NCBI RefSeq assembly: GCF_030295915.1
Contig: NZ_AP027361.1
Span: 434,001-498,000 of the forward strand
Reading direction: 5' to 3'
Origin: Thalassotalea sediminis
GTDB lineage: Bacteria; Pseudomonadota; Gammaproteobacteria; Enterobacterales; Alteromonadaceae
DNA length: 64,000 nucleotides
Shown: positions 1-64,000 of the stretch, piece after piece
Layout: the number at the start of each line of letters is the position of its first letter
Position numbering within the stretch: the stretch's first letter is position 1
Made by a program: the position numbers and the translations under genes
Notes under the pieces: model-generated
What the model was told of the DNA's origin: nothing
Databases searched by the model: none
What the model saw: only the letters and a program-made list of their open reading frames with translations

Positions 1-404
1 TCCAGCTCTTAAGTGAAAGTGATGACGTGGTTGATGATGAATATCGACTCAATACCGTTGTTGACCGTGTAAGTGAAATACTCGATACAGGGGATACGGG
101 TAAAGCGATTAAAGCACCAATGTATGTGGAGACATTTGAGCAAGAGCCCATTATCGAAGTATTGTCTTATCCCGATAAAGACAAGTCGTTAATTAAAATT
201 AATGCCTTGGATGATCCTGGCTATATAGAGCAAATATGCCAAGTATTTAATGAGCATGGCTTTACGATACATTCTGCGAAAATTAGTCAATTGGGTGAAT
301 GCAATGATAATGTTTTCTTGATCTCTAACAGTGATGACCAACCGCTATTGAATCATACCAAGGAAGAAATTGTAAAACTGATAGAAGATAAAATATCGTT
401 GTAA
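1..404 (+). CDS. glnD: Bifunctional PII uridylyltransferase/uridylyl-removing enzyme GlnD, C-terminal fragment
   Basis: The reading frame is open to the left edge (in frame from nt 3), so this is the end of a gene that starts outside the window. The visible ~134 residues hold an ACT domain; the stretch LIKINALDDPGYIEQICQVF and the following GFTIHSAKIS match the last ACT domain of GlnD, where E. coli has LELIALDQPGLLARVGKIF and ISLHGARIT. GlnD uridylylates PII in nitrogen limitation and removes UMP in nitrogen excess, and the ACT domains sense glutamine. The catalytic part is not visible, so the call rests on the ACT domain and its terminal position. A perfect hairpin overlaps the stop codon. 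Confidence 0.8.
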   Translation, partial: QLLSESDDVVDDEYRLNTVVDRVSEILDTGDTGKAIKAPMYVETFEQEPIIEVLSYPDKDKSLIKINALDDPGYIEQICQVFNEHGFTIHSAKISQLGECNDNVFLISNSDDQPLLNHTKEEIVKLIEDKISL

Positions 405-431
405 GATCAAGTAACGTTTTTACTTGATCTT
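403..431 (+). terminator. Hairpin terminator of glnD
   Basis: A perfect 12-bp inverted repeat (AAGATCAAGTAA, 403-414, and TTACTTGATCTT, 420-431) with a 5-nt loop begins on the glnD stop codon. It is followed only by a weak T-rich stretch (ATTTC), so termination efficiency is uncertain. It sits between the convergent genes glnD and the MarR regulator. Confidence 0.65.
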
Positions 432-504
432 ATTTCGCGCGATTATCTGGATTTAAAAGGCTTGCTGGTGCGTGTTATAAACCTAGTAATTAACGCCCGA
501 GTGA

Positions 505-999
505 TTAAGAGTGTTTATTAACCTCAGCGCTGGCTTGCATTAAGTCCAATTCTAGCATCGGTGAAGCGTCTATTTCATTGGCGTCCATCATTGTTGCGAT
601 ACGCTGCATAGAGGAAAGCAGTAACGACTGTTCCCATTGTTCTAAATGACAAAATTTTTGAATGAAATGTTGTTGCAAAGGTTGTGGGGCGTTAATCAGA
701 CTATTCCTACCACTGTCAGATAAAAATAATGTGACTCTTCGCTTGTCTTCCGTACTTCGGATGCGCTCGATAAAGCCTCTACTTTCTAACCTATCAAGTA
801 TATTTGTTACCGTAGCCGCACTTAAATTAATCGACTTAGCTATCTGACTTGCTGTCACACCTTTAATGCGTGCAATTTCTTGCATAATTAAAAGTTGGGG
901 ACCCGTTAGGCCAGCAGATTTGTTTAATTGCTTTGAATGCAAATCAATCGCTCTTATTACTCTTCTGATCGCAACGAGTAGTTCTTCGTATTTTTCCAT
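505..999 (-). CDS. MarR-family transcriptional regulator
   Basis: A 164-residue protein of normal MarR length. A winged helix-turn-helix lies at about residues 30-100: LTGPQLLIMQEIA, then the recognition helix region TASQIAKSINLSAATVTNILDRLE, then the wing RIRSTEDKRRVTLFLSDSG, which is the typical D-x-R-x-x-x-v-x-L-T pattern of the family. MarR proteins are dimeric repressors that usually respond to phenolic or oxidised ligands. It is convergent with glnD and divergent from the CNNM/CBS gene (176 bp between starts), so it could regulate that gene, but no operator is obvious. The specific ligand and target are unknown. Confidence 0.85.
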   Translation of the reverse strand: MEKYEELLVAIRRVIRAIDLHSKQLNKSAGLTGPQLLIMQEIARIKGVTASQIAKSINLSAATVTNILDRLESRGFIERIRSTEDKRRVTLFLSDSGRNSLINAPQPLQQHFIQKFCHLEQWEQSLLLSSMQRIATMMDANEIDASPMLELDLMQASAEVNKHS

Positions 1000-1175
1000 A
1001 GCAAAAACTTCGATTATTTAACGTTGTGGTAGCTTATACATTTCTTTTAATGTTGCATAGTAATAAGCGATGAAATTAGCTCGTTTGCTTGAATAATTAC
1101 CACTTAAGCATATGAAAGCATAGTTAGCTAGTTTACAATAATCGTTTATTTTAAATGTTTTAACTTGCAGATTTT

Positions 1176-2237
1176 ATGACTTTACTTCTCACATACTTGG
1201 CTATTGCAATAGGTGTGTCGTTTTTATGTTCAATTCTTGAGGCAGTATTACTGTCTGTAACACCAAGCTTTGTCGAAAATATTCAAAAAGAAAAACCACT
1301 CGGTGGTAAGGTGTTAAATCAAGTAAAAGATAACATCGACAAATCAATTTCAAGTATTTTGATCCTTAATACTTTTGCCCATACTATGGGGGCTGCTGGT
1401 GTAGGTGCTCAAGCTATTAGAGTGTTTGGTGAAGAAAAAGAAACCTTAATTGCATTTTTGTTAACGTTAGCTATCCTTTATTTCTCAGAAATTATTCCTA
1501 AAACGATTGGCGCTAAGTTCTGGCGTAACTTAGCTATTCCATCAGCTTATGTCATCAACTTTCTAGTCAAAGTTGTATATCCGTTAGTGTGGTTTTCATC
1601 GCTGTTAACACGCCTATTTGATAAAAATAAAACGGATGTTGTTTCTCGTGATGAAATAAGAGCGTTTGCTGCGCTTGGTCATAAAGATGGATCGCTTTTT
1701 TATCAGGAAAACCAACTCGTTGAAAATATATTAACGTTAAGGGATGTTAAAGCAGAAGATATTTTGACGCCTCGAAGTGTTGTACATGCGCTTGATGAAA
1801 CATTAACAATCTCTGAAGCACTTGCCGCTGAACAAACGGCGAGTTTTACGCGTATTCCAGTATATACCGGTTCTGTCGATAATATTACCGGCGTTATTAT
1901 CAAAGGAACGCTCTACGAGCTAGAGCGTCAGGGGCGAGGTGAAACTCAACTTATTGATATTAAACAGGCGCTTCATCGTATTTCTGAAAGTTTGCCGGTG
2001 TTACCGTTGCTTGATATTTTTATTAAACGTCATGAACATATTTTTTTAGTTGAAGATCATTTTGGGCAAACGGCAGGCGTTGTAACCCTTGAAGATGCGA
2101 TAGAGACATTTTTGGGGCGTGAAATCATTGACGAAAGCGACCAAGTGGAAGATATGCAAATGTTGGCTAAAGCAAAGTTTCGCCAACGTTTGAAATCTAG
2201 CAATAGTAAAATTTCTGAAAACGAAGACGATGAGTAG
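1176..2237 (+). CDS. CNNM-domain plus CBS-pair membrane protein (HlyC/CorC-like, short form)
   Basis: A 353-residue protein. Residues ~1-160 form a CNNM (DUF21) domain with about four hydrophobic segments, including LYFSEIIPKTIGAKFW, a signature of the family (SE-x-x-PK). Residues ~190-315 are a CBS pair (VKAEDILTPRSVV ... FLVEDHFGQTAGVVTLEDAIETFLGREIIDE). The C-terminal CorC_HlyC (transporter-associated) domain of full CorB/CorC proteins is absent; instead a charged tail follows. Members of the family are linked to Mg2+ export or Mg2+ homeostasis. It sits 12 nt before the PBP1B gene and is probably cotranscribed with it. Substrate is inferred from family only. Confidence 0.8.
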   Translation: MTLLLTYLAIAIGVSFLCSILEAVLLSVTPSFVENIQKEKPLGGKVLNQVKDNIDKSISSILILNTFAHTMGAAGVGAQAIRVFGEEKETLIAFLLTLAILYFSEIIPKTIGAKFWRNLAIPSAYVINFLVKVVYPLVWFSSLLTRLFDKNKTDVVSRDEIRAFAALGHKDGSLFYQENQLVENILTLRDVKAEDILTPRSVVHALDETLTISEALAAEQTASFTRIPVYTGSVDNITGVIIKGTLYELERQGRGETQLIDIKQALHRISESLPVLPLLDIFIKRHEHIFLVEDHFGQTAGVVTLEDAIETFLGREIIDESDQVEDMQMLAKAKFRQRLKSSNSKISENEDDE

Positions 2238-2249
2238 GTAAGTTTCTGC

Positions 2250-4577
2250 GTGGTTAAAAGCAAAGAAAATACAGCTGCATCAAGTATAAAAAAACGTTCT
2301 AAACTCGCTCGTTTTAGCTTTTTTATGCTCAAGGTTACGCTTTTATTTACCGTAGTATTAGCGTTTTACACGCTATATTTAGATGCGCGGGTTGTTGAAA
2401 AATTCGAAGGACAACGTTGGCAAATTCCTGTTCAAGTTTATGGCAAGGTACAAGAGTACCAGCTTGGTAGCGTCATTGATTTTAAGCATTTAAAAGCAGA
2501 GTTATCGTTGATGGGGTATCAGCGGGTAACAAAAGTATCTAAACCTGGTCAATTTGCGTTATCAAAAAAACGTATTATTGTTTATCGGCGCGCATTTGAT
2601 TTCGGCGCTGGTATCGAATATCCGCAAAAAATTATGATCGATATAAATAACATTGGTGATGAACAAAGGGTTGAAAACCTCTATATCGATGAACAACCGT
2701 CCTCTTCAATTGTTTTGGAACCCTATTTAATCGATCGTATCATTCCAGAAAATAAAGAAGATCGTGTACTCGTGCCGTTGCAGTCTGTGCCAGAAAGATT
2801 ACTGGATACTTTATTGCTCGTAGAGGATCGCGATTTTTACCATCACGCGGGTATTTCACCACTTGGAATTTTACGAGCGTTATACAGTAATATTCAGGCA
2901 GGTAGAACCGTGCAAGGCGGTAGTACCTTAACGCAACAACTGGTTAAAAACATGTACTTATCTCGTGAGAAAACGATTTGGCGCAAAGCTAATGAAGCAA
3001 TTATGGCGCTATTACTTGAGTACCGCTATAGCAAAGATCAGTTACTAGAAGCTTATATTAATGAGGTTTATTTAGGTCAACATTTTGCTAATGGTATATA
3101 TGGTTTTGGTTTAGCAGCAGAGTTTTATTTTGGCAAAAGCGTTGCCCAGTTATCAGATGAACAAATGGCAACATTAGTTGGCGTAATTAAAGGGCCTAGT
3201 TATTATGATCCTTGGCGTTATGCTTCGCGTGTAAAAAAACGCCGAGATCTCGTATTAAAACTCATGTTTAAACAAGATTATTTGACTAAGGCTGAATATT
3301 TAGCCGCGATAGAAAGTGACTTATCGGTCCGTAAATCTCGTCGATTAATTAAAAATAAACAAAAATTCCCAGCTTATTTACAGTTAGTAAAAAAAGAACT
3401 TGGCACTTTGTTACCACCAGAGTTGCAAGCGTCAGGCATACGTGTTTTTACGTCTTTTTCTTTGCATACACAGACCTTAATGGAAAAAAAGGTTAACCAA
3501 CAACTTGAAAGTTTAGCGGGCGATAAAGCGCATGAGCTAGAAACAGCAATGATAGTGACGGCGCGAAAAACAGGTGCAGTGAAAGGCGTTGTAGGTGGTA
3601 AAGAGAGTGGTTATGCCGGCTTTAACCGTGCGTTACACGCTAAGCGACCGATTGGTTCGTTGATCAAACCCGCAATATATTTAGCAGCACTTGAACGTTA
3701 TCAAGATTATCAATTGGCAACGATACTTGATGACAAAAAAATTAGTTTTGAAGCTGATAACGGTGATGTTTGGCAGCCTAAAAATTATGATGGCAAATTT
3801 CGTGGTCAGGTTTCCTTACTTGATAGCCTCGTCAAGTCGCTCAATATACCGACGGTTAACTTAGGCATGGCACTTGGTTTAGAAAGCGTTGCCGAAGTGG
3901 TGCATTTGTTGGGGTATGATAGTGATATTACGCTCAGACCTTCAATGCTGCTGGGTTCAATAAATATGTCTCCCTACCAAGTGAGTCAATTTTATTTGCC
4001 GATCGTTAACCAAGGTTATGCGGTGCAAAGTCACGCTGTTGAGAAAATAATGTCTGCGCAAGGTGAAACATTGTATGAATTTTTTGCTGAACCAGTACCC
4101 TATTTTTCAGAGCAAGCGACTTATCTTGTTGATTATGCATTAACGAAAGTGGCTACTGAAGGGACGGCTAAGTCGCTTAGTTGGCGTCTAAAAGACAAAG
4201 TACTTGCGGGAAAAACTGGTACGACTAATGATCAGCGTGATAGTTGGTTTGTTGGTTATGACAAAAGGCATTTAATCACCACTTGGATTGGTCGAGATGA
4301 TAACAAACAAACTAACCTGACCGGCAGTTCAGGTGCTTTAGTTTTGTTTGCAGATTTTTTAAATAGCTACGGTGCTCAAAGTAAAGACAGCACTATGCCT
4401 AATGATATAGAAGTATTACCTTTTGATTCAAAAACAGGGCTCGCAATGGCAGTAGAATGCCAGAAAAATGTACACATGCCAGCTATCGCAAGAGGCTTAA
4501 CTAAGCAGTACTCGTGCTTGGAGCCACAGCCTGAAAAGAAAAAGAAATCTTGGCTTGAACGCTTGTTCGGTGAATAG
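2250..4577 (+). CDS. mrcB: Penicillin-binding protein 1B (bifunctional peptidoglycan glycosyltransferase/transpeptidase)
   Basis: A 775-residue inner-membrane enzyme that polymerises lipid II and cross-links peptide stems. It has a short cytoplasmic tail, one membrane segment (~residues 21-42), a UB2H-like region (~60-150), a GT51 domain with EDRDFYHHAGI (catalytic Glu about E192) and GGSTLTQQLVKNM, and a transpeptidase domain with SLIK (Ser about S470), SLN and KTGTTND motifs. The layout and UB2H region fit PBP1B rather than PBP1A. GTG start, preceded by AGGT. It follows the CNNM/CBS gene closely. Its outer-membrane activator LpoB was not seen; LpoA, which acts on PBP1A, is encoded at 10.2-12 kb. 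Confidence 0.93.
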   Translation: MVKSKENTAASSIKKRSKLARFSFFMLKVTLLFTVVLAFYTLYLDARVVEKFEGQRWQIPVQVYGKVQEYQLGSVIDFKHLKAELSLMGYQRVTKVSKPGQFALSKKRIIVYRRAFDFGAGIEYPQKIMIDINNIGDEQRVENLYIDEQPSSSIVLEPYLIDRIIPENKEDRVLVPLQSVPERLLDTLLLVEDRDFYHHAGISPLGILRALYSNIQAGRTVQGGSTLTQQLVKNMYLSREKTIWRKANEAIMALLLEYRYSKDQLLEAYINEVYLGQHFANGIYGFGLAAEFYFGKSVAQLSDEQMATLVGVIKGPSYYDPWRYASRVKKRRDLVLKLMFKQDYLTKAEYLAAIESDLSVRKSRRLIKNKQKFPAYLQLVKKELGTLLPPELQASGIRVFTSFSLHTQTLMEKKVNQQLESLAGDKAHELETAMIVTARKTGAVKGVVGGKESGYAGFNRALHAKRPIGSLIKPAIYLAALERYQDYQLATILDDKKISFEADNGDVWQPKNYDGKFRGQVSLLDSLVKSLNIPTVNLGMALGLESVAEVVHLLGYDSDITLRPSMLLGSINMSPYQVSQFYLPIVNQGYAVQSHAVEKIMSAQGETLYEFFAEPVPYFSEQATYLVDYALTKVATEGTAKSLSWRLKDKVLAGKTGTTNDQRDSWFVGYDKRHLITTWIGRDDNKQTNLTGSSGALVLFADFLNSYGAQSKDSTMPNDIEVLPFDSKTGLAMAVECQKNVHMPAIARGLTKQYSCLEPQPEKKKKSWLERLFGE

Positions 4578-4752
4578 CTTTTTAATGACATCCATTTTAA
4601 GTTGTTTGGCGAGATTCAACCATGATTATGTGGTTAAGTAATTATTATCAGTTTTTTTTGCTAATCCCCCCTATAAACCGCTTTATTTCCTTGTAAAAAT
4701 CAGGGCTTTTCTTTATGATCGGAAAAATTTTTTTATCGCTAAGTTTATTTGT

Positions 4753-4782
4753 TTGAAAAAGAATCAACGCTTTGGCTATGCT
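4753..4782 (+). promoter_or_regulatory. Candidate sigma70 promoter of petABC
   Basis: TTGAAA (4753-4758), 18-nt spacer, TATGCT (4777-4782), in the 262-bp gap upstream of petA. This places transcription start near 4790, about 50 nt before the petA ATG. Pattern match by eye only. Confidence 0.45.
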
Positions 4783-4839
4783 TAGAGAGCAACAAGAATT
4801 CTAACTTTAAATAAATAATACAAATTTTGGAGATGTTGG

Positions 4840-5430
4840 ATGAGCAATGCGCCTGTGAATAACAGCCGTCGACGCTTTTTAACTGCTGCTACTTCGGTAG
4901 TTGGTGGTGTTGGCGCTGTCGGTGTGGCTGTGCCTTTCATTGGCTCCTGGAACCCAAGTGAGCGTGCGAAAGCCGCAGGGGCACCAGTTGAAGTCAATGT
5001 AGGTAAGGTTGAACCCGGTCAATTAATCCGTGCTGAATGGCGCGGTAAGCCAGTTTATGTCGTACGTCGTACTGATGAAACAATTAATACTTTAGCGAAT
5101 CATGAAGATCAACTTCGTGATCCTAAGTCTGCCGAACCTCAACAGCCTGAATATGCGGCTAATGAGTACCGCTCAATTAAACCTGAAATAATGGTGGCAT
5201 TAGGTGTTTGTACTCACTTAGGTTGTGCTCCAACTTATCGTAAAGGTGATTTTGAAGAAGTAGTAGAAGGCGTTAAAAATGGATTCTACTGTCCTTGTCA
5301 CGGTTCTAAATTTGATATGGCAGGTCGTGTTTTCTCTGGCGTTCCAGCACCACTAAACCTTGTAGTTCCTGAGCATTCATTCCCTACTGAAGACACCTTG
5401 TTAATTGGTGTTAGCCAAGGAGACGCATAA
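4840..5430 (+). CDS. petA: Ubiquinol-cytochrome c reductase iron-sulfur (Rieske) subunit
   Basis: A 196-residue Rieske protein of the cytochrome bc1 complex, which passes electrons from ubiquinol to cytochrome c1 in the inner membrane. The N-terminus carries a twin-arginine signal ([10 protein letters not shown]) followed by a hydrophobic anchor. The 2Fe-2S ligands lie in CTHLGC (C124, H126) and CPCHGS (C151, H154), with C129 and C153 as the disulfide pair. GGAG lies 7 nt before the ATG. The stop overlaps the petB start (TAATG), so the three pet genes form one operon. Confidence 0.96.
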
Positions 5431-6692
5431 TGGAAAACTTTATGGCTTGGATTGAAAAACGTTTGCCATTTATGGATGCCATGAACAAGCATGCTATCCA
5501 ATATCCGGCACCGAAAAACTTTAACTTTTGGTATGTTTTCGGAATTTTGGCGACAGTAGTATTAGTTAACCAAATCCTAACGGGTATCTGGTTAACTATG
5601 AATTATGAACCATCAGGTGCAGGCGCTTTTGCTTCAATCGAATATATCATGCGTGATGTTGATTACGGCTGGTTGCTACGTTATATGCATTCAACAGGTG
5701 CATCGGCATTCTTCATTGTTGTATATCTGCATATGTTCCGTGGCCTGATGTATGGTTCTTACCAAAAACCACGTGAATTGCTGTGGATTTTTGGTATGTT
5801 TATTTTCCTTGTACTTATGGCTGAAGCCTTTATGGGTTACTTGTTACCATGGGGTAATATGTCGTATTGGGGAGCGCAGGTAATTATATCGCTATTCGGC
5901 GCGATACCTTTAGTGGGTGAGGAATTGACTATTTGGATCAAGGGTGACTATGTTATCTCTGGTGCAACGTTGAATCGTTTCTTTGCTTTACATGTTATTG
6001 CTCTACCATTAGTGCTTTGTGTCTTGGTATTTTTACATATTATTGCGTTGCATGAAGTTGGTTCTAACAACCCTGACGGTACTGATATTAAAAAACCAAA
6101 GGGTAGTGTGCCTGAAGAAGAACAAAGTAAATTTACGTTCCATAAACAATATACTAAAAAGTATGACATTGTTGATGCGGTACCTTTCCACCCTTATTAC
6201 ACCGTTAAAGACTTGGTTGCTGTAATTATTTTCTTGATTGGTTTTTCATGGGTTATGTTTTTTGCGCCAGAAGGTGGCGGGTACTTCATTGAAGCACCAA
6301 ACTTTGAACCTGCTAACGGCTTGAAAACGCCAGAGCATATTGTACCTGTATGGTATTTTGGTCCTTTCTTCACTATTTTGAGGGTAGTACCAGACAAGCT
6401 ATTCGGTATGATAACCATGTTTGCTGCAATCGGTATGCTATTCGCGTTACCTTGGTTTGACCGCGGTACGGTTAAGTCAATCCGTTATCGTAGTAAAGCG
6501 CATCTACTTAACTTAACGCAGTTTGCGATTAGTTTCATTGTCTTGGGTGTGCTAGGTACTATGCCGGCAACTGATTTGGCGAACTTAATTGGTCGAATTG
6601 CGAGTTTAGGCTACTTTGGCTTCTTTATCTTACTGTGGTTCTACAGTAAAAATGAAAAAACCAAACCAGTACCAGAGAGGGTGACAGGATAA
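5430..6692 (+). CDS. petB: Cytochrome b of the bc1 complex
   Basis: A 420-residue polytopic protein carrying haems bL and bH and the Qo and Qi sites. Haem-ligand pairs are visible as H87/H101 and H188/H203; the second pair has 15-residue spacing. The Qo-site motif, PEWY in mitochondria, is PVWY here (HIVPVWYFGPF), a variant found in other beta/gamma-proteobacteria as far as I recall. About eight membrane segments. The start overlaps the petA stop and the stop overlaps the petC start by one base each. Confidence 0.96.
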   Translation: MENFMAWIEKRLPFMDAMNKHAIQYPAPKNFNFWYVFGILATVVLVNQILTGIWLTMNYEPSGAGAFASIEYIMRDVDYGWLLRYMHSTGASAFFIVVYLHMFRGLMYGSYQKPRELLWIFGMFIFLVLMAEAFMGYLLPWGNMSYWGAQVIISLFGAIPLVGEELTIWIKGDYVISGATLNRFFALHVIALPLVLCVLVFLHIIALHEVGSNNPDGTDIKKPKGSVPEEEQSKFTFHKQYTKKYDIVDAVPFHPYYTVKDLVAVIIFLIGFSWVMFFAPEGGGYFIEAPNFEPANGLKTPEHIVPVWYFGPFFTILRVVPDKLFGMITMFAAIGMLFALPWFDRGTVKSIRYRSKAHLLNLTQFAISFIVLGVLGTMPATDLANLIGRIASLGYFGFFILLWFYSKNEKTKPVPERVTG

Positions 6693-7390
6693 TGAGAAAG
6701 TTAATTGTAACACTATTAGCGTGTGCCCCTTTCTTAGCAATTGCTGCTGGGGGCTCATTGCCACTAGATAAAGCGAATAATGATTTATCAGATAAGGCAT
6801 CATTAAAGCGTGGTTTTGAATCGTACTTAAAGTATTGTTTAGGTTGCCACCAACTGCAATATCAACGTTATAACCGCACTTTTCGTGATTTAGGTATTAG
6901 CGAAGCAGAAGGTAAAGAAAAGTATATGCCAACAGGTGAAAAACCTGGTGACCATATTACTAATACTATGCCTGCGAAAGATGCTGCAGCTTGGTTTGGT
7001 TCTACACCACCAGACTTAACGTTAGAAGCACGTTTTAGAAGTCCTGATTATATTTATACGTATTTACGTTCATTCTATGTAGATGAGAATCGTCCGTTTG
7101 GCGTTAATAATAAAATCTTTAAAGATGTAGCGATGCCACATGTTTTACAGGGTTTACAGGGTATACAAACCTTAGATGAAAATGGTCATTTGACACCTGC
7201 TGTTGGTGGTACAATGTCACCAGAAGAATACGATGAGTTTGTGCGCGATTTAACGAACTTCTTGGAGTATGTTGCAGAGCCAAACAAGCTGGAACGTGAA
7301 CAACTTGGTTATTACGTTATCGGATTTTTATTTATTCTTCTAATATTCTCTTATCTACTTAAGAAAGAATATTGGAGAGATGTGCATTAA
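6692..7390 (+). CDS. petC: Cytochrome c1
   Basis: A 232-residue c-type cytochrome with a cleavable signal (about residues 1-19), a single haem motif CLGCH (C49-H53), and a C-terminal membrane anchor (YYVIGFLFILLIFSYLL) followed by a short basic tail. The Met ligand is probably in the AMPHVLQG segment. It takes electrons from the Rieske protein and passes them to soluble cytochrome c. Last gene of petABC. A short GC hairpin lies ~30 nt downstream, before sspA. Confidence 0.95.
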   Translation: MRKLIVTLLACAPFLAIAAGGSLPLDKANNDLSDKASLKRGFESYLKYCLGCHQLQYQRYNRTFRDLGISEAEGKEKYMPTGEKPGDHITNTMPAKDAAAWFGSTPPDLTLEARFRSPDYIYTYLRSFYVDENRPFGVNNKIFKDVAMPHVLQGLQGIQTLDENGHLTPAVGGTMSPEEYDEFVRDLTNFLEYVAEPNKLEREQLGYYVIGFLFILLIFSYLLKKEYWRDVH

Positions 7391-7419
7391 TTTGCGCATC
7401 AACAAGGCGTAATGTTATT

Positions 7420-7436
7420 TGGGGGCTCTGCCCCCA
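7420..7436 (+). terminator. GC hairpin between petC and sspA
   Basis: TGGGGG-CTCTG-CCCCCA, a 6-bp stem with a 5-nt loop, followed by only two Ts. It may be a weak terminator or attenuator separating petABC from sspAB; partial read-through is likely. Confidence 0.4.
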
Positions 7437-7471
7437 TTGTTAGTTATAATTGAATATTTTTTGGAGGCGAA

Positions 7472-8113
7472 ATGGCCGTTGCTGCAAATAAACGCTCTGT
7501 CATGAACTTATATTCACATGCAGATGATATGTATAGTCATCAAACACGCATTGTGTTGGCAGAAAAAGGCGTTGGTGTAGATATCCACTTAGTTGATATG
7601 GCGAATTTGCCTGAGGATTTATTAGACTTAAATCCGTACGGAACCGTGCCAACATTAATCGATCGCGAATTAGCACTTTATGAAGCGTCTATCATTATTG
7701 AGTACTTAGATGAGCGATTTCCTCATCCACCATTGATGCCTGTTTACCCAGTGTCTCGTGGTCGTAGTCGTTTAATGATGCATAGGATTGAACAAGACTG
7801 GTATAGCCTTGCACGCTTAATCATGAACGGTACTGCTGATGAAGCAACAAAAGCACGTAAAGAACTTGCTGAAAGTTTATTAAGCATTGCTCCTATTTTA
7901 AATGAAGCACCATACTTTATGAGTGAAGAGTTTAGCTTAGTTGATTGTTATCTAGCGCCGCTATTATGGCGTTTACCTGTTTTTGGTATTGAGTTAGAAG
8001 GTGCTGGTTCTAAAGAGCTTAAAACTTACATGTTACGTGTATTTGAACGTGATTCATTCCAAGCGTCGTTAACTGAAGCTGAGCGTGAGCTTCGCTATGG
8101 TGCCGCGGTATAA
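7472..8113 (+). CDS. sspA: Stringent starvation protein A (RNA polymerase-associated, GST fold)
   Basis: A 213-residue protein with an N-terminal thioredoxin-like domain (SVMNLYSHADDMYSHQTRIVL) and a C-terminal helical GST domain. The surface motif FPHPPLMPVYP corresponds to the conserved proline-histidine patch through which SspA binds sigma70 RNA polymerase. It has no catalytic Ser/Tyr of true GSTs and works as a transcription cofactor in stationary phase and acid stress. GGAGG precedes the ATG. It overlaps sspB by one base (TAATG), the usual sspAB arrangement, and petABC-sspAB is a common order in gammaproteobacteria. Confidence 0.95.
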   Translation: MAVAANKRSVMNLYSHADDMYSHQTRIVLAEKGVGVDIHLVDMANLPEDLLDLNPYGTVPTLIDRELALYEASIIIEYLDERFPHPPLMPVYPVSRGRSRLMMHRIEQDWYSLARLIMNGTADEATKARKELAESLLSIAPILNEAPYFMSEEFSLVDCYLAPLLWRLPVFGIELEGAGSKELKTYMLRVFERDSFQASLTEAERELRYGAAV

Positions 8114-8556
8114 TGTCTGTTGAAATGACTTCATCAAAGCCCTACATTGTTAGGGCTTTTTATGATTGGATTTGTGATAACAGCTTAACACCTTATATTG
8201 CCGTTGATGTAAATGTATACGGTGTGTTGGTACCAATGGCATTTGTATCGGATGATCAAATCATTCTTAATATCGCGCCATCTGCTGTTGGCTCTATTTC
8301 ACTTGAAGGTGATAAAATTGAGTTTACAGCAAGATTCGGCGGAAAGTTAGAACATTTAACCGTGCCTTTCGGTGCTATAGCCGCTATCTATGCAAAAGAA
8401 AATGGTGCTGGTACTTCATTGGCAATTGAACATCCACCTACAGAAGAAGATATTTGTCTTACACCTGTAAGTGCTGTTGACAATGACGACGATGATCCTG
8501 AGCCCACACCTCCGACAAAACCTCGAGGTCGAGCTAGCTTAAAAGTGGTCAAATAA
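8113..8556 (+). CDS. sspB: ClpXP protease specificity-enhancing factor SspB
   Basis: A 147-residue adaptor that tethers ssrA-tagged proteins to ClpXP. The N-terminal ~110 residues form the tag-binding domain (PYIVRAFYDWICDNSLTPYIAV, MAFVSDDQIILNIAPSA), followed by an acidic flexible linker (DNDDDDPEPTPPTKP) and the C-terminal ClpX-binding motif RASLKVVK, which matches RPALRVVK of E. coli. Translationally coupled to sspA. A strong terminator follows directly. Confidence 0.95.
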   Translation: MSVEMTSSKPYIVRAFYDWICDNSLTPYIAVDVNVYGVLVPMAFVSDDQIILNIAPSAVGSISLEGDKIEFTARFGGKLEHLTVPFGAIAAIYAKENGAGTSLAIEHPPTEEDICLTPVSAVDNDDDDPEPTPPTKPRGRASLKVVK

Positions 8557-8583
8557 AAAAAACACTCATAGGAGTGTTTTTTT
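8557..8583. terminator. Bidirectional rho-independent terminator between sspB and dolP
   Basis: AACACTC-ATAG-GAGTGTT (8561-8578) flanked by an A-run on the left and a T-run on the right, so it can terminate sspAB on the plus strand and the dolP operon on the minus strand. Confidence 0.9.
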
Positions 8584-8614
8584 ATGACTTCAAAGATTCG
8601 ATGCTAACAATACG

Positions 8615-9190
8615 CTAACCTTCGACGATTTCAAACATTTTAAAAACACGATTTACACCACCAACATGGCGTGCAATTTCAACGGCGCTACTAGCGAGTT
8701 TATTACTGACTAACCCCATTAAAAATACTTCACCATTTTCAGTTACAACTTTAACGTTATTCGCGTCAAAATCGTCTTTTTTAAATAATGCTGTTTTAAC
8801 CTTTGATGTTAACCATACATCATTACTGCGTGTTGCCAGTGACGTCACGTTACTTATGCGTATTTGATCATGAATATAGTCAACACCATTGACTTGGTTG
8901 ATGGTTTTTATCGCGAGATCTTTTAAGTAGGTATTAGGCGCTTGCCCTACAACAAGTACTTTACCATTAACACTGACGACTTGAAGGTGCGTGTTATCTG
9001 ATATACCTGCGACATTGGCGAGTTTAGCATGAGCTGCTATTTCAATTTTCTGATCATCAATTTGATTGCCAATTGAGCGATTGTCTGTAACGACACTCGC
9101 GCCACCCACAACCCCTACAACGGCTGCTGCAACACAACCTTGTAACATAGAAACGGTAGCGAGTAGCAATAATCCATTCGTTGCTTTCAT
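8615..9190 (-). CDS. dolP: Outer-membrane BON-domain lipoprotein DolP (YraP)
   Basis: A 191-residue lipoprotein, the same length as E. coli DolP. Signal peptide with lipobox MLQGC, then CVAAAVVG as in E. coli, then two BON domains (about 45-115 and 120-190), including NGKVLVVGQAPN and TENGEVFLMGLV, nearly identical to the E. coli motifs. DolP binds anionic phospholipids and supports outer-membrane integrity and BAM activity. It is the last gene of the minus-strand lpoA-yraN-diaA-dolP block; the gap to diaA is only 7 nt. Confidence 0.94.
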   Translation of the reverse strand: MKATNGLLLLATVSMLQGCVAAAVVGVVGGASVVTDNRSIGNQIDDQKIEIAAHAKLANVAGISDNTHLQVVSVNGKVLVVGQAPNTYLKDLAIKTINQVNGVDYIHDQIRISNVTSLATRSNDVWLTSKVKTALFKKDDFDANNVKVVTENGEVFLMGLVSNKLASSAVEIARHVGGVNRVFKMFEIVEG

Positions 9191-9197
9191 AGGTTAT

Positions 9198-10190
<993 letters not shown>

Positions 10191-10204
<14 letters not shown>

Positions 10205-12035
10205 TTTCTTCTACCCGATCCTTTTGGTAGGTCCCCCACAGCAGACTGCGAGTTAATACGCCTTGTTGGTTTAATTTTAATACGCCTGTTTGTCCATAAT
10301 GGCGTATATAAGGTTGTTGTTTAAAAACAGTAAACTTTTTAATCAGAGCATAGCTATCATACCCCATCGCAAATATACGTTCTAAACTGTCACTTCTATC
10401 AGGCCAAACTTGAGAGCTGAGTTGTTTGAGTGATTGATTTTGTTGCTTACTACGTAATTGCCAAGGCATTTCGGTAAACGATAAGCCTGAAAGGTCGCGA
10501 CTGTCACTTTTATCGCTATTGTCACTATGGCTTCTGGAGCTTGCAAATACAGGAATTGCACGGGCAAAAGGTGAAATATTAACATCAATGTAAGGCTTTA
10601 GTAACCGCGTTTCATTGGGTGAAGCAACGATATAGATCATGTCAATATCAAGACGATTTCGCTCTTGTGTTTTAAGTTGTTGACGTATGCGTCTGTCAAT
10701 ATCTCTGATGCGCTTTTTACTCTTATCTAGCTCGAGTGTACTCTCTAATTTTTCCTGCACTTTACTCGCATCTTCAAAGACGATTACCTCCGGCGACTTA
10801 CCGTTAATTCGTTGCCACTGGGCACTAAATGTTTTAGCTATGCGTTCACTAATGCTGTCTTGTTGAGCAAATACAATGGGTGAGGTAAAGTTACGTCTAC
10901 TTAACGTAGTTGCTGCTTGAATTGCTTCATCTTCAGGGTTCATTGACAATACCATATGGTTATCTTTTAATGCCTGATTTTGTGGTAGGTTTAATAATAA
11001 TGTCGGCAAGGTTAATGAAGATTGTGATAAATAGGTATCGACATTCTGCTTTAACAATGGACCAATCACATGATCTATATTGAGCTCAGCAAGTTGCTCC
11101 GCAAGCAACTGAAAATCAACCGTTGAAGTATCTATGAAATGTAATGCGGTTTCTCGATTATTGTTATATGCCGCTAATATACCTTGTTGTGCAGTTTCAC
11201 CTGCTGCCTTTTGTTTTCCTGTTAAGGGTAATAGAACGGCTATGTTGTGTTCGTCATCTTCATCTTGTACTGTCTCGCTTGATAAACTAGCGATAACGGT
11301 ATTAGCAGGGTGATCGCGGTAATCGCGTTGCCATTGTGTTAAATAACGATTAAAAGTCGCGGGTTGATAGCCAAAGCGATGTGCAAAATTAAGTAATTGC
11401 TTCCAACCGGTAAAATAAGGAGGATTTAACTGTGTTAAAAGCTCAACTTCCCACTGCGATAACTTGTTTAAATCGAGCCAAACTTGTTGTGCTTGCTGCT
11501 GATACACTTCTTTATTTGCTAATGCTAAACCGCGTAATTTAGCGTCTAATGATGCTAAAGGTAGAGCCCTTTGCTGTTGTATCGCTGATAAAAGATAATA
11601 ATATTCTTCAGGTTGAGAGGAGCCATCAAGCCATTTTTCTGCTTCTAAAAGGTGTAGATATGCTTTTTCAAGCTCACCTAAATTTAACAAGCTTTGGGCG
11701 CTAATTAACGTAAGTTGGTATTTAACTGCGAATCGGTCTGTTAGTGGTTGAATTTGTTTCGCGAGCCATAACGCTTTTTTGTTTTCATTTTCATTGATCA
11801 ATTGGCGTGCTGCCTTTACCAATAAAGCTGTCGCTTGTTCTCCCTTTGTTTTCTCAGCCTGCGCTAAGTAATCTTGTGAAGATTCTGTTAGGGCTTCACT
11901 GGCGATAATTTGTTGCTGCGTTTGTGTTTGCTTTGCCTTTTTTACGGGTTTTGTCGCGCAACTTGCTAGTAATAATAATATGGCGACGAATACAACACTG
12001 AGCAAACTTTTTACGGTAAAGTAATGATATGTCAC
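10191..12035 (-). CDS. lpoA: Penicillin-binding protein activator LpoA
   Basis: An outer-membrane lipoprotein that reaches through the periplasm to stimulate PBP1A. The frame extends to a TTG at 12041, but the GTG at 12035 has AAGG 7 nt upstream and is preferred (614 aa). Signal peptide and lipobox LLASC, then a helical TPR-like N-domain (~40-240) and a C-terminal periplasmic-binding-protein-like domain (~255-600; IAVLLPLTGKQKAAGETAQQG, HVIGPLLKQNV). It heads the operon with yraN, diaA and dolP and is divergent from rsmI, as in E. coli (yraL-yraM-yraN-yraO-yraP). Confidence 0.92.
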
Positions 12036-12122
12036 TAACAAGCCTTACAATTGATGGATCTTTTTGATTGATATTGCTTTATAATAAACGCCAAACACTT
12101 TTGGCTCAACAGAACTATTTAA

Positions 12123-12971
12123 ATGACTTTACCAGAAGAGAACGCCGGAACATTGTTTATTGTTGCAACCCCAATAGGCAATCTTGGTGATATTAGCCAA
12201 CGAGCTATAGATACTTTACGTGATGTGGATATTATCGCATGTGAAGACACTCGACATACCAAAAAGCTTTTGTCCGCTTTTTCTATTAATGGAAAAACGA
12301 TGTCTCTGCACGATCACAATGAACGTCAAAAGCAAGAGTATATTGGTGAGCAGCTAACCGCAGGTAATAATGTCGCGTTAGTGTCAGATGCGGGAACGCC
12401 ACTTATTAGTGATCCTGGATTTCACCTAGTGCGTTATTGTCGACAGCTAGGTCTCAACGTTTCGCCAGTTCCAGGCGCTTGTGCTGCTATAGCAGCTTTA
12501 TCTGTTGCAGGATTACCGACGGACAGGTTTGCGTTTGAAGGTTTTCTACCATCAAAATCTGGTGCAAGACAGGCAACATTGCAAAATGTAGCCAATGAAA
12601 CAAGAACAATGGTTTTCTATGATGCACCTCGAAGAGCAATAGATACAGTCGCTGATATTGTTACCGTTTTAGGCGAGGAACGTTATATCGTAATCGCGCG
12701 AGAATTAACCAAAACCTTTGAAACTATACACTCAGCGAAAGCAGGTGAAATGCATGCTTGGTTATCAAACGATCCTAATCAATTAAAAGGTGAGATGGTT
12801 TTGATTATTGAAGGAATGACAGCGTCAGCCTCAGAAATTACAGCTGACGTTGAGCGTGCATTAAAAAGAGTGTTAAAAGAATTACCGCCGAAGAAAGCCT
12901 GTGCGGTTATCGCAGATTTATACAGTGTAAATAAAAAGGCATTGTATGAGTTAAGTTTAAGCTATAAATAG
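12123..12971 (+). CDS. rsmI: 16S rRNA (cytidine-1402-2'-O)-methyltransferase RsmI
   Basis: A 282-residue SAM-dependent tetrapyrrole-methylase-fold enzyme that methylates the ribose of C1402 in 16S rRNA. Family motifs: ATPIGNLGDIS near the start, ACEDTRHTKKLL, LVSDAGTPLISDPG, and the PGACAAIAALSVAGLPTDRF loop. C-terminal helical extension as in the E. coli protein (YraL). Divergent from lpoA with an 87-bp gap, in which a TATAAT (12080-12085) is a good -10 element but without a clear -35. Confidence 0.95.
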   Translation: MTLPEENAGTLFIVATPIGNLGDISQRAIDTLRDVDIIACEDTRHTKKLLSAFSINGKTMSLHDHNERQKQEYIGEQLTAGNNVALVSDAGTPLISDPGFHLVRYCRQLGLNVSPVPGACAAIAALSVAGLPTDRFAFEGFLPSKSGARQATLQNVANETRTMVFYDAPRRAIDTVADIVTVLGEERYIVIARELTKTFETIHSAKAGEMHAWLSNDPNQLKGEMVLIIEGMTASASEITADVERALKRVLKELPPKKACAVIADLYSVNKKALYELSLSYK

Positions 12972-13012
12972 CGGTAATATGCAGATGAGTAGATTTTAAT
13001 AGGAGTAATAGC

Positions 13013-13396
13013 GTGGCGTCACACGGAACCCATCAAATTGTGCGGCAAGACAATATATTGTTGGTAAAACTCATTGGGAGTTTCAATGAAACTGGCGTTC
13101 ACGCTTACGTAGATGCAGTGAAAAAACACATTGCAGCTATACATGGAAAAGGCTTTGCGATGCTAATTAATGATACGGAAGTTGATGGTGGCACGCCAGA
13201 AGCTTATCAAGTACTGAATGATTACAATAATTGGTTGAACTCTCAGCCAGTTATTGCCAAAGCCTTTGTGCTAGAGTCACTCGCTTTGAAGCATATTATA
13301 TTAGCTCGAACACCTGCACTGAAAAAGCAAAATATTGAGTTTTTCGCCGATGATAACAGCGCTATAGCTTGGCTTAAAACCCAGTTAGAAGAGTAA
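13013..13396 (+). CDS. SpoIIAA-like (STAS-fold) protein of unknown function, linked to regBA
   Basis: A 127-residue soluble protein with GTG start and AGGAG 7 nt upstream. The pattern ILLVKLIGSFNETGVHAYVD ... GFAMLINDTEVDGGTPEAYQVL ... IEFFADDNSAIAWLKTQL fits the SpoIIAA/STAS-like alpha-beta fold that appears in lipid- or anti-sigma-binding proteins. It does not show the conserved phosphorylatable Ser motif of true anti-anti-sigma factors. Only 4 nt separate its stop from the regB-like start, so it is probably in one operon with regB and regA and may feed information into that system; this is inference. Confidence 0.6.
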   Translation: MASHGTHQIVRQDNILLVKLIGSFNETGVHAYVDAVKKHIAAIHGKGFAMLINDTEVDGGTPEAYQVLNDYNNWLNSQPVIAKAFVLESLALKHIILARTPALKKQNIEFFADDNSAIAWLKTQLEE

Positions 13397-13400
13397 ATAA

Positions 13401-14645
13401 ATGATTAAATTACTCAGTTTTTTTTCTCGCATGTCGACCGTAGAGCTTATTATGGCACTACGAGGTATGTCGATTATACTTCAAGTTTTTCTACTGTTAT
13501 TTGTAAATTTGGCATTAAATTACCAATTGCCTTGGTTACCCATGTTCATCGTTATTGGAGTAGAGTTAGCCTTCAATATAGCGAGCTTTGTACAAACCAG
13601 AACTACAAGTCATTCAAGTAAGCACCTTGTATTGGTGCAGCTTTTAGCTGACGTTATGTTCTTAGGTTGCTTATTATATTTTAGTGGAGGGGCAACAAAC
13701 GCCTTCATTTCGTTATTTCTTGTGCCCATTGCAATTGCGGCGATTACATTGCCATTTTTGGGGTGTCTTGCCATATCGTCCTGTGCCATTGTTATTTACT
13801 CTATATTATTGTGGACCATGCCAATGCATGTTATGCATGGAAATATGGAAGGTCATTTCATTGGCATGTGGTTAAATTTCCTTTTTTCTGCGCTCGTGCT
13901 TTCGCTCGTTGTAGGCTATTTAGCTCGTACCATTGCTGGTCGTGAAAAAACGATTGCACAATATCGTGAGCAACAATTAAAAAAGGAGCGAATTATTGCG
14001 CTAGGGGTTGCTTCTGCGCAGGTTACACATAATTTAGCAACGCCCTTAGCTACATTGCAATTATTGACAGAAGAGCTTAAAGAAGAGGCACATGTTGATC
14101 CTGCTTTAGTGGCAGACATTACCCAACAGGTGGCACGTTGTTCACAAAGCTTACGTGCTTTTAGAGCAACATCTGAGCAGATTAAAACAAATGAAAAACA
14201 TACAATTGCTTGTACGTTGTTGCTAAAGCAAATAAAAAGTCACTGTCAATTAACTTACCCAAATGTGAGTTTTCAATTTATTAACAATGCTGAAACAGCC
14301 AATATTGCTATAGATGGTTCGTTTATTCCTGCAGTTGTTAACGTGATTGATAATGCCGTGCATGCTAGCCAAGAAAGTGAACATAATGTTATTGAAATTG
14401 AATCAAGCATAAAGCAGCACGAGTGGTGTTTATCAATTCGAGATTATGGCACTGGGTTTATCGTTGAACAATTAAAAGAACTGGGGGACTTCCCTCAAAT
14501 AAGTGAGCATGGCTTAGGTGTTGCGATTATGTTGAGTAACGCGAGCCTTGAACGATTATCAGGTAAACTGTGGTTAGATAATCATCAATCAGGTGGTGCG
14601 GTTGTTGTGATTTCTATGCCATTAAAAGAGACATTGCCGCCATGA
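13401..14645 (+). CDS. regB: RegB/PrrB-type redox-sensing membrane histidine kinase
   Basis: A 414-residue kinase with about six N-terminal membrane helices (~20-175), a phosphoacceptor helix and an HATPase domain (~300-405: VINVIDNAVHAS, IRDYGTGFI, HGLGVAIM). The loop GGATNAFISLFLVPIAIAA matches the GG-x-x-NPF quinone-interaction segment of RegB, with Ala in place of Pro. The H-box is THNLATPLATLQLL (His210), with Asn after the His where RegB of Rhodobacter has Glu. No clear redox Cys as in RegB was noted in the dimerisation region. RegB responds to the quinone pool or oxygen and phosphorylates RegA. It overlaps regA by 4 nt (ATGA). Confidence 0.83.
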   Translation: MIKLLSFFSRMSTVELIMALRGMSIILQVFLLLFVNLALNYQLPWLPMFIVIGVELAFNIASFVQTRTTSHSSKHLVLVQLLADVMFLGCLLYFSGGATNAFISLFLVPIAIAAITLPFLGCLAISSCAIVIYSILLWTMPMHVMHGNMEGHFIGMWLNFLFSALVLSLVVGYLARTIAGREKTIAQYREQQLKKERIIALGVASAQVTHNLATPLATLQLLTEELKEEAHVDPALVADITQQVARCSQSLRAFRATSEQIKTNEKHTIACTLLLKQIKSHCQLTYPNVSFQFINNAETANIAIDGSFIPAVVNVIDNAVHASQESEHNVIEIESSIKQHEWCLSIRDYGTGFIVEQLKELGDFPQISEHGLGVAIMLSNASLERLSGKLWLDNHQSGGAVVVISMPLKETLPP

Positions 14646-15181
14646 AAGTACTGCTTATAGAAGATGATCAAGCGTATGCTTCTGTACTGTCACGACGTTT
14701 GAGTAAGTACAAACTTACTGTTGAACATAGTGAAAATAACAGTGATGCTTTATTGAAAGTGAGGTCTTTTAAGCCAGATGCGATCCTGTTAGATATGCAT
14801 TTAGCGGGAGAGAGTGGCTTAACACTTATTTCACCTATAAAGCATGTATTACCTTTTTGCCGCATTATTCTGTTAACCGGGTATGCCAGCATTGCTACGG
14901 CGGTAAAGGCAATTAAATTAGGGGCTGATGATTACTTAGCGAAACCTATAGATACTGATACATTGTTAAAAACACTCGACGTAAGTGATCAAAATATCGC
15001 GACTGAATTTACTCACGTGCCTAAACACTTAAGTGCAGAGCAAGCAGAATGGGAACATATTCAGCAAGTATTGCGAGCCAATGATGGCAATATTTCCGCG
15101 GCTGCACGTCATCTTTCAATGCACAGAAGAACGTTACAACGAAAGTTAAAAAAACGCCCTAGCTTTATTAGTAAAAACTAG
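14642..15181 (+). CDS. regA: RegA/PrrA/ActR-type response regulator
   Basis: A 179-residue response regulator: receiver domain (~1-115) with LLIEDD near the start, phosphoacceptor Asp about D51 in ILLDMHLAGESG, and T/K positions in LLTGYAS and LAKPID; then a Fis-type helix-turn-helix (DGNISAAARHLSMHRRTLQRKL), the hallmark of RegA. RegA controls respiration, redox and energy genes, with the reported site GCGNC-N5-GNCGC; a near match lies at 17368-17382. The last codons contain a terminator that works on the opposite strand. Confidence 0.88.
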   Translation: MKVLLIEDDQAYASVLSRRLSKYKLTVEHSENNSDALLKVRSFKPDAILLDMHLAGESGLTLISPIKHVLPFCRIILLTGYASIATAVKAIKLGADDYLAKPIDTDTLLKTLDVSDQNIATEFTHVPKHLSAEQAEWEHIQQVLRANDGNISAAARHLSMHRRTLQRKLKKRPSFISKN

Positions 15182-15186
15182 GGCGT
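15148..15186 (-). terminator. Rho-independent terminator for the minus-strand TonB receptor, embedded in the regA 3' end
   Basis: ACGCCCTAG (15154-15162) and CTAGGGCGT (15178-15186) form a perfect 9-bp stem with a 15-nt loop. On the minus strand it is followed by seven Ts (complement of the A-run 15148-15154), whereas the plus-strand downstream side is not T-rich. It therefore fits the TonB receptor ending at 15218, although its left arm lies inside the regA coding sequence. Confidence 0.8.
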
Positions 15187-15217
15187 AAGGGTATAGACAG
15201 ATGTCTATATGCGGAAC

Positions 15218-17278
15218 TTAGAATGATAGTGTGGCCGTTAACCAAACGCTTCTTTCTGTGCTTGGTATGCGAGACATTGGCGATATATCACTGCCATTAA
15301 CGCGGTTGTATGCAGACAAGTGATCTTGATATTCGCGATTTGTTAAATTTTTAACGCCAAAATTAAGGCTGAGTTGATTGGCGAGTTGGTAATCACCAAC
15401 GATATCGATATAACCATAGCCTGCAGTGGATTTTTCATGGTTTAAGGTGGCGACATTATCTTGTGAAGCAAAGGCATGTAAGCGAGTTGTAACTTGCCAC
15501 CCATCCCCTTGGTAACTCAAAGCGAGATGACCATTAAGTGGAGCAACACGATAGAGGTTATCATCAATATCCTTACGTTTTCCTCTAACATAGCTCACAG
15601 TCGTTGAAAGTTGCCAGTACTCTCCAAGTTGGTAAACTAATTGTCCATCAAAGCCTGATAACTGTGCATCCACGTTAGAAAATTGCAATACCGTGTCACT
15701 GTTCATCATCATTTTTGCCAACATATTGACCGGCATATTCATATTTGGCATTCCCTGTATATAGTCATTAATACGGGTATAAAAAATATCACCGACAAAC
15801 ATAAAATTATCCGTTTGATATGTTGTGCCTATATTTATTTGATTAGCGGTTTCACTCTCTAAGTTAACGTTTCCAAGGTAAGTATTTCCATCTGCAAGTC
15901 CGGCAGTTGCTTCCATTGGTAACCACAAGTATCGTTCTTGATAACTTGGTGCTCGTTGCTTTTGGGCAATGGAAATGAGTAATTGCGTATTATGTATTTT
16001 GGGGAGTAACCAATCTAAGGTTAAGTCTGTATTTGTGTCATTCTGGTGGCGATCACCTTGATTAAAAGAGGTGACTAGCTCTTTTATGGTGGGGTTCATC
16101 ATCGCCATATGATGGCTGACGTTGTCCGCTTTGGCGGAGATACGTTTAACTCTCGCACCAAGTGTTACTGTATGTGCCAAATAGTGTTGTTGATACTCCC
16201 CGAACAAACTAATTTTTTTATCTTTAATATTGTTAAAGTTTGCAATATTAAACATCATATTATTTGGGTTGGTAATGGTCGCATCGTGTGTTGATTGGTA
16301 TCCATCAAACCCTAACGTCCATGCGTTATTTTTCCAATCAATGGTAAACGAAGTCGTTTCAGATTGTGCGTGATTGCTGCGATGCATTGTTGGCATCATA
16401 TTCATGCGCTGTTGAAAGTTGTCCATTTTATGATCAGCATCAATAAAGCCAAGCTGCCAACTTAACTCACCCTTTGCGAGAGCGTGCTTGCCATATAGTT
16501 GTGTACGATGTGTGTAGATAAAATCAATATCCATGGGCAGTGAAGGTGTACCTGCCTCATGGGTGTCGTTATAGTGATAATTAACACCTAAGGTGGCATC
16601 GTTAAAGCGTACTGCGCCTGAAAACCCTGATTGTGTTTTGGTATAGCCTGTTGGTGTAATGACCCTGCCATCTGCGGCAGTTAGGTGTTCTGCCATTCTC
16701 GTATCTATATAAGCCATTAATGCAGCTTTGTTTGTGCTTAGGTTTATCAAACCTGCGGTATTTTTTGATTCGCCATTTTCTTGATAGCCAATACGCACAT
16801 CTCCAGAAAGTAATGCATGCGTTGTTTCTGAAAAATGTGCCTGTTTAAGCGTGGTATTGATTGATCCACCAAGTGATTCGATACCCGAAGTGACCGAAGC
16901 AATACCACGTTGCATGGTAATGCTATCAGTGATAATCGCTGGACTATAGCTCAGCGGTGTGTCCATTGCATTTGGTCCCGCTCCGATAATATGTTGCCCA
17001 CCGACTTGCGTGGCAACGCGATCACCGTACAGTCCACGATATTGAACAATACCCGTTAAGCTGCCATTTTTATTAACATTAGCACCTGCAATTAAGCGTA
17101 AATTGTCGGAAATGTCGGCATGTTGCACTTCTGTTTCCACAACAGCGATACGTTCAGTTGTTCTTTCACCAAGAACAACTATCTGTTCTATGTCATCAGC
17201 AGTTGCATTGTATGGGGTTAATAGAACCAGTGGGAAAGCCATTACAAGCGATTTAGTCAGTTGATTTAAGGTTTTCAT
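15218..17278 (-). CDS. Methionine-rich TonB-dependent outer-membrane receptor, possibly for copper
   Basis: A 686-residue receptor: signal peptide (cut near NATA-DD), plug domain (~40-150: GIVQYRGLYGDRV, QRGIASVTSGIESLGG) and a 22-strand-type barrel ending in WLTATLSF. The extracellular parts carry unusual Met/His clusters (MNMMPTMHRSNH, HHMAMM, and a run with MPNMNMP and KMMM near residue 515). The segment GPNAMDTPLSY resembles CPNRMDPPTSY of the copper receptor OprC, keeping the Met of its CxxxM site but not the Cys. Copper is thus a reasonable but unproven substrate. It is convergent with regBA and has a RegA-like site upstream. Confidence 0.75.
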   Translation of the reverse strand: MKTLNQLTKSLVMAFPLVLLTPYNATADDIEQIVVLGERTTERIAVVETEVQHADISDNLRLIAGANVNKNGSLTGIVQYRGLYGDRVATQVGGQHIIGAGPNAMDTPLSYSPAIITDSITMQRGIASVTSGIESLGGSINTTLKQAHFSETTHALLSGDVRIGYQENGESKNTAGLINLSTNKAALMAYIDTRMAEHLTAADGRVITPTGYTKTQSGFSGAVRFNDATLGVNYHYNDTHEAGTPSLPMDIDFIYTHRTQLYGKHALAKGELSWQLGFIDADHKMDNFQQRMNMMPTMHRSNHAQSETTSFTIDWKNNAWTLGFDGYQSTHDATITNPNNMMFNIANFNNIKDKKISLFGEYQQHYLAHTVTLGARVKRISAKADNVSHHMAMMNPTIKELVTSFNQGDRHQNDTNTDLTLDWLLPKIHNTQLLISIAQKQRAPSYQERYLWLPMEATAGLADGNTYLGNVNLESETANQINIGTTYQTDNFMFVGDIFYTRINDYIQGMPNMNMPVNMLAKMMMNSDTVLQFSNVDAQLSGFDGQLVYQLGEYWQLSTTVSYVRGKRKDIDDNLYRVAPLNGHLALSYQGDGWQVTTRLHAFASQDNVATLNHEKSTAGYGYIDIVGDYQLANQLSLNFGVKNLTNREYQDHLSAYNRVNGSDISPMSRIPSTERSVWLTATLSF

Positions 17279-17367
17279 CTTGGGCAGAGTACTTCAAAAA
17301 GATGGTTAATTTATGCAGGCTATATTTCTTCAAAGCTTACTGAAAAACAACAAGAAAACCCTAAAGT

Positions 17368-17382
17368 GCGACAATATGTCAC
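17368..17382. promoter_or_regulatory. Candidate RegA-type operator
   Basis: GCGACAATATGTCAC fits the reported RegA/PrrA consensus GCGNC-N5-GNCGC at 9 of 10 fixed positions, and is the core of the imperfect palindrome TGCGACA-ATA-TGTCACA at 17367-17383. It lies 90 bp upstream of the Met-rich TonB receptor and 65 bp upstream of the rnpB -35. Regulation is inferred. Confidence 0.4.
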
Positions 17383-17446
17383 AGGCTTAGTTAATCGACA
17401 ATTTCGCTTTACATTAAAAATAATAAGTAGCAAGTACAAGTATGTT

Positions 17447-17475
17447 TTGTTGTTGTTTAGATATTGGGGTAGAAT
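17447..17475 (+). promoter_or_regulatory. rnpB promoter
   Basis: TTGTTG (17447-17452), 17-nt spacer, TAGAAT (17470-17475), then a GC-rich discriminator (GCGCCCC). The predicted start near 17482-17483 coincides with the RNA 5' end deduced from the P1 stem. GC-rich discriminators are typical of stable-RNA promoters under stringent control. Confidence 0.75.
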
Positions 17476-17482
17476 GCGCCCC

Positions 17483-17880
<398 letters not shown>

Positions 17881-17887
17881 TTTTCTT

Positions 17888-17920
17888 AAACCCTGATGGT
17901 AACATCAGGGTTTTTCTTTT
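17888..17920 (+). terminator. rnpB rho-independent terminator
   Basis: AAACCCTGATG (17888-17898), GTAA loop, CATCAGGGTTT (17903-17913), then a T-rich tail. It lies directly after the RNase P RNA 3' end. Confidence 0.93.
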
Positions 17921-18520
17921 TAGACAATCAATTGTCTACGACGCTTATACCTCAGCGAAAGCGACTTATCGGCTAACTCAAAATTTTAGTAATTGTTTTT
18001 TCTATATGTTAATCAAGCAGAATCATAAATTTTCTTATATTTCAAACTTTTAAAGGTAAAGTTTCGCCGCTGTTTTACTTTTCAACCTCTTTAAACTCGC
18101 TAACACACCCCCTTATTTTTTAATCACTTTTCATCTGTGATTCTAACTAATTCATTTGGTACTTTTATCAAATTTAAAAAGAACAATACTTATGCTTCAA
18201 ACTGGCTTGAATTTAGTTAAATTCCAGCCATTAGTTATCGTAGAAATCATTATAACCACCGTAGTGTTATTTGGTGTAAATAGTTAACTCTTTGTAATAT
18301 AAGAAAATATACCATTATTTGTTTGTTTTTCTTGATAATTAGTAAAAACACTTGACTTATTATTTTTGACTACTTAATGTGTTTACAGTGCATTTTATTC
18401 TCACTGCAAGTTTGTTTTACGGTTACCGTAGCTGACAAAAAATGCTCAAAAAAACACCTCAAAAAGCTGTTGAAGTGTGATTAACCATGACGGAACTACA
18501 CAAAACGGAAACTACAAATT
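17921..18520. other. 600-bp AT-rich intergenic region before the chitin-binding protein gene
   Basis: No credible gene was found. It holds an 18-nt palindrome (TAGACAAT-CA-ATTGTCTA, 17921-17938) just after the rnpB terminator and a 13-nt palindrome (TACGGTTACCGTA, 18418-18430) about 90 nt before the 18521 start, a plausible operator position. Two overlapping TTGACT elements near 18352 and 18366 could be -35 boxes, but no good -10 accompanies them. The immediate leader lacks a strong Shine-Dalgarno. Confidence 0.4.
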
Positions 18521-21500
18521 ATGAACAACAAGATTAAATATATAGCCACTTGTATTTGCTTAACTATGGGTGGACAAGCCCAACTAGCAAATGCGGGCGA
18601 TATGACCAACTTTTTAGATGCACTACGTGGATTTGAGTCTGGTTTACCAGATGCAACCGATGCCATCGTAAATGCCTATCAAGCTGACTACAACAATGAT
18701 AGTGCTCGTACTTATAGCTACTTAAAAAAGGACAGTTTTGGTAATGACATTCCTGGTCGAATCGACTTAGCATGTGACGGTAGTGTTGTTGGCGAAACCC
18801 ATTCAGTAAAAAGATATTTTCAAAAGTTAGACGTTGATCGTTTCTACGACAACAATGCTTCTTTAGAAGAGCGTAAACGCATGATCCGAAAAATGCAGTA
18901 TAGTTCACTTAATGCATGGGGTTTTGTTGGTTATCAAAATGGTGAAGCGACACTAATCGACTCTGGTTATTATATTCCTATAACGGAAAATGGCCTGAGT
19001 AAATACTATTCTGCACGTCCAGCTAGTGAATGGGCTGCAACAGGTACTGGTCGTCAAAGTGAAGACACATGTACTGGCGTTAAAGAAACCATTACGTTCA
19101 TGTGGCCAGGAGGTACGGTTCAACTAATTACACCGCAGGTTAATGAATGGCTTGGAACTTTTAGTGGTAAAGACGACATTTATCATTTTGATGATATGCG
19201 CATTCCCGCTAAACAAGAGCAAATTATTCGTGCCTTAATGCGTTCAAACTACATAAAATTTCGCAACTTGATGCAAGAAAGAGGCAAAGATTGGTCTGAT
19301 ATTTTAGGAACAAGTTACGACTACAAACACATAGAAAACGGTCAACAAGTTATTAAAACTACCACAATTACTATGTCAGGTATTATTGCTGCAACTCATT
19401 TGCGTGGAGCATTGGGTGTGATTTTAGCGATTTTTGAAGGTACTGATTCTGGCGATGAAACTGGCACAACCGCTGGCTTTTATATGGACATGTTCCAAGG
19501 TCATGATACTGTATTTGATACTCCGAGCAATGACCAAATTTCAGGTACCGAACATACTGAAACACTTTTTGCCGGTTGGGGAAATGATACGGTTACAACT
19601 GGCGGCGGCATTGACCAAATTGTTATTCAAAAGCATGCTGCTGGTAACAATCAAACGGTTATCAATGATTTTACCCTTGGCAAAGATCGCATTTCTTTAG
19701 GCGTTGAGTGGACAGGTGCGCCATTGGATCAAATGACCATTGCTAGCACGAGTGACCAAACAGGTACTATTCTAACACTTCCAGGAAATCAAAGTATTTT
19801 GCTACAAGGGGTTCCTAGTAGTAGTTTACCAACAGATATGGATGAGTATATTGTCCATACACAAACCGTTGTTATGGACTGGAGCCCAAGAGATACAGTT
19901 ACTGGCTTCCGTCCTATGATTGATAAGATAGTTCCAGACCGACATGTTGCTGTATCTAACTTGTCTGCATGGGAAAATGCCGATGGTCATCTTGAGATAG
20001 GGTTTGATTCTTGGGCAAGAATTGAGTTTGTTGGTCTTAAATTAACAGATCTTACGGCAGAAATGTTTTCTGAAATGTCTGGTGATATCTCGCAGTTAGG
20101 CGGTATTACTATTCCTGCGCGACCTGTCATAACTGCAAATGGAGCAAGTAATGCAACTAGTGGTGCTACGATAAACGTAACGGGCACAGTTTCTGGCTCG
20201 AATGATTATCAATGGACGCAAGTTGAACCACTTTCTCCACAAGCGACGATTGCTTCCCCTAGTTCGCTGACTACGGCTATTACTTTGCCAAACGTTAGCA
20301 AGACCACGGAATTTTATTTCCAACTTAAAGGTGTAAATGGTTTAGCAAGCAATGCGGCAACCCATGCGGTATTGGTGAGCAGCGACGGCAGCACAGGCAA
20401 TAACGCGCCTACAGCGGTTCTTTCTACATCAGCAAGCAGTGTGGTTGAAGGGACAAGCATTGGTTTAACTGCTGCCAATTCTACAGATCCTGATGCCAAT
20501 ACAACATTAACGTATCAGTGGATCGCGACGCCTTCCAGTGCGGGTAGCTTTAGTTCGACCACTGCGGTTAGTCCAACGTTTACAGCCGCTGCTGTTGACG
20601 CCGATACCGATGTAAATATTGCTTTAACGGTAAGTGACGGTGAATTAAGTGATAGTACATCGGCTTGGGTAACGGTTACCGACTCAACATCAAATAGTGC
20701 GCCTAGTGCTATTGTATCAGCCTCGGCTTCTTCGGTAGTTGAAGGTGGCTCTGTAAACTTAACAGGTTCAAACTCAACTGATCCAGACGCAAATACCACC
20801 TTGACTTATCAGTGGAGTGTTTCACCTGCTGGTGCTGGTAGCTTTAGTTCGGCGACTGCGGCAGATCCTATATTTACTGCTTCGGAAGTCTCGACAGATA
20901 CAGTGGCAAATATCAGTTTGACGGTTAATGATGGGGAACTGACTAACACAGCTACTGTGACAGTTAATGTTACTATGAGTCAATCGAACAACGCCCCAAC
21001 TGCAGTTGTTTCCGCTTCTTCATCTAGTGTTGTTGAAGGTAATAGTGTTAGCCTAACGGGTTCTAATTCTACAGATCCCGATGCAAATACAACATTAACT
21101 TATCAATGGAGTGTTTCACCAGCTAGTGTTGGTACCTTTAGCTCGGCTACCGCTGCAAATCCAATGTTCATAGCATCGAATGTTTCTTCGGATATTGTTG
21201 CAACGATAACGTTAACAGTTAGTGATGGTGAGCTTAGTGATTCAGCATCAACATCTGTGACCGTGGCTAATGATACTGGTACCACAATTACACCTTGGGT
21301 TGCAGGCCAGACCGTTGTTGAAAATGGTGACATTGTTTCTTACAACGGTTTATGTTTCATGGCTCAAAATAATCCAGGCGTGTGGGAAGCACCAACACCA
21401 GCATCGACTTGGTTCTGGAGTGAAGTTTCATGTAACTCAGGCGGTAACAGCGCACCAACGGCTGTAGCTTCCTCTTCAGCGGCTAGTGTGCAAGAGGGTA

Positions 21501-22195
21501 ATGTTGTTACGTTAACGGGCTCAGATTCTACAGATCCAGACGCAAATACAACCTTGACTTATCAGTGGAGTGTGTCACCTGCAAGTGCTGGTAACTTTAG
21601 CTCTAATACTGCGGCAACTCCAACATTTACCGCAGCCGATGTGACAGCGAATACAACGGCTACTATCAGTTTGACGGTAAGTGATGGAGAGTTGAGCGAT
21701 ACCGATTCTGTTTCATTAACTATTACCGATTCATCAGCTACAAATAATGCGCCGACAGCGGACGTTTCATCTTCAGCTTCTAGTGTTTTAGAGGGTAACA
21801 GTGTTAGCTTAACGGGTTCTAATTCAACAGATCCTGATGCAAATACTACGTTGAGTTACCAGTGGAGTGTTTCACCTTCTAGTGCTGGTAGTTTCAGTTC
21901 GGCAACTGCCGCTAACCCAACCTTCACGGCAGCGAATGTTTCATCGGATACTGTGGCCACGATCACGTTAACAGTAAGCGATGGAGAGCTGAGTGATTCA
22001 GCGTCGACAACAGTGACCATTACTAATGACACTGGCACCACGATTACACCTTGGGTTGCAGGTCAAACAGCAGTCAACAATGGCGATGTTGTATCTCATA
22101 ACGGTTCATGTTTTCAAGCGCAAAATAACCCAGGCGTTTGGGAAGAGCCAACATCTACTTCTACTTGGTTCTGGACCGAAGTTTCATGTAACTAA
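18521..22195 (+). CDS. Large secreted multidomain protein with lysozyme-like N-terminus, RTX-like segment, PKD-type repeats and two chitin-binding modules
   Basis: A 1224-residue exported protein. Order: signal peptide (~1-25, cut at ANA-GD); an N-terminal domain (~27-320) starting with FLDALRGFESGLPD and including NAWGFVGYQNGEATLIDSGYY, which looks like the lysozyme/transglycosylase-like domain seen in RTX proteins (E in FESG could be catalytic; inference); an RTX-like stretch (~338-395: TLFAGWGNDTVTTGGGIDQI, then TVINDFTLGKDRISL); a linker domain (~400-620); PKD/cadherin-like repeats at ~627, 725, 823, 976 and 1075; and CBM5/12-like modules at ~921-972 and 1173-1224 (TPWVAGQ...GDIVSYNGLCF...NNPGVWE). 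The tryptophans and paired Cys in both modules suggest chitin binding. Probably acts on chitin or peptidoglycan outside the cell. A strong terminator follows. Confidence 0.75.
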   Translation: MNNKIKYIATCICLTMGGQAQLANAGDMTNFLDALRGFESGLPDATDAIVNAYQADYNNDSARTYSYLKKDSFGNDIPGRIDLACDGSVVGETHSVKRYFQKLDVDRFYDNNASLEERKRMIRKMQYSSLNAWGFVGYQNGEATLIDSGYYIPITENGLSKYYSARPASEWAATGTGRQSEDTCTGVKETITFMWPGGTVQLITPQVNEWLGTFSGKDDIYHFDDMRIPAKQEQIIRALMRSNYIKFRNLMQERGKDWSDILGTSYDYKHIENGQQVIKTTTITMSGIIAATHLRGALGVILAIFEGTDSGDETGTTAGFYMDMFQGHDTVFDTPSNDQISGTEHTETLFAGWGNDTVTTGGGIDQIVIQKHAAGNNQTVINDFTLGKDRISLGVEWTGAPLDQMTIASTSDQTGTILTLPGNQSILLQGVPSSSLPTDMDEYIVHTQTVVMDWSPRDTVTGFRPMIDKIVPDRHVAVSNLSAWENADGHLEIGFDSWARIEFVGLKLTDLTAEMFSEMSGDISQLGGITIPARPVITANGASNATSGATINVTGTVSGSNDYQWTQVEPLSPQATIASPSSLTTAITLPNVSKTTEFYFQLKGVNGLASNAATHAVLVSSDGSTGNNAPTAVLSTSASSVVEGTSIGLTAANSTDPDANTTLTYQWIATPSSAGSFSSTTAVSPTFTAAAVDADTDVNIALTVSDGELSDSTSAWVTVTDSTSNSAPSAIVSASASSVVEGGSVNLTGSNSTDPDANTTLTYQWSVSPAGAGSFSSATAADPIFTASEVSTDTVANISLTVNDGELTNTATVTVNVTMSQSNNAPTAVVSASSSSVVEGNSVSLTGSNSTDPDANTTLTYQWSVSPASVGTFSSATAANPMFIASNVSSDIVATITLTVSDGELSDSASTSVTVANDTGTTITPWVAGQTVVENGDIVSYNGLCFMAQNNPGVWEAPTPASTWFWSEVSCNSGGNSAPTAVASSSAASVQEGNVVTLTGSDSTDPDANTTLTYQWSVSPASAGNFSSNTAATPTFTAADVTANTTATISLTVSDGELSDTDSVSLTITDSSATNNAPTADVSSSASSVLEGNSVSLTGSNSTDPDANTTLSYQWSVSPSSAGSFSSATAANPTFTAANVSSDTVATITLTVSDGELSDSASTTVTITNDTGTTITPWVAGQTAVNNGDVVSHNGSCFQAQNNPGVWEEPTSTSTWFWTEVSCN
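20399..22036 (+). repeat. Intragenic tandem PKD-type and CBM repeats
   Basis: Five ~95-residue units begin at nt 20399, 20693, 20987, 21446 and 21743, each with the signature STDPDANTTLTYQW or STDPDANTTLSYQW and ending in VSDGELSD (or a close variant). The third and fifth are each followed by a CBM5/12-like module (21281-21436 and 22037-22192). At DNA level the block encoding TDPDANTT is nearly identical between units, so recombination between units could change the repeat number. Confidence 0.85.
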
Positions 22196-22220
22196 ATATA
22201 CTTGTATAAAAACTAAAATC

Positions 22221-22245
22221 AGCGGCTAATTTAGCCGCTTTTTTA
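22221..22245 (+). terminator. Rho-independent terminator of the chitin-binding protein gene
   Basis: AGCGGCTA-ATT-TAGCCGCT (22221-22239), an 8-bp GC-rich stem with a 3-nt loop, followed by a run of Ts. It lies 26 nt after the stop codon. Confidence 0.9.
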
Positions 22246-22905
22246 TTAGAGCTATATTTAAAGGGGCGTTAAACATATTCTTTAGCCTGATTTAAAGTAA
22301 AGTTTATATAATGTTTAATAATTAATCTTGATTATTTGCCTTGTCTAAAAACATCATAAATTGCCGTAAAAACAACCTCGAAAGTTCAACACGCTCTAGT
22401 GTCTCTTATTCAAATAACCTTGCGTTTTAATGTCGCGGCGTCAGGTCATCAGTCATTTAATATTATCCAACTTACCCGCCTTACATTATTTATAGATTTT
22501 GAATCATTCTTTTTATTTTACGTTGAATAATTAATAGCTGTAATGCATTACTTGATAATGACGTGAACGACTGAGTTACAGCATATTTCAAAGACTATAT
22601 GATATTTAAGGCGTCGATTTTGATACTTTTTCATTGCGGCTACCTTTAGGTAATCGATCATTACATTATCTAATGGGTAAGGGGTGAGATAAAAGTAGGT
22701 AATTACCTATCAGCCAATTGTTTGATAAACCATCCCAAAGCGGGTGATTAGATGTTATCAATGCTTCTAAAAGGATATTATATCTTCACAAAGTCTTATA
22801 AATATATGTGCATCTCAAGAAATGTATGAGTGTAAAGCGACTTAGCATTTTTTTATTGCTGAAAAGGGGAAAATACAGAGAAGGTAATCATGAAACGTAT
22901 AAAGG
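22246..22905. other. AT-rich intergenic region without a recognisable gene
   Basis: About 660 bp with no supported reading frame. Two related palindromes were noticed, TACCTTTAGGTA (22641-22652) and TAGGTAATTACCTA (22696-22709), 44 bp apart; they could be binding sites or remnants, but no promoter next to them points to a gene. Confidence 0.4.
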
Positions 22906-22934
22906 AAAAAAGCCAGATCTTAATGACTCTGGCT
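22906..22934 (-). terminator. Rho-independent terminator downstream of the 23067 TonB receptor
   Basis: On the minus strand the inverted repeat AGCCAGA (22911-22917)/TCTGGCT (22928-22934) is followed by Ts (complement of the A-run 22906-22910). It lies ~130 nt beyond the TonB receptor stop codon. Confidence 0.65.
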
Positions 22935-23012
22935 AAAATTAAAGTGGTAATAAATTACCGCATTTTAATCGTTTAGTTTCACTGTTTACCAACAAAGTAA
23001 ACGATTACTCAT

Positions 23013-23048
23013 CATATAGTAGGAACGCGTGTAGAAACCTACTATATG
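23013..23048 (-). repeat. 11-bp inverted repeat just after the TonB receptor stop codon
   Basis: CATATAGTAGG (23013-23023) and CCTACTATATG (23038-23048) with a 14-nt spacer, 18 nt past the stop codon at 23067. It is not followed by a T-run on either strand, so it is more likely an mRNA 3' stabilising hairpin or a protein site than a terminator. Confidence 0.5.
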
Positions 23049-23066
23049 AAAAGAGGGAGTGTTTAA

Positions 23067-25646
23067 TTAGAACTTAACACTTGCGCCTAAATAATAGCGA
23101 GAACCAAATTCATCAACACTGTGGATGATGTTGTTATAATCTGGGTGACGCAATATTAAGGCTTCATTGGTTAGGTTAACCGCTTCTAGCGAGATATCGA
23201 CATTTTCCAACACATGCCAAACAATCGAAGCATCAACTTGACTATATGAGTCGTTAACACTGCCACTGCCGCTTCCGTTGTACTGGCGCATCCAATCATC
23301 GCGATAGTTATAGGCAATTCGAGCACTAAAGTTATCGTCTTCATAGTAAGCAGACAGATTAAATGAATTTTCAGACACTTCATTTAACGGCACTGTTTTA
23401 CCCGCTGAATTAGTGACTTCACTGTCGGTATAGGTATAGTTACCTTGAACACCGAATCCATTGTCAAAATCATGCTGCACTTGTAATTCGATACCTGTTA
23501 CATCAGCGGTACCTACGTTACGTGAACGGGTTACTAAACAAGTGTCAGAACAACCAGCATAAGGTTCAGTCGCGGCTGTTGTTTCAATATAGTCACTGAT
23601 GTTTTTAATGAACATGGTTGCCGCGACAACTGAAGCTTCATCAAAATACCATTCTAAACCAATATCATATTGGTCGGCTTTGTAAGGATCTAAGTCTGGG
23701 CTACCGACAGTTGCCGTGCCAAAGCTCACGGAAATGGTTTCAGCCATTTGCATATCATCATAATCAGGACGAGCTACCGTTGAACCAGCTGCAAAACGGA
23801 AGATAAGATCTTCAGAAATATCTGCGGCAATATTGACACTCGGTAAAAAGTTCGTGTAGTTTTTCTTACCTTGTGAAGGTACGCCATCAATGCTTCCCTT
23901 AGACAAAACGTCAGTATCTACATAACGCAGGCCGATATTGCCTCGGAAACCTTCGCCTTCAAAGTTCGCTTTTATGTAAGCAGCGGTAATATCTTCTTCG
24001 ATAGAGAATTTACTTAAGGTTGTTGTGGTTGAAGCTTGGTTTTGTTCAGCGTAGTCCCATAAGCCGCGGTTTGCGATAGGAAATGCTGATAAGCTGCCGG
24101 CACGTCCTTCTTTACTATGTAAACCGTTAACAAAGCCACCATTGAAATCTGCTAACGTTAAGCCATCTGCTATTGCAGTGTTTACGTCGACATCACGATA
24201 ATCTCCGCGTGATTCGAATGTTTGCTCTTGGAATTTTATACCCGCATCAATCGTGGTAAAAATACCGCTATTTAGCTGGTAGCTAAAATCTGATTGAAGA
24301 TAGTCGATATCATTATCACGAACATAGTTAATGTAAGTAAATTCTTGGAAAATCTTAAAATTATCATGACTACTCATATAGTTTGGATTAGTCGGAATAA
24401 TTTCAAGTGCACCACTGACGTCGTAGGTATAACCTGCATTGGCGGTGTTTTCGGTATCACCCCACCAGGTACTGCTTTGTTTTGTTCTACCTTCAGCCGT
24501 TGAACTACCAGCGACAAAACTCACTGTCCAATCGTCGGCGTTATAATCTACTGACAAATTAAGCGCGTCAGTTTGCATTTCAGGTGTACGCAATACCGTA
24601 TTGTTAAATAGAGGTGCTAAACCTGGGCCACCGGCACCATTTGTTGTTGCGCGGGTAATTACATTTGAGCTGTTTTTGGTAATCGAATTGCTGTCAATTG
24701 TTCCAAACCCAACAATACCGAATAGTGCAGAGTTGTTGTGGTCATTGTTCAGTTCAAACAGGTTGTAGTTTAAGCTGAGCTCAAGATTATCATTCGGCGT
24801 ATACTGCAAAGTAACTTGTGTACTTGAACGCTCTCTGTCTTCATCAAATAAAATAGATGACATAGCGGTATATGTCGCATGTGTGTTTCCTTGGTCATCA
24901 GCTAGATTGCCTGCACCTGGCGTACCAAAATTTGACAAAGTTTCTCGGTAAACCTTTGATTCTTCATTCGAGTAGGCAACTAATACACCAAATGTTTCAT
25001 CTTCAGTTTTCCAGCTACCTAGTGCTGAATAGGCAGGATCCCATTCTTCTGCGCTATCATGATAAGCACCTTCAGCTGAAGCAAAGAAAGTACCTGCTTC
25101 TAAGTCTAGTGGTTTACGCGTTTTTAAGTTAACAGTACCACCGATAGCTCCTTCGTTGACATTCGCTTCGGCTGATTTGTATAAATCCATGCCTGAAATT
25201 TGTTCAGCGGCTAACATTTCAAAGTTAAAGCTACGGTTAATACCACCTAAGTCAAACCAACCAACACTGGCAACATTTTGGCCATTAAGCAGCACCATAC
25301 TATGCTCTGGCGCTGTACCTCGAACGGTGACACCATTTACTTCGCCATAGGTTCTAACGACGGTAACGCCAGGGATGCGTTGCATCGCATCACCAATGTT
25401 TTTGTCAGGAAACTTACCAATATCCTCTGCGGATATAGAGTCTAAGACAGAGTCACTAAATCGCTTCGCGTTAAGTGCCTTGCTTAAGCTTCCGCGAATA
25501 CCTTTTACTTCAATAACTTCAACGGCTTTTTTTGCTTCTTGCTCATTGGCAATTGCTTGACTTGAAATCATAGCAACTGAACCAAAAGACAAGCAGCATA
25601 ATATTGCTGAATGCATTTTTGATTTTTTAAATTGTTTTACAGACAT
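23067..25646 (-). CDS. TonB-dependent receptor of the large Xanthomonas/Caulobacter carbohydrate type
   Basis: An 859-residue outer-membrane receptor. Signal peptide (cut near AIAN-EQ), TonB-box-like EVIEVKGIRGSLSKALNAKR, plug with DAMQRIPGVTVVRTYGEVNGVTVRG and EGAIGGTVNLKTRKP, then the barrel ending in YYLGASVKF. The VxGIRxSLxxAxxxKR opening and length fit the TIGR01782-like group, which usually imports oligosaccharides in marine and plant-associated bacteria. It lies next to a GH3 beta-N-acetylglucosaminidase-like gene and an ABC sugar importer on the same strand, so it probably brings the same glycan across the outer membrane. It has its own upstream region with an operator shared with the ABC operon. 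Confidence 0.88.
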   Translation of the reverse strand: MSVKQFKKSKMHSAILCCLSFGSVAMISSQAIANEQEAKKAVEVIEVKGIRGSLSKALNAKRFSDSVLDSISAEDIGKFPDKNIGDAMQRIPGVTVVRTYGEVNGVTVRGTAPEHSMVLLNGQNVASVGWFDLGGINRSFNFEMLAAEQISGMDLYKSAEANVNEGAIGGTVNLKTRKPLDLEAGTFFASAEGAYHDSAEEWDPAYSALGSWKTEDETFGVLVAYSNEESKVYRETLSNFGTPGAGNLADDQGNTHATYTAMSSILFDEDRERSSTQVTLQYTPNDNLELSLNYNLFELNNDHNNSALFGIVGFGTIDSNSITKNSSNVITRATTNGAGGPGLAPLFNNTVLRTPEMQTDALNLSVDYNADDWTVSFVAGSSTAEGRTKQSSTWWGDTENTANAGYTYDVSGALEIIPTNPNYMSSHDNFKIFQEFTYINYVRDNDIDYLQSDFSYQLNSGIFTTIDAGIKFQEQTFESRGDYRDVDVNTAIADGLTLADFNGGFVNGLHSKEGRAGSLSAFPIANRGLWDYAEQNQASTTTTLSKFSIEEDITAAYIKANFEGEGFRGNIGLRYVDTDVLSKGSIDGVPSQGKKNYTNFLPSVNIAADISEDLIFRFAAGSTVARPDYDDMQMAETISVSFGTATVGSPDLDPYKADQYDIGLEWYFDEASVVAATMFIKNISDYIETTAATEPYAGCSDTCLVTRSRNVGTADVTGIELQVQHDFDNGFGVQGNYTYTDSEVTNSAGKTVPLNEVSENSFNLSAYYEDDNFSARIAYNYRDDWMRQYNGSGSGSVNDSYSQVDASIVWHVLENVDISLEAVNLTNEALILRHPDYNNIIHSVDEFGSRYYLGASVKF

Positions 25647-25708
25647 GTTGTTATTTTCCCTCAGTTAAATATCGTTCTAATTATTATGTCAATTGCTTTT
25701 ACTAATTA

Positions 25709-25740
25709 ATAATCAATCATTTTGACTAAATGTCAATCAA
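25709..25740 (-). promoter_or_regulatory. Candidate promoter and operator of the TonB receptor
   Basis: On the minus strand TTGACA (complement of 25732-25737) is a perfect -35; a weak -10 (GATTAT-like) follows with 16-nt spacing. Between them lies the palindrome TCAA-N5-TTGA (25714-25726). The block 25714-25733 is identical at 19 of 20 positions to 30389-30408 in front of the ABC operon and ROK gene. Further GTCAAT half sites begin at 25689 and 25733. Confidence 0.5.
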
Positions 25741-25765
25741 TTTTTTTATTTATTTTTTTATCTTA

Positions 25766-27382
25766 TTAGTTTGGTGGGTAAATTAATGATTTTGCTAAAG
25801 CTTTTGCGCTAGCCGCACGACTTGAATAAGTACAGATATAGGTATTAAGATCTGGAAAATGCGCTAATTCATAATCTGATCTTAATGCTAAAACAACAAG
25901 CTTGTCGTCAAATAAGTTGTGGGCTGCTTTGACTCGATTTAATTGTTCTTCGCTATAAAAGTCTTCACCAGGTAATGGGTAATCTTCAGTGATCAGCACA
26001 ACAGGAATGTCTTTATCTAATTGTTTTTTGGCGTTGAGAATATCCGAAAATTCATGGTAAGAGATCGCGGTAAAATTAGCGTTCTGTGATCTCAGCGACT
26101 GGGTAAAAACTTCACTCGCAGGATGTGGGTCATTTGGGCCTATGCCTCGGCTATTGACCAAGCTGTCATAAAGTGTAGGGTTGGCAGCAAAGGTTAAATA
26201 AAATGGACGCTGCTCAAGTGGAAATAGGTTGTTTGAATTTCTCAGTACCTTAATTGCTTTTTCAGCGGCATGTTCAGCAATCTTAGCACATGTTGCTTTA
26301 TCAAGTTGTTCAGTTAACCACTGGGTTTCTAAATCTCGATATTTAAAACACAGCACATGTTTTAGCGTTTCATTGAGACATTCTTCTGATAATTCGCCTG
26401 ATTTTACAGCTAAAATAACACCGTTAATGGTGTCTTGTTGAATCTGTTTGTATGGGGTTGCTTCATTTTCATAGTGTTCTTCACTTAACATAATCAAATG
26501 AGCACCCGCCTTAATTGCCATGATCGCTGCTTGAACAGGGTGGAAATTTTTCCGCATCGCCCACATATTCATGCTGTCGGTTATGATTAAGCCGTTAAAC
26601 TTCATCTGGCCTTTTAAGAGGTCAGTGAGAATGGTTTTTGAAAGCGTGGCAGGAAATTCGCTATCAATCTGAGGGTAGTTAATATGAGCTGTCATAATTA
26701 AAGACACGCCAGAATCAATCGATTGTTGAAACGGTACTAAGTCTTCTTGTAATAGTTGTTCAAGCGGTTTATCGACTTGCGCTAGGCTACGGTGGCTATC
26801 AATGGCGGTGTCACCATGACCCGGAAAATGTTTGGCACAGGCTAGGTTACCTGTTTTTGTTACGCCCTTGATTGCAGCGATTGAATGCTTTGCTACCAGC
26901 GCTGGCGCTTCGCCAAATGACCGTTGGCCGATGATAGGGTTATTTGGATTAGCGTTAACATCAACACAAGGAGACAATAAAGTGTTATAGCCTATTGCCT
27001 GCATCTGTTGAGCAAATACTTGGTACATGCTTTCGGTAAGTTCAAGATCGTTAGCTTTACCCAATGCCAGATTACCTGGACCGATATCGGTTTCTTTGGT
27101 TAATATGCCCCAAGCACCTTCTTGATCAACCGCAAGTAACAAGGGAGCATCACAAGGGCGAAGTGATGCTTGCGCTTGCAATGTTTTTGACAGTATTTTG
27201 GCATCTGTTAATGAAGCGGCATTGTCATCAGTTATGTAGAAGCCTCCTACATGATAATTCTTGATCAAATCTAAGGCATAGTCAGTGTCATGTCCTGCAA
27301 AAGCCAACACAAATAATTGACCGACCTTTTCTTCAATAGTCAACGTGCTAATGAGTTGTTCTACTTTTTTTGCATTATTCAT
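25766..27382 (-). CDS. Glycoside hydrolase family 3, NagZ-like beta-N-acetylhexosaminidase (two-domain form)
   Basis: A 538-residue protein without signal peptide, hence probably cytoplasmic. The N-terminal TIM barrel (~1-340) carries the NagZ-type motif KHFPGHGDTAIDSH, with the Asp-His acid/base pair at D195 and H197 on the flexible loop that distinguishes GH3 beta-N-acetylglucosaminidases from GH3 beta-glucosidases, and the nucleophile about D269 in ITDSMNM. A C-terminal alpha/beta domain (~345-538) makes it longer than the 340-residue E. coli NagZ, as in Bacillus NagZ. AAGGA lies before the start. It likely removes GlcNAc from imported chitin- or murein-derived sugars. It is downstream of the ABC genes with an intervening hairpin. 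Confidence 0.85.
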   Translation of the reverse strand: MNNAKKVEQLISTLTIEEKVGQLFVLAFAGHDTDYALDLIKNYHVGGFYITDDNAASLTDAKILSKTLQAQASLRPCDAPLLLAVDQEGAWGILTKETDIGPGNLALGKANDLELTESMYQVFAQQMQAIGYNTLLSPCVDVNANPNNPIIGQRSFGEAPALVAKHSIAAIKGVTKTGNLACAKHFPGHGDTAIDSHRSLAQVDKPLEQLLQEDLVPFQQSIDSGVSLIMTAHINYPQIDSEFPATLSKTILTDLLKGQMKFNGLIITDSMNMWAMRKNFHPVQAAIMAIKAGAHLIMLSEEHYENEATPYKQIQQDTINGVILAVKSGELSEECLNETLKHVLCFKYRDLETQWLTEQLDKATCAKIAEHAAEKAIKVLRNSNNLFPLEQRPFYLTFAANPTLYDSLVNSRGIGPNDPHPASEVFTQSLRSQNANFTAISYHEFSDILNAKKQLDKDIPVVLITEDYPLPGEDFYSEEQLNRVKAAHNLFDDKLVVLALRSDYELAHFPDLNTYICTYSSRAASAKALAKSLIYPPN

Positions 27383-27451
27383 CTCATTTCCTTAAGGCGT
27401 AAGCGTCCTATCTCCCATATAAATCTATGGCAGAGGTTTGCTTATCCAGTA

Positions 27452-27493
27452 AATTAGATGAGTACTCAATAGCCATTTAGTACTCATCTAATT
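27452..27493 (-). repeat. 14-bp perfect intercistronic inverted repeat between the ABC ATPase and GH3 genes
   Basis: AATTAGATGAGTAC (27452-27465) and GTACTCATCTAATT (27480-27493), 14-nt loop, beginning 3 nt after the ATPase stop codon. No T-run follows on the minus strand, so it is probably a processing or mRNA-stability hairpin, or a partial terminator, that would let the GH3 gene be expressed at a different level from the transporter. Confidence 0.65.
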
Positions 27494-27496
27494 GGT

Positions 27497-28273
27497 TTAG
27501 GCTGCGGCGGCTTTTGCGCCAGTTATCAGGGCGACTAAGTCTTCTTTGCTAACGTCTGCAACAGCAACATCAGCAACGGAATGCCCTTGATAAAGGACAA
27601 CAGCGCGGTCACACGTTTCTTTTACGTGTTGCATGTTGTGGCTGATCAGTAAAACAGCGACACCTTGAGAGCTAATCACTTTTATCAAGTCGTTGACTTG
27701 AGCACTTTGCTCAACGCCGAGCGCTGCTGTTGGCTCATCCATAATGACGATATCAGCTCCCCAATTTACTGCTCGTGCAATGGCAATTGCTTGTCGTTGA
27801 CCACCCGATAAATTGTGAATTTGCTCTTTGTAGGAAGGAATGCGCGTGTTTAATCGATTTAACGATTTTTTGGCCTGCTTCAGCATTACTTTATTGTCCA
27901 ACCAACCTAGCCAACGGAGAATAGGGTTTTTGTGTTTTATTTCACGATTTAGAAATAAATTTTGCACAATGTTAAATTCCGGGATCATGGCAAGATCTTG
28001 AAATACGGTTTCTATGCCAACATCACGCGCTTCTTGAGGAGATTGAATATTGACCTCGTGACCGTTTACGATAACTTGACCAGCATCAGGTTGGTGTATG
28101 CCGGAAATGCACTTGACTAAAGTCGATTTACCCGCACCGTTGTCACCGAGTAAACCAACAACTTCACCTTTATTTATTTTAAAACTGACATCTTTGAGGG
28201 CATGAACACCACCAAAACTCTTTTTGATTGACGTTAATTCCAATGCTGATTGATCTAATGCTGTTCTAACCAT
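27497..28273 (-). CDS. CUT2-type sugar ABC transporter, single-domain ATP-binding protein
   Basis: Start set at the ATG at 28273 (258 aa), preceded by AAGGAG at 8 nt; the longer frame would run back into the permease gene. Walker A GDNGAGKST, Q-loop, signature LSGGQRQAIAIARA and Walker B IVIMDEPTAA are intact. Closest type is RbsA/FrcA, but most CUT2 ATPases are fused double-domain proteins of ~500 residues; this one is half size like FrcA of rhizobial fructose importers. It overlaps the permease stop by 8 nt (ATGGTTAG). Confidence 0.88.
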   Translation of the reverse strand: MVRTALDQSALELTSIKKSFGGVHALKDVSFKINKGEVVGLLGDNGAGKSTLVKCISGIHQPDAGQVIVNGHEVNIQSPQEARDVGIETVFQDLAMIPEFNIVQNLFLNREIKHKNPILRWLGWLDNKVMLKQAKKSLNRLNTRIPSYKEQIHNLSGGQRQAIAIARAVNWGADIVIMDEPTAALGVEQSAQVNDLIKVISSQGVAVLLISHNMQHVKETCDRAVVLYQGHSVADVAVADVSKEDLVALITGAKAAAA

Positions 28274-29234
28274 TTCTAATCTCCTTAACGCCAATTGCCA
28301 CGGCAATGATCAAAATTACACCACGAGCAATCATTTGTTCGTTGGTAGAAAATCCTGACAATATAAGACCATTGTTAATCATTCCCATGATCCATGAGCC
28401 TAAAATGGCACCTATAATACAGGCTCGGCCACCGAATAAACTGGTACCACCAATAGCAACGGCTGCTATAACGGTTAGCAAGTCAGCTTCACCTAAGGTG
28501 TAGCGTGCGCCGTGAAGTCTGCCGGCATAAAGTAGGCCCGCTAAAGCTGCCGCTGCCGAAGAGGCTACCAAGGCATAGATTCTAATGCGAGTGACTTTAA
28601 GCCCCATTGCCAGAGATGCAGTCGGATTACCACCTACAGCAAGTACGTGTCGTCCAGCAGCAAGTTTATTGAGTATGATGTAGGCAATTGCGCCAATGCC
28701 TATGGTCCAGATAAGTAATACTGGAACACCAAAGACATTACCCGCACCAAATATAAAGTTAAAATCCTGATTAATAATTGGTACAGACTCTAAGTTAGTG
28801 ATTTGTCTTGCGATACCAGTAACAATTCCCATTGTACCTAAGGTAATGAGCAGCGAAGATACCTGCAGGCGTTCAATTAAAAAGCCATTGACCAAGCCAA
28901 TAGCAACACCAACAGTTAACGCACCTAATACGGCAAAATGAATACCGGTGTACTGCAAAAGCAGCGCGCCGACTAACGCACTTAAAGCAACGGTGGAGCC
29001 GATCGACAAATCAATATGTCCCACGGCAAGCGCAAACGTTAGTCCTACAGCCATAATGGTGAGTGGCGCAGTTTGCTTTACAATATTCATGAAGTTGGCA
29101 ACCGTTAGAAAAGCTGTATCGTGCAGAATAACGGCAAAGAACAACATGACAAATAAGAAGATGTAATATATGTATGCATCGCGCCTTAATACGACCTGCT
29201 TAAATTGACTGATAGATAAACTCTGGGTGGTCAT
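28266..29234 (-). CDS. CUT2-type sugar ABC transporter, permease
   Basis: A 322-residue inner-membrane protein of the RbsC/FrcC family with about 8-10 hydrophobic segments. Family stretches: PLTIMAVGLTFALAVGHIDLSIGS near residue 55, GFLIERLQVSSLLITLGTMGI, and GEADLLTVIAAVAIGGTSLFGG towards the end. It forms the membrane channel of the importer with the neighbouring ATPase. Its start overlaps the stop of the substrate-binding protein gene by 4 nt (ATGA). Confidence 0.9.
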   Translation of the reverse strand: MTTQSLSISQFKQVVLRRDAYIYYIFLFVMLFFAVILHDTAFLTVANFMNIVKQTAPLTIMAVGLTFALAVGHIDLSIGSTVALSALVGALLLQYTGIHFAVLGALTVGVAIGLVNGFLIERLQVSSLLITLGTMGIVTGIARQITNLESVPIINQDFNFIFGAGNVFGVPVLLIWTIGIGAIAYIILNKLAAGRHVLAVGGNPTASLAMGLKVTRIRIYALVASSAAAALAGLLYAGRLHGARYTLGEADLLTVIAAVAIGGTSLFGGRACIIGAILGSWIMGMINNGLILSGFSTNEQMIARGVILIIAVAIGVKEIRNG

Positions 29235-30331
29235 TCTGAATCCTCGTTGGTCTGTTGCAACGCTTTATTTAATAACGAAGGCAATGGTGTTTTATAGGCT
29301 TGGTGCCAAATTGACGAAATTTCTTTTTTGGTGACTTTGTCAAATGGCACAATAGTAACAGGTGCTGCAGACTGACCTATAAAGGACGCAGCACCAAGTT
29401 TTGCCATGGTCGCGCCAATATCAAATGGGCGATCTGATACTGTGCCATATAAATTGCCATCAATGGCCATGTCTAATAGATTATTAATACCTAAATCATG
29501 CGTGACAACTTTAATGTCTCGTCTGTCTAAAGACCGAAGTGATTCGATTACGCCTTCGGCAGCGGTATCCCATGAAACATAAATAGCTTGCAACTCAGGG
29601 TTTTGCAGTACCATTGCAGCTGTGATGTTGCTGGTTTCATGTTCTTTAATAAAACCACGTTTGGTAACAACATTGATGTCAGGGTAGTTCGAGAGTGCAT
29701 CTTCAAAGGCTTGATCGCGATTGTTGGTAATAAAATATTTGGCGTCATGATAAAGAATGCCTAAATTACCTTTATTGTCTAGAGATTCAGCAACTAGCTC
29801 TGCTGCCGCTTCACCCATGCCAAACATGTCATCAGTGACAATACCGACGTAGTCTCTGCCGTGAACAAAGCCATCAATAGGGTTACTCAATAAGACCAAT
29901 TTAGCGCCACTGTTAATCGCTGCTCGATAGCTACTACTGGTACTGATACTATCAACAGATAAAGATAAAATGATATCGGGAGACAAGGCACTGATGTTTT
30001 CAAGGTCTGCCACTTGCTTTGCCGGATCAAATTGTGCGTCTGTTACAGCGACAACCTTTACGCCCAAGTCTTCAAATGTTTTGGTTGCACCTTTAGTAAC
30101 AGCACTTACCCAAGCACTTGAACCATGCCATACAAGGGCAGCAGTTAACTTTTTCGCTTTTATCGTACTGATGTCTTGTTTTGACAAATTAACGTCATCT
30201 GATTTGGCTGCATTTTTAATGCTATCAACATCAACTGCGTAGGAAAAGACACTAAACATCGTTGAAATTAAAGTGGAAATTAATAATAATTTTCGCGTTG
30301 GTTTTAGTAATTTTTGGCGATAACTAGCCAT
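29231..30331 (-). CDS. CUT2-type sugar ABC transporter, periplasmic substrate-binding protein
   Basis: A 366-residue exported protein (signal peptide ~1-32, cut near SYA-VD). Residues ~55-350 form a type I periplasmic-binding fold of the RbsB/TorT class: AALVWHGSSAWVSAVTKGATKTFE, VVAVTDAQFDPAKQVADLENI, then two Rossmann-like lobes. First gene of the ABC operon, with a good promoter upstream and an AGGA before the ATG. The ligand cannot be read from the sequence; the GH3 neighbour suggests an amino sugar or a glycoside containing one. Confidence 0.87.
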   Translation of the reverse strand: MASYRQKLLKPTRKLLLISTLISTMFSVFSYAVDVDSIKNAAKSDDVNLSKQDISTIKAKKLTAALVWHGSSAWVSAVTKGATKTFEDLGVKVVAVTDAQFDPAKQVADLENISALSPDIILSLSVDSISTSSSYRAAINSGAKLVLLSNPIDGFVHGRDYVGIVTDDMFGMGEAAAELVAESLDNKGNLGILYHDAKYFITNNRDQAFEDALSNYPDINVVTKRGFIKEHETSNITAAMVLQNPELQAIYVSWDTAAEGVIESLRSLDRRDIKVVTHDLGINNLLDMAIDGNLYGTVSDRPFDIGATMAKLGAASFIGQSAAPVTIVPFDKVTKKEISSIWHQAYKTPLPSLLNKALQQTNEDSE

Positions 30332-30364
30332 GAATTTATCCTAATAATGTTCTCCATTAAGGCT

Positions 30365-30402
30365 ATCTTAGTGCCATTATTTTATTTGTCAATCATTTTG
30401 AC
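30365..30402 (-). promoter_or_regulatory. Promoter of the sugar ABC operon with overlapping operator
   Basis: On the minus strand TTGACA (complement of 30388-30393), 17-nt spacer, TAAGAT (complement of 30365-30370): close to the sigma70 consensus. The -35 box is inside the palindrome GTCAA-TCATT-TTGAC (30388-30402), which also occurs in front of the TonB receptor at 25714. The position suits repression by the divergently encoded ROK protein. Confidence 0.65.
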
Positions 30403-30504
30403 TTAATGGTTTTTGTTTAAATGTTCACCACAATTAGTTTTACTATTGGTACTACTTTTCCGTAAAATATCAGTATAATAACGATAATTAATTATTCATT
30501 TGGG

Positions 30505-31707
30505 GTGATTGTTCATTTGAAAGGTTCAAACTCAAAGCAAAATAAAGCTTTAAACTTACGCTTAGCATTATCAGAAATTGTCACGCAAGGACCAATTTCT
30601 CGCGTTGAAATATCTAGGCGTACCCACCTGACAAAGCAAACAATTACCAATATGGTTGAAGAGTTACTTGAAATCGGCCTAATTGAAGAAATTGGTATTA
30701 AAAAAGAAGGGGCGGTTGGCAAGCCGTCTAAAATGCTAAATTTAAAAGATGAGAGCGTCTATAGTTTTGCATTAAGAATTTTCCCAACCAAAATTCAAGC
30801 AGGCATATTTTCTTTAAAAGGCAACGAAGTTGCACGAAAAAATATAGACTACGATAAAGCGGATATTTTTTCTGAAATAGCGCAACTCTTTAATACCCTA
30901 CTGGCGGAAAACTCACTTACTAGTGCTCAAATATTGGGTGTAGGCGCTATTTTTGTTAATGAAACACATCACACTTTGTCTAGCTACCAACAAGGTCTTG
31001 AGTTTAAACAACAACTTGCAGATACTTTATCATTACCCGTTGCGACTGAAACAACAGCTTCAGCATGTGCCGCTTATCAAATGCTTTATGGCGAAGCCAA
31101 ACAATTACATAGTTTCATTTGTGTCCACCTTTCAGACGTCGTTGAAGCGGCAGTTGTTTACGATCGAAAAATACTCTTAGGTAAAAACGGTTTAACGGGT
31201 GCCATTGGAGAGTTGTTTGTGACACCTGAAACAGACGAAAAAACGTTAGAATTAGGCCGACTAAATGACTTTGCCTCGCTTACCTCGCTAAAACAGTTTT
31301 TAAATTTTGATGCGGTAAGTCACGAAGAACTTGCTCAACATTGTCAAGAAAATCAAAAAGCGTTTTTTATGTGGCTCGAACAGGCCGCAGAGCCAATGCG
31401 CATTGCAATTCATTCACTTGAAACCTTACTCAATTGCCAAACGATTATTATTGGTGGTGATGTGAGTTCATGGTTTTTAGACAAATTTATTACTCAGCTT
31501 CGACCATACATACCATCTATTGCTCAATACGGTGATTTAGATGTCGTTAGGTTAATTAAAACCCCGCATGTAGAAGAAGTGCCTTTAAAAGGTGCCGCCA
31601 CATTACCGTTACATGCCGCATTGTCTATCGACAATATGCAAACGTTATCGTTGCCTACTATTGGTTCTTTGCAGTCGCTTCAGCGTGCTATTTATTTAGG
31701 TAATTAA
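30505..31707 (+). CDS. ROK-family transcriptional regulator of the sugar locus
   Basis: A 400-residue protein with an N-terminal winged helix (~10-75: ISRVEISRRTHLTKQTITNMVEEL) and a C-terminal ROK domain. The ROK part is degenerate: the zinc motif C-x-C-G-x-x-G-C-x-E is absent, and the kinase/inducer signature (E-N-D-x-N) reads TETTASACAA. It is thus a regulator, not a kinase, and its inducer pocket is probably altered. GTG start at 30505 without a clear Shine-Dalgarno; a TTG at 30517, 11 nt after GGGG, is an alternative. TATAAT at 30474-30479 is a likely -10. Divergent from the ABC operon, whose promoter holds the shared palindrome. Confidence 0.85.
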   Translation: MIVHLKGSNSKQNKALNLRLALSEIVTQGPISRVEISRRTHLTKQTITNMVEELLEIGLIEEIGIKKEGAVGKPSKMLNLKDESVYSFALRIFPTKIQAGIFSLKGNEVARKNIDYDKADIFSEIAQLFNTLLAENSLTSAQILGVGAIFVNETHHTLSSYQQGLEFKQQLADTLSLPVATETTASACAAYQMLYGEAKQLHSFICVHLSDVVEAAVVYDRKILLGKNGLTGAIGELFVTPETDEKTLELGRLNDFASLTSLKQFLNFDAVSHEELAQHCQENQKAFFMWLEQAAEPMRIAIHSLETLLNCQTIIIGGDVSSWFLDKFITQLRPYIPSIAQYGDLDVVRLIKTPHVEEVPLKGAATLPLHAALSIDNMQTLSLPTIGSLQSLQRAIYLGN

Positions 31708-31759
31708 AGTCATCAGTAAATAGCTAATACGCCTAATGAATATGGTGCAGCGTAGTAAA

Positions 31760-31789
31760 GTTGACGAATGTTGTTAAACATTCGTCAAC
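31760..31789. terminator. Hairpin between the convergent ROK and LysR genes
   Basis: GTTGACGAATGTT (31760-31772) and AACATTCGTCAAC (31777-31789) form a perfect 13-bp stem with a 4-nt loop. Only short T stretches flank it on either side. Likely a shared bidirectional terminator. Confidence 0.6.
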
Positions 31790-31821
31790 AGTGTTTCTGT
31801 GTTAGTGCGTGCTACTCACTT

Positions 31822-32733
31822 TTAATCCGACCTTAAGCTAATTTGATTAGTAAAGTATGCTTTCATAAAATTAAGCAATAATCGCAGTTTCTTTGAATTG
31901 GCAGTACCTGGAGGGAATACACCATAAACATTTATGTCGTTAAACTCATAGTCATCTAAAACTCGTTGCAAGGTGCCAGCTTGTATTTTTGGCCAAGCAT
32001 CATAAATAGGAATGCGTGCTAATCCATAGCCAGCCTCGACAAATGCGGTACGTGCAGCAGCATTATTTGTACTAATACTTCCTTGGGTGTTAATACTGAA
32101 TGAACGATTGCCTTTCTTTATGTTTAATACGCCAGAGGTTAATTTATAGATTACCCATTGATGAGCCGCTAAGTCGGCAGGGCTTTTGGGTCGCCCATAT
32201 TGAAGAAAATATTCCGGTGAACCACATAGGCAGGTTTTTAATGTCGCCAACTTACTCGCTTGTAAACCAGAATCTGGGAGAGGTGCCCCACGAATGGCTA
32301 AATCGATACCTTCTTTCATGATATTAACGACTTCATCTGTGAGCATAACATCAAGCTCAATTTTAGGATAAATTCTCTTAAACTCGTTAAGTGCAGGTAC
32401 AATTGTTTGTAGGCCCACATTGACTGGGCAAGTTAATTTAAGTAACCCGATAGGTTCATTTTTGAAATTTTCAATTTGTTGATTAGCTGCACTAGCTTGC
32501 TCCGCAATAGCATGACATCGCTCATAAAAAGCTTGGCCTGCTTCCGTGAGATTAATTGAACGTGTGGAGCGATTAAGTAGTTTTACTTCAAACTGTGCTT
32601 CAAGTTTTTTTAAGTGATAACTCACAACGGCACGAGATACCCCTAAATGTTTTGCTGCTGCACTTAAGCTGCCTTGCTCAATTACTTGGGCGAATACCAC
32701 CATGCTCTTAAGTTGTTCGAATGATACATTCAT
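31822..32733 (-). CDS. LysR-family transcriptional regulator
   Basis: Start set at the internal ATG at 32733 (303 aa), which has AGG 8 nt upstream and gives the usual LysR length. N-terminal HTH: FAQVIEQGSLSAAAKHLGVSRAVVSYHLKKLE; C-terminal effector domain with GLLKLTCPVNVG and CLCGSPEYF typical of the CrgA/AaeR-like group. Divergent from the DJ-1/YqhD operon with ~150 bp between, so it probably controls that operon, perhaps in response to reactive aldehydes (inference). Confidence 0.87.
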   Translation of the reverse strand: MNVSFEQLKSMVVFAQVIEQGSLSAAAKHLGVSRAVVSYHLKKLEAQFEVKLLNRSTRSINLTEAGQAFYERCHAIAEQASAANQQIENFKNEPIGLLKLTCPVNVGLQTIVPALNEFKRIYPKIELDVMLTDEVVNIMKEGIDLAIRGAPLPDSGLQASKLATLKTCLCGSPEYFLQYGRPKSPADLAAHQWVIYKLTSGVLNIKKGNRSFSINTQGSISTNNAAARTAFVEAGYGLARIPIYDAWPKIQAGTLQRVLDDYEFNDINVYGVFPPGTANSKKLRLLLNFMKAYFTNQISLRSD

Positions 32734-32810
32734 ACATTCGCCTAATAATAAAAATACGCTTAATGATGATTGTATCAATTTTTAATACAAAGTTGTCAGT
32801 TTTATCTGCA

Positions 32811-32839
32811 TTGTTCAGGTATGAATGTGTGCTTATACT
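32811..32839 (+). promoter_or_regulatory. Candidate promoter of the DJ-1/yqhD operon
   Basis: TTGTTC (32811-32816), 17-nt spacer, TATACT (32834-32839); predicted start near 32846, 40 nt before the first ATG. The -10 overlaps the imperfect palindrome TATACTGCTCGTATA. Confidence 0.45.
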
Positions 32840-32885
32840 GCTCGTATAGTAATAAACAACGCGCTTATTTAATGGACAAATCACA

Positions 32886-33572
32886 ATGACTAAAAAAATA
32901 CTAATGGTTCTGACTTCACATGATAAACTGGGTAACACGGGACAAAAAACGGGATTCTGGGCTGAAGAGTTTGCAGCACCTTATTACACCTTTACTGATG
33001 CTGGTGCTGAAGTAACCATCGCCACTCCCTTAGGTGGTCAAGCGCCAATTGATCCAACAAGCAAAATGCCAGATTTCCAAACTGCTGCTACAGATCGCTA
33101 CGACGCTGATGAAGTCGCTCAGGCTAAAATTGCTGCGACGGAAAAATTATCTTCACTTAATGAGAGAGATTTTGATGGTGTTTTCTATCCTGGTGGTCAC
33201 GGTCCACTTTGGGATCTTACCGATAGTATTGATTCGATTACCTTGATTGAAAACTTTCTAAAAGCAGGTAAGGGTGTAGCGACAGTGTGTCATGCCAGCG
33301 CAGCGTTATTAAATGTAAAACAAGCGTCTGGCGAATTTGCTATTAACAATAAAGCGATCACAGGCTTCTCTAACAGTGAAGAAGAAGCCGTACAATTAAC
33401 AAATGTAGTACCATTTTTACTTGAAGATGAACTCATCAAGCGTGGTGGTGACTATCAAAAAGCAAAAGACTGGCATGCTTTTGTAGTACAAGATGGTTTA
33501 ATTATTACAGGTCAAAATCCAGCAAGTTCAGCGTTAACGGCTGAAAAACTACTTAAGCAACTTGCGTCGTAA
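32886..33572 (+). CDS. DJ-1/PfpI-family protein, Hsp31-like (probable glutathione-independent glyoxalase)
   Basis: A 228-residue protein of the class I glutamine-amidotransferase-like superfamily. The nucleophile elbow is VCHASAA (Cys135, followed by His136), with FYPGGHGPLWDL before it and ITGFSNSEE after it, the same order as in yeast Hsp31. These proteins convert methylglyoxal to lactate without glutathione and may act as chaperones. It is 45 nt upstream of yqhD, another aldehyde-detoxifying enzyme, which fits a carbonyl-stress operon. Confidence 0.85.
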   Translation: MTKKILMVLTSHDKLGNTGQKTGFWAEEFAAPYYTFTDAGAEVTIATPLGGQAPIDPTSKMPDFQTAATDRYDADEVAQAKIAATEKLSSLNERDFDGVFYPGGHGPLWDLTDSIDSITLIENFLKAGKGVATVCHASAALLNVKQASGEFAINNKAITGFSNSEEEAVQLTNVVPFLLEDELIKRGGDYQKAKDWHAFVVQDGLIITGQNPASSALTAEKLLKQLAS

Positions 33573-33617
33573 ACAGACATGTTATCAATATGTTGTTGAA
33601 AAATTTTAGGATAAAAA

Positions 33618-34775
33618 ATGTTAAATTTCAGTTTTAAAAACCCAACCAGTATTCACTTTGGCGAAGGAAAAATTGCCGCCATTTCAAAAGAAATTCCTTT
33701 AAATGCAAGGGTTTTATTGGTTTATGGCGGTGGTTCGATAAAAAATAATGGCGTATATGAGCAAGTTGTAGCCGCACTTAGTGAACACACTTGGTTTGAA
33801 TTCTCAGGTATTGAACCAAATCCGAGTTACGATACGTTGATGAAGGCCCAACAGATAATTAAAGCAGAGCGAATAGATTATTTACTGGCTGTAGGTGGTG
33901 GCTCTGTTGTAGATGGTGCTAAATTTATTGCTGCTGCGACATTATATAAGGGGAATGATCCTTGGGATATTCTCGCTAAACAACAAGCCATTACAGAAGC
34001 GTTGCCCATAGGGGCGGTTTTAACACTGCCTGCAACAGGCTCTGAAAGTAATGGTAACTCTGTGGTAACTAGAGATGGCGATAAGCTTGCATTTTCTAGT
34101 CCTTTAGTTTGCCCTCTTTTTGCGGTATTAGATCCTAAAGTAACCCTATCACTCTCTGATCGTCAGATCAGTAATGGTGTAGTTGATGCGTTTGTGCATA
34201 CTATCGAGCAATACTTAACCTACAACGTGAATGGTAAGGTACAAGACCGTTTTAGTGAAGGGCTATTACAAACCTTGATTGAGGAAGGCCCTAAAGCGTT
34301 ATCACCAGCTACGAAAGAAGATGTAGAAATTCGAGCCAATATTATGTGGTCGGCAACTATGGCCTTAAATGGCTTGATTGGTGCTGGTGTGCCACAGGAT
34401 TGGTCAACACATATGATAGGTCATGAACTCACCGGTGCTTTTGGTATTGACCACGCACGAACGTTGTCAATTGTATTGCCCGCGGTTATGAAAGTTTGTC
34501 GAGAGAGCAAGCGAGATAAATTATTACAATATGCTGCTCGCGTTTGGCAGTTAAATGAAGGGAGTGAAAACGAACGCATCGACCAAGCTATTCACTTGAC
34601 CGAAACATTTTTCAAAAGCATGCAAGTACCAACACGCTTATCTGATGTAGATCTTGGCATGAGTGATATTGATATAGTCATTAATCGATTAGAGCAACAT
34701 GGCATGACCGCACTAGGTGAGCATGGAGATATTACGATAGCGAAAAGTCGTGAAATTTTAACGCAAGCAGTTTAA
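33618..34775 (+). CDS. yqhD: NADPH-dependent aldehyde reductase YqhD (iron-containing alcohol dehydrogenase family)
   Basis: A 385-residue enzyme very close to E. coli YqhD along its whole length: RVLLVYGGGSIKNNGVYEQV, LLAVGGGSVVDGAKFIAAA (NADP-binding), LTLPATGSESN, and the metal-ligand region DAFVHTIEQY, HMIGHELTGAFGIDHA with the Asp/His ligands. YqhD reduces short-chain aldehydes, including methylglyoxal and lipid-peroxidation products. AGGA precedes the start. A strong terminator follows. Confidence 0.94.
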   Translation: MLNFSFKNPTSIHFGEGKIAAISKEIPLNARVLLVYGGGSIKNNGVYEQVVAALSEHTWFEFSGIEPNPSYDTLMKAQQIIKAERIDYLLAVGGGSVVDGAKFIAAATLYKGNDPWDILAKQQAITEALPIGAVLTLPATGSESNGNSVVTRDGDKLAFSSPLVCPLFAVLDPKVTLSLSDRQISNGVVDAFVHTIEQYLTYNVNGKVQDRFSEGLLQTLIEEGPKALSPATKEDVEIRANIMWSATMALNGLIGAGVPQDWSTHMIGHELTGAFGIDHARTLSIVLPAVMKVCRESKRDKLLQYAARVWQLNEGSENERIDQAIHLTETFFKSMQVPTRLSDVDLGMSDIDIVINRLEQHGMTALGEHGDITIAKSREILTQAV

Positions 34776-34797
34776 AGACTAACCTATTTAATAGAAG

Positions 34798-34823
34798 TCC
34801 CTGGCGGAATTGCCAGGGATTTT
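34798..34823 (+). terminator. Rho-independent terminator of the DJ-1/yqhD operon
   Basis: TCCCTGGC (34798-34805), loop GGAATT, GCCAGGGA (34812-34819), then TTTTG. It lies 22 nt after the yqhD stop. Confidence 0.85.
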
Positions 34824-34943
34824 GCGTTATGAACGCATGTTAATGTAAGGTTCGTTGAAACATGAATAAGTAAACTGTAATCTTAAAAAAGTATTGGCTT
34901 ATCAATGCCGTCAAAGCGTCATCAATAAGCCGTACGTGTTAGG

Positions 34944-36614
34944 TTACGTGTGCGTCTGTTGAATTTCCGGCTGATGATTAATATGACTAAGAGCAAATTC
35001 AATTGCTTCAACTCTGTTGTTATAACTGTCGATGCCCGATACATTGTCTAAAATATGGAATTTCTCAAGTTGTTTAAACGTTTGTTTATTGGGGCAGAGC
35101 AACAACACTTTACATTGCGAATCTATGGCATCTTTGATGGCATTTTCTAAGGCAAGGCCAACTGTTACGTCAATCATAGGAACATCAGTCAAATCTAGTA
35201 TCATTACTTGATAGTCAGTAATACTGGAATGTTGGCGAGATATCGCCTTGGAAACACTAAAGATCATTGGTCCAGATAAATATACTAACAACACTTTGCC
35301 TTTCGCTTCTTCTAATAGCGAGCGTTCTGTTTCGGTCAGTGGTACGTCACTGTCAGCATCGCTGATCGCTTTTACTTGCTTTGCTTGTGTGCGGCTTAGT
35401 TGTTCAATAATAATAATATTAGAAATAAATACCCCTAAGCCAACAGCGACAATGAGATCAACAAAAACAGTTAAAAACATGACGCCATACATGATCACAG
35501 TGCCTTGAATGTTGACCTTATGCGCACGTTGAATAAAGCTCCAATCCAAAATATTTATACCAACAAACACAGCGATACCTGCAAGTACAGCCATAGGTAT
35601 CGGTTCGGTTAAACCACCCGCCACAAGCACAACAAAGGCAAGTATACCAGCGCGAATAATGCCTGATAATGGTGAGCGAGCACCAACTTGTATATTGGTT
35701 ACCGTGCCCATCGTTGCACCGGCGCCAGGTAAAGCACCAAATAATCCAGAAAGCATATTGGCAATACCTTGCCCTCGCAATTCTTTATCGGAGTCATGTT
35801 CTTTACGTGTCAATGAATCACCAATAACAGCGGTAAGTAATGTATCAATACACCCTAATGTACCCAGTACTAATGCATCAATAACCATGGTGGTAAACAT
35901 TTCTGCATTAAAGTGTGGGATCACTAATGATGGTAATCCAGCAGGAATCTCACCGATGCGTCTGATGTCTTCAAAATCAAATAAAATGATAGAAACTAAA
36001 GTAACGAAAAACAACGCAACCAGTTGTGCTGGCACATATTTTTGGTACTGTTTTGGAAAGTAAAACAACACGCCTAAGGTCATTAGCCCTAATAATAACT
36101 CGCTAAAACTCACGTTGAGAATGGTGTCTGGTAATGCAGACAAAGTACCTAATACTCCCCCTGCAGGGGCAGGGCTTCCTAGCAAGGGTGATAATTGAAG
36201 TATAATAAGAATGACACCAATACCAGACATAAAGCCTGATATCACGCTATAAGGCATTAAGGTGACATATTTGCCGAGTTTTAACGTACCAAGGAGTACC
36301 TGAAAGGCACCTGCCATCATGACAACGGTAAATGACATCGCAAGCCCTGTCTCTGGGTACTTTGCCATCATACTGGTTAAAACCGCGGTCATGATGACCG
36401 TCATAGGACCTGTAGGCTCAGAAATTAACGTTGAGGAACCGCCGAATAAAGCGGCGAAAAAGCCCACCATAATGGCGCCCCAAAGACCAGCTTCGGCACC
36501 GGCGCCAGAAGCGACACCAAAGGCAAGCGCTAATGGTAAGGAAATAATAGCAGTTGTTACACCACCAAATAAATCACCTTTCACATTAATTGATTTAAAT
36601 CGACTATCAAACAA
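34944..36614 (-). CDS. SulP-family anion transporter with STAS domain, BicA-like (probable sodium-bicarbonate symporter)
   Basis: A 556-residue membrane protein: about 14 transmembrane segments (~15-415) and a cytoplasmic STAS domain (~440-545, KVLLVYLSGPMIFSVSKAI). It shares long near-identical stretches with cyanobacterial BicA, e.g. LALAFGVASGAGAEAGLWGA, LISEPTGPMTV, SGFMSGIG and LGCIDTLLTAV, so bicarbonate is more likely than sulfate. The start is a TTG at 36614 with AAGG 9 nt upstream; no better start was seen. Its partner genes (carbonic anhydrase) are not in the window. Confidence 0.85.
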   Translation of the reverse strand: MFDSRFKSINVKGDLFGGVTTAIISLPLALAFGVASGAGAEAGLWGAIMVGFFAALFGGSSTLISEPTGPMTVIMTAVLTSMMAKYPETGLAMSFTVVMMAGAFQVLLGTLKLGKYVTLMPYSVISGFMSGIGVILIILQLSPLLGSPAPAGGVLGTLSALPDTILNVSFSELLLGLMTLGVLFYFPKQYQKYVPAQLVALFFVTLVSIILFDFEDIRRIGEIPAGLPSLVIPHFNAEMFTTMVIDALVLGTLGCIDTLLTAVIGDSLTRKEHDSDKELRGQGIANMLSGLFGALPGAGATMGTVTNIQVGARSPLSGIIRAGILAFVVLVAGGLTEPIPMAVLAGIAVFVGINILDWSFIQRAHKVNIQGTVIMYGVMFLTVFVDLIVAVGLGVFISNIIIIEQLSRTQAKQVKAISDADSDVPLTETERSLLEEAKGKVLLVYLSGPMIFSVSKAISRQHSSITDYQVMILDLTDVPMIDVTVGLALENAIKDAIDSQCKVLLLCPNKQTFKQLEKFHILDNVSGIDSYNNRVEAIEFALSHINHQPEIQQTHT

Positions 36615-36971
36615 AACTTTAAACCTTAACGTTGTTTAGAAACGTATCACTGCATTAAATTTAATATGCGTGTAAAACTGTGGCATTAGTGAAAATATTA
36701 CGCAGGCATCACATTAACTCGCCTATATTTAGTTAGCGAATGTTAAGAAACAACGTTAATGCTCGACCTTTCTTACCTTAAATTATAAGCACATCTAAAG
36801 TACATGCGAATAAATACAGCTATTTTACTTGTATATTTGCTGACATTAAATACATGCTTTTAATCGCACTGAATTTTAATCGTTTTAATGAAAATTTTGT
36901 ATAACTTTCTGCTTAGTAATGTGTTTTTATTGGCATCACATTATCATTACCGCATCATGAACTATGTTTTG
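36615..36971. other. Intergenic region with a widely spaced inverted repeat
   Basis: No gene was recognised in these 357 bp, which lie between the BicA-like gene and the stop of the 36972 gene (both minus strand). TTAACGTTGTTT (36626-36637) is repeated inverted as AAACAACGTTAA (36748-36759), 110 bp apart, upstream of the transporter; the left copy overlaps the transporter's ribosome binding site region. Confidence 0.4.
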
Positions 36972-37712
36972 TTAAACAAGTGATATCGACATATAATGAT
37001 TGAGCTTTTGATTTGTGAGACGTTGTGGCGATATTTTGTCGACGATTTCTAGAGTCTGATACACTTTTGTAAGGCCTACTTTGTCATCAATTGGCATTTT
37101 CTCAAATGCTTGAGCAGTAATGCTCTCGTTTAATATTGACATTGATTTGATTAATGTCGCTTTAAAGTCTTCTTTTGATTTAGCGTTTTCAACATCAGTG
37201 ATAATATTTTTTGCATTATTCAGTGCAGCTTTTAGTGCAATGAGTGATTCGCTTTCTTCCACATCAGACGTTTGTTTATCTACTGTGTCATTAGTTTCGT
37301 TTTTACCCGCATCACTTTCATCTAAACGTTTTAAAAAGTTATTGATGTAATTAGCTATTCCTTGAGTTGAAATGTCATCTGCGGCGGCTAATTCTTGTTC
37401 AGAATACTCTGTGTTTGTTAATTTTCCAAATTCCTCTTTAGTGATCAAGCCTAGCTGATAGACACGTGATTTTAGTGAATCTAGATCATCAAAATTTAAA
37501 CTACCGCCGCTAAAAAACTCGTTGTTTATCGCACTAATTTTTTGCGCTTTGCTGCTTAAAAAGAGACTGTTGTTATAGCTTAATGAAGGTGCGATGTTAG
37601 CGTCAATTTGTTGTTTTTTATTCGCAATAATATCGTCTACTTCCGTTGTGCTAGAAGAGTTCGTGGTATTGCTATTAAACAAGTTACTGTAATTATTAAT
37701 GTTATTGATCAT
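36972..37712 (-). CDS. Uncharacterised protein with low-complexity N-terminus
   Basis: Start set at the ATG at 37712 (246 aa), which has GAGG 6 nt upstream; the longer frame lacks such support. No signal peptide or membrane segment. The N-terminus is Asn/Ser/Thr-rich (NNINNYSNLFNSNTTNSSST), followed by a mostly helical, acidic protein. I do not recognise a domain. The Asn-rich start resembles that of secreted flagellar or type III-exported proteins, but nothing else supports that. The small ORF at 37735-37845 ends 22 nt upstream. Confidence 0.6.
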   Translation of the reverse strand: MINNINNYSNLFNSNTTNSSSTTEVDDIIANKKQQIDANIAPSLSYNNSLFLSSKAQKISAINNEFFSGGSLNFDDLDSLKSRVYQLGLITKEEFGKLTNTEYSEQELAAADDISTQGIANYINNFLKRLDESDAGKNETNDTVDKQTSDVEESESLIALKAALNNAKNIITDVENAKSKEDFKATLIKSMSILNESITAQAFEKMPIDDKVGLTKVYQTLEIVDKISPQRLTNQKLNHYMSISLV

Positions 37713-37734
37713 CCTGTACCTCATAACGTTGACG

Positions 37735-37845
37735 CTAAAGCATTTTATAATCAATTAATATGCCAACAACGCGCGTTTTGTCGTTTTTAACGAGAAAGGT
37801 GATGACAAGCGGTTTAAGATGGGCAGGTAAGCTAGGTACATTCAT
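37735..37845 (-). CDS. Possible small protein of 36 residues
   Basis: ATG at 37845 with GGAG at 9 nt; the product starts MNVPSLPAHLKPLVI and ends GILIDYKML. It lies in the gap between divergent genes, 60 bp before the hybrid kinase start, and is followed at 22 nt by the 36972-37712 gene, so it could be a leader peptide or the first gene of a two-gene operon. No family is recognised. The good ribosome binding site is the main support. Confidence 0.35.
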   Translation of the reverse strand: MNVPSLPAHLKPLVITFLVKNDKTRVVGILIDYKML

Positions 37846-37905
37846 GATGTAAACTCCACATGCTTTGTACTATAGTTAAAGCAACGCCTAACTATAGATC
37901 TAGAA

Positions 37906-40185
37906 ATGAAGAAGTATGTCGCATTACTGCTGTTATTAACGCCTGTCGTTGGGGCGCAAGAAAAGGTTGTGTTGCAGCTTAAGTGGTTTCATCAGTTTCA
38001 ATTTGCTGGTTATTACGCAGCAAAAGAAAAAGGCTTTTATCAAGATGCTGGCTTTGATGTAGAAATCAAAGAACGAAACGTTAATAGCCGTGTCATCGAT
38101 GATGTGCTAACAGGAAGCGCAGATTATGGTATTGGTGATGCCTCGATCGTAGCCGCACGATTGAAAGGTAAGCCACTCGTTATTGCCAGTACGATTTTTC
38201 AATCAAGTCCTTTAGTTTTTCTGACGTTAAAATCGTCAGGTATTACGAGTCCTTATGATTTAAAAGGTAAGAAAATCATGTTTCAACGCGGCCTAGATGG
38301 CGCCCCGTTGACCGCATTGCTAGAAATGTTTGGCATTGATGAACATGGTTATCAATTTATTCCGCACAGTTTTAACGATTGGGCACTACTTGATAATACT
38401 GCCGATGTCATGTCTGCTTATCGTTCTAACCAACCCTTCAAATATTCGGCCAAAGGTATTGAATATAATTTAATTGATCCTGCCAGTTATGGCATTGATT
38501 TTTATGGCGACTTGCTTTTTACCACGGAAGAAAAGATCAACAATGATATAGCAAGTGTACAGCGTTTTGTTGAGGCTACGCGAAAAGGGTGGTTGTATGC
38601 TTTAGATAATCAGAAAGAAATAGCAACGTTAATTCATGAAAAATATCAATCGGATAATACGTTGGAAAACATACTGCTTGAAGCAAAAATGACAGCATCA
38701 CTCATTAAACCAACTTTAGTGCCAATAGGCAGCGTTTACCCTGAGCGTTTCATTAGAATTGCGCAAATTTATAAAAATTTAAAGATGGCACCAGAAGACG
38801 CTCAGCTAGATGGTATATTATTAACTGATTATTTTGCCAAGCCGTTTCAGATTAATTCACGGCTGTTGTATTTTGTACTTGCCGTTGCCGTGGCATTCTT
38901 GGGGTATTTGTTTTTTCAAATGCGCTTTAATCAACGGTTAAAGACCATCGTTCACGAACAAACAAAAGAGCTTGAGCAAAGTAATCATCAATTAAAAGAA
39001 AATGTTACCCTGTTATCGGAACAAAAAAAGCACATAGATGAGGCGAGAAGAATCGCTGAAGAAGCGAATAATGCAAAATCGTTGTTTTTAGCAAACATGA
39101 GCCATGAAATTCGTACGCCAATGAATGGTGTCTTAGGCACTTTACAGTTATTAAAAGACATGCCATTGACAGAAGAAGCACATGACCTCTTAATTAAGGC
39201 GACGTACTCTTCAGAAATGTTGTTAACGATTATAAATGATATTTTGGATTTTTCTAAAATCGATGCGCAAAAACTGTCTTTAGAGTCGAAGCCATTTAAC
39301 CTTAACAACTTGTTAGATTCTTTAGTGTTATCGCTAAAGCCTGTTACGGAAGAGAAAGGAATTACGTTGCAGATAATAAAAGGCACTAATTATAATCATG
39401 GTTGGTTAGGCGATAGTGTTCGCACTAAACAGATATTATTAAATCTGAGCGCAAATGCGGTAAAGTTCACGCAAAAGGGCTCTGTAACCATTTTTCTTGA
39501 TACTGATATCAATGGTAAGCTTTTTATGAAAGTAGAGGATACCGGTATCGGCATGGAGCAAGAGGTAATCGAAAACCTTTACAATCGATTTGAACAAGCT
39601 GATAACAGTACAACGCGAAAATTTGGCGGAACTGGTCTTGGTATGGCAATTTGTAAATCATTAATCGATATGATGAAAGGCAGCATTCAAGTGAGCAGTA
39701 AGCTTGGTGTCGGAACAACGTTTGAAGTGACATTGCCACTAGAGAAAACTGAGGTATTAGCCTCAGCCCAAAAAGCCGTAAAAGTAGAGGTGCCAAGCCT
39801 AGCCGGTATAAAAATATTGCTGGCGGAAGATAATCGAATTAATCAGACGATTTTTACCTCTATGATGAAAGCAACCAACTGTGAAATTGTGATTGCTAAT
39901 AACGGTCAAGAAGCTGTTGATTTAGTTGGACAGCACAATGTCGATTTAGTGTTTATGGATATACAAATGCCAGTGATGGATGGTATGCAGGCGGGGCAGA
40001 TTATTCGCGAATTATATCCTAATATTCCTATTGTTGCGTTAACGGCAAACGTGATGGAAGAAGACGTAAAAAGATATTTAGATTGTGGATTTGTGCACCA
40101 TATTGGTAAACCCATTGATGCACAAGCGCTTTACGTTTGTTGTACTAAATTTATTAAAAAAGAAGCCAGCGCGCTTAAGCACTAA
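37906..40185 (+). CDS. Hybrid histidine kinase with periplasmic NMT1/THI5-like sensor domain
   Basis: A 759-residue protein: signal peptide (~1-17, cut near VGA-QE), periplasmic NMT1/THI5-like (ThiY-type) binding domain (~20-300: LKWFHQFQFAGYYAAKEKGFY), one membrane segment (~322-341), coiled coil, HisKA with SHEIRTPMNG (His400), HATPase (NLSANAVKFT, DTGIGM, GTGLGMAI), and a C-terminal receiver (phosphoacceptor about Asp685 in FMDIQMPVMDG). NMT1-type domains bind pyrimidine or similar small molecules in transporters; here the domain would sense a ligand. No HPt or DNA-binding partner is adjacent, so the output route is unknown. Confidence 0.9.
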   Translation: MKKYVALLLLLTPVVGAQEKVVLQLKWFHQFQFAGYYAAKEKGFYQDAGFDVEIKERNVNSRVIDDVLTGSADYGIGDASIVAARLKGKPLVIASTIFQSSPLVFLTLKSSGITSPYDLKGKKIMFQRGLDGAPLTALLEMFGIDEHGYQFIPHSFNDWALLDNTADVMSAYRSNQPFKYSAKGIEYNLIDPASYGIDFYGDLLFTTEEKINNDIASVQRFVEATRKGWLYALDNQKEIATLIHEKYQSDNTLENILLEAKMTASLIKPTLVPIGSVYPERFIRIAQIYKNLKMAPEDAQLDGILLTDYFAKPFQINSRLLYFVLAVAVAFLGYLFFQMRFNQRLKTIVHEQTKELEQSNHQLKENVTLLSEQKKHIDEARRIAEEANNAKSLFLANMSHEIRTPMNGVLGTLQLLKDMPLTEEAHDLLIKATYSSEMLLTIINDILDFSKIDAQKLSLESKPFNLNNLLDSLVLSLKPVTEEKGITLQIIKGTNYNHGWLGDSVRTKQILLNLSANAVKFTQKGSVTIFLDTDINGKLFMKVEDTGIGMEQEVIENLYNRFEQADNSTTRKFGGTGLGMAICKSLIDMMKGSIQVSSKLGVGTTFEVTLPLEKTEVLASAQKAVKVEVPSLAGIKILLAEDNRINQTIFTSMMKATNCEIVIANNGQEAVDLVGQHNVDLVFMDIQMPVMDGMQAGQIIRELYPNIPIVALTANVMEEDVKRYLDCGFVHHIGKPIDAQALYVCCTKFIKKEASALKH

Positions 40186-40203
40186 ACACACTGGCGAGTG
40201 TGG

Positions 40204-42306
40204 TTAAAATTGGTACGACAAGCGCACACTACCATTAGTAGGTGCCGCATAATAACCAACGGTGTGCAAACTGGTGATGTACTTTTCATCGGTAATATTA
40301 TTGATGTTTGCTTGTACAGATAATCTGTCGTTAATGTCCCAACGAGCAAAGGCATTAACGAGTAAATAAGCGTCTTGTTTTACATTATATTCAACATTTT
40401 TTGTTTTAGATTGCCATTTACCACCCAAACCAACAGTCAGGCTAGGCATGGCAGATAGTTTATAGTCAACTAAGAAGTTAATGACGTTTCTTGGTGCCCA
40501 TTCATGTGCTTCACCTCCGGCACTGTTGTCCATGTCTAAGTTGGTATAAGCAAGCGATGTTGTTAAATTTTCATTGATGCGACCAACAACTTCTAACTCA
40601 TAACCTTTTGACTCTACATCAATACCGTTATAAAAATATTGGCCTGTGGCTGGATTGATACCCGCATAGTTGGCAATGCCTTCTTGTTCAGCGGTGAAAT
40701 AGGCAAATGTTGCGAGTAAATTGTTGTCAAACCAAGTTGTTTTTATACCAGTTTCAAAATTAACACCTTTAGTTGGTGCTAAAAAATAGCCGTCAATATC
40801 ATATTGCTCCTGTGGTTGGTAGATATCGGAATAACTTGCATATAAGTTGATATCTTCAGTAACTGAATACGTGGCACCAACATAAGGGCTAAATTCGCTT
40901 TCTTCGTTATCAATATCTACGGCGTTATTAACGCCATGGCGGCTATAATCGATAGCATTGAAACCAGCAATAACAAAAAAGTCTTCTGTAACATTGAGTT
41001 TTGTTGAGCCAAAATAACGTTTAAGCGTGACGTCAATTTTTGAGTAAACATTATTATCTTGCCACACAGGTTCTGGAATTGCGTCTAACGCATATGGGAA
41101 TGCTGGCGTGGGGCCATAAGCAGGTGTTGATGAAAAATCAAAACTATATTGGTTTAGGTGTTGCTTACTTTTTGAATGACTTGCACCAAAAACTAGCTCA
41201 TGGTTTTGACCAAACAATGAAAAGTCACCATTGATGGTGAGATCAAATAAATCTGCGTCAAACTCTCCACCAAAGCGCCCAGGCCAACCTACCAAGCCTA
41301 ACCCAGTATCTTTATCTATAGAGCCGTAGGCATAAAATAACTTGTCATCTTCTTCGGAAGTACGTTGATTATAGGTCGCTTTCAATTCCCAATCATTTTC
41401 AAACATGTATACATATTCAATGAATGCGGTGGTGTTGATAGTGTCCCACATGGTCCAATCTTGCGTGGTTGTTGCGCTAGTTTTCCACTCAGCTTGTGTG
41501 CCATCTGTGTAATTAAAAACAAGTGCTCCCCACATGTTGCCGTCAGTATTTGCATCTTGATAAGAGTAACCAAAAGCAAGTGTCGAGTTGTTGGTTAATT
41601 GCCCGTCTATCGTGCCATAAAAGAAAGTACGATCATTCTCTAAACCTTTAAGGTATGAACCTTTATCTTCAGCGGCAACAACGGCACGAGCAGCCCATCG
41701 GCCATCCTCAGTCAGCAAAAGAGAGTAGTCTGCTTCAATGCGTGTTAAATCATAAGAACCGACAGAAAGGTTTACTTCTCCTTGGTTTTCATTTGTTGGA
41801 CGTTTTCTTACATAGTTAATTGTTCCTGCAGAGCTACCAACACCCGTTAATAATCCGTTTGCTCCGCGAATAACTTCAATTTTATCGTACCCGTACGCTT
41901 CCATAGCGCCCGTAACAATACCCCAGTCATTGGGCATTCCTATTCCGTCAATTTGAGTATTTTTGATTTCAAACCCGCGTGACGTATAGTTAGTACGATT
42001 GGTTTCCCATTCTTCAACATTAATACCTGTTGCGAGTTTTAGTGCATCGTTTAAGTTTGTTGTGGCGTAATTCTTTATTTGCTCTGCTGAAACCATACTA
42101 ATTGACTGGGGTGTTTCGTCAATTTTCATGGTAAGTCCAGTGGCACCTTTGCTGATACGTGAAGAGCGAACGCCCACAATAAGGATCTGTTCTATATCTT
42201 TGTCTAGGCTAGTGTTTTGTCTTTCTGCGCTTGTTTCTTGAGCAATAGTCGGGAATCCCATTGCTAGTATTAAGGCAGAAAAAGTAAATGTTTTTGTAAG
42301 TTTCAT
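40204..42306 (-). CDS. TonB-dependent siderophore receptor (FhuE/FpvA type)
   Basis: Start set at the ATG at 42306 (700 aa) with GGGAG 6 nt upstream; the extra 20 residues of the longer frame would precede the signal peptide. Signal peptide (cut near TIA-QE), plug with ETPQSISMVSAEQI, LKLATGINVEEWETNRTNYTSRGF and VEVIRG-like IEVIRGANGLLTGVGSSAGT, then a barrel ending in GSVRLSYQF. These plug features mark the siderophore (TIGR01783-like) group. The gene is preceded by a long palindrome holding a Fur box and is divergent from a PepSY protein, so it is almost certainly iron-regulated. The siderophore is unknown and no synthesis genes are present. Confidence 0.9.
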   Translation of the reverse strand: MKLTKTFTFSALILAMGFPTIAQETSAERQNTSLDKDIEQILIVGVRSSRISKGATGLTMKIDETPQSISMVSAEQIKNYATTNLNDALKLATGINVEEWETNRTNYTSRGFEIKNTQIDGIGMPNDWGIVTGAMEAYGYDKIEVIRGANGLLTGVGSSAGTINYVRKRPTNENQGEVNLSVGSYDLTRIEADYSLLLTEDGRWAARAVVAAEDKGSYLKGLENDRTFFYGTIDGQLTNNSTLAFGYSYQDANTDGNMWGALVFNYTDGTQAEWKTSATTTQDWTMWDTINTTAFIEYVYMFENDWELKATYNQRTSEEDDKLFYAYGSIDKDTGLGLVGWPGRFGGEFDADLFDLTINGDFSLFGQNHELVFGASHSKSKQHLNQYSFDFSSTPAYGPTPAFPYALDAIPEPVWQDNNVYSKIDVTLKRYFGSTKLNVTEDFFVIAGFNAIDYSRHGVNNAVDIDNEESEFSPYVGATYSVTEDINLYASYSDIYQPQEQYDIDGYFLAPTKGVNFETGIKTTWFDNNLLATFAYFTAEQEGIANYAGINPATGQYFYNGIDVESKGYELEVVGRINENLTTSLAYTNLDMDNSAGGEAHEWAPRNVINFLVDYKLSAMPSLTVGLGGKWQSKTKNVEYNVKQDAYLLVNAFARWDINDRLSVQANINNITDEKYITSLHTVGYYAAPTNGSVRLSYQF

Positions 42307-42364
42307 GTGTTCTCCCAGTTTGTATTGTTCATTTTTATGGCCGAAGAGTATACATAGATAAAAC

Positions 42365-42403
42365 ACTTATTACTAATGATAATTATTATCATTAGTAATA
42401 AGT
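42365..42403. promoter_or_regulatory. Fur box within a 39-nt perfect palindrome
   Basis: Two 18-nt arms (42365-42382 and 42386-42403) are exact inverted copies around TTA. The centre AATGATAATTATTATCATT is close to the Fur consensus GATAATGATAATCATTATC. It lies 58 bp upstream of the siderophore receptor start and ~100 bp upstream of the PepSY gene, so one site could control both. A weaker Fur-like stretch (GAATGATTTTCAATAG) follows at ~42415. Confidence 0.85.
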
Positions 42404-42506
42404 TAAACAAATAAGAATGATTTTCAATAGTGTTTACCTTGAATTTAGCGACAAAGCACCTTAATATGCCTGAACTTAAACTTTTTATTACTGCACTAAT
42501 ATTTAT

Positions 42507-43685
42507 ATGGCAAAGCTAAGCAATCGTTTTTTATTTCAGCTCCATGGTTGGTTTTCGTTACCTGTATGGATCGTGTTCTGTTTTGTCTGTTTGACAGGCA
42601 CTATTGCGGTGATAAGTCACGAAATAACCTGGCTTACTAATACGAATGCACGGGCATTAAACCCTGATAATTTGCCAGAAAAAAAGGTTACCGAACTTAT
42701 CGATACCGTTGAAAGTGCGTACCCAACGGCAAAAATAACAACCGCACTTAGCTTTGAACCTTATTTAGTAAATGCTGTTATCTTTACCGATAGTGATAAG
42801 CCTTATGCAATTGCGTATGTCAATCAATATACTGGCGAGATACAAGAAGTTAATCAGGGATTTACCTTTATCAACTTTATGCGAGCATTACATGGCTGGT
42901 TATATTTCCCTTGGCAAAATAGTTATAGTGTTGGCTATTACCTTGTATGTGCAATGGCCATCGTAATGCTTGGTGCGTTAATTACTGGCTTGCTTGTTTA
43001 TAAAAACTTTTGGCGTGCCTTTACTCAACCTAAATTACGTGTAAACCAGGGGAAAAAGACATTTTTAGCCGATTTACATCGTCTAGCAGGTGTTTGGTCG
43101 GTCTGGTTCTTATTACTTATGAGCTTAACTGGGCTTTGGTATTTAGTGCAGGCAATAATGTGGCAAAACGATATAGAAATTGATCCGCATCCTCCAATTG
43201 TCGCTGTTAACGATTTACCCTCTGGTAGTCAGATACCGCAAAGAGCCTATAGTTTGCAAGATGCGTTAACGATCACGCAGCAAAAGTTTCCTGACTTTAA
43301 AAGCCGTTATGTAATGCCGCCAGAGCATTATCGCGATACCTATAAATTTTATGGTGAAGGCGATTTTATCTTTTATGACCAGTATTCTTATGGCGTAACA
43401 GTGAACCCTTGGAATGGCGAGATCATGAGTACCCGTTCTCCCGATGAAATGAATGTTGTGCAAACACTTTCTCATATAGCGAACCCTCTGCATTACGGAA
43501 CAATTGGCGGTATTTGGACAAAAATTATTTGGTTTATTTTTGGCGTTTTCTTAACTGGAATGTCAATAACCGGGTTTTTAATGTGGGGTGAAAGAACGTT
43601 TAAAGCTGCGAAAAGACAACAACATTTAACTGAGACAGAATCAGTTAGTGTATCAAATAACACTAAGTCATCGGTATCGGTATAG
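42507..43685 (+). CDS. PepSY-domain membrane protein (PiuB-like, probable iron-siderophore reductase)
   Basis: A 392-residue protein with four membrane helices: two in an N-terminal/central pair (~14-36 and ~150-170) and two later (~200-220, ~345-365), with PepSY-type periplasmic segments between (YAIAYVNQYTGEI, YGVTVNPWNGEIMS). Conserved His residues near the helices (QLHGW, ALHGWLYF, DLHRLAGVW, HYGTIGG) could bind haem. Such proteins sit beside siderophore receptors and are thought to reduce ferric siderophores in the inner membrane. Divergent from the siderophore receptor across the Fur box; followed 8 nt later by a small membrane protein. Confidence 0.85.
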   Translation: MAKLSNRFLFQLHGWFSLPVWIVFCFVCLTGTIAVISHEITWLTNTNARALNPDNLPEKKVTELIDTVESAYPTAKITTALSFEPYLVNAVIFTDSDKPYAIAYVNQYTGEIQEVNQGFTFINFMRALHGWLYFPWQNSYSVGYYLVCAMAIVMLGALITGLLVYKNFWRAFTQPKLRVNQGKKTFLADLHRLAGVWSVWFLLLMSLTGLWYLVQAIMWQNDIEIDPHPPIVAVNDLPSGSQIPQRAYSLQDALTITQQKFPDFKSRYVMPPEHYRDTYKFYGEGDFIFYDQYSYGVTVNPWNGEIMSTRSPDEMNVVQTLSHIANPLHYGTIGGIWTKIIWFIFGVFLTGMSITGFLMWGERTFKAAKRQQHLTETESVSVSNNTKSSVSV

Positions 43686-43693
43686 GTAACATT

Positions 43694-44170
43694 ATGGCAC
43701 GTGCAAAAAATAATTTATGGAATCGTTATAAATATAAAATCAATGGGGTAGTGATTTTATTGGCAGGCTATTTTTTATATACCACATTGTTTCCGCAATT
43801 TCCTGATACTTGGGCAGCAAAGAAAGTGGGGCAGTTTGAAGTAACACCTATGCCTTATAACTTGGATGCGCCTTATTTCCATGATGGTGTTTATACAAAA
43901 GACTTCTTCTTAATGTTTAATGAAGGCGATGTAAATTCGATAAAGCAAGCCTATTTAACCATTGGTGAAAAAGCGTTACCACTCGAAACATTAGCCGCTG
44001 AAGATCATGGTATTTTACATGGTAGTGAACATGGACAAGAAGTGCATGGCCTTGCACCTAAAGAACTTACATCAAATCATAGAGTTTGGTTGACTATTCA
44101 AACTTGGCAGGGCGAAATATTGTTGACGAGTTGGCCTTTGCCTCAAAGTTTATTATCTAATAGCTATTGA
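43694..44170 (+). CDS. Small membrane-anchored, histidine-rich protein of the iron locus, function unknown
   Basis: A 158-residue protein with one N-terminal membrane helix (~17-33) and a periplasmic part. The stretch EDHGILHGSEHGQEVHG (~residues 101-117) has four His and several acidic residues and could bind metal. I do not recognise a named family. It follows the PepSY gene by 8 nt and is probably part of the same Fur-controlled transcript. Its 3' end overlaps the convergent 44157 gene by 14 nt. Confidence 0.6.
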   Translation: MARAKNNLWNRYKYKINGVVILLAGYFLYTTLFPQFPDTWAAKKVGQFEVTPMPYNLDAPYFHDGVYTKDFFLMFNEGDVNSIKQAYLTIGEKALPLETLAAEDHGILHGSEHGQEVHGLAPKELTSNHRVWLTIQTWQGEILLTSWPLPQSLLSNSY

Positions 44171-44897
44171 TAATTTCTTGATAACGCCCATTGCCTTTTA
44201 ATGTGTTCAGGGCGTTGTCATAAGCATCTCTTAATTTTTCATCTTTAAAACCCACATGATAAAAGATCGGAACAAATAGTGGATGTATGTTAATTGCTTC
44301 TTTTCTATATTGCTCCGGCTCTTGTTGTCGAAAGTAGTGGAATATTTTTTCATCCATAATAATGGCATCAACTCTTTCTAAATAAAGCATGTGGACTTGA
44401 TTTTGTTGGTTAGCAATTTCAACATATTTTCTATTCGTTTTAGTTATATTGTGAAATTGCTCACCAAGAAAAATAGCGGCATTTTGAAACGCTAATATTG
44501 AGTATTGTTTTAGGTCTTCAATTTTGTCGATTTGTAACTGCCGTTTTTTAAGTGAAACAACAACATTTCTATAAAATATATATGGTTGAGAATAATGAAC
44601 CCCTGTTAAATTTGGATCGATTTGTAGTGTCAGTGCTACATCTGTTTTCTCGTGTTTCAGTGACGTACTTAATCGGGCAAAAGGTACGTAAAATGGTCTA
44701 ATTTCATAGCCTTTTAAAGCCATAGCTTCGCGAAATAAGTCAATTTCAATGCCACTATTACTTTCTGGTAATACGTAGGGGGGAAGTGTTTGACTCACAG
44801 CAACATTAAGTTCTTTAGCTGTACCAATGTTGAAGAATAAAAGTTGAAACACAATGACAAAATAATATTGAGCACGATATCGCAAGGCTATATACAT
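44157..44897 (-). CDS. Periplasmic solute-binding protein family 3 (amino-acid-type), orphan
   Basis: A 246-residue exported protein with signal peptide (~1-26) and a type II periplasmic-binding fold: LNVAVSQTLPPYVLPESNSGIEIDLFREAMALKGYEI and the later MLYLERVDAIIMDEKIFHYF. No ABC permease or ATPase is adjacent, so it may be a stand-alone sensor-like or virulence-type SBP, a common group in Alteromonadales. Weak Shine-Dalgarno. It overlaps convergently with the 43694 gene by 14 nt. Confidence 0.7.
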   Translation of the reverse strand: MYIALRYRAQYYFVIVFQLLFFNIGTAKELNVAVSQTLPPYVLPESNSGIEIDLFREAMALKGYEIRPFYVPFARLSTSLKHEKTDVALTLQIDPNLTGVHYSQPYIFYRNVVVSLKKRQLQIDKIEDLKQYSILAFQNAAIFLGEQFHNITKTNRKYVEIANQQNQVHMLYLERVDAIIMDEKIFHYFRQQEPEQYRKEAINIHPLFVPIFYHVGFKDEKLRDAYDNALNTLKGNGRYQEIINSY

Positions 44898-45034
44898 ATT
44901 TTCATTAAATAAAAAAATTAATAATAAAAAGTGTAATCCTTATTTGTCAGATGTCTATGTGAAAGCCATTGAAACAAATATTTAATTGAGTGGTGTTGAG
45001 GCAAGGAGTGTTCAAACAGTGTTTCTTGAGCATT

Positions 45035-45928
45035 TTAGATTTGCCAATTTGCTTGACATAATTTGTCGATGAACCAGTCAAACGCTTTGCCTTCTTGCCT
45101 TTTGTTCCAGGCGATATATAAATCTTGATTGGGTCTCGGGATTGCACAAGCTTTTTGAATAAGTGCTCCTGAATCAATCAAGGGTTGTGCAAAATGTAAT
45201 GGCAAAAAGCCAACGCCAATTCCTCGTCGTTGTGCTTCAACTTTCGCATCCATATTGTTAACGGTAATAACCTGTTTACTATTGAATAAACCACTGTTTC
45301 TTACCGGTAAATATTGTGAACTATCGGCGACGACTATTGAGGGGAAATCATGTAAATGCTCAGCTTCAATGGGTCCATCTACCCTTGCTAATGCATGTTC
45401 AGGAGGCACGGCAAAAATAAACGTTAATTGTGCAATTTTATAGGTATGAAACATGCCTTTTGGGAGTTCACCTGATGCCCCTATAACAATATCTGCTCTT
45501 TGACTATGCAAAGCATCCCATCCTCCTCCTAATGCTTCGACACTTACAGTTACATCTACCTGTTGTTTTAGTTGTGTAAACTCTGCGAGTACATCAAATA
45601 GCACGGTGCTAGGAATAATAGTATCTCGCGCAATTCTGATGTGTTTTTCCCAACCAGATTCCAATTGTGAAACGGCATCAACCATTTTCGATGTAGCATG
45701 GAGGATTTCTCTGCCATGTTCCAGTACGAGCTTTCCTGCTGGTGTCAGGACAGCACGTTGTTTAGAGCGATCAAATAATGTGGCACCAATGTCTTCTTCT
45801 AGTTTTTTTATGGTGTAAGTCAATGCCGATGGCACTTTATAGAGAGATTGAGCGGCCGCGGCAAAGCTGCCAGTTTTGTTTATCGCGTCAATTGCTCTGA
45901 GCGCATCTAATGTAATTGCTGGGTGCAT
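45035..45928 (-). CDS. LysR-family regulator, YhaJ-like
   Basis: Start set at the ATG at 45928 (297 aa); the longer frame begins with an unsupported TTG. N-terminal HTH: LDALRAIDAINKTGSFAAAAQSLYKVPSALTYTIKKLEE, nearly the same pattern as E. coli YhaJ (LEALRVMDAIDRRGSFAAAADELGRVPSALSY), then a LysR effector domain with LESGWEKHIRIARD. YhaJ activates yqjF in response to aromatic/quinone compounds. Here it is divergent from a DoxX/YqjF-like gene with pirin and YqjG genes downstream, the same functional set, so it is the likely regulator. Confidence 0.85.
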   Translation of the reverse strand: MHPAITLDALRAIDAINKTGSFAAAAQSLYKVPSALTYTIKKLEEDIGATLFDRSKQRAVLTPAGKLVLEHGREILHATSKMVDAVSQLESGWEKHIRIARDTIIPSTVLFDVLAEFTQLKQQVDVTVSVEALGGGWDALHSQRADIVIGASGELPKGMFHTYKIAQLTFIFAVPPEHALARVDGPIEAEHLHDFPSIVVADSSQYLPVRNSGLFNSKQVITVNNMDAKVEAQRRGIGVGFLPLHFAQPLIDSGALIQKACAIPRPNQDLYIAWNKRQEGKAFDWFIDKLCQANWQI

Positions 45929-46134
45929 AGTCTTTTGTTCAAATATTTTGAAGTAACTTGTCAAAATGTTCCGATTTTATATAGAGATTATCAATTTTAT
46001 ACTTTAGTTCAACAGTTAAATTGAAGTTTTAATGTTAGGAGCCGTTGTTCTTTCGCGTTTAGTTCGAACAAAGTTTAATCTCAAAAGAACAACAGACCCT
46101 AAAGCTATTGTTAAAATTTATTGAGGAAAATTAA

Positions 46135-46578
46135 ATGAAAGCACTAATGAATAAAATTATTGAAAGTAAAGCTGGTTATTCAACCTTGGCGTTGCGTATT
46201 CCTATCGGCATCATTTTTATCGCGCATGGTGCACAAAAATTGTTTGGCTGGTTTGGCGGTTATGGATTAGAAGGTACCGGCGGCTGGATGGAATCTATCG
46301 GTTTAACGCCTGGCTATTTAATGGCGTTATTAGCTGGCAGTGGAGAGTTTTTTGGTGGTTTATTTATATTATTAGGCTTGTTAACTCGCCCTGCGGCCGT
46401 TGTTTTATCAATAACCATGGTTGTTGCGATCTTCTCTGTGCATTTTACTAACGGATTATTTATGTCTAACAATGGTTATGAGTTTGGTTTAGCGTTGCTA
46501 GCAGCAAGTGTGTCGTTGGCTGTTTCGGGTGCAGGTAAATTATCTGTCGATAACCTATTAAGTAGAAAATTGGCTTAA
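46135..46578 (+). CDS. DoxX-family membrane protein (YqjF-like)
   Basis: A 147-residue protein with four transmembrane helices. Opening LALRIPIGIIFIAHGAQKLFGWFGGYG and central LAGSGEFFGGLFILLGLLTRPAA are typical of the DoxX/YqjF/YphA group. YqjF is linked to quinone or nitroaromatic degradation, perhaps reducing quinone-like electrophiles in the membrane. GAGG lies 9 nt before the ATG. First gene of the DoxX-pirin-YqjG run. Confidence 0.87.
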   Translation: MKALMNKIIESKAGYSTLALRIPIGIIFIAHGAQKLFGWFGGYGLEGTGGWMESIGLTPGYLMALLAGSGEFFGGLFILLGLLTRPAAVVLSITMVVAIFSVHFTNGLFMSNNGYEFGLALLAASVSLAVSGAGKLSVDNLLSRKLA

Positions 46579-46603
46579 CTGTTCGTTTTTAGGAGCAAGT
46601 ATT

Positions 46604-47299
46604 ATGATTGAACTACGAAAATCAGAGCAACGCGGTAAAGCCAATATAGGTTGGTTAAACAGCAAGCATACTTTTTCATTTGGTCAATACTACGACCCTC
46701 AACACATGGGATTTTCCGCTCTAAGAGTGATTAACGATGATATAGTCAAAGCCGGTACAGGCTTTGACACACATGGTCATCGTGATATGGAAATCATTAG
46801 TTATGTGATTGATGGCGTGCTAGAGCACAAAGACAGTACTGGTAATGTAAAAAAGTTACCCGTTGGTGAATTCCAGCTAATGTCAGCTGGCAAAGGAATT
46901 TATCATAGTGAATATAATGCGAGTAACACACAATCGTCACATTTTTTACAGATTTGGATTGAACCTAATGTCTTCGGCGAAAAGCCTAGCTATCAGCAAA
47001 AAGCTTTTGGCCAATCGCAGGGACTAACGCCTATCGTCACCCCAACAGGTGAGGGAGGTACGCTAAAAATTAAACAAGAAGCACAATTGCTTCAGCTTAT
47101 ATTAGCGGCCAATACTGAAGCGGTTTTTGCGCCAAATGCTGGAAAGAAGGTTTATGTGCACTTAGTTTCAGGTGAGCTCACCGTTAATGGTACGCAGTTA
47201 TCATCTGGCGATGGAGCAAAGGTTACTCATGAAGCAGCACTTACTTTTGTTAATGCTGGTCAAGAATCACTAACAGCGTTAGTTTTTGAATTACCGTAA
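46604..47299 (+). CDS. Pirin-family protein (YhaK/YhhW-like)
   Basis: A 231-residue bicupin. The metal ligands are in the first cupin: DTHGHRDMEIISYV (two His) and GIYHSEYN (His and Glu). Pirins of this group (YhhW) show quercetinase activity or act as redox sensors. The gene is preceded by AGGAG and lies 25 nt after the DoxX gene. The second cupin (~150-231) has no complete ligand set. Confidence 0.88.
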   Translation: MIELRKSEQRGKANIGWLNSKHTFSFGQYYDPQHMGFSALRVINDDIVKAGTGFDTHGHRDMEIISYVIDGVLEHKDSTGNVKKLPVGEFQLMSAGKGIYHSEYNASNTQSSHFLQIWIEPNVFGEKPSYQQKAFGQSQGLTPIVTPTGEGGTLKIKQEAQLLQLILAANTEAVFAPNAGKKVYVHLVSGELTVNGTQLSSGDGAKVTHEAALTFVNAGQESLTALVFELP

Positions 47300-47413
47300 A
47301 ACATTAAGCGTGTAGACCTTTCATGTTTACTTTGAACCAAATTCAAACAGTAAAGTTCTATACGCTCTAGTCTGTGAAATGTGTTATATGATGATAATGG
47401 TAGGAGGATTAAT

Positions 47414-48397
47414 ATGGGGCTATTAGTAGAAGGTACATGGCACGATACTTGGTATGATACTGAAGAAAATAACGGCAAATTTAAGCGTGAACAATCGCAA
47501 CTTCGTCATTGGGTAACGCGAGATGGGCGCGCGGGGCCAACTGGAGATTCAGGCTTTAAGGCGGAATCTGGTCGTTATCATTTATATGTTTCTTTGGCAT
47601 GCCCTTGGGCACATAGAGCGTTAATTTTTCGAGCACTAAAAGAGCTAGAGTCACACATTAGTGTCTCAATTGTAAGCCCAGATATGCTCGACAAAGGCTG
47701 GAGCTTTGATCGAGCACAGGGTGGAACTGGCGATGACTTATATGGTTCAGAATTAATGTCAGAGATATATGTGCGCAATGATGCTAAATACACCGGTCGC
47801 GTTACAGTACCCGTACTCTGGGACAAGAAGCAACAACGTATCGTCAGTAATGAATCTGCTGAAATTATTCGCATGCTTAATACAGCATTTGATCATATAA
47901 CAGGAAACGAACAAGATTATTATCCGCAAACCTTACGTGGCGAAATTGATAAAATAAACGATTTTGTTTACCACAATATTAATAATGGTGTGTATAAAAC
48001 GGGCTTTGCTACCACGCAGTCTGCGTATGAAGAAGCTTATAATAACTTGTTTAGCGCCTTAGATGACATAGAGCAAATATTGGCCACGGAACGCTACCTT
48101 GTCGGTGATCAAATTACTGAAGCAGACTGGCGATTATTCACTACGTTAATTCGTTTTGATGCGGTTTATTTTGGTCATTTTAAATGTAACAAACGCATGA
48201 TTGAGCAATATCCAAATCTTGCGAATTATATTCGTGAATTATTTCAAGTACCTAAAATTGCTGAAACGGTTAATTTTGAACATATTAAGCGCCATTATTA
48301 TTTCAGTCATAAAATGATAAATCCGACGCAAATTGTGCCAGTAGGACCTGATATTAATTATCAAACTGCTCATGGTCGTGCTGAACTGGCAAAGTAA
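47414..48397 (+). CDS. yqjG: Glutathionyl-hydroquinone reductase (YqjG/ECM4, Xi-class GST)
   Basis: Start set at the ATG at 47414 (327 aa) with AGGAGG 6 nt upstream; the longer frame lacks a signal. Catalytic motif ACPWAHRALI with Cys63; later STGRVTVPVLWDKKQ-type beta strand with YTGRVTVPVLWD, NESAEIIRML, and the C-terminal TEADWRLFTTLIRFDAVY and HFKCNKRMI motifs of the Xi class. The enzyme removes glutathione from glutathionyl-hydroquinones. It completes the YhaJ-DoxX-pirin-YqjG module. Confidence 0.94.
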   Translation: MGLLVEGTWHDTWYDTEENNGKFKREQSQLRHWVTRDGRAGPTGDSGFKAESGRYHLYVSLACPWAHRALIFRALKELESHISVSIVSPDMLDKGWSFDRAQGGTGDDLYGSELMSEIYVRNDAKYTGRVTVPVLWDKKQQRIVSNESAEIIRMLNTAFDHITGNEQDYYPQTLRGEIDKINDFVYHNINNGVYKTGFATTQSAYEEAYNNLFSALDDIEQILATERYLVGDQITEADWRLFTTLIRFDAVYFGHFKCNKRMIEQYPNLANYIRELFQVPKIAETVNFEHIKRHYYFSHKMINPTQIVPVGPDINYQTAHGRAELAK

Positions 48398-48588
48398 ATT
48401 ACAGGCATAACGTCAAATGGCTAAACGTATTTGACAAGTATTAACATGCTTAAAGGTAAGTTATTACTTTCAGAGCGTGATTTTCTCATTAAGTAAAAGC
48501 AGGTAGTGAATAAGCAGAGGTAACACGAATGGCACGCTTCTTCTTGCTAGTCGTGTTTCCTCTGTTGTGGGGTGAAGGCAAGCTCTAG

Positions 48589-50760
48589 TTAACTTTTACC
48601 TTGTAAATAACGCTCCCACATACGATGTTGTCGTGTTAGTTCGCTTGCTGTTTCTCGGTCTTGTGCAGCTTTTTCGAAGTGCTGTTCAATCATGTCTGAT
48701 TGCTTAGCGACATGTCGTTTTAAGTCTTTAACGTTATCATTTATGCTATCTAATTTAGACGATAATGAGCGCATTGCTCGACTAAAATCTCGATGAAAGT
48801 CTTTAAACTCTTCTGACTCTAAATGACGTAATGTTGCGTCTTGGCCAGGATACATGTCTTGCAACAAAGTGTTCATTCGATCAATGACGAGTAAATAGCC
48901 GGTATTGTCGTAACGGTATTGGTTTGCAACCCGCGATATTTGTTTTGAACGCACTAACAAACGGCGTGAAAGTTCCTCGTCGCTACTAAAAAAACTTGAG
49001 TATTCATCCTCTTCTAACGACCTGGCATACTCTGTTGCTTGATGTACTTGCGGGGCAAATGGGTAAGCGATGATAAAGTCGTTATAACTTGCAATAGTGC
49101 CTCTGTCGTCTGCGAGCTCAAATGCACGTTTATATAAGGTAAGTAGCGCCTCTTGTGTGTGTTCACTTTGCGGAACATGCTTTATGTACCATTGATATGA
49201 AGCAATGTTATCAGCTTCTTTCACGCGTTGATAAATTTTGTTAAATATAGCGTTTGTTACCCTTGCATCGTCATTGAATTTATCAGCTAAGGCTAAATAG
49301 TCCGCTAACTTTGTTGAGTCTGGGTAACGTGCTATGGCATCAAGTAGACTGTCTCTTTTTATTTGAGCAGGAATATAATCAGACTCGGCAAGCGCAATTA
49401 AGCCTTGATAATCATTGTTATTTTTTAACACGCTATGCAACGATTGATAGGCGAGTACGCGATTTTCTTTGTTACCAAGCAAATCACTGCTAACAAGTGT
49501 TTGTAATTGTTGAACATCGTTATTGTTATTCGCTTGGTTTATTTGCTGTTTGGCGCGTGTGTACCAGTCTGTTTTTAATTGCTCAATCCATTGCTTTCTC
49601 TCAGGAAAATAGTGGCTAAGTGGTACATCATTTTGCTGATATAACGCGGCTAGTTTAGTGAGTTGCGCTACCCCTGATAATTGCTTTGCTTTTTCAGTTT
49701 CTTCAAGCAGTTTCTCTGTGTATTTGCTAGAGGTAATCTTGAGGGCATGTTTACGTAATTGATGATAATTATCGCCAGTTCCCCCTATTTTCATTAATCG
49801 TTTTTCTTGTTGCCAATCGGCAATAAATATTTCGTACTTATCACGTTTTCGAAATTCTAGTGGAGCTAATACGGTAACTAAGGGTAAATTCCCTTGTTCA
49901 ATAAAGTCTACTTTTGCGTAATATGAATCATTTGTTGATAGTTTGGATGTTTTAAACTGTTTAATTAAATGACCTGTATTAATATCAAGTAAGGTAATTT
50001 TACCAAAACCTACTGATAATGCAGTTTTGTTATCTTTCGAAAAGCGTAATTGCCCGCCACCATAATTAGTGCCGGAAACCACGAAGCCAGTACGCATACG
50101 AGTATTGTGGTTATAAAGCTGCTTACCTGTCGCTAAATCCCAAGCGACAATACCGTATTCAACAATCGCAATTAACTTAGTGTCATCCGGAGTAATTCCG
50201 ATTGATCGCACTTCCCGTTTTTTGCCGAATTTAGCCTTTTCTAACGGCAAACGTGTGCCAGATTCAACGTCAAATACGGCTAAGTGATTGTGGTTTTCGA
50301 GGACTAATCGTTTACCTGAGGCAGAAAACTCTGCCCTATCATCCCAACTGCCGCCTTTAATTTTTTGAATGAGTTTTATCGGGTTGGTTTGATAAATGTA
50401 GTAATAGTCGTCATCGCTGTTCCAATTTTCAAACCAAAAACCGAAGCGTTTACCATTAGGTGCCATGGTAAAATTATAATATCTACCCCCTATAGGACTA
50501 TAAGGATTTTGATTATAATCAAGTTTATAAGACACCTTATTTTCTTTGAAAATAACATCGCCTGTTTCAAGGTTTTTAACCGTTACGCCATTACAAGATG
50601 AAGAATGGCTTTTACATCTTATACCTGTTATGGCTATTTTGCCGGCTTCGTCGGTTTGATTTAACACATCATGATTGTTAGTTCTTGTGGATGCATCTAC
50701 AAAGGTGGGTAGTATTGCAATTACCAAAGATAGCACAATGGCGATGTTATATTTTTTCAT
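48589..50760 (-). CDS. Exported beta-propeller (WD40-like) protein with helical and coiled-coil C-terminal part
   Basis: Start set at the ATG at 50760 (723 aa): MKKYNIAIVLSLVIAILPTFVDA is a clear signal peptide; the extra six residues of the longer frame begin with a TTG inside the GGAG signal. Residues ~40-330 have propeller-like repeats (MAPNGKRFGFWFENW, FSASGKRLVLENHNHLAVFD, ITPDDTKLIAIVEYGIVAWDLATGK, FSKDNKTALSVGFGKITLLDINTG). The second half is helical with TPR-like spacing and a coiled coil (~620-700). No catalytic motif is seen. Probably a periplasmic scaffold; function unknown. It is a single gene on the minus strand. Confidence 0.7.
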   Translation of the reverse strand: MKKYNIAIVLSLVIAILPTFVDASTRTNNHDVLNQTDEAGKIAITGIRCKSHSSSCNGVTVKNLETGDVIFKENKVSYKLDYNQNPYSPIGGRYYNFTMAPNGKRFGFWFENWNSDDDYYYIYQTNPIKLIQKIKGGSWDDRAEFSASGKRLVLENHNHLAVFDVESGTRLPLEKAKFGKKREVRSIGITPDDTKLIAIVEYGIVAWDLATGKQLYNHNTRMRTGFVVSGTNYGGGQLRFSKDNKTALSVGFGKITLLDINTGHLIKQFKTSKLSTNDSYYAKVDFIEQGNLPLVTVLAPLEFRKRDKYEIFIADWQQEKRLMKIGGTGDNYHQLRKHALKITSSKYTEKLLEETEKAKQLSGVAQLTKLAALYQQNDVPLSHYFPERKQWIEQLKTDWYTRAKQQINQANNNNDVQQLQTLVSSDLLGNKENRVLAYQSLHSVLKNNNDYQGLIALAESDYIPAQIKRDSLLDAIARYPDSTKLADYLALADKFNDDARVTNAIFNKIYQRVKEADNIASYQWYIKHVPQSEHTQEALLTLYKRAFELADDRGTIASYNDFIIAYPFAPQVHQATEYARSLEEDEYSSFFSSDEELSRRLLVRSKQISRVANQYRYDNTGYLLVIDRMNTLLQDMYPGQDATLRHLESEEFKDFHRDFSRAMRSLSSKLDSINDNVKDLKRHVAKQSDMIEQHFEKAAQDRETASELTRQHRMWERYLQGKS

Positions 50761-50960
50761 TTTGAACGAATACTCCAATTAGACGTCATGAAAACTTATT
50801 TGAGTAATTTCTATCTATAAGCTTATGATTTATAAACGTATCAAACTATATAGAAATATAATGATAAGTACAATATATAGGCAATATAGATGTACATCAG
50901 CTGATAACCTCTAGTGCGTTGATTTGACGCTATTTGTACTGCATTAATTGATGTCAAAAT

Positions 50961-50989
50961 TAGACACAGAGGTATAGCAAGGTTATGCT
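50961..50989 (+). promoter_or_regulatory. Candidate promoter of the cupredoxin-EAL-DUF3034-globin operon
   Basis: TAGACA (50961-50966), 17-nt spacer, TATGCT (50984-50989); predicted start near 50996, 26 nt before the first ATG. Five of six and four of six matches to sigma70 consensus. Confidence 0.5.
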
Positions 50990-51021
50990 CTATTGAACGT
51001 TGTTACTAAATTGGCTTTTTT

Positions 51022-51675
51022 ATGAGTACGTTACGATTTTTAAGGTGGTTAATGTTAATGAGTGCTTTGCTTGTGATACCCACACATGCAAAGACCGTTA
51101 TTCAGGTCAAAAATCAACAAGGTGAGGCATTAAAGCATGCGGTAATTGAAATTATTACTGATGCTAACCCAGATACTTGGCAAGTAAGCTCGACCCCTTA
51201 TATTATGGATCAAATAGACAAAAGCTTTGTACCAGAAGTACTTATTGTGCCAGAAAAAAGCCTGGTGAGTTTTCCTAATAGTGATGATATTCGTCATCAT
51301 GTGTATTCTTTTTCAACAGCAAAAACCTTTGAGTTAAAATTATATGCGGGCAAACCTAAAGCACCAATTACGTTTGAGCAAAGTGGAATTGTGGTCTTAG
51401 GATGTAATATTCATGACGCTATGGTGGGTTATATTTATGTTACTGACAACTCGCATACATATCTTACTAATGAACAGGGTAAAACCAACATAGATTTAAG
51501 TGCACAGCAAATTAAAGAAATAAAGGTATGGCATGCTAATGCCGCAAAAGGTACTAATTATCGTCAATCCTTTACGTCTTTTAACCAACAGAACAATAAT
51601 ATTTTATTAGAATTTGAAACATTACCACCGGTAAAAAGTGATAGTTTCGAAGACGTTTTTAGCCATGCTCACTAA
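51022..51675 (+). CDS. Periplasmic cupredoxin-like protein (methylamine-utilisation type)
   Basis: A 217-residue exported protein (signal ~1-23, cut near THA-KT). It has an N-terminal beta domain and a plastocyanin-like domain: FPNSDDIRHHVYSF gives the first His ligand (H93) and GCNIHDAMVGYI gives Cys128, His131 and Met134, a complete type-1 copper set with C-x2-H-x2-M spacing. Such proteins shuttle electrons or sense copper/redox state. It is first in a four-gene overlapping unit with an EAL protein, DUF3034 and a globin. Confidence 0.82.
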   Translation: MSTLRFLRWLMLMSALLVIPTHAKTVIQVKNQQGEALKHAVIEIITDANPDTWQVSSTPYIMDQIDKSFVPEVLIVPEKSLVSFPNSDDIRHHVYSFSTAKTFELKLYAGKPKAPITFEQSGIVVLGCNIHDAMVGYIYVTDNSHTYLTNEQGKTNIDLSAQQIKEIKVWHANAAKGTNYRQSFTSFNQQNNNILLEFETLPPVKSDSFEDVFSHAH

Positions 51676-53995
51676 ATACCGTTTTAAAACGCAAATAACC
51701 TGGTTATCGACAGGACTCATCTTATTAACAGTAGTGGCGTTAACCGCGAGTTACTGGTTGCGTATTGCTGATTACGCGGAACAGCAAATTAAACAGCAGC
51801 TATCTTCAGCGAAAAATGTCTTGAATCAGAATTTAGTTTCACAAGAAAAAATGTTGATTACTGCCGCGAGCGTTTTGGCTGCTGATTTTGGCTTTAAACA
51901 AGCGATTGCTACTCAAGATAAAAAAACGATTGAAAGTGTCCTGTTAAATCATGGAGAGCGAATTAATGCTGACTTAATGTTGTTGCTTGACTTAAACGGC
52001 AACTTAATAACCACAAGTTCTTCTAAAGCATTACTACCAGACGCCGTAACGGCAGGGGTGAAATCTTTGCCTTTTCGTAATGTTCACGCTCAGTTTCTAA
52101 GTATTGGTGATGTAGTGTTCCAAGTCATCGTGTTACCTGTTAAGGCGCCAAGAGTTATTGCATATACTGTAATTGGTTTTGAGTTTGGTCAGGATTCATT
52201 GTCTGAATTAAAGGAATTGATCTCTCTAGATGTTTCGATTGCTCAACATGATCAAGTTCTTGCAACTACCATGGACAGTGAATACTCGAGTCAAAGAATA
52301 ATGCAAGAAGCGATAGCGCCACCTTCTAATATCTTACTTTCTAGCGATGATTATTTTCATCAATTAAGGCCTTTAGGAAATTCTCAAGATATATCAGTGG
52401 TATTGTCAGCTTCGTTAAAAAAGATTCATCATGATTTTAACCAGTTAATTTCTTCAATTTTATTAATTGCCGTGTTGGTTATTGTTATTGCTATTGCCTT
52501 TTCGCGTTTGCTATCACAAGGGTTATCTAAACCTTTAAATATTTTAATGAACTTAACGCAACGTGTCGGTAGGGGCGATCTCGTTATTCCAAAGCTTTCA
52601 GGAGATTTGCCCAGAGAGTTTACCGAGTTGTATCAGAGTTTTTCGGTAATGGGAGCTGCGATTGAAAATCGTGAGAAAGCAATAAAATATCAAGCAGAGC
52701 GAGATTTATTAACGGGGCTCTATAACCGTCAAAAAATGCTAGAAGTGTTAGAAGCTTCTTTAGCAGAGCATAAACAATTAACGTTAATTGCCTTTAATAT
52801 TAAGGGGTTTAAAGCGCTTAACGATACTATTGGCATCACTAATGGCGATAAAATTTTAAAAGAGCTAGCACATCGTGTTTTTAACTTTTTAGGTCCTTTA
52901 AATACTAATGATATCAAGGTGATTGGTGTTTCTCGCATTAATGCTGATGAGTTTCTAATCGGTGTGGGTAATCAACAGACCGCGCACATCACACGCTTAA
53001 TGGAACACCTACAATCTGAATTGGACCGTCCTTATTGGGTCGATGACATCAAACTTAATGTCGCGCTTTATTTTGGTATAGCGCAGCTTGATGAAGACCA
53101 TGACACTGATGCCGAACACTTGATGCGTAGAGCTGCTATGGCGGTTGCTGCTGCCAGCAATGAGCAAGTTATCGTTCGTTATTACCAGCAAGGTGAAGAT
53201 GAAGCCTATATGTATAAGCTTTCGTTAATTGATGAATTAAAGACTGCATTAGAGGCGGAAGACAGCCCGTTATTTCTTAATTATCAGCCAAAACTTAACA
53301 TTAAATCAGGGCAGGTAGATAAATTAGAAGCGTTAATTCGTTGGATAAACAATAAAGGTGAGTTTGTTAATCCTGAGCTATTTGTTGGGCTCGCTGAGAA
53401 AGCTGGCCTTATTGTAACGTTAACACGTTGGGTTATTTTACAAGTGTTAGATCAAGTAGAGCGTTGGAATATTCAAGGCTATCAATTTAAAGTTTCTATT
53501 AACTTATCAGCACAAGATATTCAACATGATACGTTTGTAGAATATTTGTTAGATACTATCGCGACTAAACAAGTAGAGCCCTATCAAATTACCTTAGAGC
53601 TTACCGAGCGAGATTTAGCGGAAAATGAAAACCTTGTTGCTTCGCGCCTGAGTTACCTTAAGTCTATTGGTTTCCAAATTTCGGTCGATGATTATGGTAT
53701 TGGTCAGTCCTCGCTAGCAAAGCTCAAGCATTTACCTGTTGATGAACTGAAAATTGATAAATGCTTTATTTTAAACTTAGATCAAAATAAACAAGATCAA
53801 GATATTGTTGCTTCTACCGTACTATTAGGTCATCGATTAGGGTTGCAGGTTGTCGCTGAAGGTGTGGAAACAAAAGAAAGCTTAGCATTACTGACACAGT
53901 ATCAATGTGATTATGCGCAAGGCTATTATCTATCGCGTCCGTTAACGGCTGAGAAATTTATAGAATGGTATGAATGTTATGAAACAACTCCTTAG
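51665..53995 (+). CDS. Membrane GGDEF-EAL protein with degenerate GGDEF, probable c-di-GMP phosphodiesterase
   Basis: Start set at the ATG at 51665 (776 aa), overlapping the cupredoxin stop by 11 nt. Two membrane helices (~10-32 and ~258-278) enclose a periplasmic CACHE-like sensor; then HAMP, GGDEF (~345-480) and EAL (~515-770). The cyclase motif reads NADEF (426-430), so synthesis of c-di-GMP is unlikely. The EAL domain keeps E555 of EALIRW, the Asn of INLSAQ, LELTE, the DDYGIG metal loop (DDFGTG usually), LKID and AEGVE, so it should be an active phosphodiesterase. The partner genes suggest copper/redox input. Confidence 0.88.
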   Translation: MLTKYRFKTQITWLSTGLILLTVVALTASYWLRIADYAEQQIKQQLSSAKNVLNQNLVSQEKMLITAASVLAADFGFKQAIATQDKKTIESVLLNHGERINADLMLLLDLNGNLITTSSSKALLPDAVTAGVKSLPFRNVHAQFLSIGDVVFQVIVLPVKAPRVIAYTVIGFEFGQDSLSELKELISLDVSIAQHDQVLATTMDSEYSSQRIMQEAIAPPSNILLSSDDYFHQLRPLGNSQDISVVLSASLKKIHHDFNQLISSILLIAVLVIVIAIAFSRLLSQGLSKPLNILMNLTQRVGRGDLVIPKLSGDLPREFTELYQSFSVMGAAIENREKAIKYQAERDLLTGLYNRQKMLEVLEASLAEHKQLTLIAFNIKGFKALNDTIGITNGDKILKELAHRVFNFLGPLNTNDIKVIGVSRINADEFLIGVGNQQTAHITRLMEHLQSELDRPYWVDDIKLNVALYFGIAQLDEDHDTDAEHLMRRAAMAVAAASNEQVIVRYYQQGEDEAYMYKLSLIDELKTALEAEDSPLFLNYQPKLNIKSGQVDKLEALIRWINNKGEFVNPELFVGLAEKAGLIVTLTRWVILQVLDQVERWNIQGYQFKVSINLSAQDIQHDTFVEYLLDTIATKQVEPYQITLELTERDLAENENLVASRLSYLKSIGFQISVDDYGIGQSSLAKLKHLPVDELKIDKCFILNLDQNKQDQDIVASTVLLGHRLGLQVVAEGVETKESLALLTQYQCDYAQGYYLSRPLTAEKFIEWYECYETTP

Positions 53996-54800
53996 TGCAA
54001 TGATATTTTGTTTACCGTTTATGTGTTTTGCTAATGGTAAAATTTTAGCGACACCTGGTGTTTCACAGGTAGAAGGTGCAGGTGGTGGAGGCATAGTGCC
54101 GTGGGCGCAACTAGCTGGGTATGCAACAGAAGATGAAATTGCGGCATCTGCTTTTTGTTCACAAGCAAACGTGCAAGATTTTCAACTCAATGTGTGCGGC
54201 GCTCAGTTAAACTTATATGATCGTATTGAGCTATCTTATGCCAAGCAAGACTTTGATGTTGAGCCGCTTTCATTGACGTTGAAACAAGAAGTCATTGGCA
54301 TGAAAGTGCGTTTGTATGGTGACTTGGTTTATAGCGATTGGCCGCAAATTTCAGTGGGTGTTCAACATAAAATGTTAGACACACCTGATATCGCTTTTGC
54401 ATTAGGTGCCAAAGAAGACAAAGGTACTGATGTGTACGTTGCCATGAGTAAATTACATTTAGGGGCCTTTGCGGGTTACAACCTGCTATGGAATGCCACG
54501 TTAAGGTACTCTGAAGCGAATGAAATGGGACTATTAGGCTACGGCGGCTTGGAAGGGAACGGTGCTATACATCCCGAGTTGTCAGCCGCAATTTTACTCA
54601 ATAAACATTTGGCGCTTGGTACAGAGTACCGTGTTAAATCAGAAAATTTAGCGGTTAAAGAAAGTAATTGGCATGACGTGTTTTTGGCGTGGTTTCCCAA
54701 TAAGCATTTTAATATGACCGTTGCCTATTTAGATTTAGGCACCATTGCTAATATTGAAGGTCAACATGGTTGGTATGTATCCATTTCGGGGCAGTTCTAA
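53979..54800 (+). CDS. DUF3034 family exported protein, probably outer-membrane
   Basis: A 273-residue protein (from the ATG at 53979; another ATG at 53970 is possible) whose start overlaps the EAL gene by 17 nt. Signal peptide ~1-18 (cut FA-NG). The opening GKILATPGVSQVEGAGGGGIVPWAQLAGY and NLYDRIELSYAKQDFD match my memory of DUF3034, and the many amphipathic strands ending in GWYVSISGQF suggest a small beta barrel. Function is not described as far as I know. Two Cys (FCSQAN, NVCGAQL) could form a disulfide. It overlaps the globin gene by one base. Confidence 0.75.
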   Translation: MKQLLSAMIFCLPFMCFANGKILATPGVSQVEGAGGGGIVPWAQLAGYATEDEIAASAFCSQANVQDFQLNVCGAQLNLYDRIELSYAKQDFDVEPLSLTLKQEVIGMKVRLYGDLVYSDWPQISVGVQHKMLDTPDIAFALGAKEDKGTDVYVAMSKLHLGAFAGYNLLWNATLRYSEANEMGLLGYGGLEGNGAIHPELSAAILLNKHLALGTEYRVKSENLAVKESNWHDVFLAWFPNKHFNMTVAYLDLGTIANIEGQHGWYVSISGQF

Positions 54801-55237
54801 TGTTTTTAAATCCACGTAAATTACTCATTTTATTTTTTAGTTTTTCTTTGTTTGCTTGTTCGTCTACATCCAATAACGACCAAAATACCTTATATGCTTC
54901 GATAGGTGGACAGACTGGTATTGATAAAATTGTTGATAACTTTATCGCTGAAATCGTTAAAGATAAGCAAATTTTTCCGTACTTTGCTAAATCGAGTGTT
55001 AGTCATTTCAGAGCTGGTTTTATTGAGCATATGTGCACGATTACGGGTGGTCCTTGCCGATATAACGGTGACTCCATGGTAGATATACATACAGGAATGA
55101 ATATAACAGAAGCGCATTTTAATCGCGTCGTCGAATTATTAATTGTCGCGATGGAGAAAGCTGATGTTACTTACCCCGTGCAAAATCGTATATTAGCGAA
55201 ATTAGCGCCTATGCGTGGGGAGGTTATTAAACGATAG
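54800..55237 (+). CDS. Group 1 truncated haemoglobin carried as a lipoprotein
   Basis: Start set at the ATG at 54800 (145 aa), overlapping the DUF3034 stop (TAATG), with GGGG 8 nt upstream. Residues 1-19 are a lipoprotein signal with lipobox LFAC; the mature part (~25-145) is a trHb1 fold: LYASIGGQTGIDKIVDNFIAE, HFRAGFIEHMC, then VDIHTGMNITEAHFNRVVELL with the proximal haem His about H97. The B10 position usually occupied by Tyr appears to be non-aromatic or Phe. Truncated haemoglobins are normally cytoplasmic NO/O2-handling proteins, so an exported lipoprotein form is unusual. Last gene of the unit. Confidence 0.82.
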   Translation: MFLNPRKLLILFFSFSLFACSSTSNNDQNTLYASIGGQTGIDKIVDNFIAEIVKDKQIFPYFAKSSVSHFRAGFIEHMCTITGGPCRYNGDSMVDIHTGMNITEAHFNRVVELLIVAMEKADVTYPVQNRILAKLAPMRGEVIKR

Positions 55238-55438
55238 TGTAAATGAATTGACGTGAGTATGTGATAGCGAAAACTGGCAAATTTCTACATCAGATCTACA
55301 GTTAACTATCAGTGATGCTATTTAATATAAACATTTATGGCTCGCTAACGTACATTAGTGATGAGTTGCTCATGACAATAATAATAACCTTGAGCTTTAC
55401 TAGTGGTTTTCCCTGACTAATAACGTAGGTGAAAGGAT

Positions 55439-56110
55439 ATGACCCTAGAAAAAGCAATTGTGTTTTTTACGCTCTTTGGTGTAGCTGTTTCGAGCTATGC
55501 TTCCTACATTACGCTTGATGAAGCGGCATTAGACGACATATATTCACAACCATCATTTGGCGATATGCCCATTGATATTCGTATTGAAGAAGCGCATGAA
55601 ATTGTCGCCCCCGACCTGCTAGACATTACCACAAGAGATCAAGTGAGCCAATTATTTGGTATGCATACAGGCAGCTTGTTAACCGTTAACTTTTATTATA
55701 TTGATACCATTAGTATTTGTGGTAGTACCGTCAGTACTAGTATTGTTGGTTGTGGTGAGTACTTTGGTAATGACTTCGTAGTCGAGTCTAATTTTGCTGA
55801 CAGTTTTTACGGCAGTGAATTGTTAGCACATGAGCTAGGCCATAATTTGGGGCTGCCACACATATTTGGTCAATATTTAATGAACCCAAGTTTGAATAAT
55901 AATACCACTATCACGGAAGCCGAAGTGGCTCGTATTCGACAAAGCCCATTAGTGCAGTCGTTTGATGGCCTTTATTGGATAAACATCAAGCCAGTGCTTA
56001 TTGTAAAGGAATTGGTTAACGTTACTGAACCGAAAACATGGCTGTTATTTTTTATTATGGTTATTGCCGTGGTGAGTGGTCATCGTCGCAGTAAGTTAGT
56101 ACTGAATTAA
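55439..56110 (+). CDS. Matrixin-like zinc metalloprotease with PEP-CTERM-like C-terminal anchor
   Basis: A 223-residue exported protein. Signal ~1-20 (cut YA-SY). The zinc motif HELGHNLGLPH (H131, E132, H135, H141) is the metzincin HExxHxxGxxH and is followed by a Met (M148, YLMNPSL), as in matrixins. The C-terminus has EPKTW, a hydrophobic helix (LLFFIMVIAVVSG) and basic residues HRRSK, the tripartite PEP-CTERM pattern; the usual PEP is here TEP. The protease core is short and lacks a propeptide. AAAGGAT precedes the ATG. No exosortase is in the window. Confidence 0.75.
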   Translation: MTLEKAIVFFTLFGVAVSSYASYITLDEAALDDIYSQPSFGDMPIDIRIEEAHEIVAPDLLDITTRDQVSQLFGMHTGSLLTVNFYYIDTISICGSTVSTSIVGCGEYFGNDFVVESNFADSFYGSELLAHELGHNLGLPHIFGQYLMNPSLNNNTTITEAEVARIRQSPLVQSFDGLYWINIKPVLIVKELVNVTEPKTWLLFFIMVIAVVSGHRRSKLVLN

Positions 56111-56117
56111 AGGTTGT

Positions 56118-56627
56118 ATGGTTTTTAATGGTCGTGGTGATAATTTATCAACGTTACGTAAAGTAAAGTTGCTTTTAGTGACATCGTTATTCTCTATGGT
56201 ATGTTTAGGCCAAGCGTTGGCTAATAATTTATGTGATCAATTTAAAATAGACACTTGGCAACGCTTGTGTCCTACCTCGAAATTTTGTTTCTCTCATCCC
56301 AAGTGGTTAACGCCTCAACACTCGGTTATGATTGACAGCGTTGCGGGTGTTCTGCAAGGAGAGCAACTTGTCTTAACCTATGAACTTGGGCAATACATTA
56401 ATAATTTTGCAAATATTTCAACAAAGCAGCGACAGTTATTTTCATACAATGGTGCTCATGCTGTACTTATAACAACAGCAGACAAAATTGCTTATTTGCA
56501 TAAGCATGGTGAAGGTCTTCTCATGACGATGAGCTTAGCTAAGGGGGCAAACAACAATGATGATTTATTGTTAAGCCTACCGCTAGCAAAGTGTCTTTAT
56601 TCAACCGTTTACTACAGAACTAAATAA
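56118..56627 (+). CDS. Exported small protein of unknown function
   Basis: A 169-residue protein with an N-terminal signal (KVKLLLVTSLFSMVCLGQALA-NN, ~14-36). The mature part contains Cys residues near each end (NLCDQF, RLCPTSKFCF, AKCLYST) that could form disulfides, and mixed strands. It begins 7 nt after the metalloprotease stop and has AAAGG upstream, so it is probably cotranscribed and might be an inhibitor or partner of it. No family recognised. Confidence 0.6.
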   Translation: MVFNGRGDNLSTLRKVKLLLVTSLFSMVCLGQALANNLCDQFKIDTWQRLCPTSKFCFSHPKWLTPQHSVMIDSVAGVLQGEQLVLTYELGQYINNFANISTKQRQLFSYNGAHAVLITTADKIAYLHKHGEGLLMTMSLAKGANNNDDLLLSLPLAKCLYSTVYYRTK

Positions 56628-56675
56628 GTAAAATAAGGCGGAATTAAGCGAAATTTCGCTATTATCAATGCAATA

Positions 56676-57113
56676 TTAGATACTTTTAAGCTGAGGGAGT
56701 TCGTTTATTTGTAGATATTGATTGAGCATTGCACCAAGTTCTGAGTAATCGTGGTTCAAAGTAGACTTTAAGAAGTATCCGGCGATATGATGTTCGTATG
56801 CACTTGCTTTATCTTGATCTCGATTTGACGTTGTTAACACATAAACAATGTTGTTAGATAACATTGGATCGTTACGTAGTTCTTTGAGCATTGCCAACCC
56901 GTTCATTTTGGGCATATTGAGATCAAGTAAAATAATATAAGGTCGGTTACGTAATTTACTTCGCATTAATTCTAGACCTTGTAGCCCATCTTTAGCGCGA
57001 TAAATGGGATTACTAGTGTCTAATTTTCCTAAGGCACGTTGTACGCTAATGGCATCAATATCATCATCTTCTACAATTAAAACTGCGGTAGCATGTTGCT
57101 CATGATGTCCCAT
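56676..57113 (-). CDS. Single-domain response regulator (Rcp1-type)
   Basis: Start set at the ATG at 57113 (145 aa) with AAGGAGG 6 nt upstream; the longer frame would add 21 residues from within the kinase gene. A receiver domain without output domain: VLIVEDDDIDAISVQRAL, ILLDLNMPKMNGLAML (phosphoacceptor Asp), LTTSNRDQDK and FLKS with the conserved Lys. The DxxDxxSxxRAL opening is typical of Rcp1-type regulators that partner phytochrome-like kinases. It overlaps the kinase stop by 14 nt, so it is the cognate regulator. Confidence 0.9.
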   Translation of the reverse strand: MGHHEQHATAVLIVEDDDIDAISVQRALGKLDTSNPIYRAKDGLQGLELMRSKLRNRPYIILLDLNMPKMNGLAMLKELRNDPMLSNNIVYVLTTSNRDQDKASAYEHHIAGYFLKSTLNHDYSELGAMLNQYLQINELPQLKSI

Positions 57114-59703
57114 TGAATACCTCCTTGAACTTTGCGTTTTCTGGCCACGTAAATATAAAGCATGTACCTGTTGCACCGTTTGATTCTATGCTAATTGAAC
57201 AGTCATAACTATCAAGTAATTTTTTTACAATAGCCAAACCCATGCCACTACCTTCGAGTTCATCTCTGGGTTTTAGTGTTTTAAATATACCGAAAATTTG
57301 TTTATGGAATTGAGGTTCAATCCCTGGGCCATCATCACAGACAGAAAATTGATAACCGTTTTTCATTTTTTTACTTGTCACTGTTATGGTGCCACTTTCT
57401 TTATCATGATGCTTTATGGCATTGTTTATCAAGTTTCTAAAAATTTGTTCTAATGGCGTTGTCATGGTTTGTAATGATTTAACATCGCCTTGGATATTTA
57501 GTTTAAATTCAGGAGGAGGATTTAATAGTTGGAAAATATCATCTATCAAGGTTTCAATGTCGACGGCAGCTAACTCACCAACTCTCTCAGTGAGTGTTGC
57601 ATATGAAAGTAAGTCATTTAATAGGCCTTCTAAACGCGACGTTCTACTTTGCATTAATTTAATGTATTCAGCAACCTCAGGCGATTTATTATCTTGTAAT
57701 TCTTCATCTATCCAATTAGATAGCTGCATAATGCCTCTAAGCGGTGCTTTGAGATCATGTGAAGCGATGTAAGCAAATTCAGATAACTCTTCATTGCTTC
57801 GCTCAAGTTCTCGCATGTATTTAGCAAGTGCCAGTTGTGTTTCTTTTTGTAAACTAATATCGCGGATTATTGCTGAAAAAAAGTCTTTGTCTTCTATTTT
57901 CATGTGGGCGATAGAAAGATGAATAGGAAAAGTTTTACCGTTTTTTCGGATAGCAGTAACTTCGCGGCCTATACCTATAATTTGGGGTGTACCGCCTCGC
58001 AAATAATGGTTTAAGTAACTATCATGTTGACTGCGGTCAGGATCTGGCATTAAAACTCTAACGTTTTGTCCTATAATTTCTTTATCTTGATAGCCAAAAA
58101 GTGTTGATGCAGCTTGATTTATATTGAGTATTTTTCCAGATTGGTCAGCGAGTACTACGCCATCGACCATGGTTTCCAATGTTGTTCTTAATCGGTTTTC
58201 TTCATAAGATAGCAGGGCTTTTGTTTTTTTATGTTGTTTAATTTCACTGATAAGTTGCTGCGCGTTCTTTTTTGTATCTCGCCAAAGTTTGAGAAACATG
58301 AGTGTTAGAAAAATGGCACCGAAACCTGAGATTAATACTATTTCAGGTAAACGTGAGCGTATCGAAGTTGTATAAGCTTGTGTATAACTCGCAGTCAACT
58401 CCCAAGATCCTTCCTTTAAATTAACAGCTTGCTCAACGACGTAGTTAGTGTCATTTTTGCTTTCATTTTTTAACTGAGCGAGTAACTGTGCATTTTCTGT
58501 GAGTGATAGGTTGATGTTACTTAAATTTACGTGCTCTTTAAGCGCTTGGAGTAAATTTTCGTATGCGATTACGCCGAGTAAATAGCCATCAGGTTGTTGA
58601 TGTTTTGTTAAGGGTAATACAATTAAAAATCCACGTTCTCCTTGTATTAAATCAACCGTTGGCGATAGCGCTATATTATTTGTTGTACGTGCCAATCTTA
58701 AGGTATTGTAACGTTTTTTCTCTGTTGATAAATTATAGTTTACTGCCATTTCGTTACCCTCTAAAGGTACTATCCAGCGAACCATTAGATTATTATCAAC
58801 CCACTCTATAGCTGTGATTTCTGGAAAATCGGCTACGTATTGTAAACTATCAATTTGCCATTTTTCTTGGGTTAAATTGTCGCTATATTGCCAACGTGTT
58901 GCCATGCGATTTAGTGCTTTTATACGGTTTTCTACAATGACTTTTAGCGTTTTAGCCGTATATTGCGTTTGCGTATTAAGCTTATTTTGTACTTGCTGTT
59001 TTTGCCAATTTTCTACTGCTTGTGAGAGCGCAAAAGTGAATACGATTAACGCAACCGATAAGCTACTTTCTTTCCAATAATACCCAAACAACTTTGATTC
59101 AGGTTTATCTAGCGTAGATACCAAGGTAATTGCTACGCCGATCAGGATAAAATTGATCGACGTATGTAAAGCCATTGCAGACAAGTTACCTAACCCGTAG
59201 GCGGTCTCAATGTTGAAAAGATAACCGACAAATGCGACAAACCCCATACCACTGACGGCAGGGCCAATGAGTTTATTCAGTTGTAGTGACGGAATATTGT
59301 TGTGGACGATTAAAGCGAATCCCGCCATTAAGAAGCACAGCGCAGTACTTATTGCCATGCGACCCGGGTGTGTAGTATTTGTCGTTACATAATGTTCCAT
59401 AAATAACTGATCAATGTATAAATCAACATGACCAATATACTCAATAAAGGTACCTAACCCGACCAAAAAAGCAATGGCGGCCAATAAAGTTGAACTGCTT
59501 ATTTTTTCATAGCTACGGCAAATAACACTTAAACTTACCAATAAAAAACACAAAGCGGTATTAAATTGCATGGCAACAAAGGTTGGGTGTATTTGAACAA
59601 CCTTCGGTAAATTTGCATACCATCCGGCAATCACCGTTAATGCAATTAACGACACTGATACTGCTAAATAACGACTGATAGAGACTGTGCGTATAGTATT
59701 CAT
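57100..59703 (-). CDS. Membrane histidine kinase with CHASE-type sensor and FixL-like PAS domain
   Basis: An 867-residue kinase: about eight N-terminal membrane helices (~10-245), a periplasmic CHASE-like region (~250-460), one further helix, PAS (~500-620), HisKA with ASHDLKAPLRG (His649) and HATPase (~740-850: NLINNAIKHH, DDGPGI, GSGMGLAIVKKL). The PAS segment MPDPDRSQHDSYLNHY...IIGIGREV matches FixL, with His560 at the haem-ligand position (BjFixL H200) and Arg580 20 residues later (BjFixL R220), so it may sense oxygen or another gas. It overlaps the response regulator gene and follows the CheB-CheR gene by 46 nt. Confidence 0.88.
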   Translation of the reverse strand: MNTIRTVSISRYLAVSVSLIALTVIAGWYANLPKVVQIHPTFVAMQFNTALCFLLVSLSVICRSYEKISSSTLLAAIAFLVGLGTFIEYIGHVDLYIDQLFMEHYVTTNTTHPGRMAISTALCFLMAGFALIVHNNIPSLQLNKLIGPAVSGMGFVAFVGYLFNIETAYGLGNLSAMALHTSINFILIGVAITLVSTLDKPESKLFGYYWKESSLSVALIVFTFALSQAVENWQKQQVQNKLNTQTQYTAKTLKVIVENRIKALNRMATRWQYSDNLTQEKWQIDSLQYVADFPEITAIEWVDNNLMVRWIVPLEGNEMAVNYNLSTEKKRYNTLRLARTTNNIALSPTVDLIQGERGFLIVLPLTKHQQPDGYLLGVIAYENLLQALKEHVNLSNINLSLTENAQLLAQLKNESKNDTNYVVEQAVNLKEGSWELTASYTQAYTTSIRSRLPEIVLISGFGAIFLTLMFLKLWRDTKKNAQQLISEIKQHKKTKALLSYEENRLRTTLETMVDGVVLADQSGKILNINQAASTLFGYQDKEIIGQNVRVLMPDPDRSQHDSYLNHYLRGGTPQIIGIGREVTAIRKNGKTFPIHLSIAHMKIEDKDFFSAIIRDISLQKETQLALAKYMRELERSNEELSEFAYIASHDLKAPLRGIMQLSNWIDEELQDNKSPEVAEYIKLMQSRTSRLEGLLNDLLSYATLTERVGELAAVDIETLIDDIFQLLNPPPEFKLNIQGDVKSLQTMTTPLEQIFRNLINNAIKHHDKESGTITVTSKKMKNGYQFSVCDDGPGIEPQFHKQIFGIFKTLKPRDELEGSGMGLAIVKKLLDSYDCSISIESNGATGTCFIFTWPENAKFKEVFNGTS

Positions 59704-59749
59704 CTACCCTCCTTGCGTATATTGGCAATAAACGCTTTGATAAAGCGTA

Positions 59750-62700
59750 TTACGTGCATGATTGTAAAAATAGATTAGTTTTCTTATGAATTAAGGTGTA
59801 GTTAATACTTCGTTGAATAAGAGCTGGCGTTACTTCGTCTTTTGCTAATACGTCATATACGCCTAGATTTAGCGCTTTTTCTCGCAATTCTTTGGTCAAC
59901 ATACCAGAGAGTAAAATAAAGGCGCTGTTTGGTTTTATTTGCTGTACTTGTTCAATCAGTGCTAATCCGTCATCAGCGGCTAAAATATAATCAACGATAT
60001 AAACGTCAAAGTCTTCTTGTTCAATTTTTTCTAGCGCAGCATTTACACTACTAGCAGTAGTTATATTAAACAAATAGTTGTCTTCGCGTTCAATATCAAT
60101 ATTTCTTCGCAATGCGTGCAAATCTACTTCGTCATCGTCGACGAGTAATAATTTTATAACATCTTTGTTTTCCAGAAATAATGAAGCACTTTGCGCATGC
60201 TTTAACATTTCCCAAGAGTCATGCAATTGATTTTTTAATGTGACTGTTTCTGTGATGTCAGTAATGTTAATGACACAACCAAGCGCAACACCATATTGAT
60301 CACGATACGGTGATATTTTTACCAGGCGTTGACCGCTATCGTCTAGGCGATTTACATGCACTTTTATTTCAATATTAGTACGCACAACTTCGGTAATATC
60401 ATGCAAAAGGTCATCGTAATCTAATGCGTGAGAAATATGGTGAAAAGGTCTACCTACATCACTATCTAATAGGTTTACATCATTAACAATTGAGGGGGAG
60501 AACTTACGAATTAACAAGGCTTCGTCGAGAAAAATAAAGCCTATATCGGCTGACCTGATCACATTATCGGTATCGAGTTTACTTTGTAAGGTGATTTCCA
60601 TTTTTTCTTGATACTCGCTATTAACGGTATAAAGCTCTTCGTTTACAGACTGAAGTTCTTCGTTAGTACTTTGTAGCTCCTCGTTAGCCGCCATAAGCTC
60701 TTCATTTGAGCTTTGTAACTCTTCATTAGTCGTTTGTAGCTCTTCAACAGTTACTTGTAGATGTTCTTGTTTCGTTCTGAGTGCATCTTCTAAATCTGAA
60801 ATTAGCTGCTTATTGTGATCATTAACAGGCGCTTCATGAACGATTTTTTCTTGTGGAGCTTGAATAACCTCTTCTTGTTCAAACAATACGACAAAATAGT
60901 TACTCGTTAATCTTGGAGTATCTAGGTATAAAACACGAAGGTTTACCCAGCATTGTTGTTCATTTTCGTCATTAAAGCTGATTCGTTCATAGTGAACACT
61001 TGAGTGTAATGATTGTGCCCGATATAAAGCGGTAGAAACAGCAACACTCAGCCCTTCGATAATATAATCAGAGAGCAAAGAGCTAAACTGACCAGAACCT
61101 ATCTTACGCGTGTATGCGCTAACATCACCAAAAACATGTACCACATTTTGCTCTTCAGAAAGAATAATTGCAGGTGGCGCATATTCTTCGATGATACGTT
61201 CTAAGACTGGCGAATAATTAGGTTTTTTCGAAGACTGCTGAAAGCTAGATAATAGCTGACTAATTGAAGGGCTCTTATTGTTTTTTTGCTCTTGCTGACC
61301 CATTTGTGGACTCGCGTCAATTAGCATCTTAGTGTTGTCTATTTTACGATAAATACGATGGCGTTCATTTTCTACCGCGAAGTGTTGCTTCATATCACCT
61401 AAAGACTCAGATGACCCTAGAAATAAGTAACCATCTTTATTTAGTGAAAAATGCAGTAAGGTAATAATTCGCTTTTGTGCTTTTGGCTGAAAATAAATCA
61501 ATGCATTGCGACAAACGGCTAACTGGCAATTAGAAAACGGTGGATCGGTTAAAATATTATGTGTTGCAAAAATAACCATTTTACGGATGTTTGAGTTGAT
61601 AACGTAATAGTCATCTTGTAAATCGAAATATCGTTTTAATCGTTCTGGTGATACGTCGCTTTCTATGTTTTGTGAAAAACGTCCGAGGCCTGCTTCTGTA
61701 ATTGCATCTGCGTCAACATCGGTTGCAAAAATACGTACCGTGCGATCTAAATTATGCTGACATAGGTACTCGTCTATTAAAATTGCTAAGCTATAAGCTT
61801 CTTCGCCAGTAGAGCAACAAGCACTCCAAATACGAATAATTTCATCAGGTTGTGAATTTTCAATAACATTTGGGATGACTTTTTCAGTTAGCTGTATAAA
61901 AGCATCATCATCTCTAAAAAAGCGCGTAACGCCAATCAGCATATCTTTTGCTAGTGTTTGTAATTCTTTAGGGTTTTTTAATAAATAGTTGTAATATTCG
62001 GTGATACTTTCAACAGTATTAATACCCATACGCCTTTCTATACGGCGAACGATGGTTTTTCCTTTATAATGGCTAAAATCTATATCACTTTTAGCTTTTA
62101 AAAGGTTATAAATATCTGATAACGCATGTTCTATACTTTTATCGGGATCGACAGCTATTTCTTCGCCGGAGACTATGATGTTACTGGTGTAATTGATGAT
62201 CTTTGTCATCATCTGGTCAGCTGATTCGACAATGTCTGAAAAACCCGTTTTAACTGCGTTAAAAGGCATACCATCAAAGGCTGCATCAGATGGTTCTTGA
62301 ACGACCACTAAGCCGCCGACGTCTTTAATGGCTTGAATGCCTCTGGAGCCATCACTACCGGTACCCGATAGAATGACAGCAATAGCGTGATTCTGTTGAT
62401 CTTCTGCGAGCGAGCGGAAGAATGCATCTATGGGGAAATTACCACCAGGATTTTCCATTTGTTCTACTAGCAACACGCTTCCTTCGGCAAGTAATACGTT
62501 TTTTCGCGGCGGTGCTAAATAAATATGATTCGCTTGAACGCGTGTTCCATCTTCCAATTTAGAGATGGGGATCTCTGTATATCGCGCGAGTAATTCTGGC
62601 ATCATACTTTTAAAGTCAGGCGATAAGTGTTGAATAATTATAAAGACATGACCGGTATCAGGTTCAATGTTATGCACAAATGAACGCAGTGCTTCAAGCC

Positions 62701-62770
62701 CACCTGCAGAAGCGCCTATACCAATATAGTAGTTGGGTTGCGTTATGTTATTTGTGTTCGTTACGTCCAT
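59750..62770 (-). CDS. CheB-CheR fusion signalling protein with coiled coil, PAS and receiver domains
   Basis: A 1006-residue cytoplasmic protein. Order: CheB methylesterase (~14-190: GASAGGLEAL with Ser21, QHLSPDFKS with the catalytic His, SGTGSDGSRG with Asp), CheR methyltransferase (~215-475: FFRDDDAF, WSACCSTGEEAYSLA as the SAM loop, NALIYF), linker, a long coiled coil of TNEELQS-type heptads (~675-735), PAS (~740-850), and a receiver (~880-1000, Asp in VYIVDYIL). This layout occurs in non-chemotaxis signalling proteins. No chemoreceptor is near. Probably in one operon with the flanking genes. Confidence 0.92.
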   Translation of the reverse strand: MDVTNTNNITQPNYYIGIGASAGGLEALRSFVHNIEPDTGHVFIIIQHLSPDFKSMMPELLARYTEIPISKLEDGTRVQANHIYLAPPRKNVLLAEGSVLLVEQMENPGGNFPIDAFFRSLAEDQQNHAIAVILSGTGSDGSRGIQAIKDVGGLVVVQEPSDAAFDGMPFNAVKTGFSDIVESADQMMTKIINYTSNIIVSGEEIAVDPDKSIEHALSDIYNLLKAKSDIDFSHYKGKTIVRRIERRMGINTVESITEYYNYLLKNPKELQTLAKDMLIGVTRFFRDDDAFIQLTEKVIPNVIENSQPDEIIRIWSACCSTGEEAYSLAILIDEYLCQHNLDRTVRIFATDVDADAITEAGLGRFSQNIESDVSPERLKRYFDLQDDYYVINSNIRKMVIFATHNILTDPPFSNCQLAVCRNALIYFQPKAQKRIITLLHFSLNKDGYLFLGSSESLGDMKQHFAVENERHRIYRKIDNTKMLIDASPQMGQQEQKNNKSPSISQLLSSFQQSSKKPNYSPVLERIIEEYAPPAIILSEEQNVVHVFGDVSAYTRKIGSGQFSSLLSDYIIEGLSVAVSTALYRAQSLHSSVHYERISFNDENEQQCWVNLRVLYLDTPRLTSNYFVVLFEQEEVIQAPQEKIVHEAPVNDHNKQLISDLEDALRTKQEHLQVTVEELQTTNEELQSSNEELMAANEELQSTNEELQSVNEELYTVNSEYQEKMEITLQSKLDTDNVIRSADIGFIFLDEALLIRKFSPSIVNDVNLLDSDVGRPFHHISHALDYDDLLHDITEVVRTNIEIKVHVNRLDDSGQRLVKISPYRDQYGVALGCVINITDITETVTLKNQLHDSWEMLKHAQSASLFLENKDVIKLLLVDDDEVDLHALRRNIDIEREDNYLFNITTASSVNAALEKIEQEDFDVYIVDYILAADDGLALIEQVQQIKPNSAFILLSGMLTKELREKALNLGVYDVLAKDEVTPALIQRSINYTLIHKKTNLFLQSCT

Positions 62771-62790
62771 TAATCATTCCTATCATGTTC

Positions 62791-64000
62791 TTAACCGGTG
62801 TATTGGTTAAAGAGGGCTTCTACTTCCTTGGCAGGCATAGGCTTATTATAAAAATAGCCTTGGCCAATAGCGCATTTCATTAAAATCAGTTCATCAAGTA
62901 TTGCTTGGCTTTCGATGCCTTCGGCAACAATATCAATATTTAGTGCCTTAGCCATGGCGATAACTGCTTTGGTAATTTCTCGATCGTTATCATCATTAAG
63001 AATGTCATTAATAAAGCTTCGATCTATTTTAATTTCGCCAATAGGGTAATTTTTTAAGTGACTTAATGATGAATAGCCAGTGCCAAAATCATCAAGGGCA
63101 ATTTTTATGTGACAATTGGCGAGTTCTTTTAAAATAAAGTTTACTTCTTTGTTGTCTTGCAACAAGGTGGTTTCGGTGATTTCGAGTACAAGATTATGCC
63201 CGCGTAAGTGATTGTCATCAATACATTTTAAAATGAATTTGATTAAATCAGGGTCTGTAAATTGCTTCGGACTTAAATTAACCGCCATTGCAACATCGTT
63301 TGACAGTTTGCCAGCCTTAATCCAACGTGCTAATTGCGTTAAGGCTTGTTTAATTACTCGCCGACCCGTTGGTACAATTAGGCCGATTTCTTCTAACATT
63401 GGGATAAATTGATCTGGCGGTATGATCGTATTGTCGTGTTTTCGCCATCGGAGTAACGCTTCTAAGCCAACGATTTTTTGAGAATTGTTATCAATTTGCA
63501 ATTGATAAAACAATTCAAACTCATTTTGACTAACTGCACGGTGCAAGTTATTGCCCATCTCAAGTCGGTCTCGTGAGGTTTTATCAAGGTTCGAGGAATA
63601 ATATTGTACCGTGTTCCTGCCCATATCCTTGGCATGATACATAGCAATGTCAGCTTGTTTCATTAGTTGTGTGCTGGTTGTTTTTTGTCCCGCCACTGCA
63701 AAGCATATACCGATACTTGCTGAAATAAATACTTCTTCTGATTCGATAATGAAAGGCTTGTTAAGGGCGTTAAGTATTTTATTAGCAACTGCTGAAGCAA
63801 CTTCTGAATCTTGTAGCTGCTCTAATACAACAATAAATTCATCCCCCCCTAACCTGGCTAGAAAGTCTTCTTTGCGCAAAACTTTTAGAATTCTTGTTGA
63901 AACCAGTACTAAAAGCTTATCTCCAGCATCGTGGCCCATGGTATCATTAACGTTTTTAAAACCATCTAAATCCATACTGAGCATTGCCATTGCACCCCTA
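62791..64000 (-). CDS. GGDEF-EAL protein (diguanylate cyclase/phosphodiesterase), 5' end outside the window
   Basis: The frame is open to the right edge; ~403 residues are visible, starting inside the GGDEF domain (MLSMDLDGFKNVNDTMGH). The cyclase motif LGGDEF and the preceding metal-binding DLDGFK are intact, and the EAL domain keeps EALLRW, NLSPKQF, LEITE, DDFGTGYSS, IKID and AEGIE, so both activities are possible. It is the most upstream visible gene of the operon and ends 20 nt before the CheB-CheR start. Sensory N-terminus unknown. Confidence 0.9.
   Translation of the reverse strand, partial: RGAMAMLSMDLDGFKNVNDTMGHDAGDKLLVLVSTRILKVLRKEDFLARLGGDEFIVVLEQLQDSEVASAVANKILNALNKPFIIESEEVFISASIGICFAVAGQKTTSTQLMKQADIAMYHAKDMGRNTVQYYSSNLDKTSRDRLEMGNNLHRAVSQNEFELFYQLQIDNNSQKIVGLEALLRWRKHDNTIIPPDQFIPMLEEIGLIVPTGRRVIKQALTQLARWIKAGKLSNDVAMAVNLSPKQFTDPDLIKFILKCIDDNHLRGHNLVLEITETTLLQDNKEVNFILKELANCHIKIALDDFGTGYSSLSHLKNYPIGEIKIDRSFINDILNDDNDREITKAVIAMAKALNIDIVAEGIESQAILDELILMKCAIGQGYFYNKPMPAKEVEALFNQYTG

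Follow-up and report, generated by a model that had tools for sequence, protein, structure and literature searches.

A conserved set of four overlapping genes in Thalassotalea sediminis as a candidate envelope relay from a cupredoxin to a GGDEF-EAL receptor

Four overlapping plus-strand genes of Thalassotalea sediminis, confirmed by their open reading frames and sequence, encode a cupredoxin, a dCache_3-HAMP-GGDEF-EAL receptor, a DUF3034 protein and a lipoprotein globin. They lie in a stretch of 64,000 nucleotides (contig NZ_AP027361.1, positions 434,001 to 498,000; hereafter the window, whose numbering is used throughout). The four families occur together more often than chance in three retrievals made with DUF3034 alone, and the four genes together are likely to sense a cue outside the cell, presumably redox or gas, and then to lower c-di-GMP, a messenger that favours biofilm life. 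Our tentative reading, to which we give a little less than an even chance, is that the cassette forms an envelope relay in which the cupredoxin would serve the dCache GGDEF-EAL receptor as a periplasmic co-receptor and switch its phosphodiesterase, with the DUF3034 barrel and the globin supplying a redox or NO cue at the outer membrane. The features are as follows.

51022..51675, plus strand: periplasmic cupredoxin, 217 amino acids (open reading frame; signal peptide by eye; predicted cupredoxin fold)
51295..51423, plus strand: predicted copper ligands H92 (codon at 51295), C128 (51403), H131 (51412) and M134 (51421), from sequence and conservation
51665..53995, plus strand: inner-membrane dCache_3-HAMP-GGDEF-EAL receptor, 776 amino acids (open reading frame, sequence, Pfam)
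51782..52273, plus strand: dCache_3 periplasmic sensor domain, residues 40-203 (Pfam, sequence)
52934..52954, plus strand: degenerate GGDEF motif RINADEF (sequence)
53234..53941, plus strand: EAL phosphodiesterase domain with complete catalytic residues (Pfam, residue conservation)
53979..54800, plus strand: DUF3034 protein, predicted 12-strand outer-membrane beta-barrel (signal peptide by eye)
54800..55237, plus strand: exported group 1 truncated globin with lipobox Cys20, proximal His97, a C79/C86 pair and nonpolar B10/E7/E11

The reading frames and sequence bear out the overlaps of 11, 17 and 1 nucleotides described in the earlier note on this DNA. The receptor ATG lies inside the cupredoxin gene (11 nt), the DUF3034 and globin genes share 1 nt at the junction TAATG, and the 17-nt overlap of receptor and DUF3034 holds if the latter starts at the ATG at 53979, which gives a protein of 273 amino acids, a length common among the listed relatives; another in-frame ATG stands at 53970. 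These overlaps suggest translational coupling. Pfam recognized DUF3034 (PF11231; 1e-104, 350 bits against a cut-off of 25), Bac_globin in the fourth product (PF01152; 1e-15), and EAL (4e-66), GGDEF (7e-21) and dCache_3 (1e-12) in the receptor, with HAMP under its cut-off; the first product had no Pfam match.

The order cupredoxin-receptor-DUF3034-globin was found in 64 of 80 named loci retrieved by DUF3034 alone. It is thus not unique to this genome; uniqueness was what the earlier note had named as speaking against its proposal. The co-occurrence search that the note suggested found all four families together in these 64 loci, in 7 of 14 class-sample loci and in 13 of 20 phylum-sample loci (again DUF3034-only retrievals). 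Two divergent operons hold the set in a different class of the phylum (4/4 loci). Four divergent DUF3034 loci (L025-L028) had no partner by HMM; typing covered four neighbours at L025 and two at L028. L029 is fragmentary, lying at the end of a contig. We found no description of the four-gene set in the open-licence literature, which is weak evidence of absence as most subscription journals lie outside it, and the accessible parts of PMC9600515 and PMC3770913 do not mention it. DUF3034 itself is mentioned in two papers of that literature.

The set consists of two modules, DUF3034 with the globin and the cupredoxin with the Cache receptor, and each is also found without the other. This changes the earlier picture of one four-gene unit. 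Of 20 family loci picked by hand, 9 (L184-L192) have the DUF3034-globin pair without cupredoxin and receptor, which implies an independent function for the pair. Cupredoxins away from DUF3034 had a same-strand Cache receptor no more than 2 kb away in 11 of 12 cases in the class sample (at least 120 bits) and nearby in 10 of 15 in the phylum sample (at least 160 bits). Among the 11, eight receptors lay directly downstream, one 1.8 kb downstream (L244) and two upstream with about 0.8-0.9 kb between (L235, L240). A cupredoxin without an adjacent receptor was seen in Marinomonas-type loci and at L024, L176, L241, L280, L285, L287 and L291; in the genome of L024 (G107), scoring 10 of 36 candidates gave no receptor match at E <= 1e-10. 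Seventeen genomes, the window's included, had a receptor match of at least 100 bits, and the cupredoxin was at the same locus in 12. Five genomes carried a receptor without an adjacent cupredoxin, and in four of them a cupredoxin lay elsewhere in the genome, the background being 38 of 299 phylum genomes with a cupredoxin at E <= 1e-20; G573 had the receptor but lacked a cupredoxin at E <= 1e-10. Since receptors adjacent to cupredoxins were the source of the receptor profile (A6), this genome co-occurrence is partly circular, the unlinked genomes excepted.

Four receptor outputs were found beside cupredoxins: GGDEF-EAL, nucleotide cyclase, Ser/Thr kinase and histidine kinase. The cupredoxin-Cache module thus also comes with outputs other than c-di-GMP enzymes, a second change to the picture given earlier. 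On a quickly built cupredoxin tree of 76 hand-picked rows, in which 15 of 73 inner branches are starred, the fewest output changes were 8, no more than a hint of repeated exchange of outputs. Distance-matrix correlations did not single out the cupredoxin-cache pair (0.60, versus 0.61 for cupredoxin-output), and we dropped the mirror-tree comparison as support for it because the two pairings did not differ (-0.09 to 0.06; 92 loci used, 42 dropped); in the same analysis DUF3034-globin was slightly above cupredoxin-globin (0.06 to 0.18).

The first gene product is a cupredoxin, as judged by a profile match to copper nitrite reductase (1.3e-5), a predicted model (pLDDT 92.7) that resembles NirK, amicyanin and pseudoazurin, and its conserved ligands. 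The type 1 ligand set His-Cys-His-Met is present in the predicted fold, each of the four being kept in 81 of 82 cupredoxins (the window's included), and H92, C128, H131 and M134 are predicted to form a type 1 copper site. Their spacing, C-x2-H-x2-M, is what we take to be the amicyanin type, in agreement with the amicyanin structure matches. There are 6791 relatives at E <= 0.001, and many that bear a name among the 120 matches listed are annotated as 'methylamine utilization protein'. Weak relatives below 110 bits (L246-L250, L295, L296) were counted outside the family because they had no Cache receptor by HMM and, where typed, other neighbours: a cbb3 oxidase and a phosphoesterase at L248, a MauG-type peroxidase at L249 and a universal stress protein at L250.

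Ligands so nearly invariant, together with the many cupredoxin-receptor pairs that lack a globin, would suit a system in which copper loading of the cupredoxin is itself the signal, while a separate, merely co-regulated detoxification task falls to globin and barrel. We consider this unlikely: DUF3034 and the globin share the operon in the same 64 of 80 named loci, the neighbours typed with Pfam (a small part of all) included no copper efflux family, and consensus motifs of copper regulators were not prominent upstream. None of ten regulator consensus motifs (copper, NO, O2 and others) stood out in 105 upstream regions, and a de novo search of these regions for palindromes yielded no clear signal. 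The 17 NsrR half-sites fell inside the range of five shuffles (6-21), promoter and terminator scans gave the same as shuffles, and Rfam had no match at gathering score in 48000-57500.

Pfam supports the domains of the GGDEF-EAL enzyme recognized in the earlier note; an intact GGDEF motif is absent. The motif is canonical in 24 of 74 receptors, and the window receptor carries RINADEF in place of the GG[D/E]EF of diguanylate cyclases. Loss of the cyclase is unproven by this, because the altered SGDEF of MbaA appears active in vivo, according to the accessible part of PMC8079147. Eight positions taken as catalytic in the EAL domain (E555, N613, E645, D675, D676, K696, E732 and Q752) do not vary among the 74 receptors (74 of 74). 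The suggestion of an envelope sensing system that lowers c-di-GMP is thus partly supported, as it fits these EAL residues, the degenerate GGDEF and the wide conservation of the order. The dCache_3 domain (residues 40-203) contains no cysteine and hence no CXXCH heme motif. By contrast, sCache_heme proteins (DUF3365/Tll0287), described in the accessible part of a preprint (PMC12889525) as Cache-type sensors with NO-type properties and with outputs including GGDEF/EAL and kinases, bind heme covalently in the Cache domain by CXXCH, whereas the heme protein of the window set is a separate exported globin.

This globin has the PF01152 match and proximal His F8 of group 1 truncated globins. His F8 was present in 126 of 126 family globins and the Cys pair in 125 of 126; B10, E7 and E11 were all nonpolar in 125 of 126. 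Nine unlinked globins from this and relatives' genomes have Tyr at B10 by eye, a loose control, as eight of the nine look like group 2. Mycobacterial HbN, a group 1 truncated globin and among the best PDB relatives, shares the fold family and the proximal His, but the window globin is an exported lipoprotein with a C-x6-C pair and has Ile/Phe/Phe opposite HbN Tyr33/Leu54/Gln58, so that Ile and Phe replace the Tyr B10 and Gln E11 of the polar HbN-type distal pocket. The nonpolar pocket argues against O2 storage or HbN-type NO dioxygenation and would fit NO-type binding.

Cupredoxins are electron carriers, and the cassette could instead be a respiratory or detoxifying chain in which electrons pass from the cupredoxin to the exported globin for NO or peroxide chemistry, the cupredoxin making no direct contact with the receptor, and the GGDEF-EAL protein only adjusts lifestyle when the chain is expressed. 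The cbb3 oxidase and MauG-type genes beside weak cupredoxin relatives (L248, L249), a MauG-type gene inside the cupredoxin-receptor pair at L293 and the occurrence of DUF3034-globin alone point this way. We nevertheless judge such a chain improbable, because without DUF3034 the cupredoxin adjoins a Cache receptor and not a globin, cupredoxin and receptor co-occur at unlinked loci, and the globin pocket lacks the HbN Tyr and Gln.

The DUF3034 model is a predicted 12-strand outer-membrane barrel with matches to FapF and KdgM/NanC. FapF is not put forward as a homologue, as identity to these proteins is about 8-12% across the aligned part and the likeness is one of barrel fold only; a DUF3034 sequence profile found nothing in the PDB up to E 0.1. 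One porin-like protein encoded downstream had no match in PHROGs. That the dCache domain binds a small ligand of its own entering through the DUF3034 barrel, with cupredoxin and globin as accessory stress proteins, is quite improbable, since the cupredoxin still lies near receptors with no DUF3034 nearby, even though KdgM and NanC, which the barrel model resembles, are substrate-specific porins and Cache domains are regarded as extracellular sensor modules that relay signals to output domains (PMC8846402, accessible part).

The envelope relay has its closest parallel in Vibrio cholerae, where the gene for an accessory periplasmic protein, NspS, likewise lies directly upstream of that for an inner-membrane GGDEF-EAL receptor, MbaA, which also has an altered motif, and NspS controls the MbaA phosphodiesterase (PMC8079147, accessible part). 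NspS is a polyamine-binding (solute-binding) protein, whereas the window partner has a cupredoxin fold; the accessible part of that paper names no outer-membrane barrel or globin, both present here, and cupredoxins related to the window's also adjoin receptors with other outputs. The set would most likely be a comparable periplasmic co-receptor system with a blue-copper protein as co-receptor. To our knowledge, cupredoxins are not known as signal co-receptors. The terms 'copper' and 'cupredoxin' have counts of 0 in the main text of a review of c-di-GMP sensory input (PMC8846402). In Salmonella, DsbA/DsbB control the GGDEF-EAL protein STM3615, and copper chloride annulled dsb-mutant biofilm (PMC4143323, accessible part); periplasmic redox state feeds a GGDEF-EAL protein there too, but via disulfide status and with no dedicated copper protein named in that part. 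In the relay that we favour, the exported globin would bind NO or a similar ligand and pass a redox change to the cupredoxin, which would dock on the dCache domain depending on its copper or redox state; docking would move the HAMP and EAL domains and so switch the c-di-GMP phosphodiesterase, with dispersal or motility as the outcome.

A broader and more doubtful proposal is a general bacterial receptor class with a dedicated blue-copper co-receptor, whose copper redox state, set by an exported NO-selective globin at the outer membrane, would be read by dCache and relayed to outputs that can replace one another, namely c-di-GMP hydrolysis, cyclic nucleotides, and phosphorylation on Ser/Thr or His. 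If a blue-copper protein does report the redox or NO state of the envelope to receptors with swappable outputs, this would provide a function for DUF3034 clusters, for a large cupredoxin family and for exported globins, and it would tie respiration or NO to the exit of marine and soil bacteria from biofilms in a way open to direct testing.

The earlier note described four genes overlapping by 11, 17 and 1 nt, and both ORF calls and the sequence confirmed this arrangement in the window (G000:C1:434001-498000), which belongs to a 3.9 Mb genome held on a single contig. The genes are as follows.

51022-51675, + strand, cupredoxin
51665-53995, + strand, dCache_3-HAMP-GGDEF-EAL receptor
53979-54800, + strand, DUF3034 protein
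54800-55237, + strand, lipoprotein globin

Pfam searches of the set identified EAL, GGDEF, dCache_3, DUF3034 and Bac_globin, with HAMP below threshold; the first protein had no Pfam match. This protein is predicted to be a cupredoxin by fold and profile: its structural model (pLDDT 92.7) most closely matches copper nitrite reductase, amicyanin and pseudoazurin in the PDB, and its profile matches NirK at 1.3e-5. For each of the predicted copper ligands H92, C128, H131 and M134, the residue is conserved in 81 of the 82 sequences aligned, the window's among them. The genome carries one DUF3034 gene, one cupredoxin of the cassette family, 24 EAL matches and 2 truncated globins. Just downstream of the cassette, 55439-56110 encodes a small metalloprotease-like protein (HELGHNLGLPH, C-terminal hydrophobic tail) with weak M10/M12 matches below cut-off, which lies outside the conserved set. 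Further signalling genes occupy the minus strand (56676-62770 and ~62839-63552); by eye these comprise a small response regulator, a PAS histidine kinase and a large CheB-CheR-like hybrid, and they include another EAL match.

Counting the window's own genome each time, DUF3034 was present in 15 of 274 class, 108 of 196 family and 25 of 299 phylum genomes, nearly always as a single copy. We scored the four families, using HMMs grown from the window proteins, in 14 other class-sample loci and in all 80 loci kept from a scan of named contigs; that scan used DUF3034 alone and found at least 573 relatives, of which the best 80 are biased to close relatives. The co-occurrence search that the earlier note had proposed thereby revealed a shared order, cupredoxin-receptor-DUF3034-globin, in 64 of these best 80 (the receptor ORF being split in L034 and L048). 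The nearest were Thalassotalea loci, at 87% identity in DUF3034. Among the best 80, complete sets were found in Thalassotalea, Colwellia, Pseudoalteromonas, Alteromonas, Shewanella and Rheinheimera, and also in Methylophaga, Hahella, Thalassolituus, Pseudomonas and Xanthomonas. The remaining 16, four of them cut by a contig end (L052, L065, L086, L104), comprised 6 with DUF3034-globin only, 6 with cupredoxin-DUF3034-globin (five Marinomonas, one Paraglaciecola) and 4 other partial sets. All four families were present in 7 of the 14 class-sample loci (L021 being rearranged) and in 13 of 20 phylum-sample loci, the latter from 19 genomes absent from the earlier sets. In another class of the phylum, all 4 loci consist of two divergent operons, DUF3034-globin versus cupredoxin-receptor. 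Because the set is kept through this rearrangement, these data argue for a functional link rather than mere shared descent of one operon. Broken DUF3034 copies, in pieces or with an in-frame stop, occur in four genomes (G535:C3, L183; G360, L193; G450, L194; G085, L016).

We also hand-picked 20 of the 108 loci of the window's family, many for their low score. Nine contained DUF3034-globin only (L184-L192); ten had all four families (L193, with DUF3034 broken, and L195-L203), and L194 was a fragment. Typed neighbours of four of the nine differ: in L184, a divergent response regulator-CheX and a PAS protein lie nearby, whereas L190-L192 have endonuclease I proteins. ORFs in L185 and L187-L189 resemble those L184 genes in size. 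In the linked exported globins, a C-x6-C pair with GGPC at its end is nearly invariant (window 55034-55057); its two cysteines may form a disulfide close to the distal pocket.

Away from DUF3034, we fetched 17 cupredoxin places from the class sample, all 12 scoring at least 120 bits plus five of those scoring lower. A same-strand Cache receptor lay less than 2 kb away in 11 of the 12: directly downstream in 8, 1.8 kb downstream in L244, and upstream across a gap of ~0.8-0.9 kb in L235 and L240. L241 had no such receptor within 2 kb on the same strand, nor was one found beside any of the five weaker cupredoxins. Among 19 phylum-sample places, the receptor adjoined 10 of the 15 cupredoxins scoring at least 160 bits (four lacked it, and L284 is truncated at a contig end) and was found with 2 of the four weaker ones, in one case with a MauG-type gene between. 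That gene (L293, 3684-5329) encodes a di-heme peroxidase and separates the cupredoxin from a Cache-type hybrid histidine kinase.

Four output types occur among these receptors: GGDEF-EAL in 10 loci (assigned by Pfam in L239 and L240, and by our own HMM only in L235, L278, L279, L282, L286 and L288-L290), class III nucleotide cyclase (L234, L237, L238, L281, L283), Ser/Thr kinase (L242-L245, L292) and histidine kinase (L236, L293, L294). Every sensor region matches our own receptor HMM. By Pfam, 10 of 15 typed receptors have dCache_3 (below cut-off in L236), L243 and L245 have dCache_1 below cut-off, and L239, L293 and L294 have no Cache-type family. A kinase version also stands beside DUF3034, in L020. 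Since output types vary while the Cache-type sensor recurs, the cupredoxin goes with the periplasmic sensor rather than with any single cytoplasmic enzyme. Other barrel-like proteins adjoin such pairs (L289 7678-8922, BBP2, below cut-off; L020 11924-13048, Porin_5, above; L240 6526-7416, OMP_b-brl, below), and the pair may often be accompanied by some outer-membrane barrel.

A profile of the receptor sensor region, A6, matched at 100 bits or more in 17 of 200 phylum genomes, own included. The cupredoxin was at the receptor locus in 12 (in one, ~1 kb away), unlinked in four (G595, G611, G296, G317), and absent at E <= 1e-10 from G573. As A6 derives from cupredoxin-adjacent receptors, the evidence of the adjacent cases is partly circular; this does not apply to the four unlinked genomes. 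As background, 38 of 299 phylum genomes have a cupredoxin at E <= 1e-20. Thirteen weaker A6 matches with fetched loci had no cupredoxin within flanks of ~1.5 kb. G107 has cupredoxin, globin and DUF3034, but scoring 10 of its 36 candidates gave no receptor match, which makes it a case against an obligate cupredoxin-receptor pair.

The cupredoxin is predicted to serve as a periplasmic co-receptor of the dCache domain, with the outer-membrane globin and barrel likely supplying or gating the cue. Against this reading, DUF3034-globin also occurs on its own and the receptor is absent beside some cupredoxins; distance correlations did not single out the cupredoxin-cache pair, and no regulator motif stood out in the upstream regions. 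A nonpolar distal side of a heme pocket works against stable binding of O2 and suits NO or CO. Because the globin's distal pocket is nonpolar, NO or redox state is the preferred cue; copper loading and a small molecule bound by the dCache domain are alternative candidates.

NspS-MbaA is the closest precedent: passages of PMC8079147 describe a GGDEF-EAL receptor controlled by a periplasmic protein encoded directly upstream, and in the cassette, too, a periplasmic protein gene directly precedes a GGDEF-EAL receptor. PMC4143323 reports periplasmic redox control by DsbA/DsbB involving a GGDEF-EAL protein, and a preprint (PMC12889525) reports NO-type sCache_heme sensors feeding several outputs. In three Methylophaga loci, a second Cache receptor lies convergent with the cassette on the minus strand (L043 8177-9595, L047 8200-9645, L051 8190-9683). 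The L043 protein has dCache_3 and GGDEF by Pfam, with no EAL, making it a possible cyclase opposing the cassette receptor; those of L047 and L051 were matched by our own HMM only.

The open-licence papers searched contained no description of the cassette. It is a real, widespread signalling cassette, new as a combination of parts that are themselves known. Of greater importance is the more general pairing of a cupredoxin with a Cache receptor.
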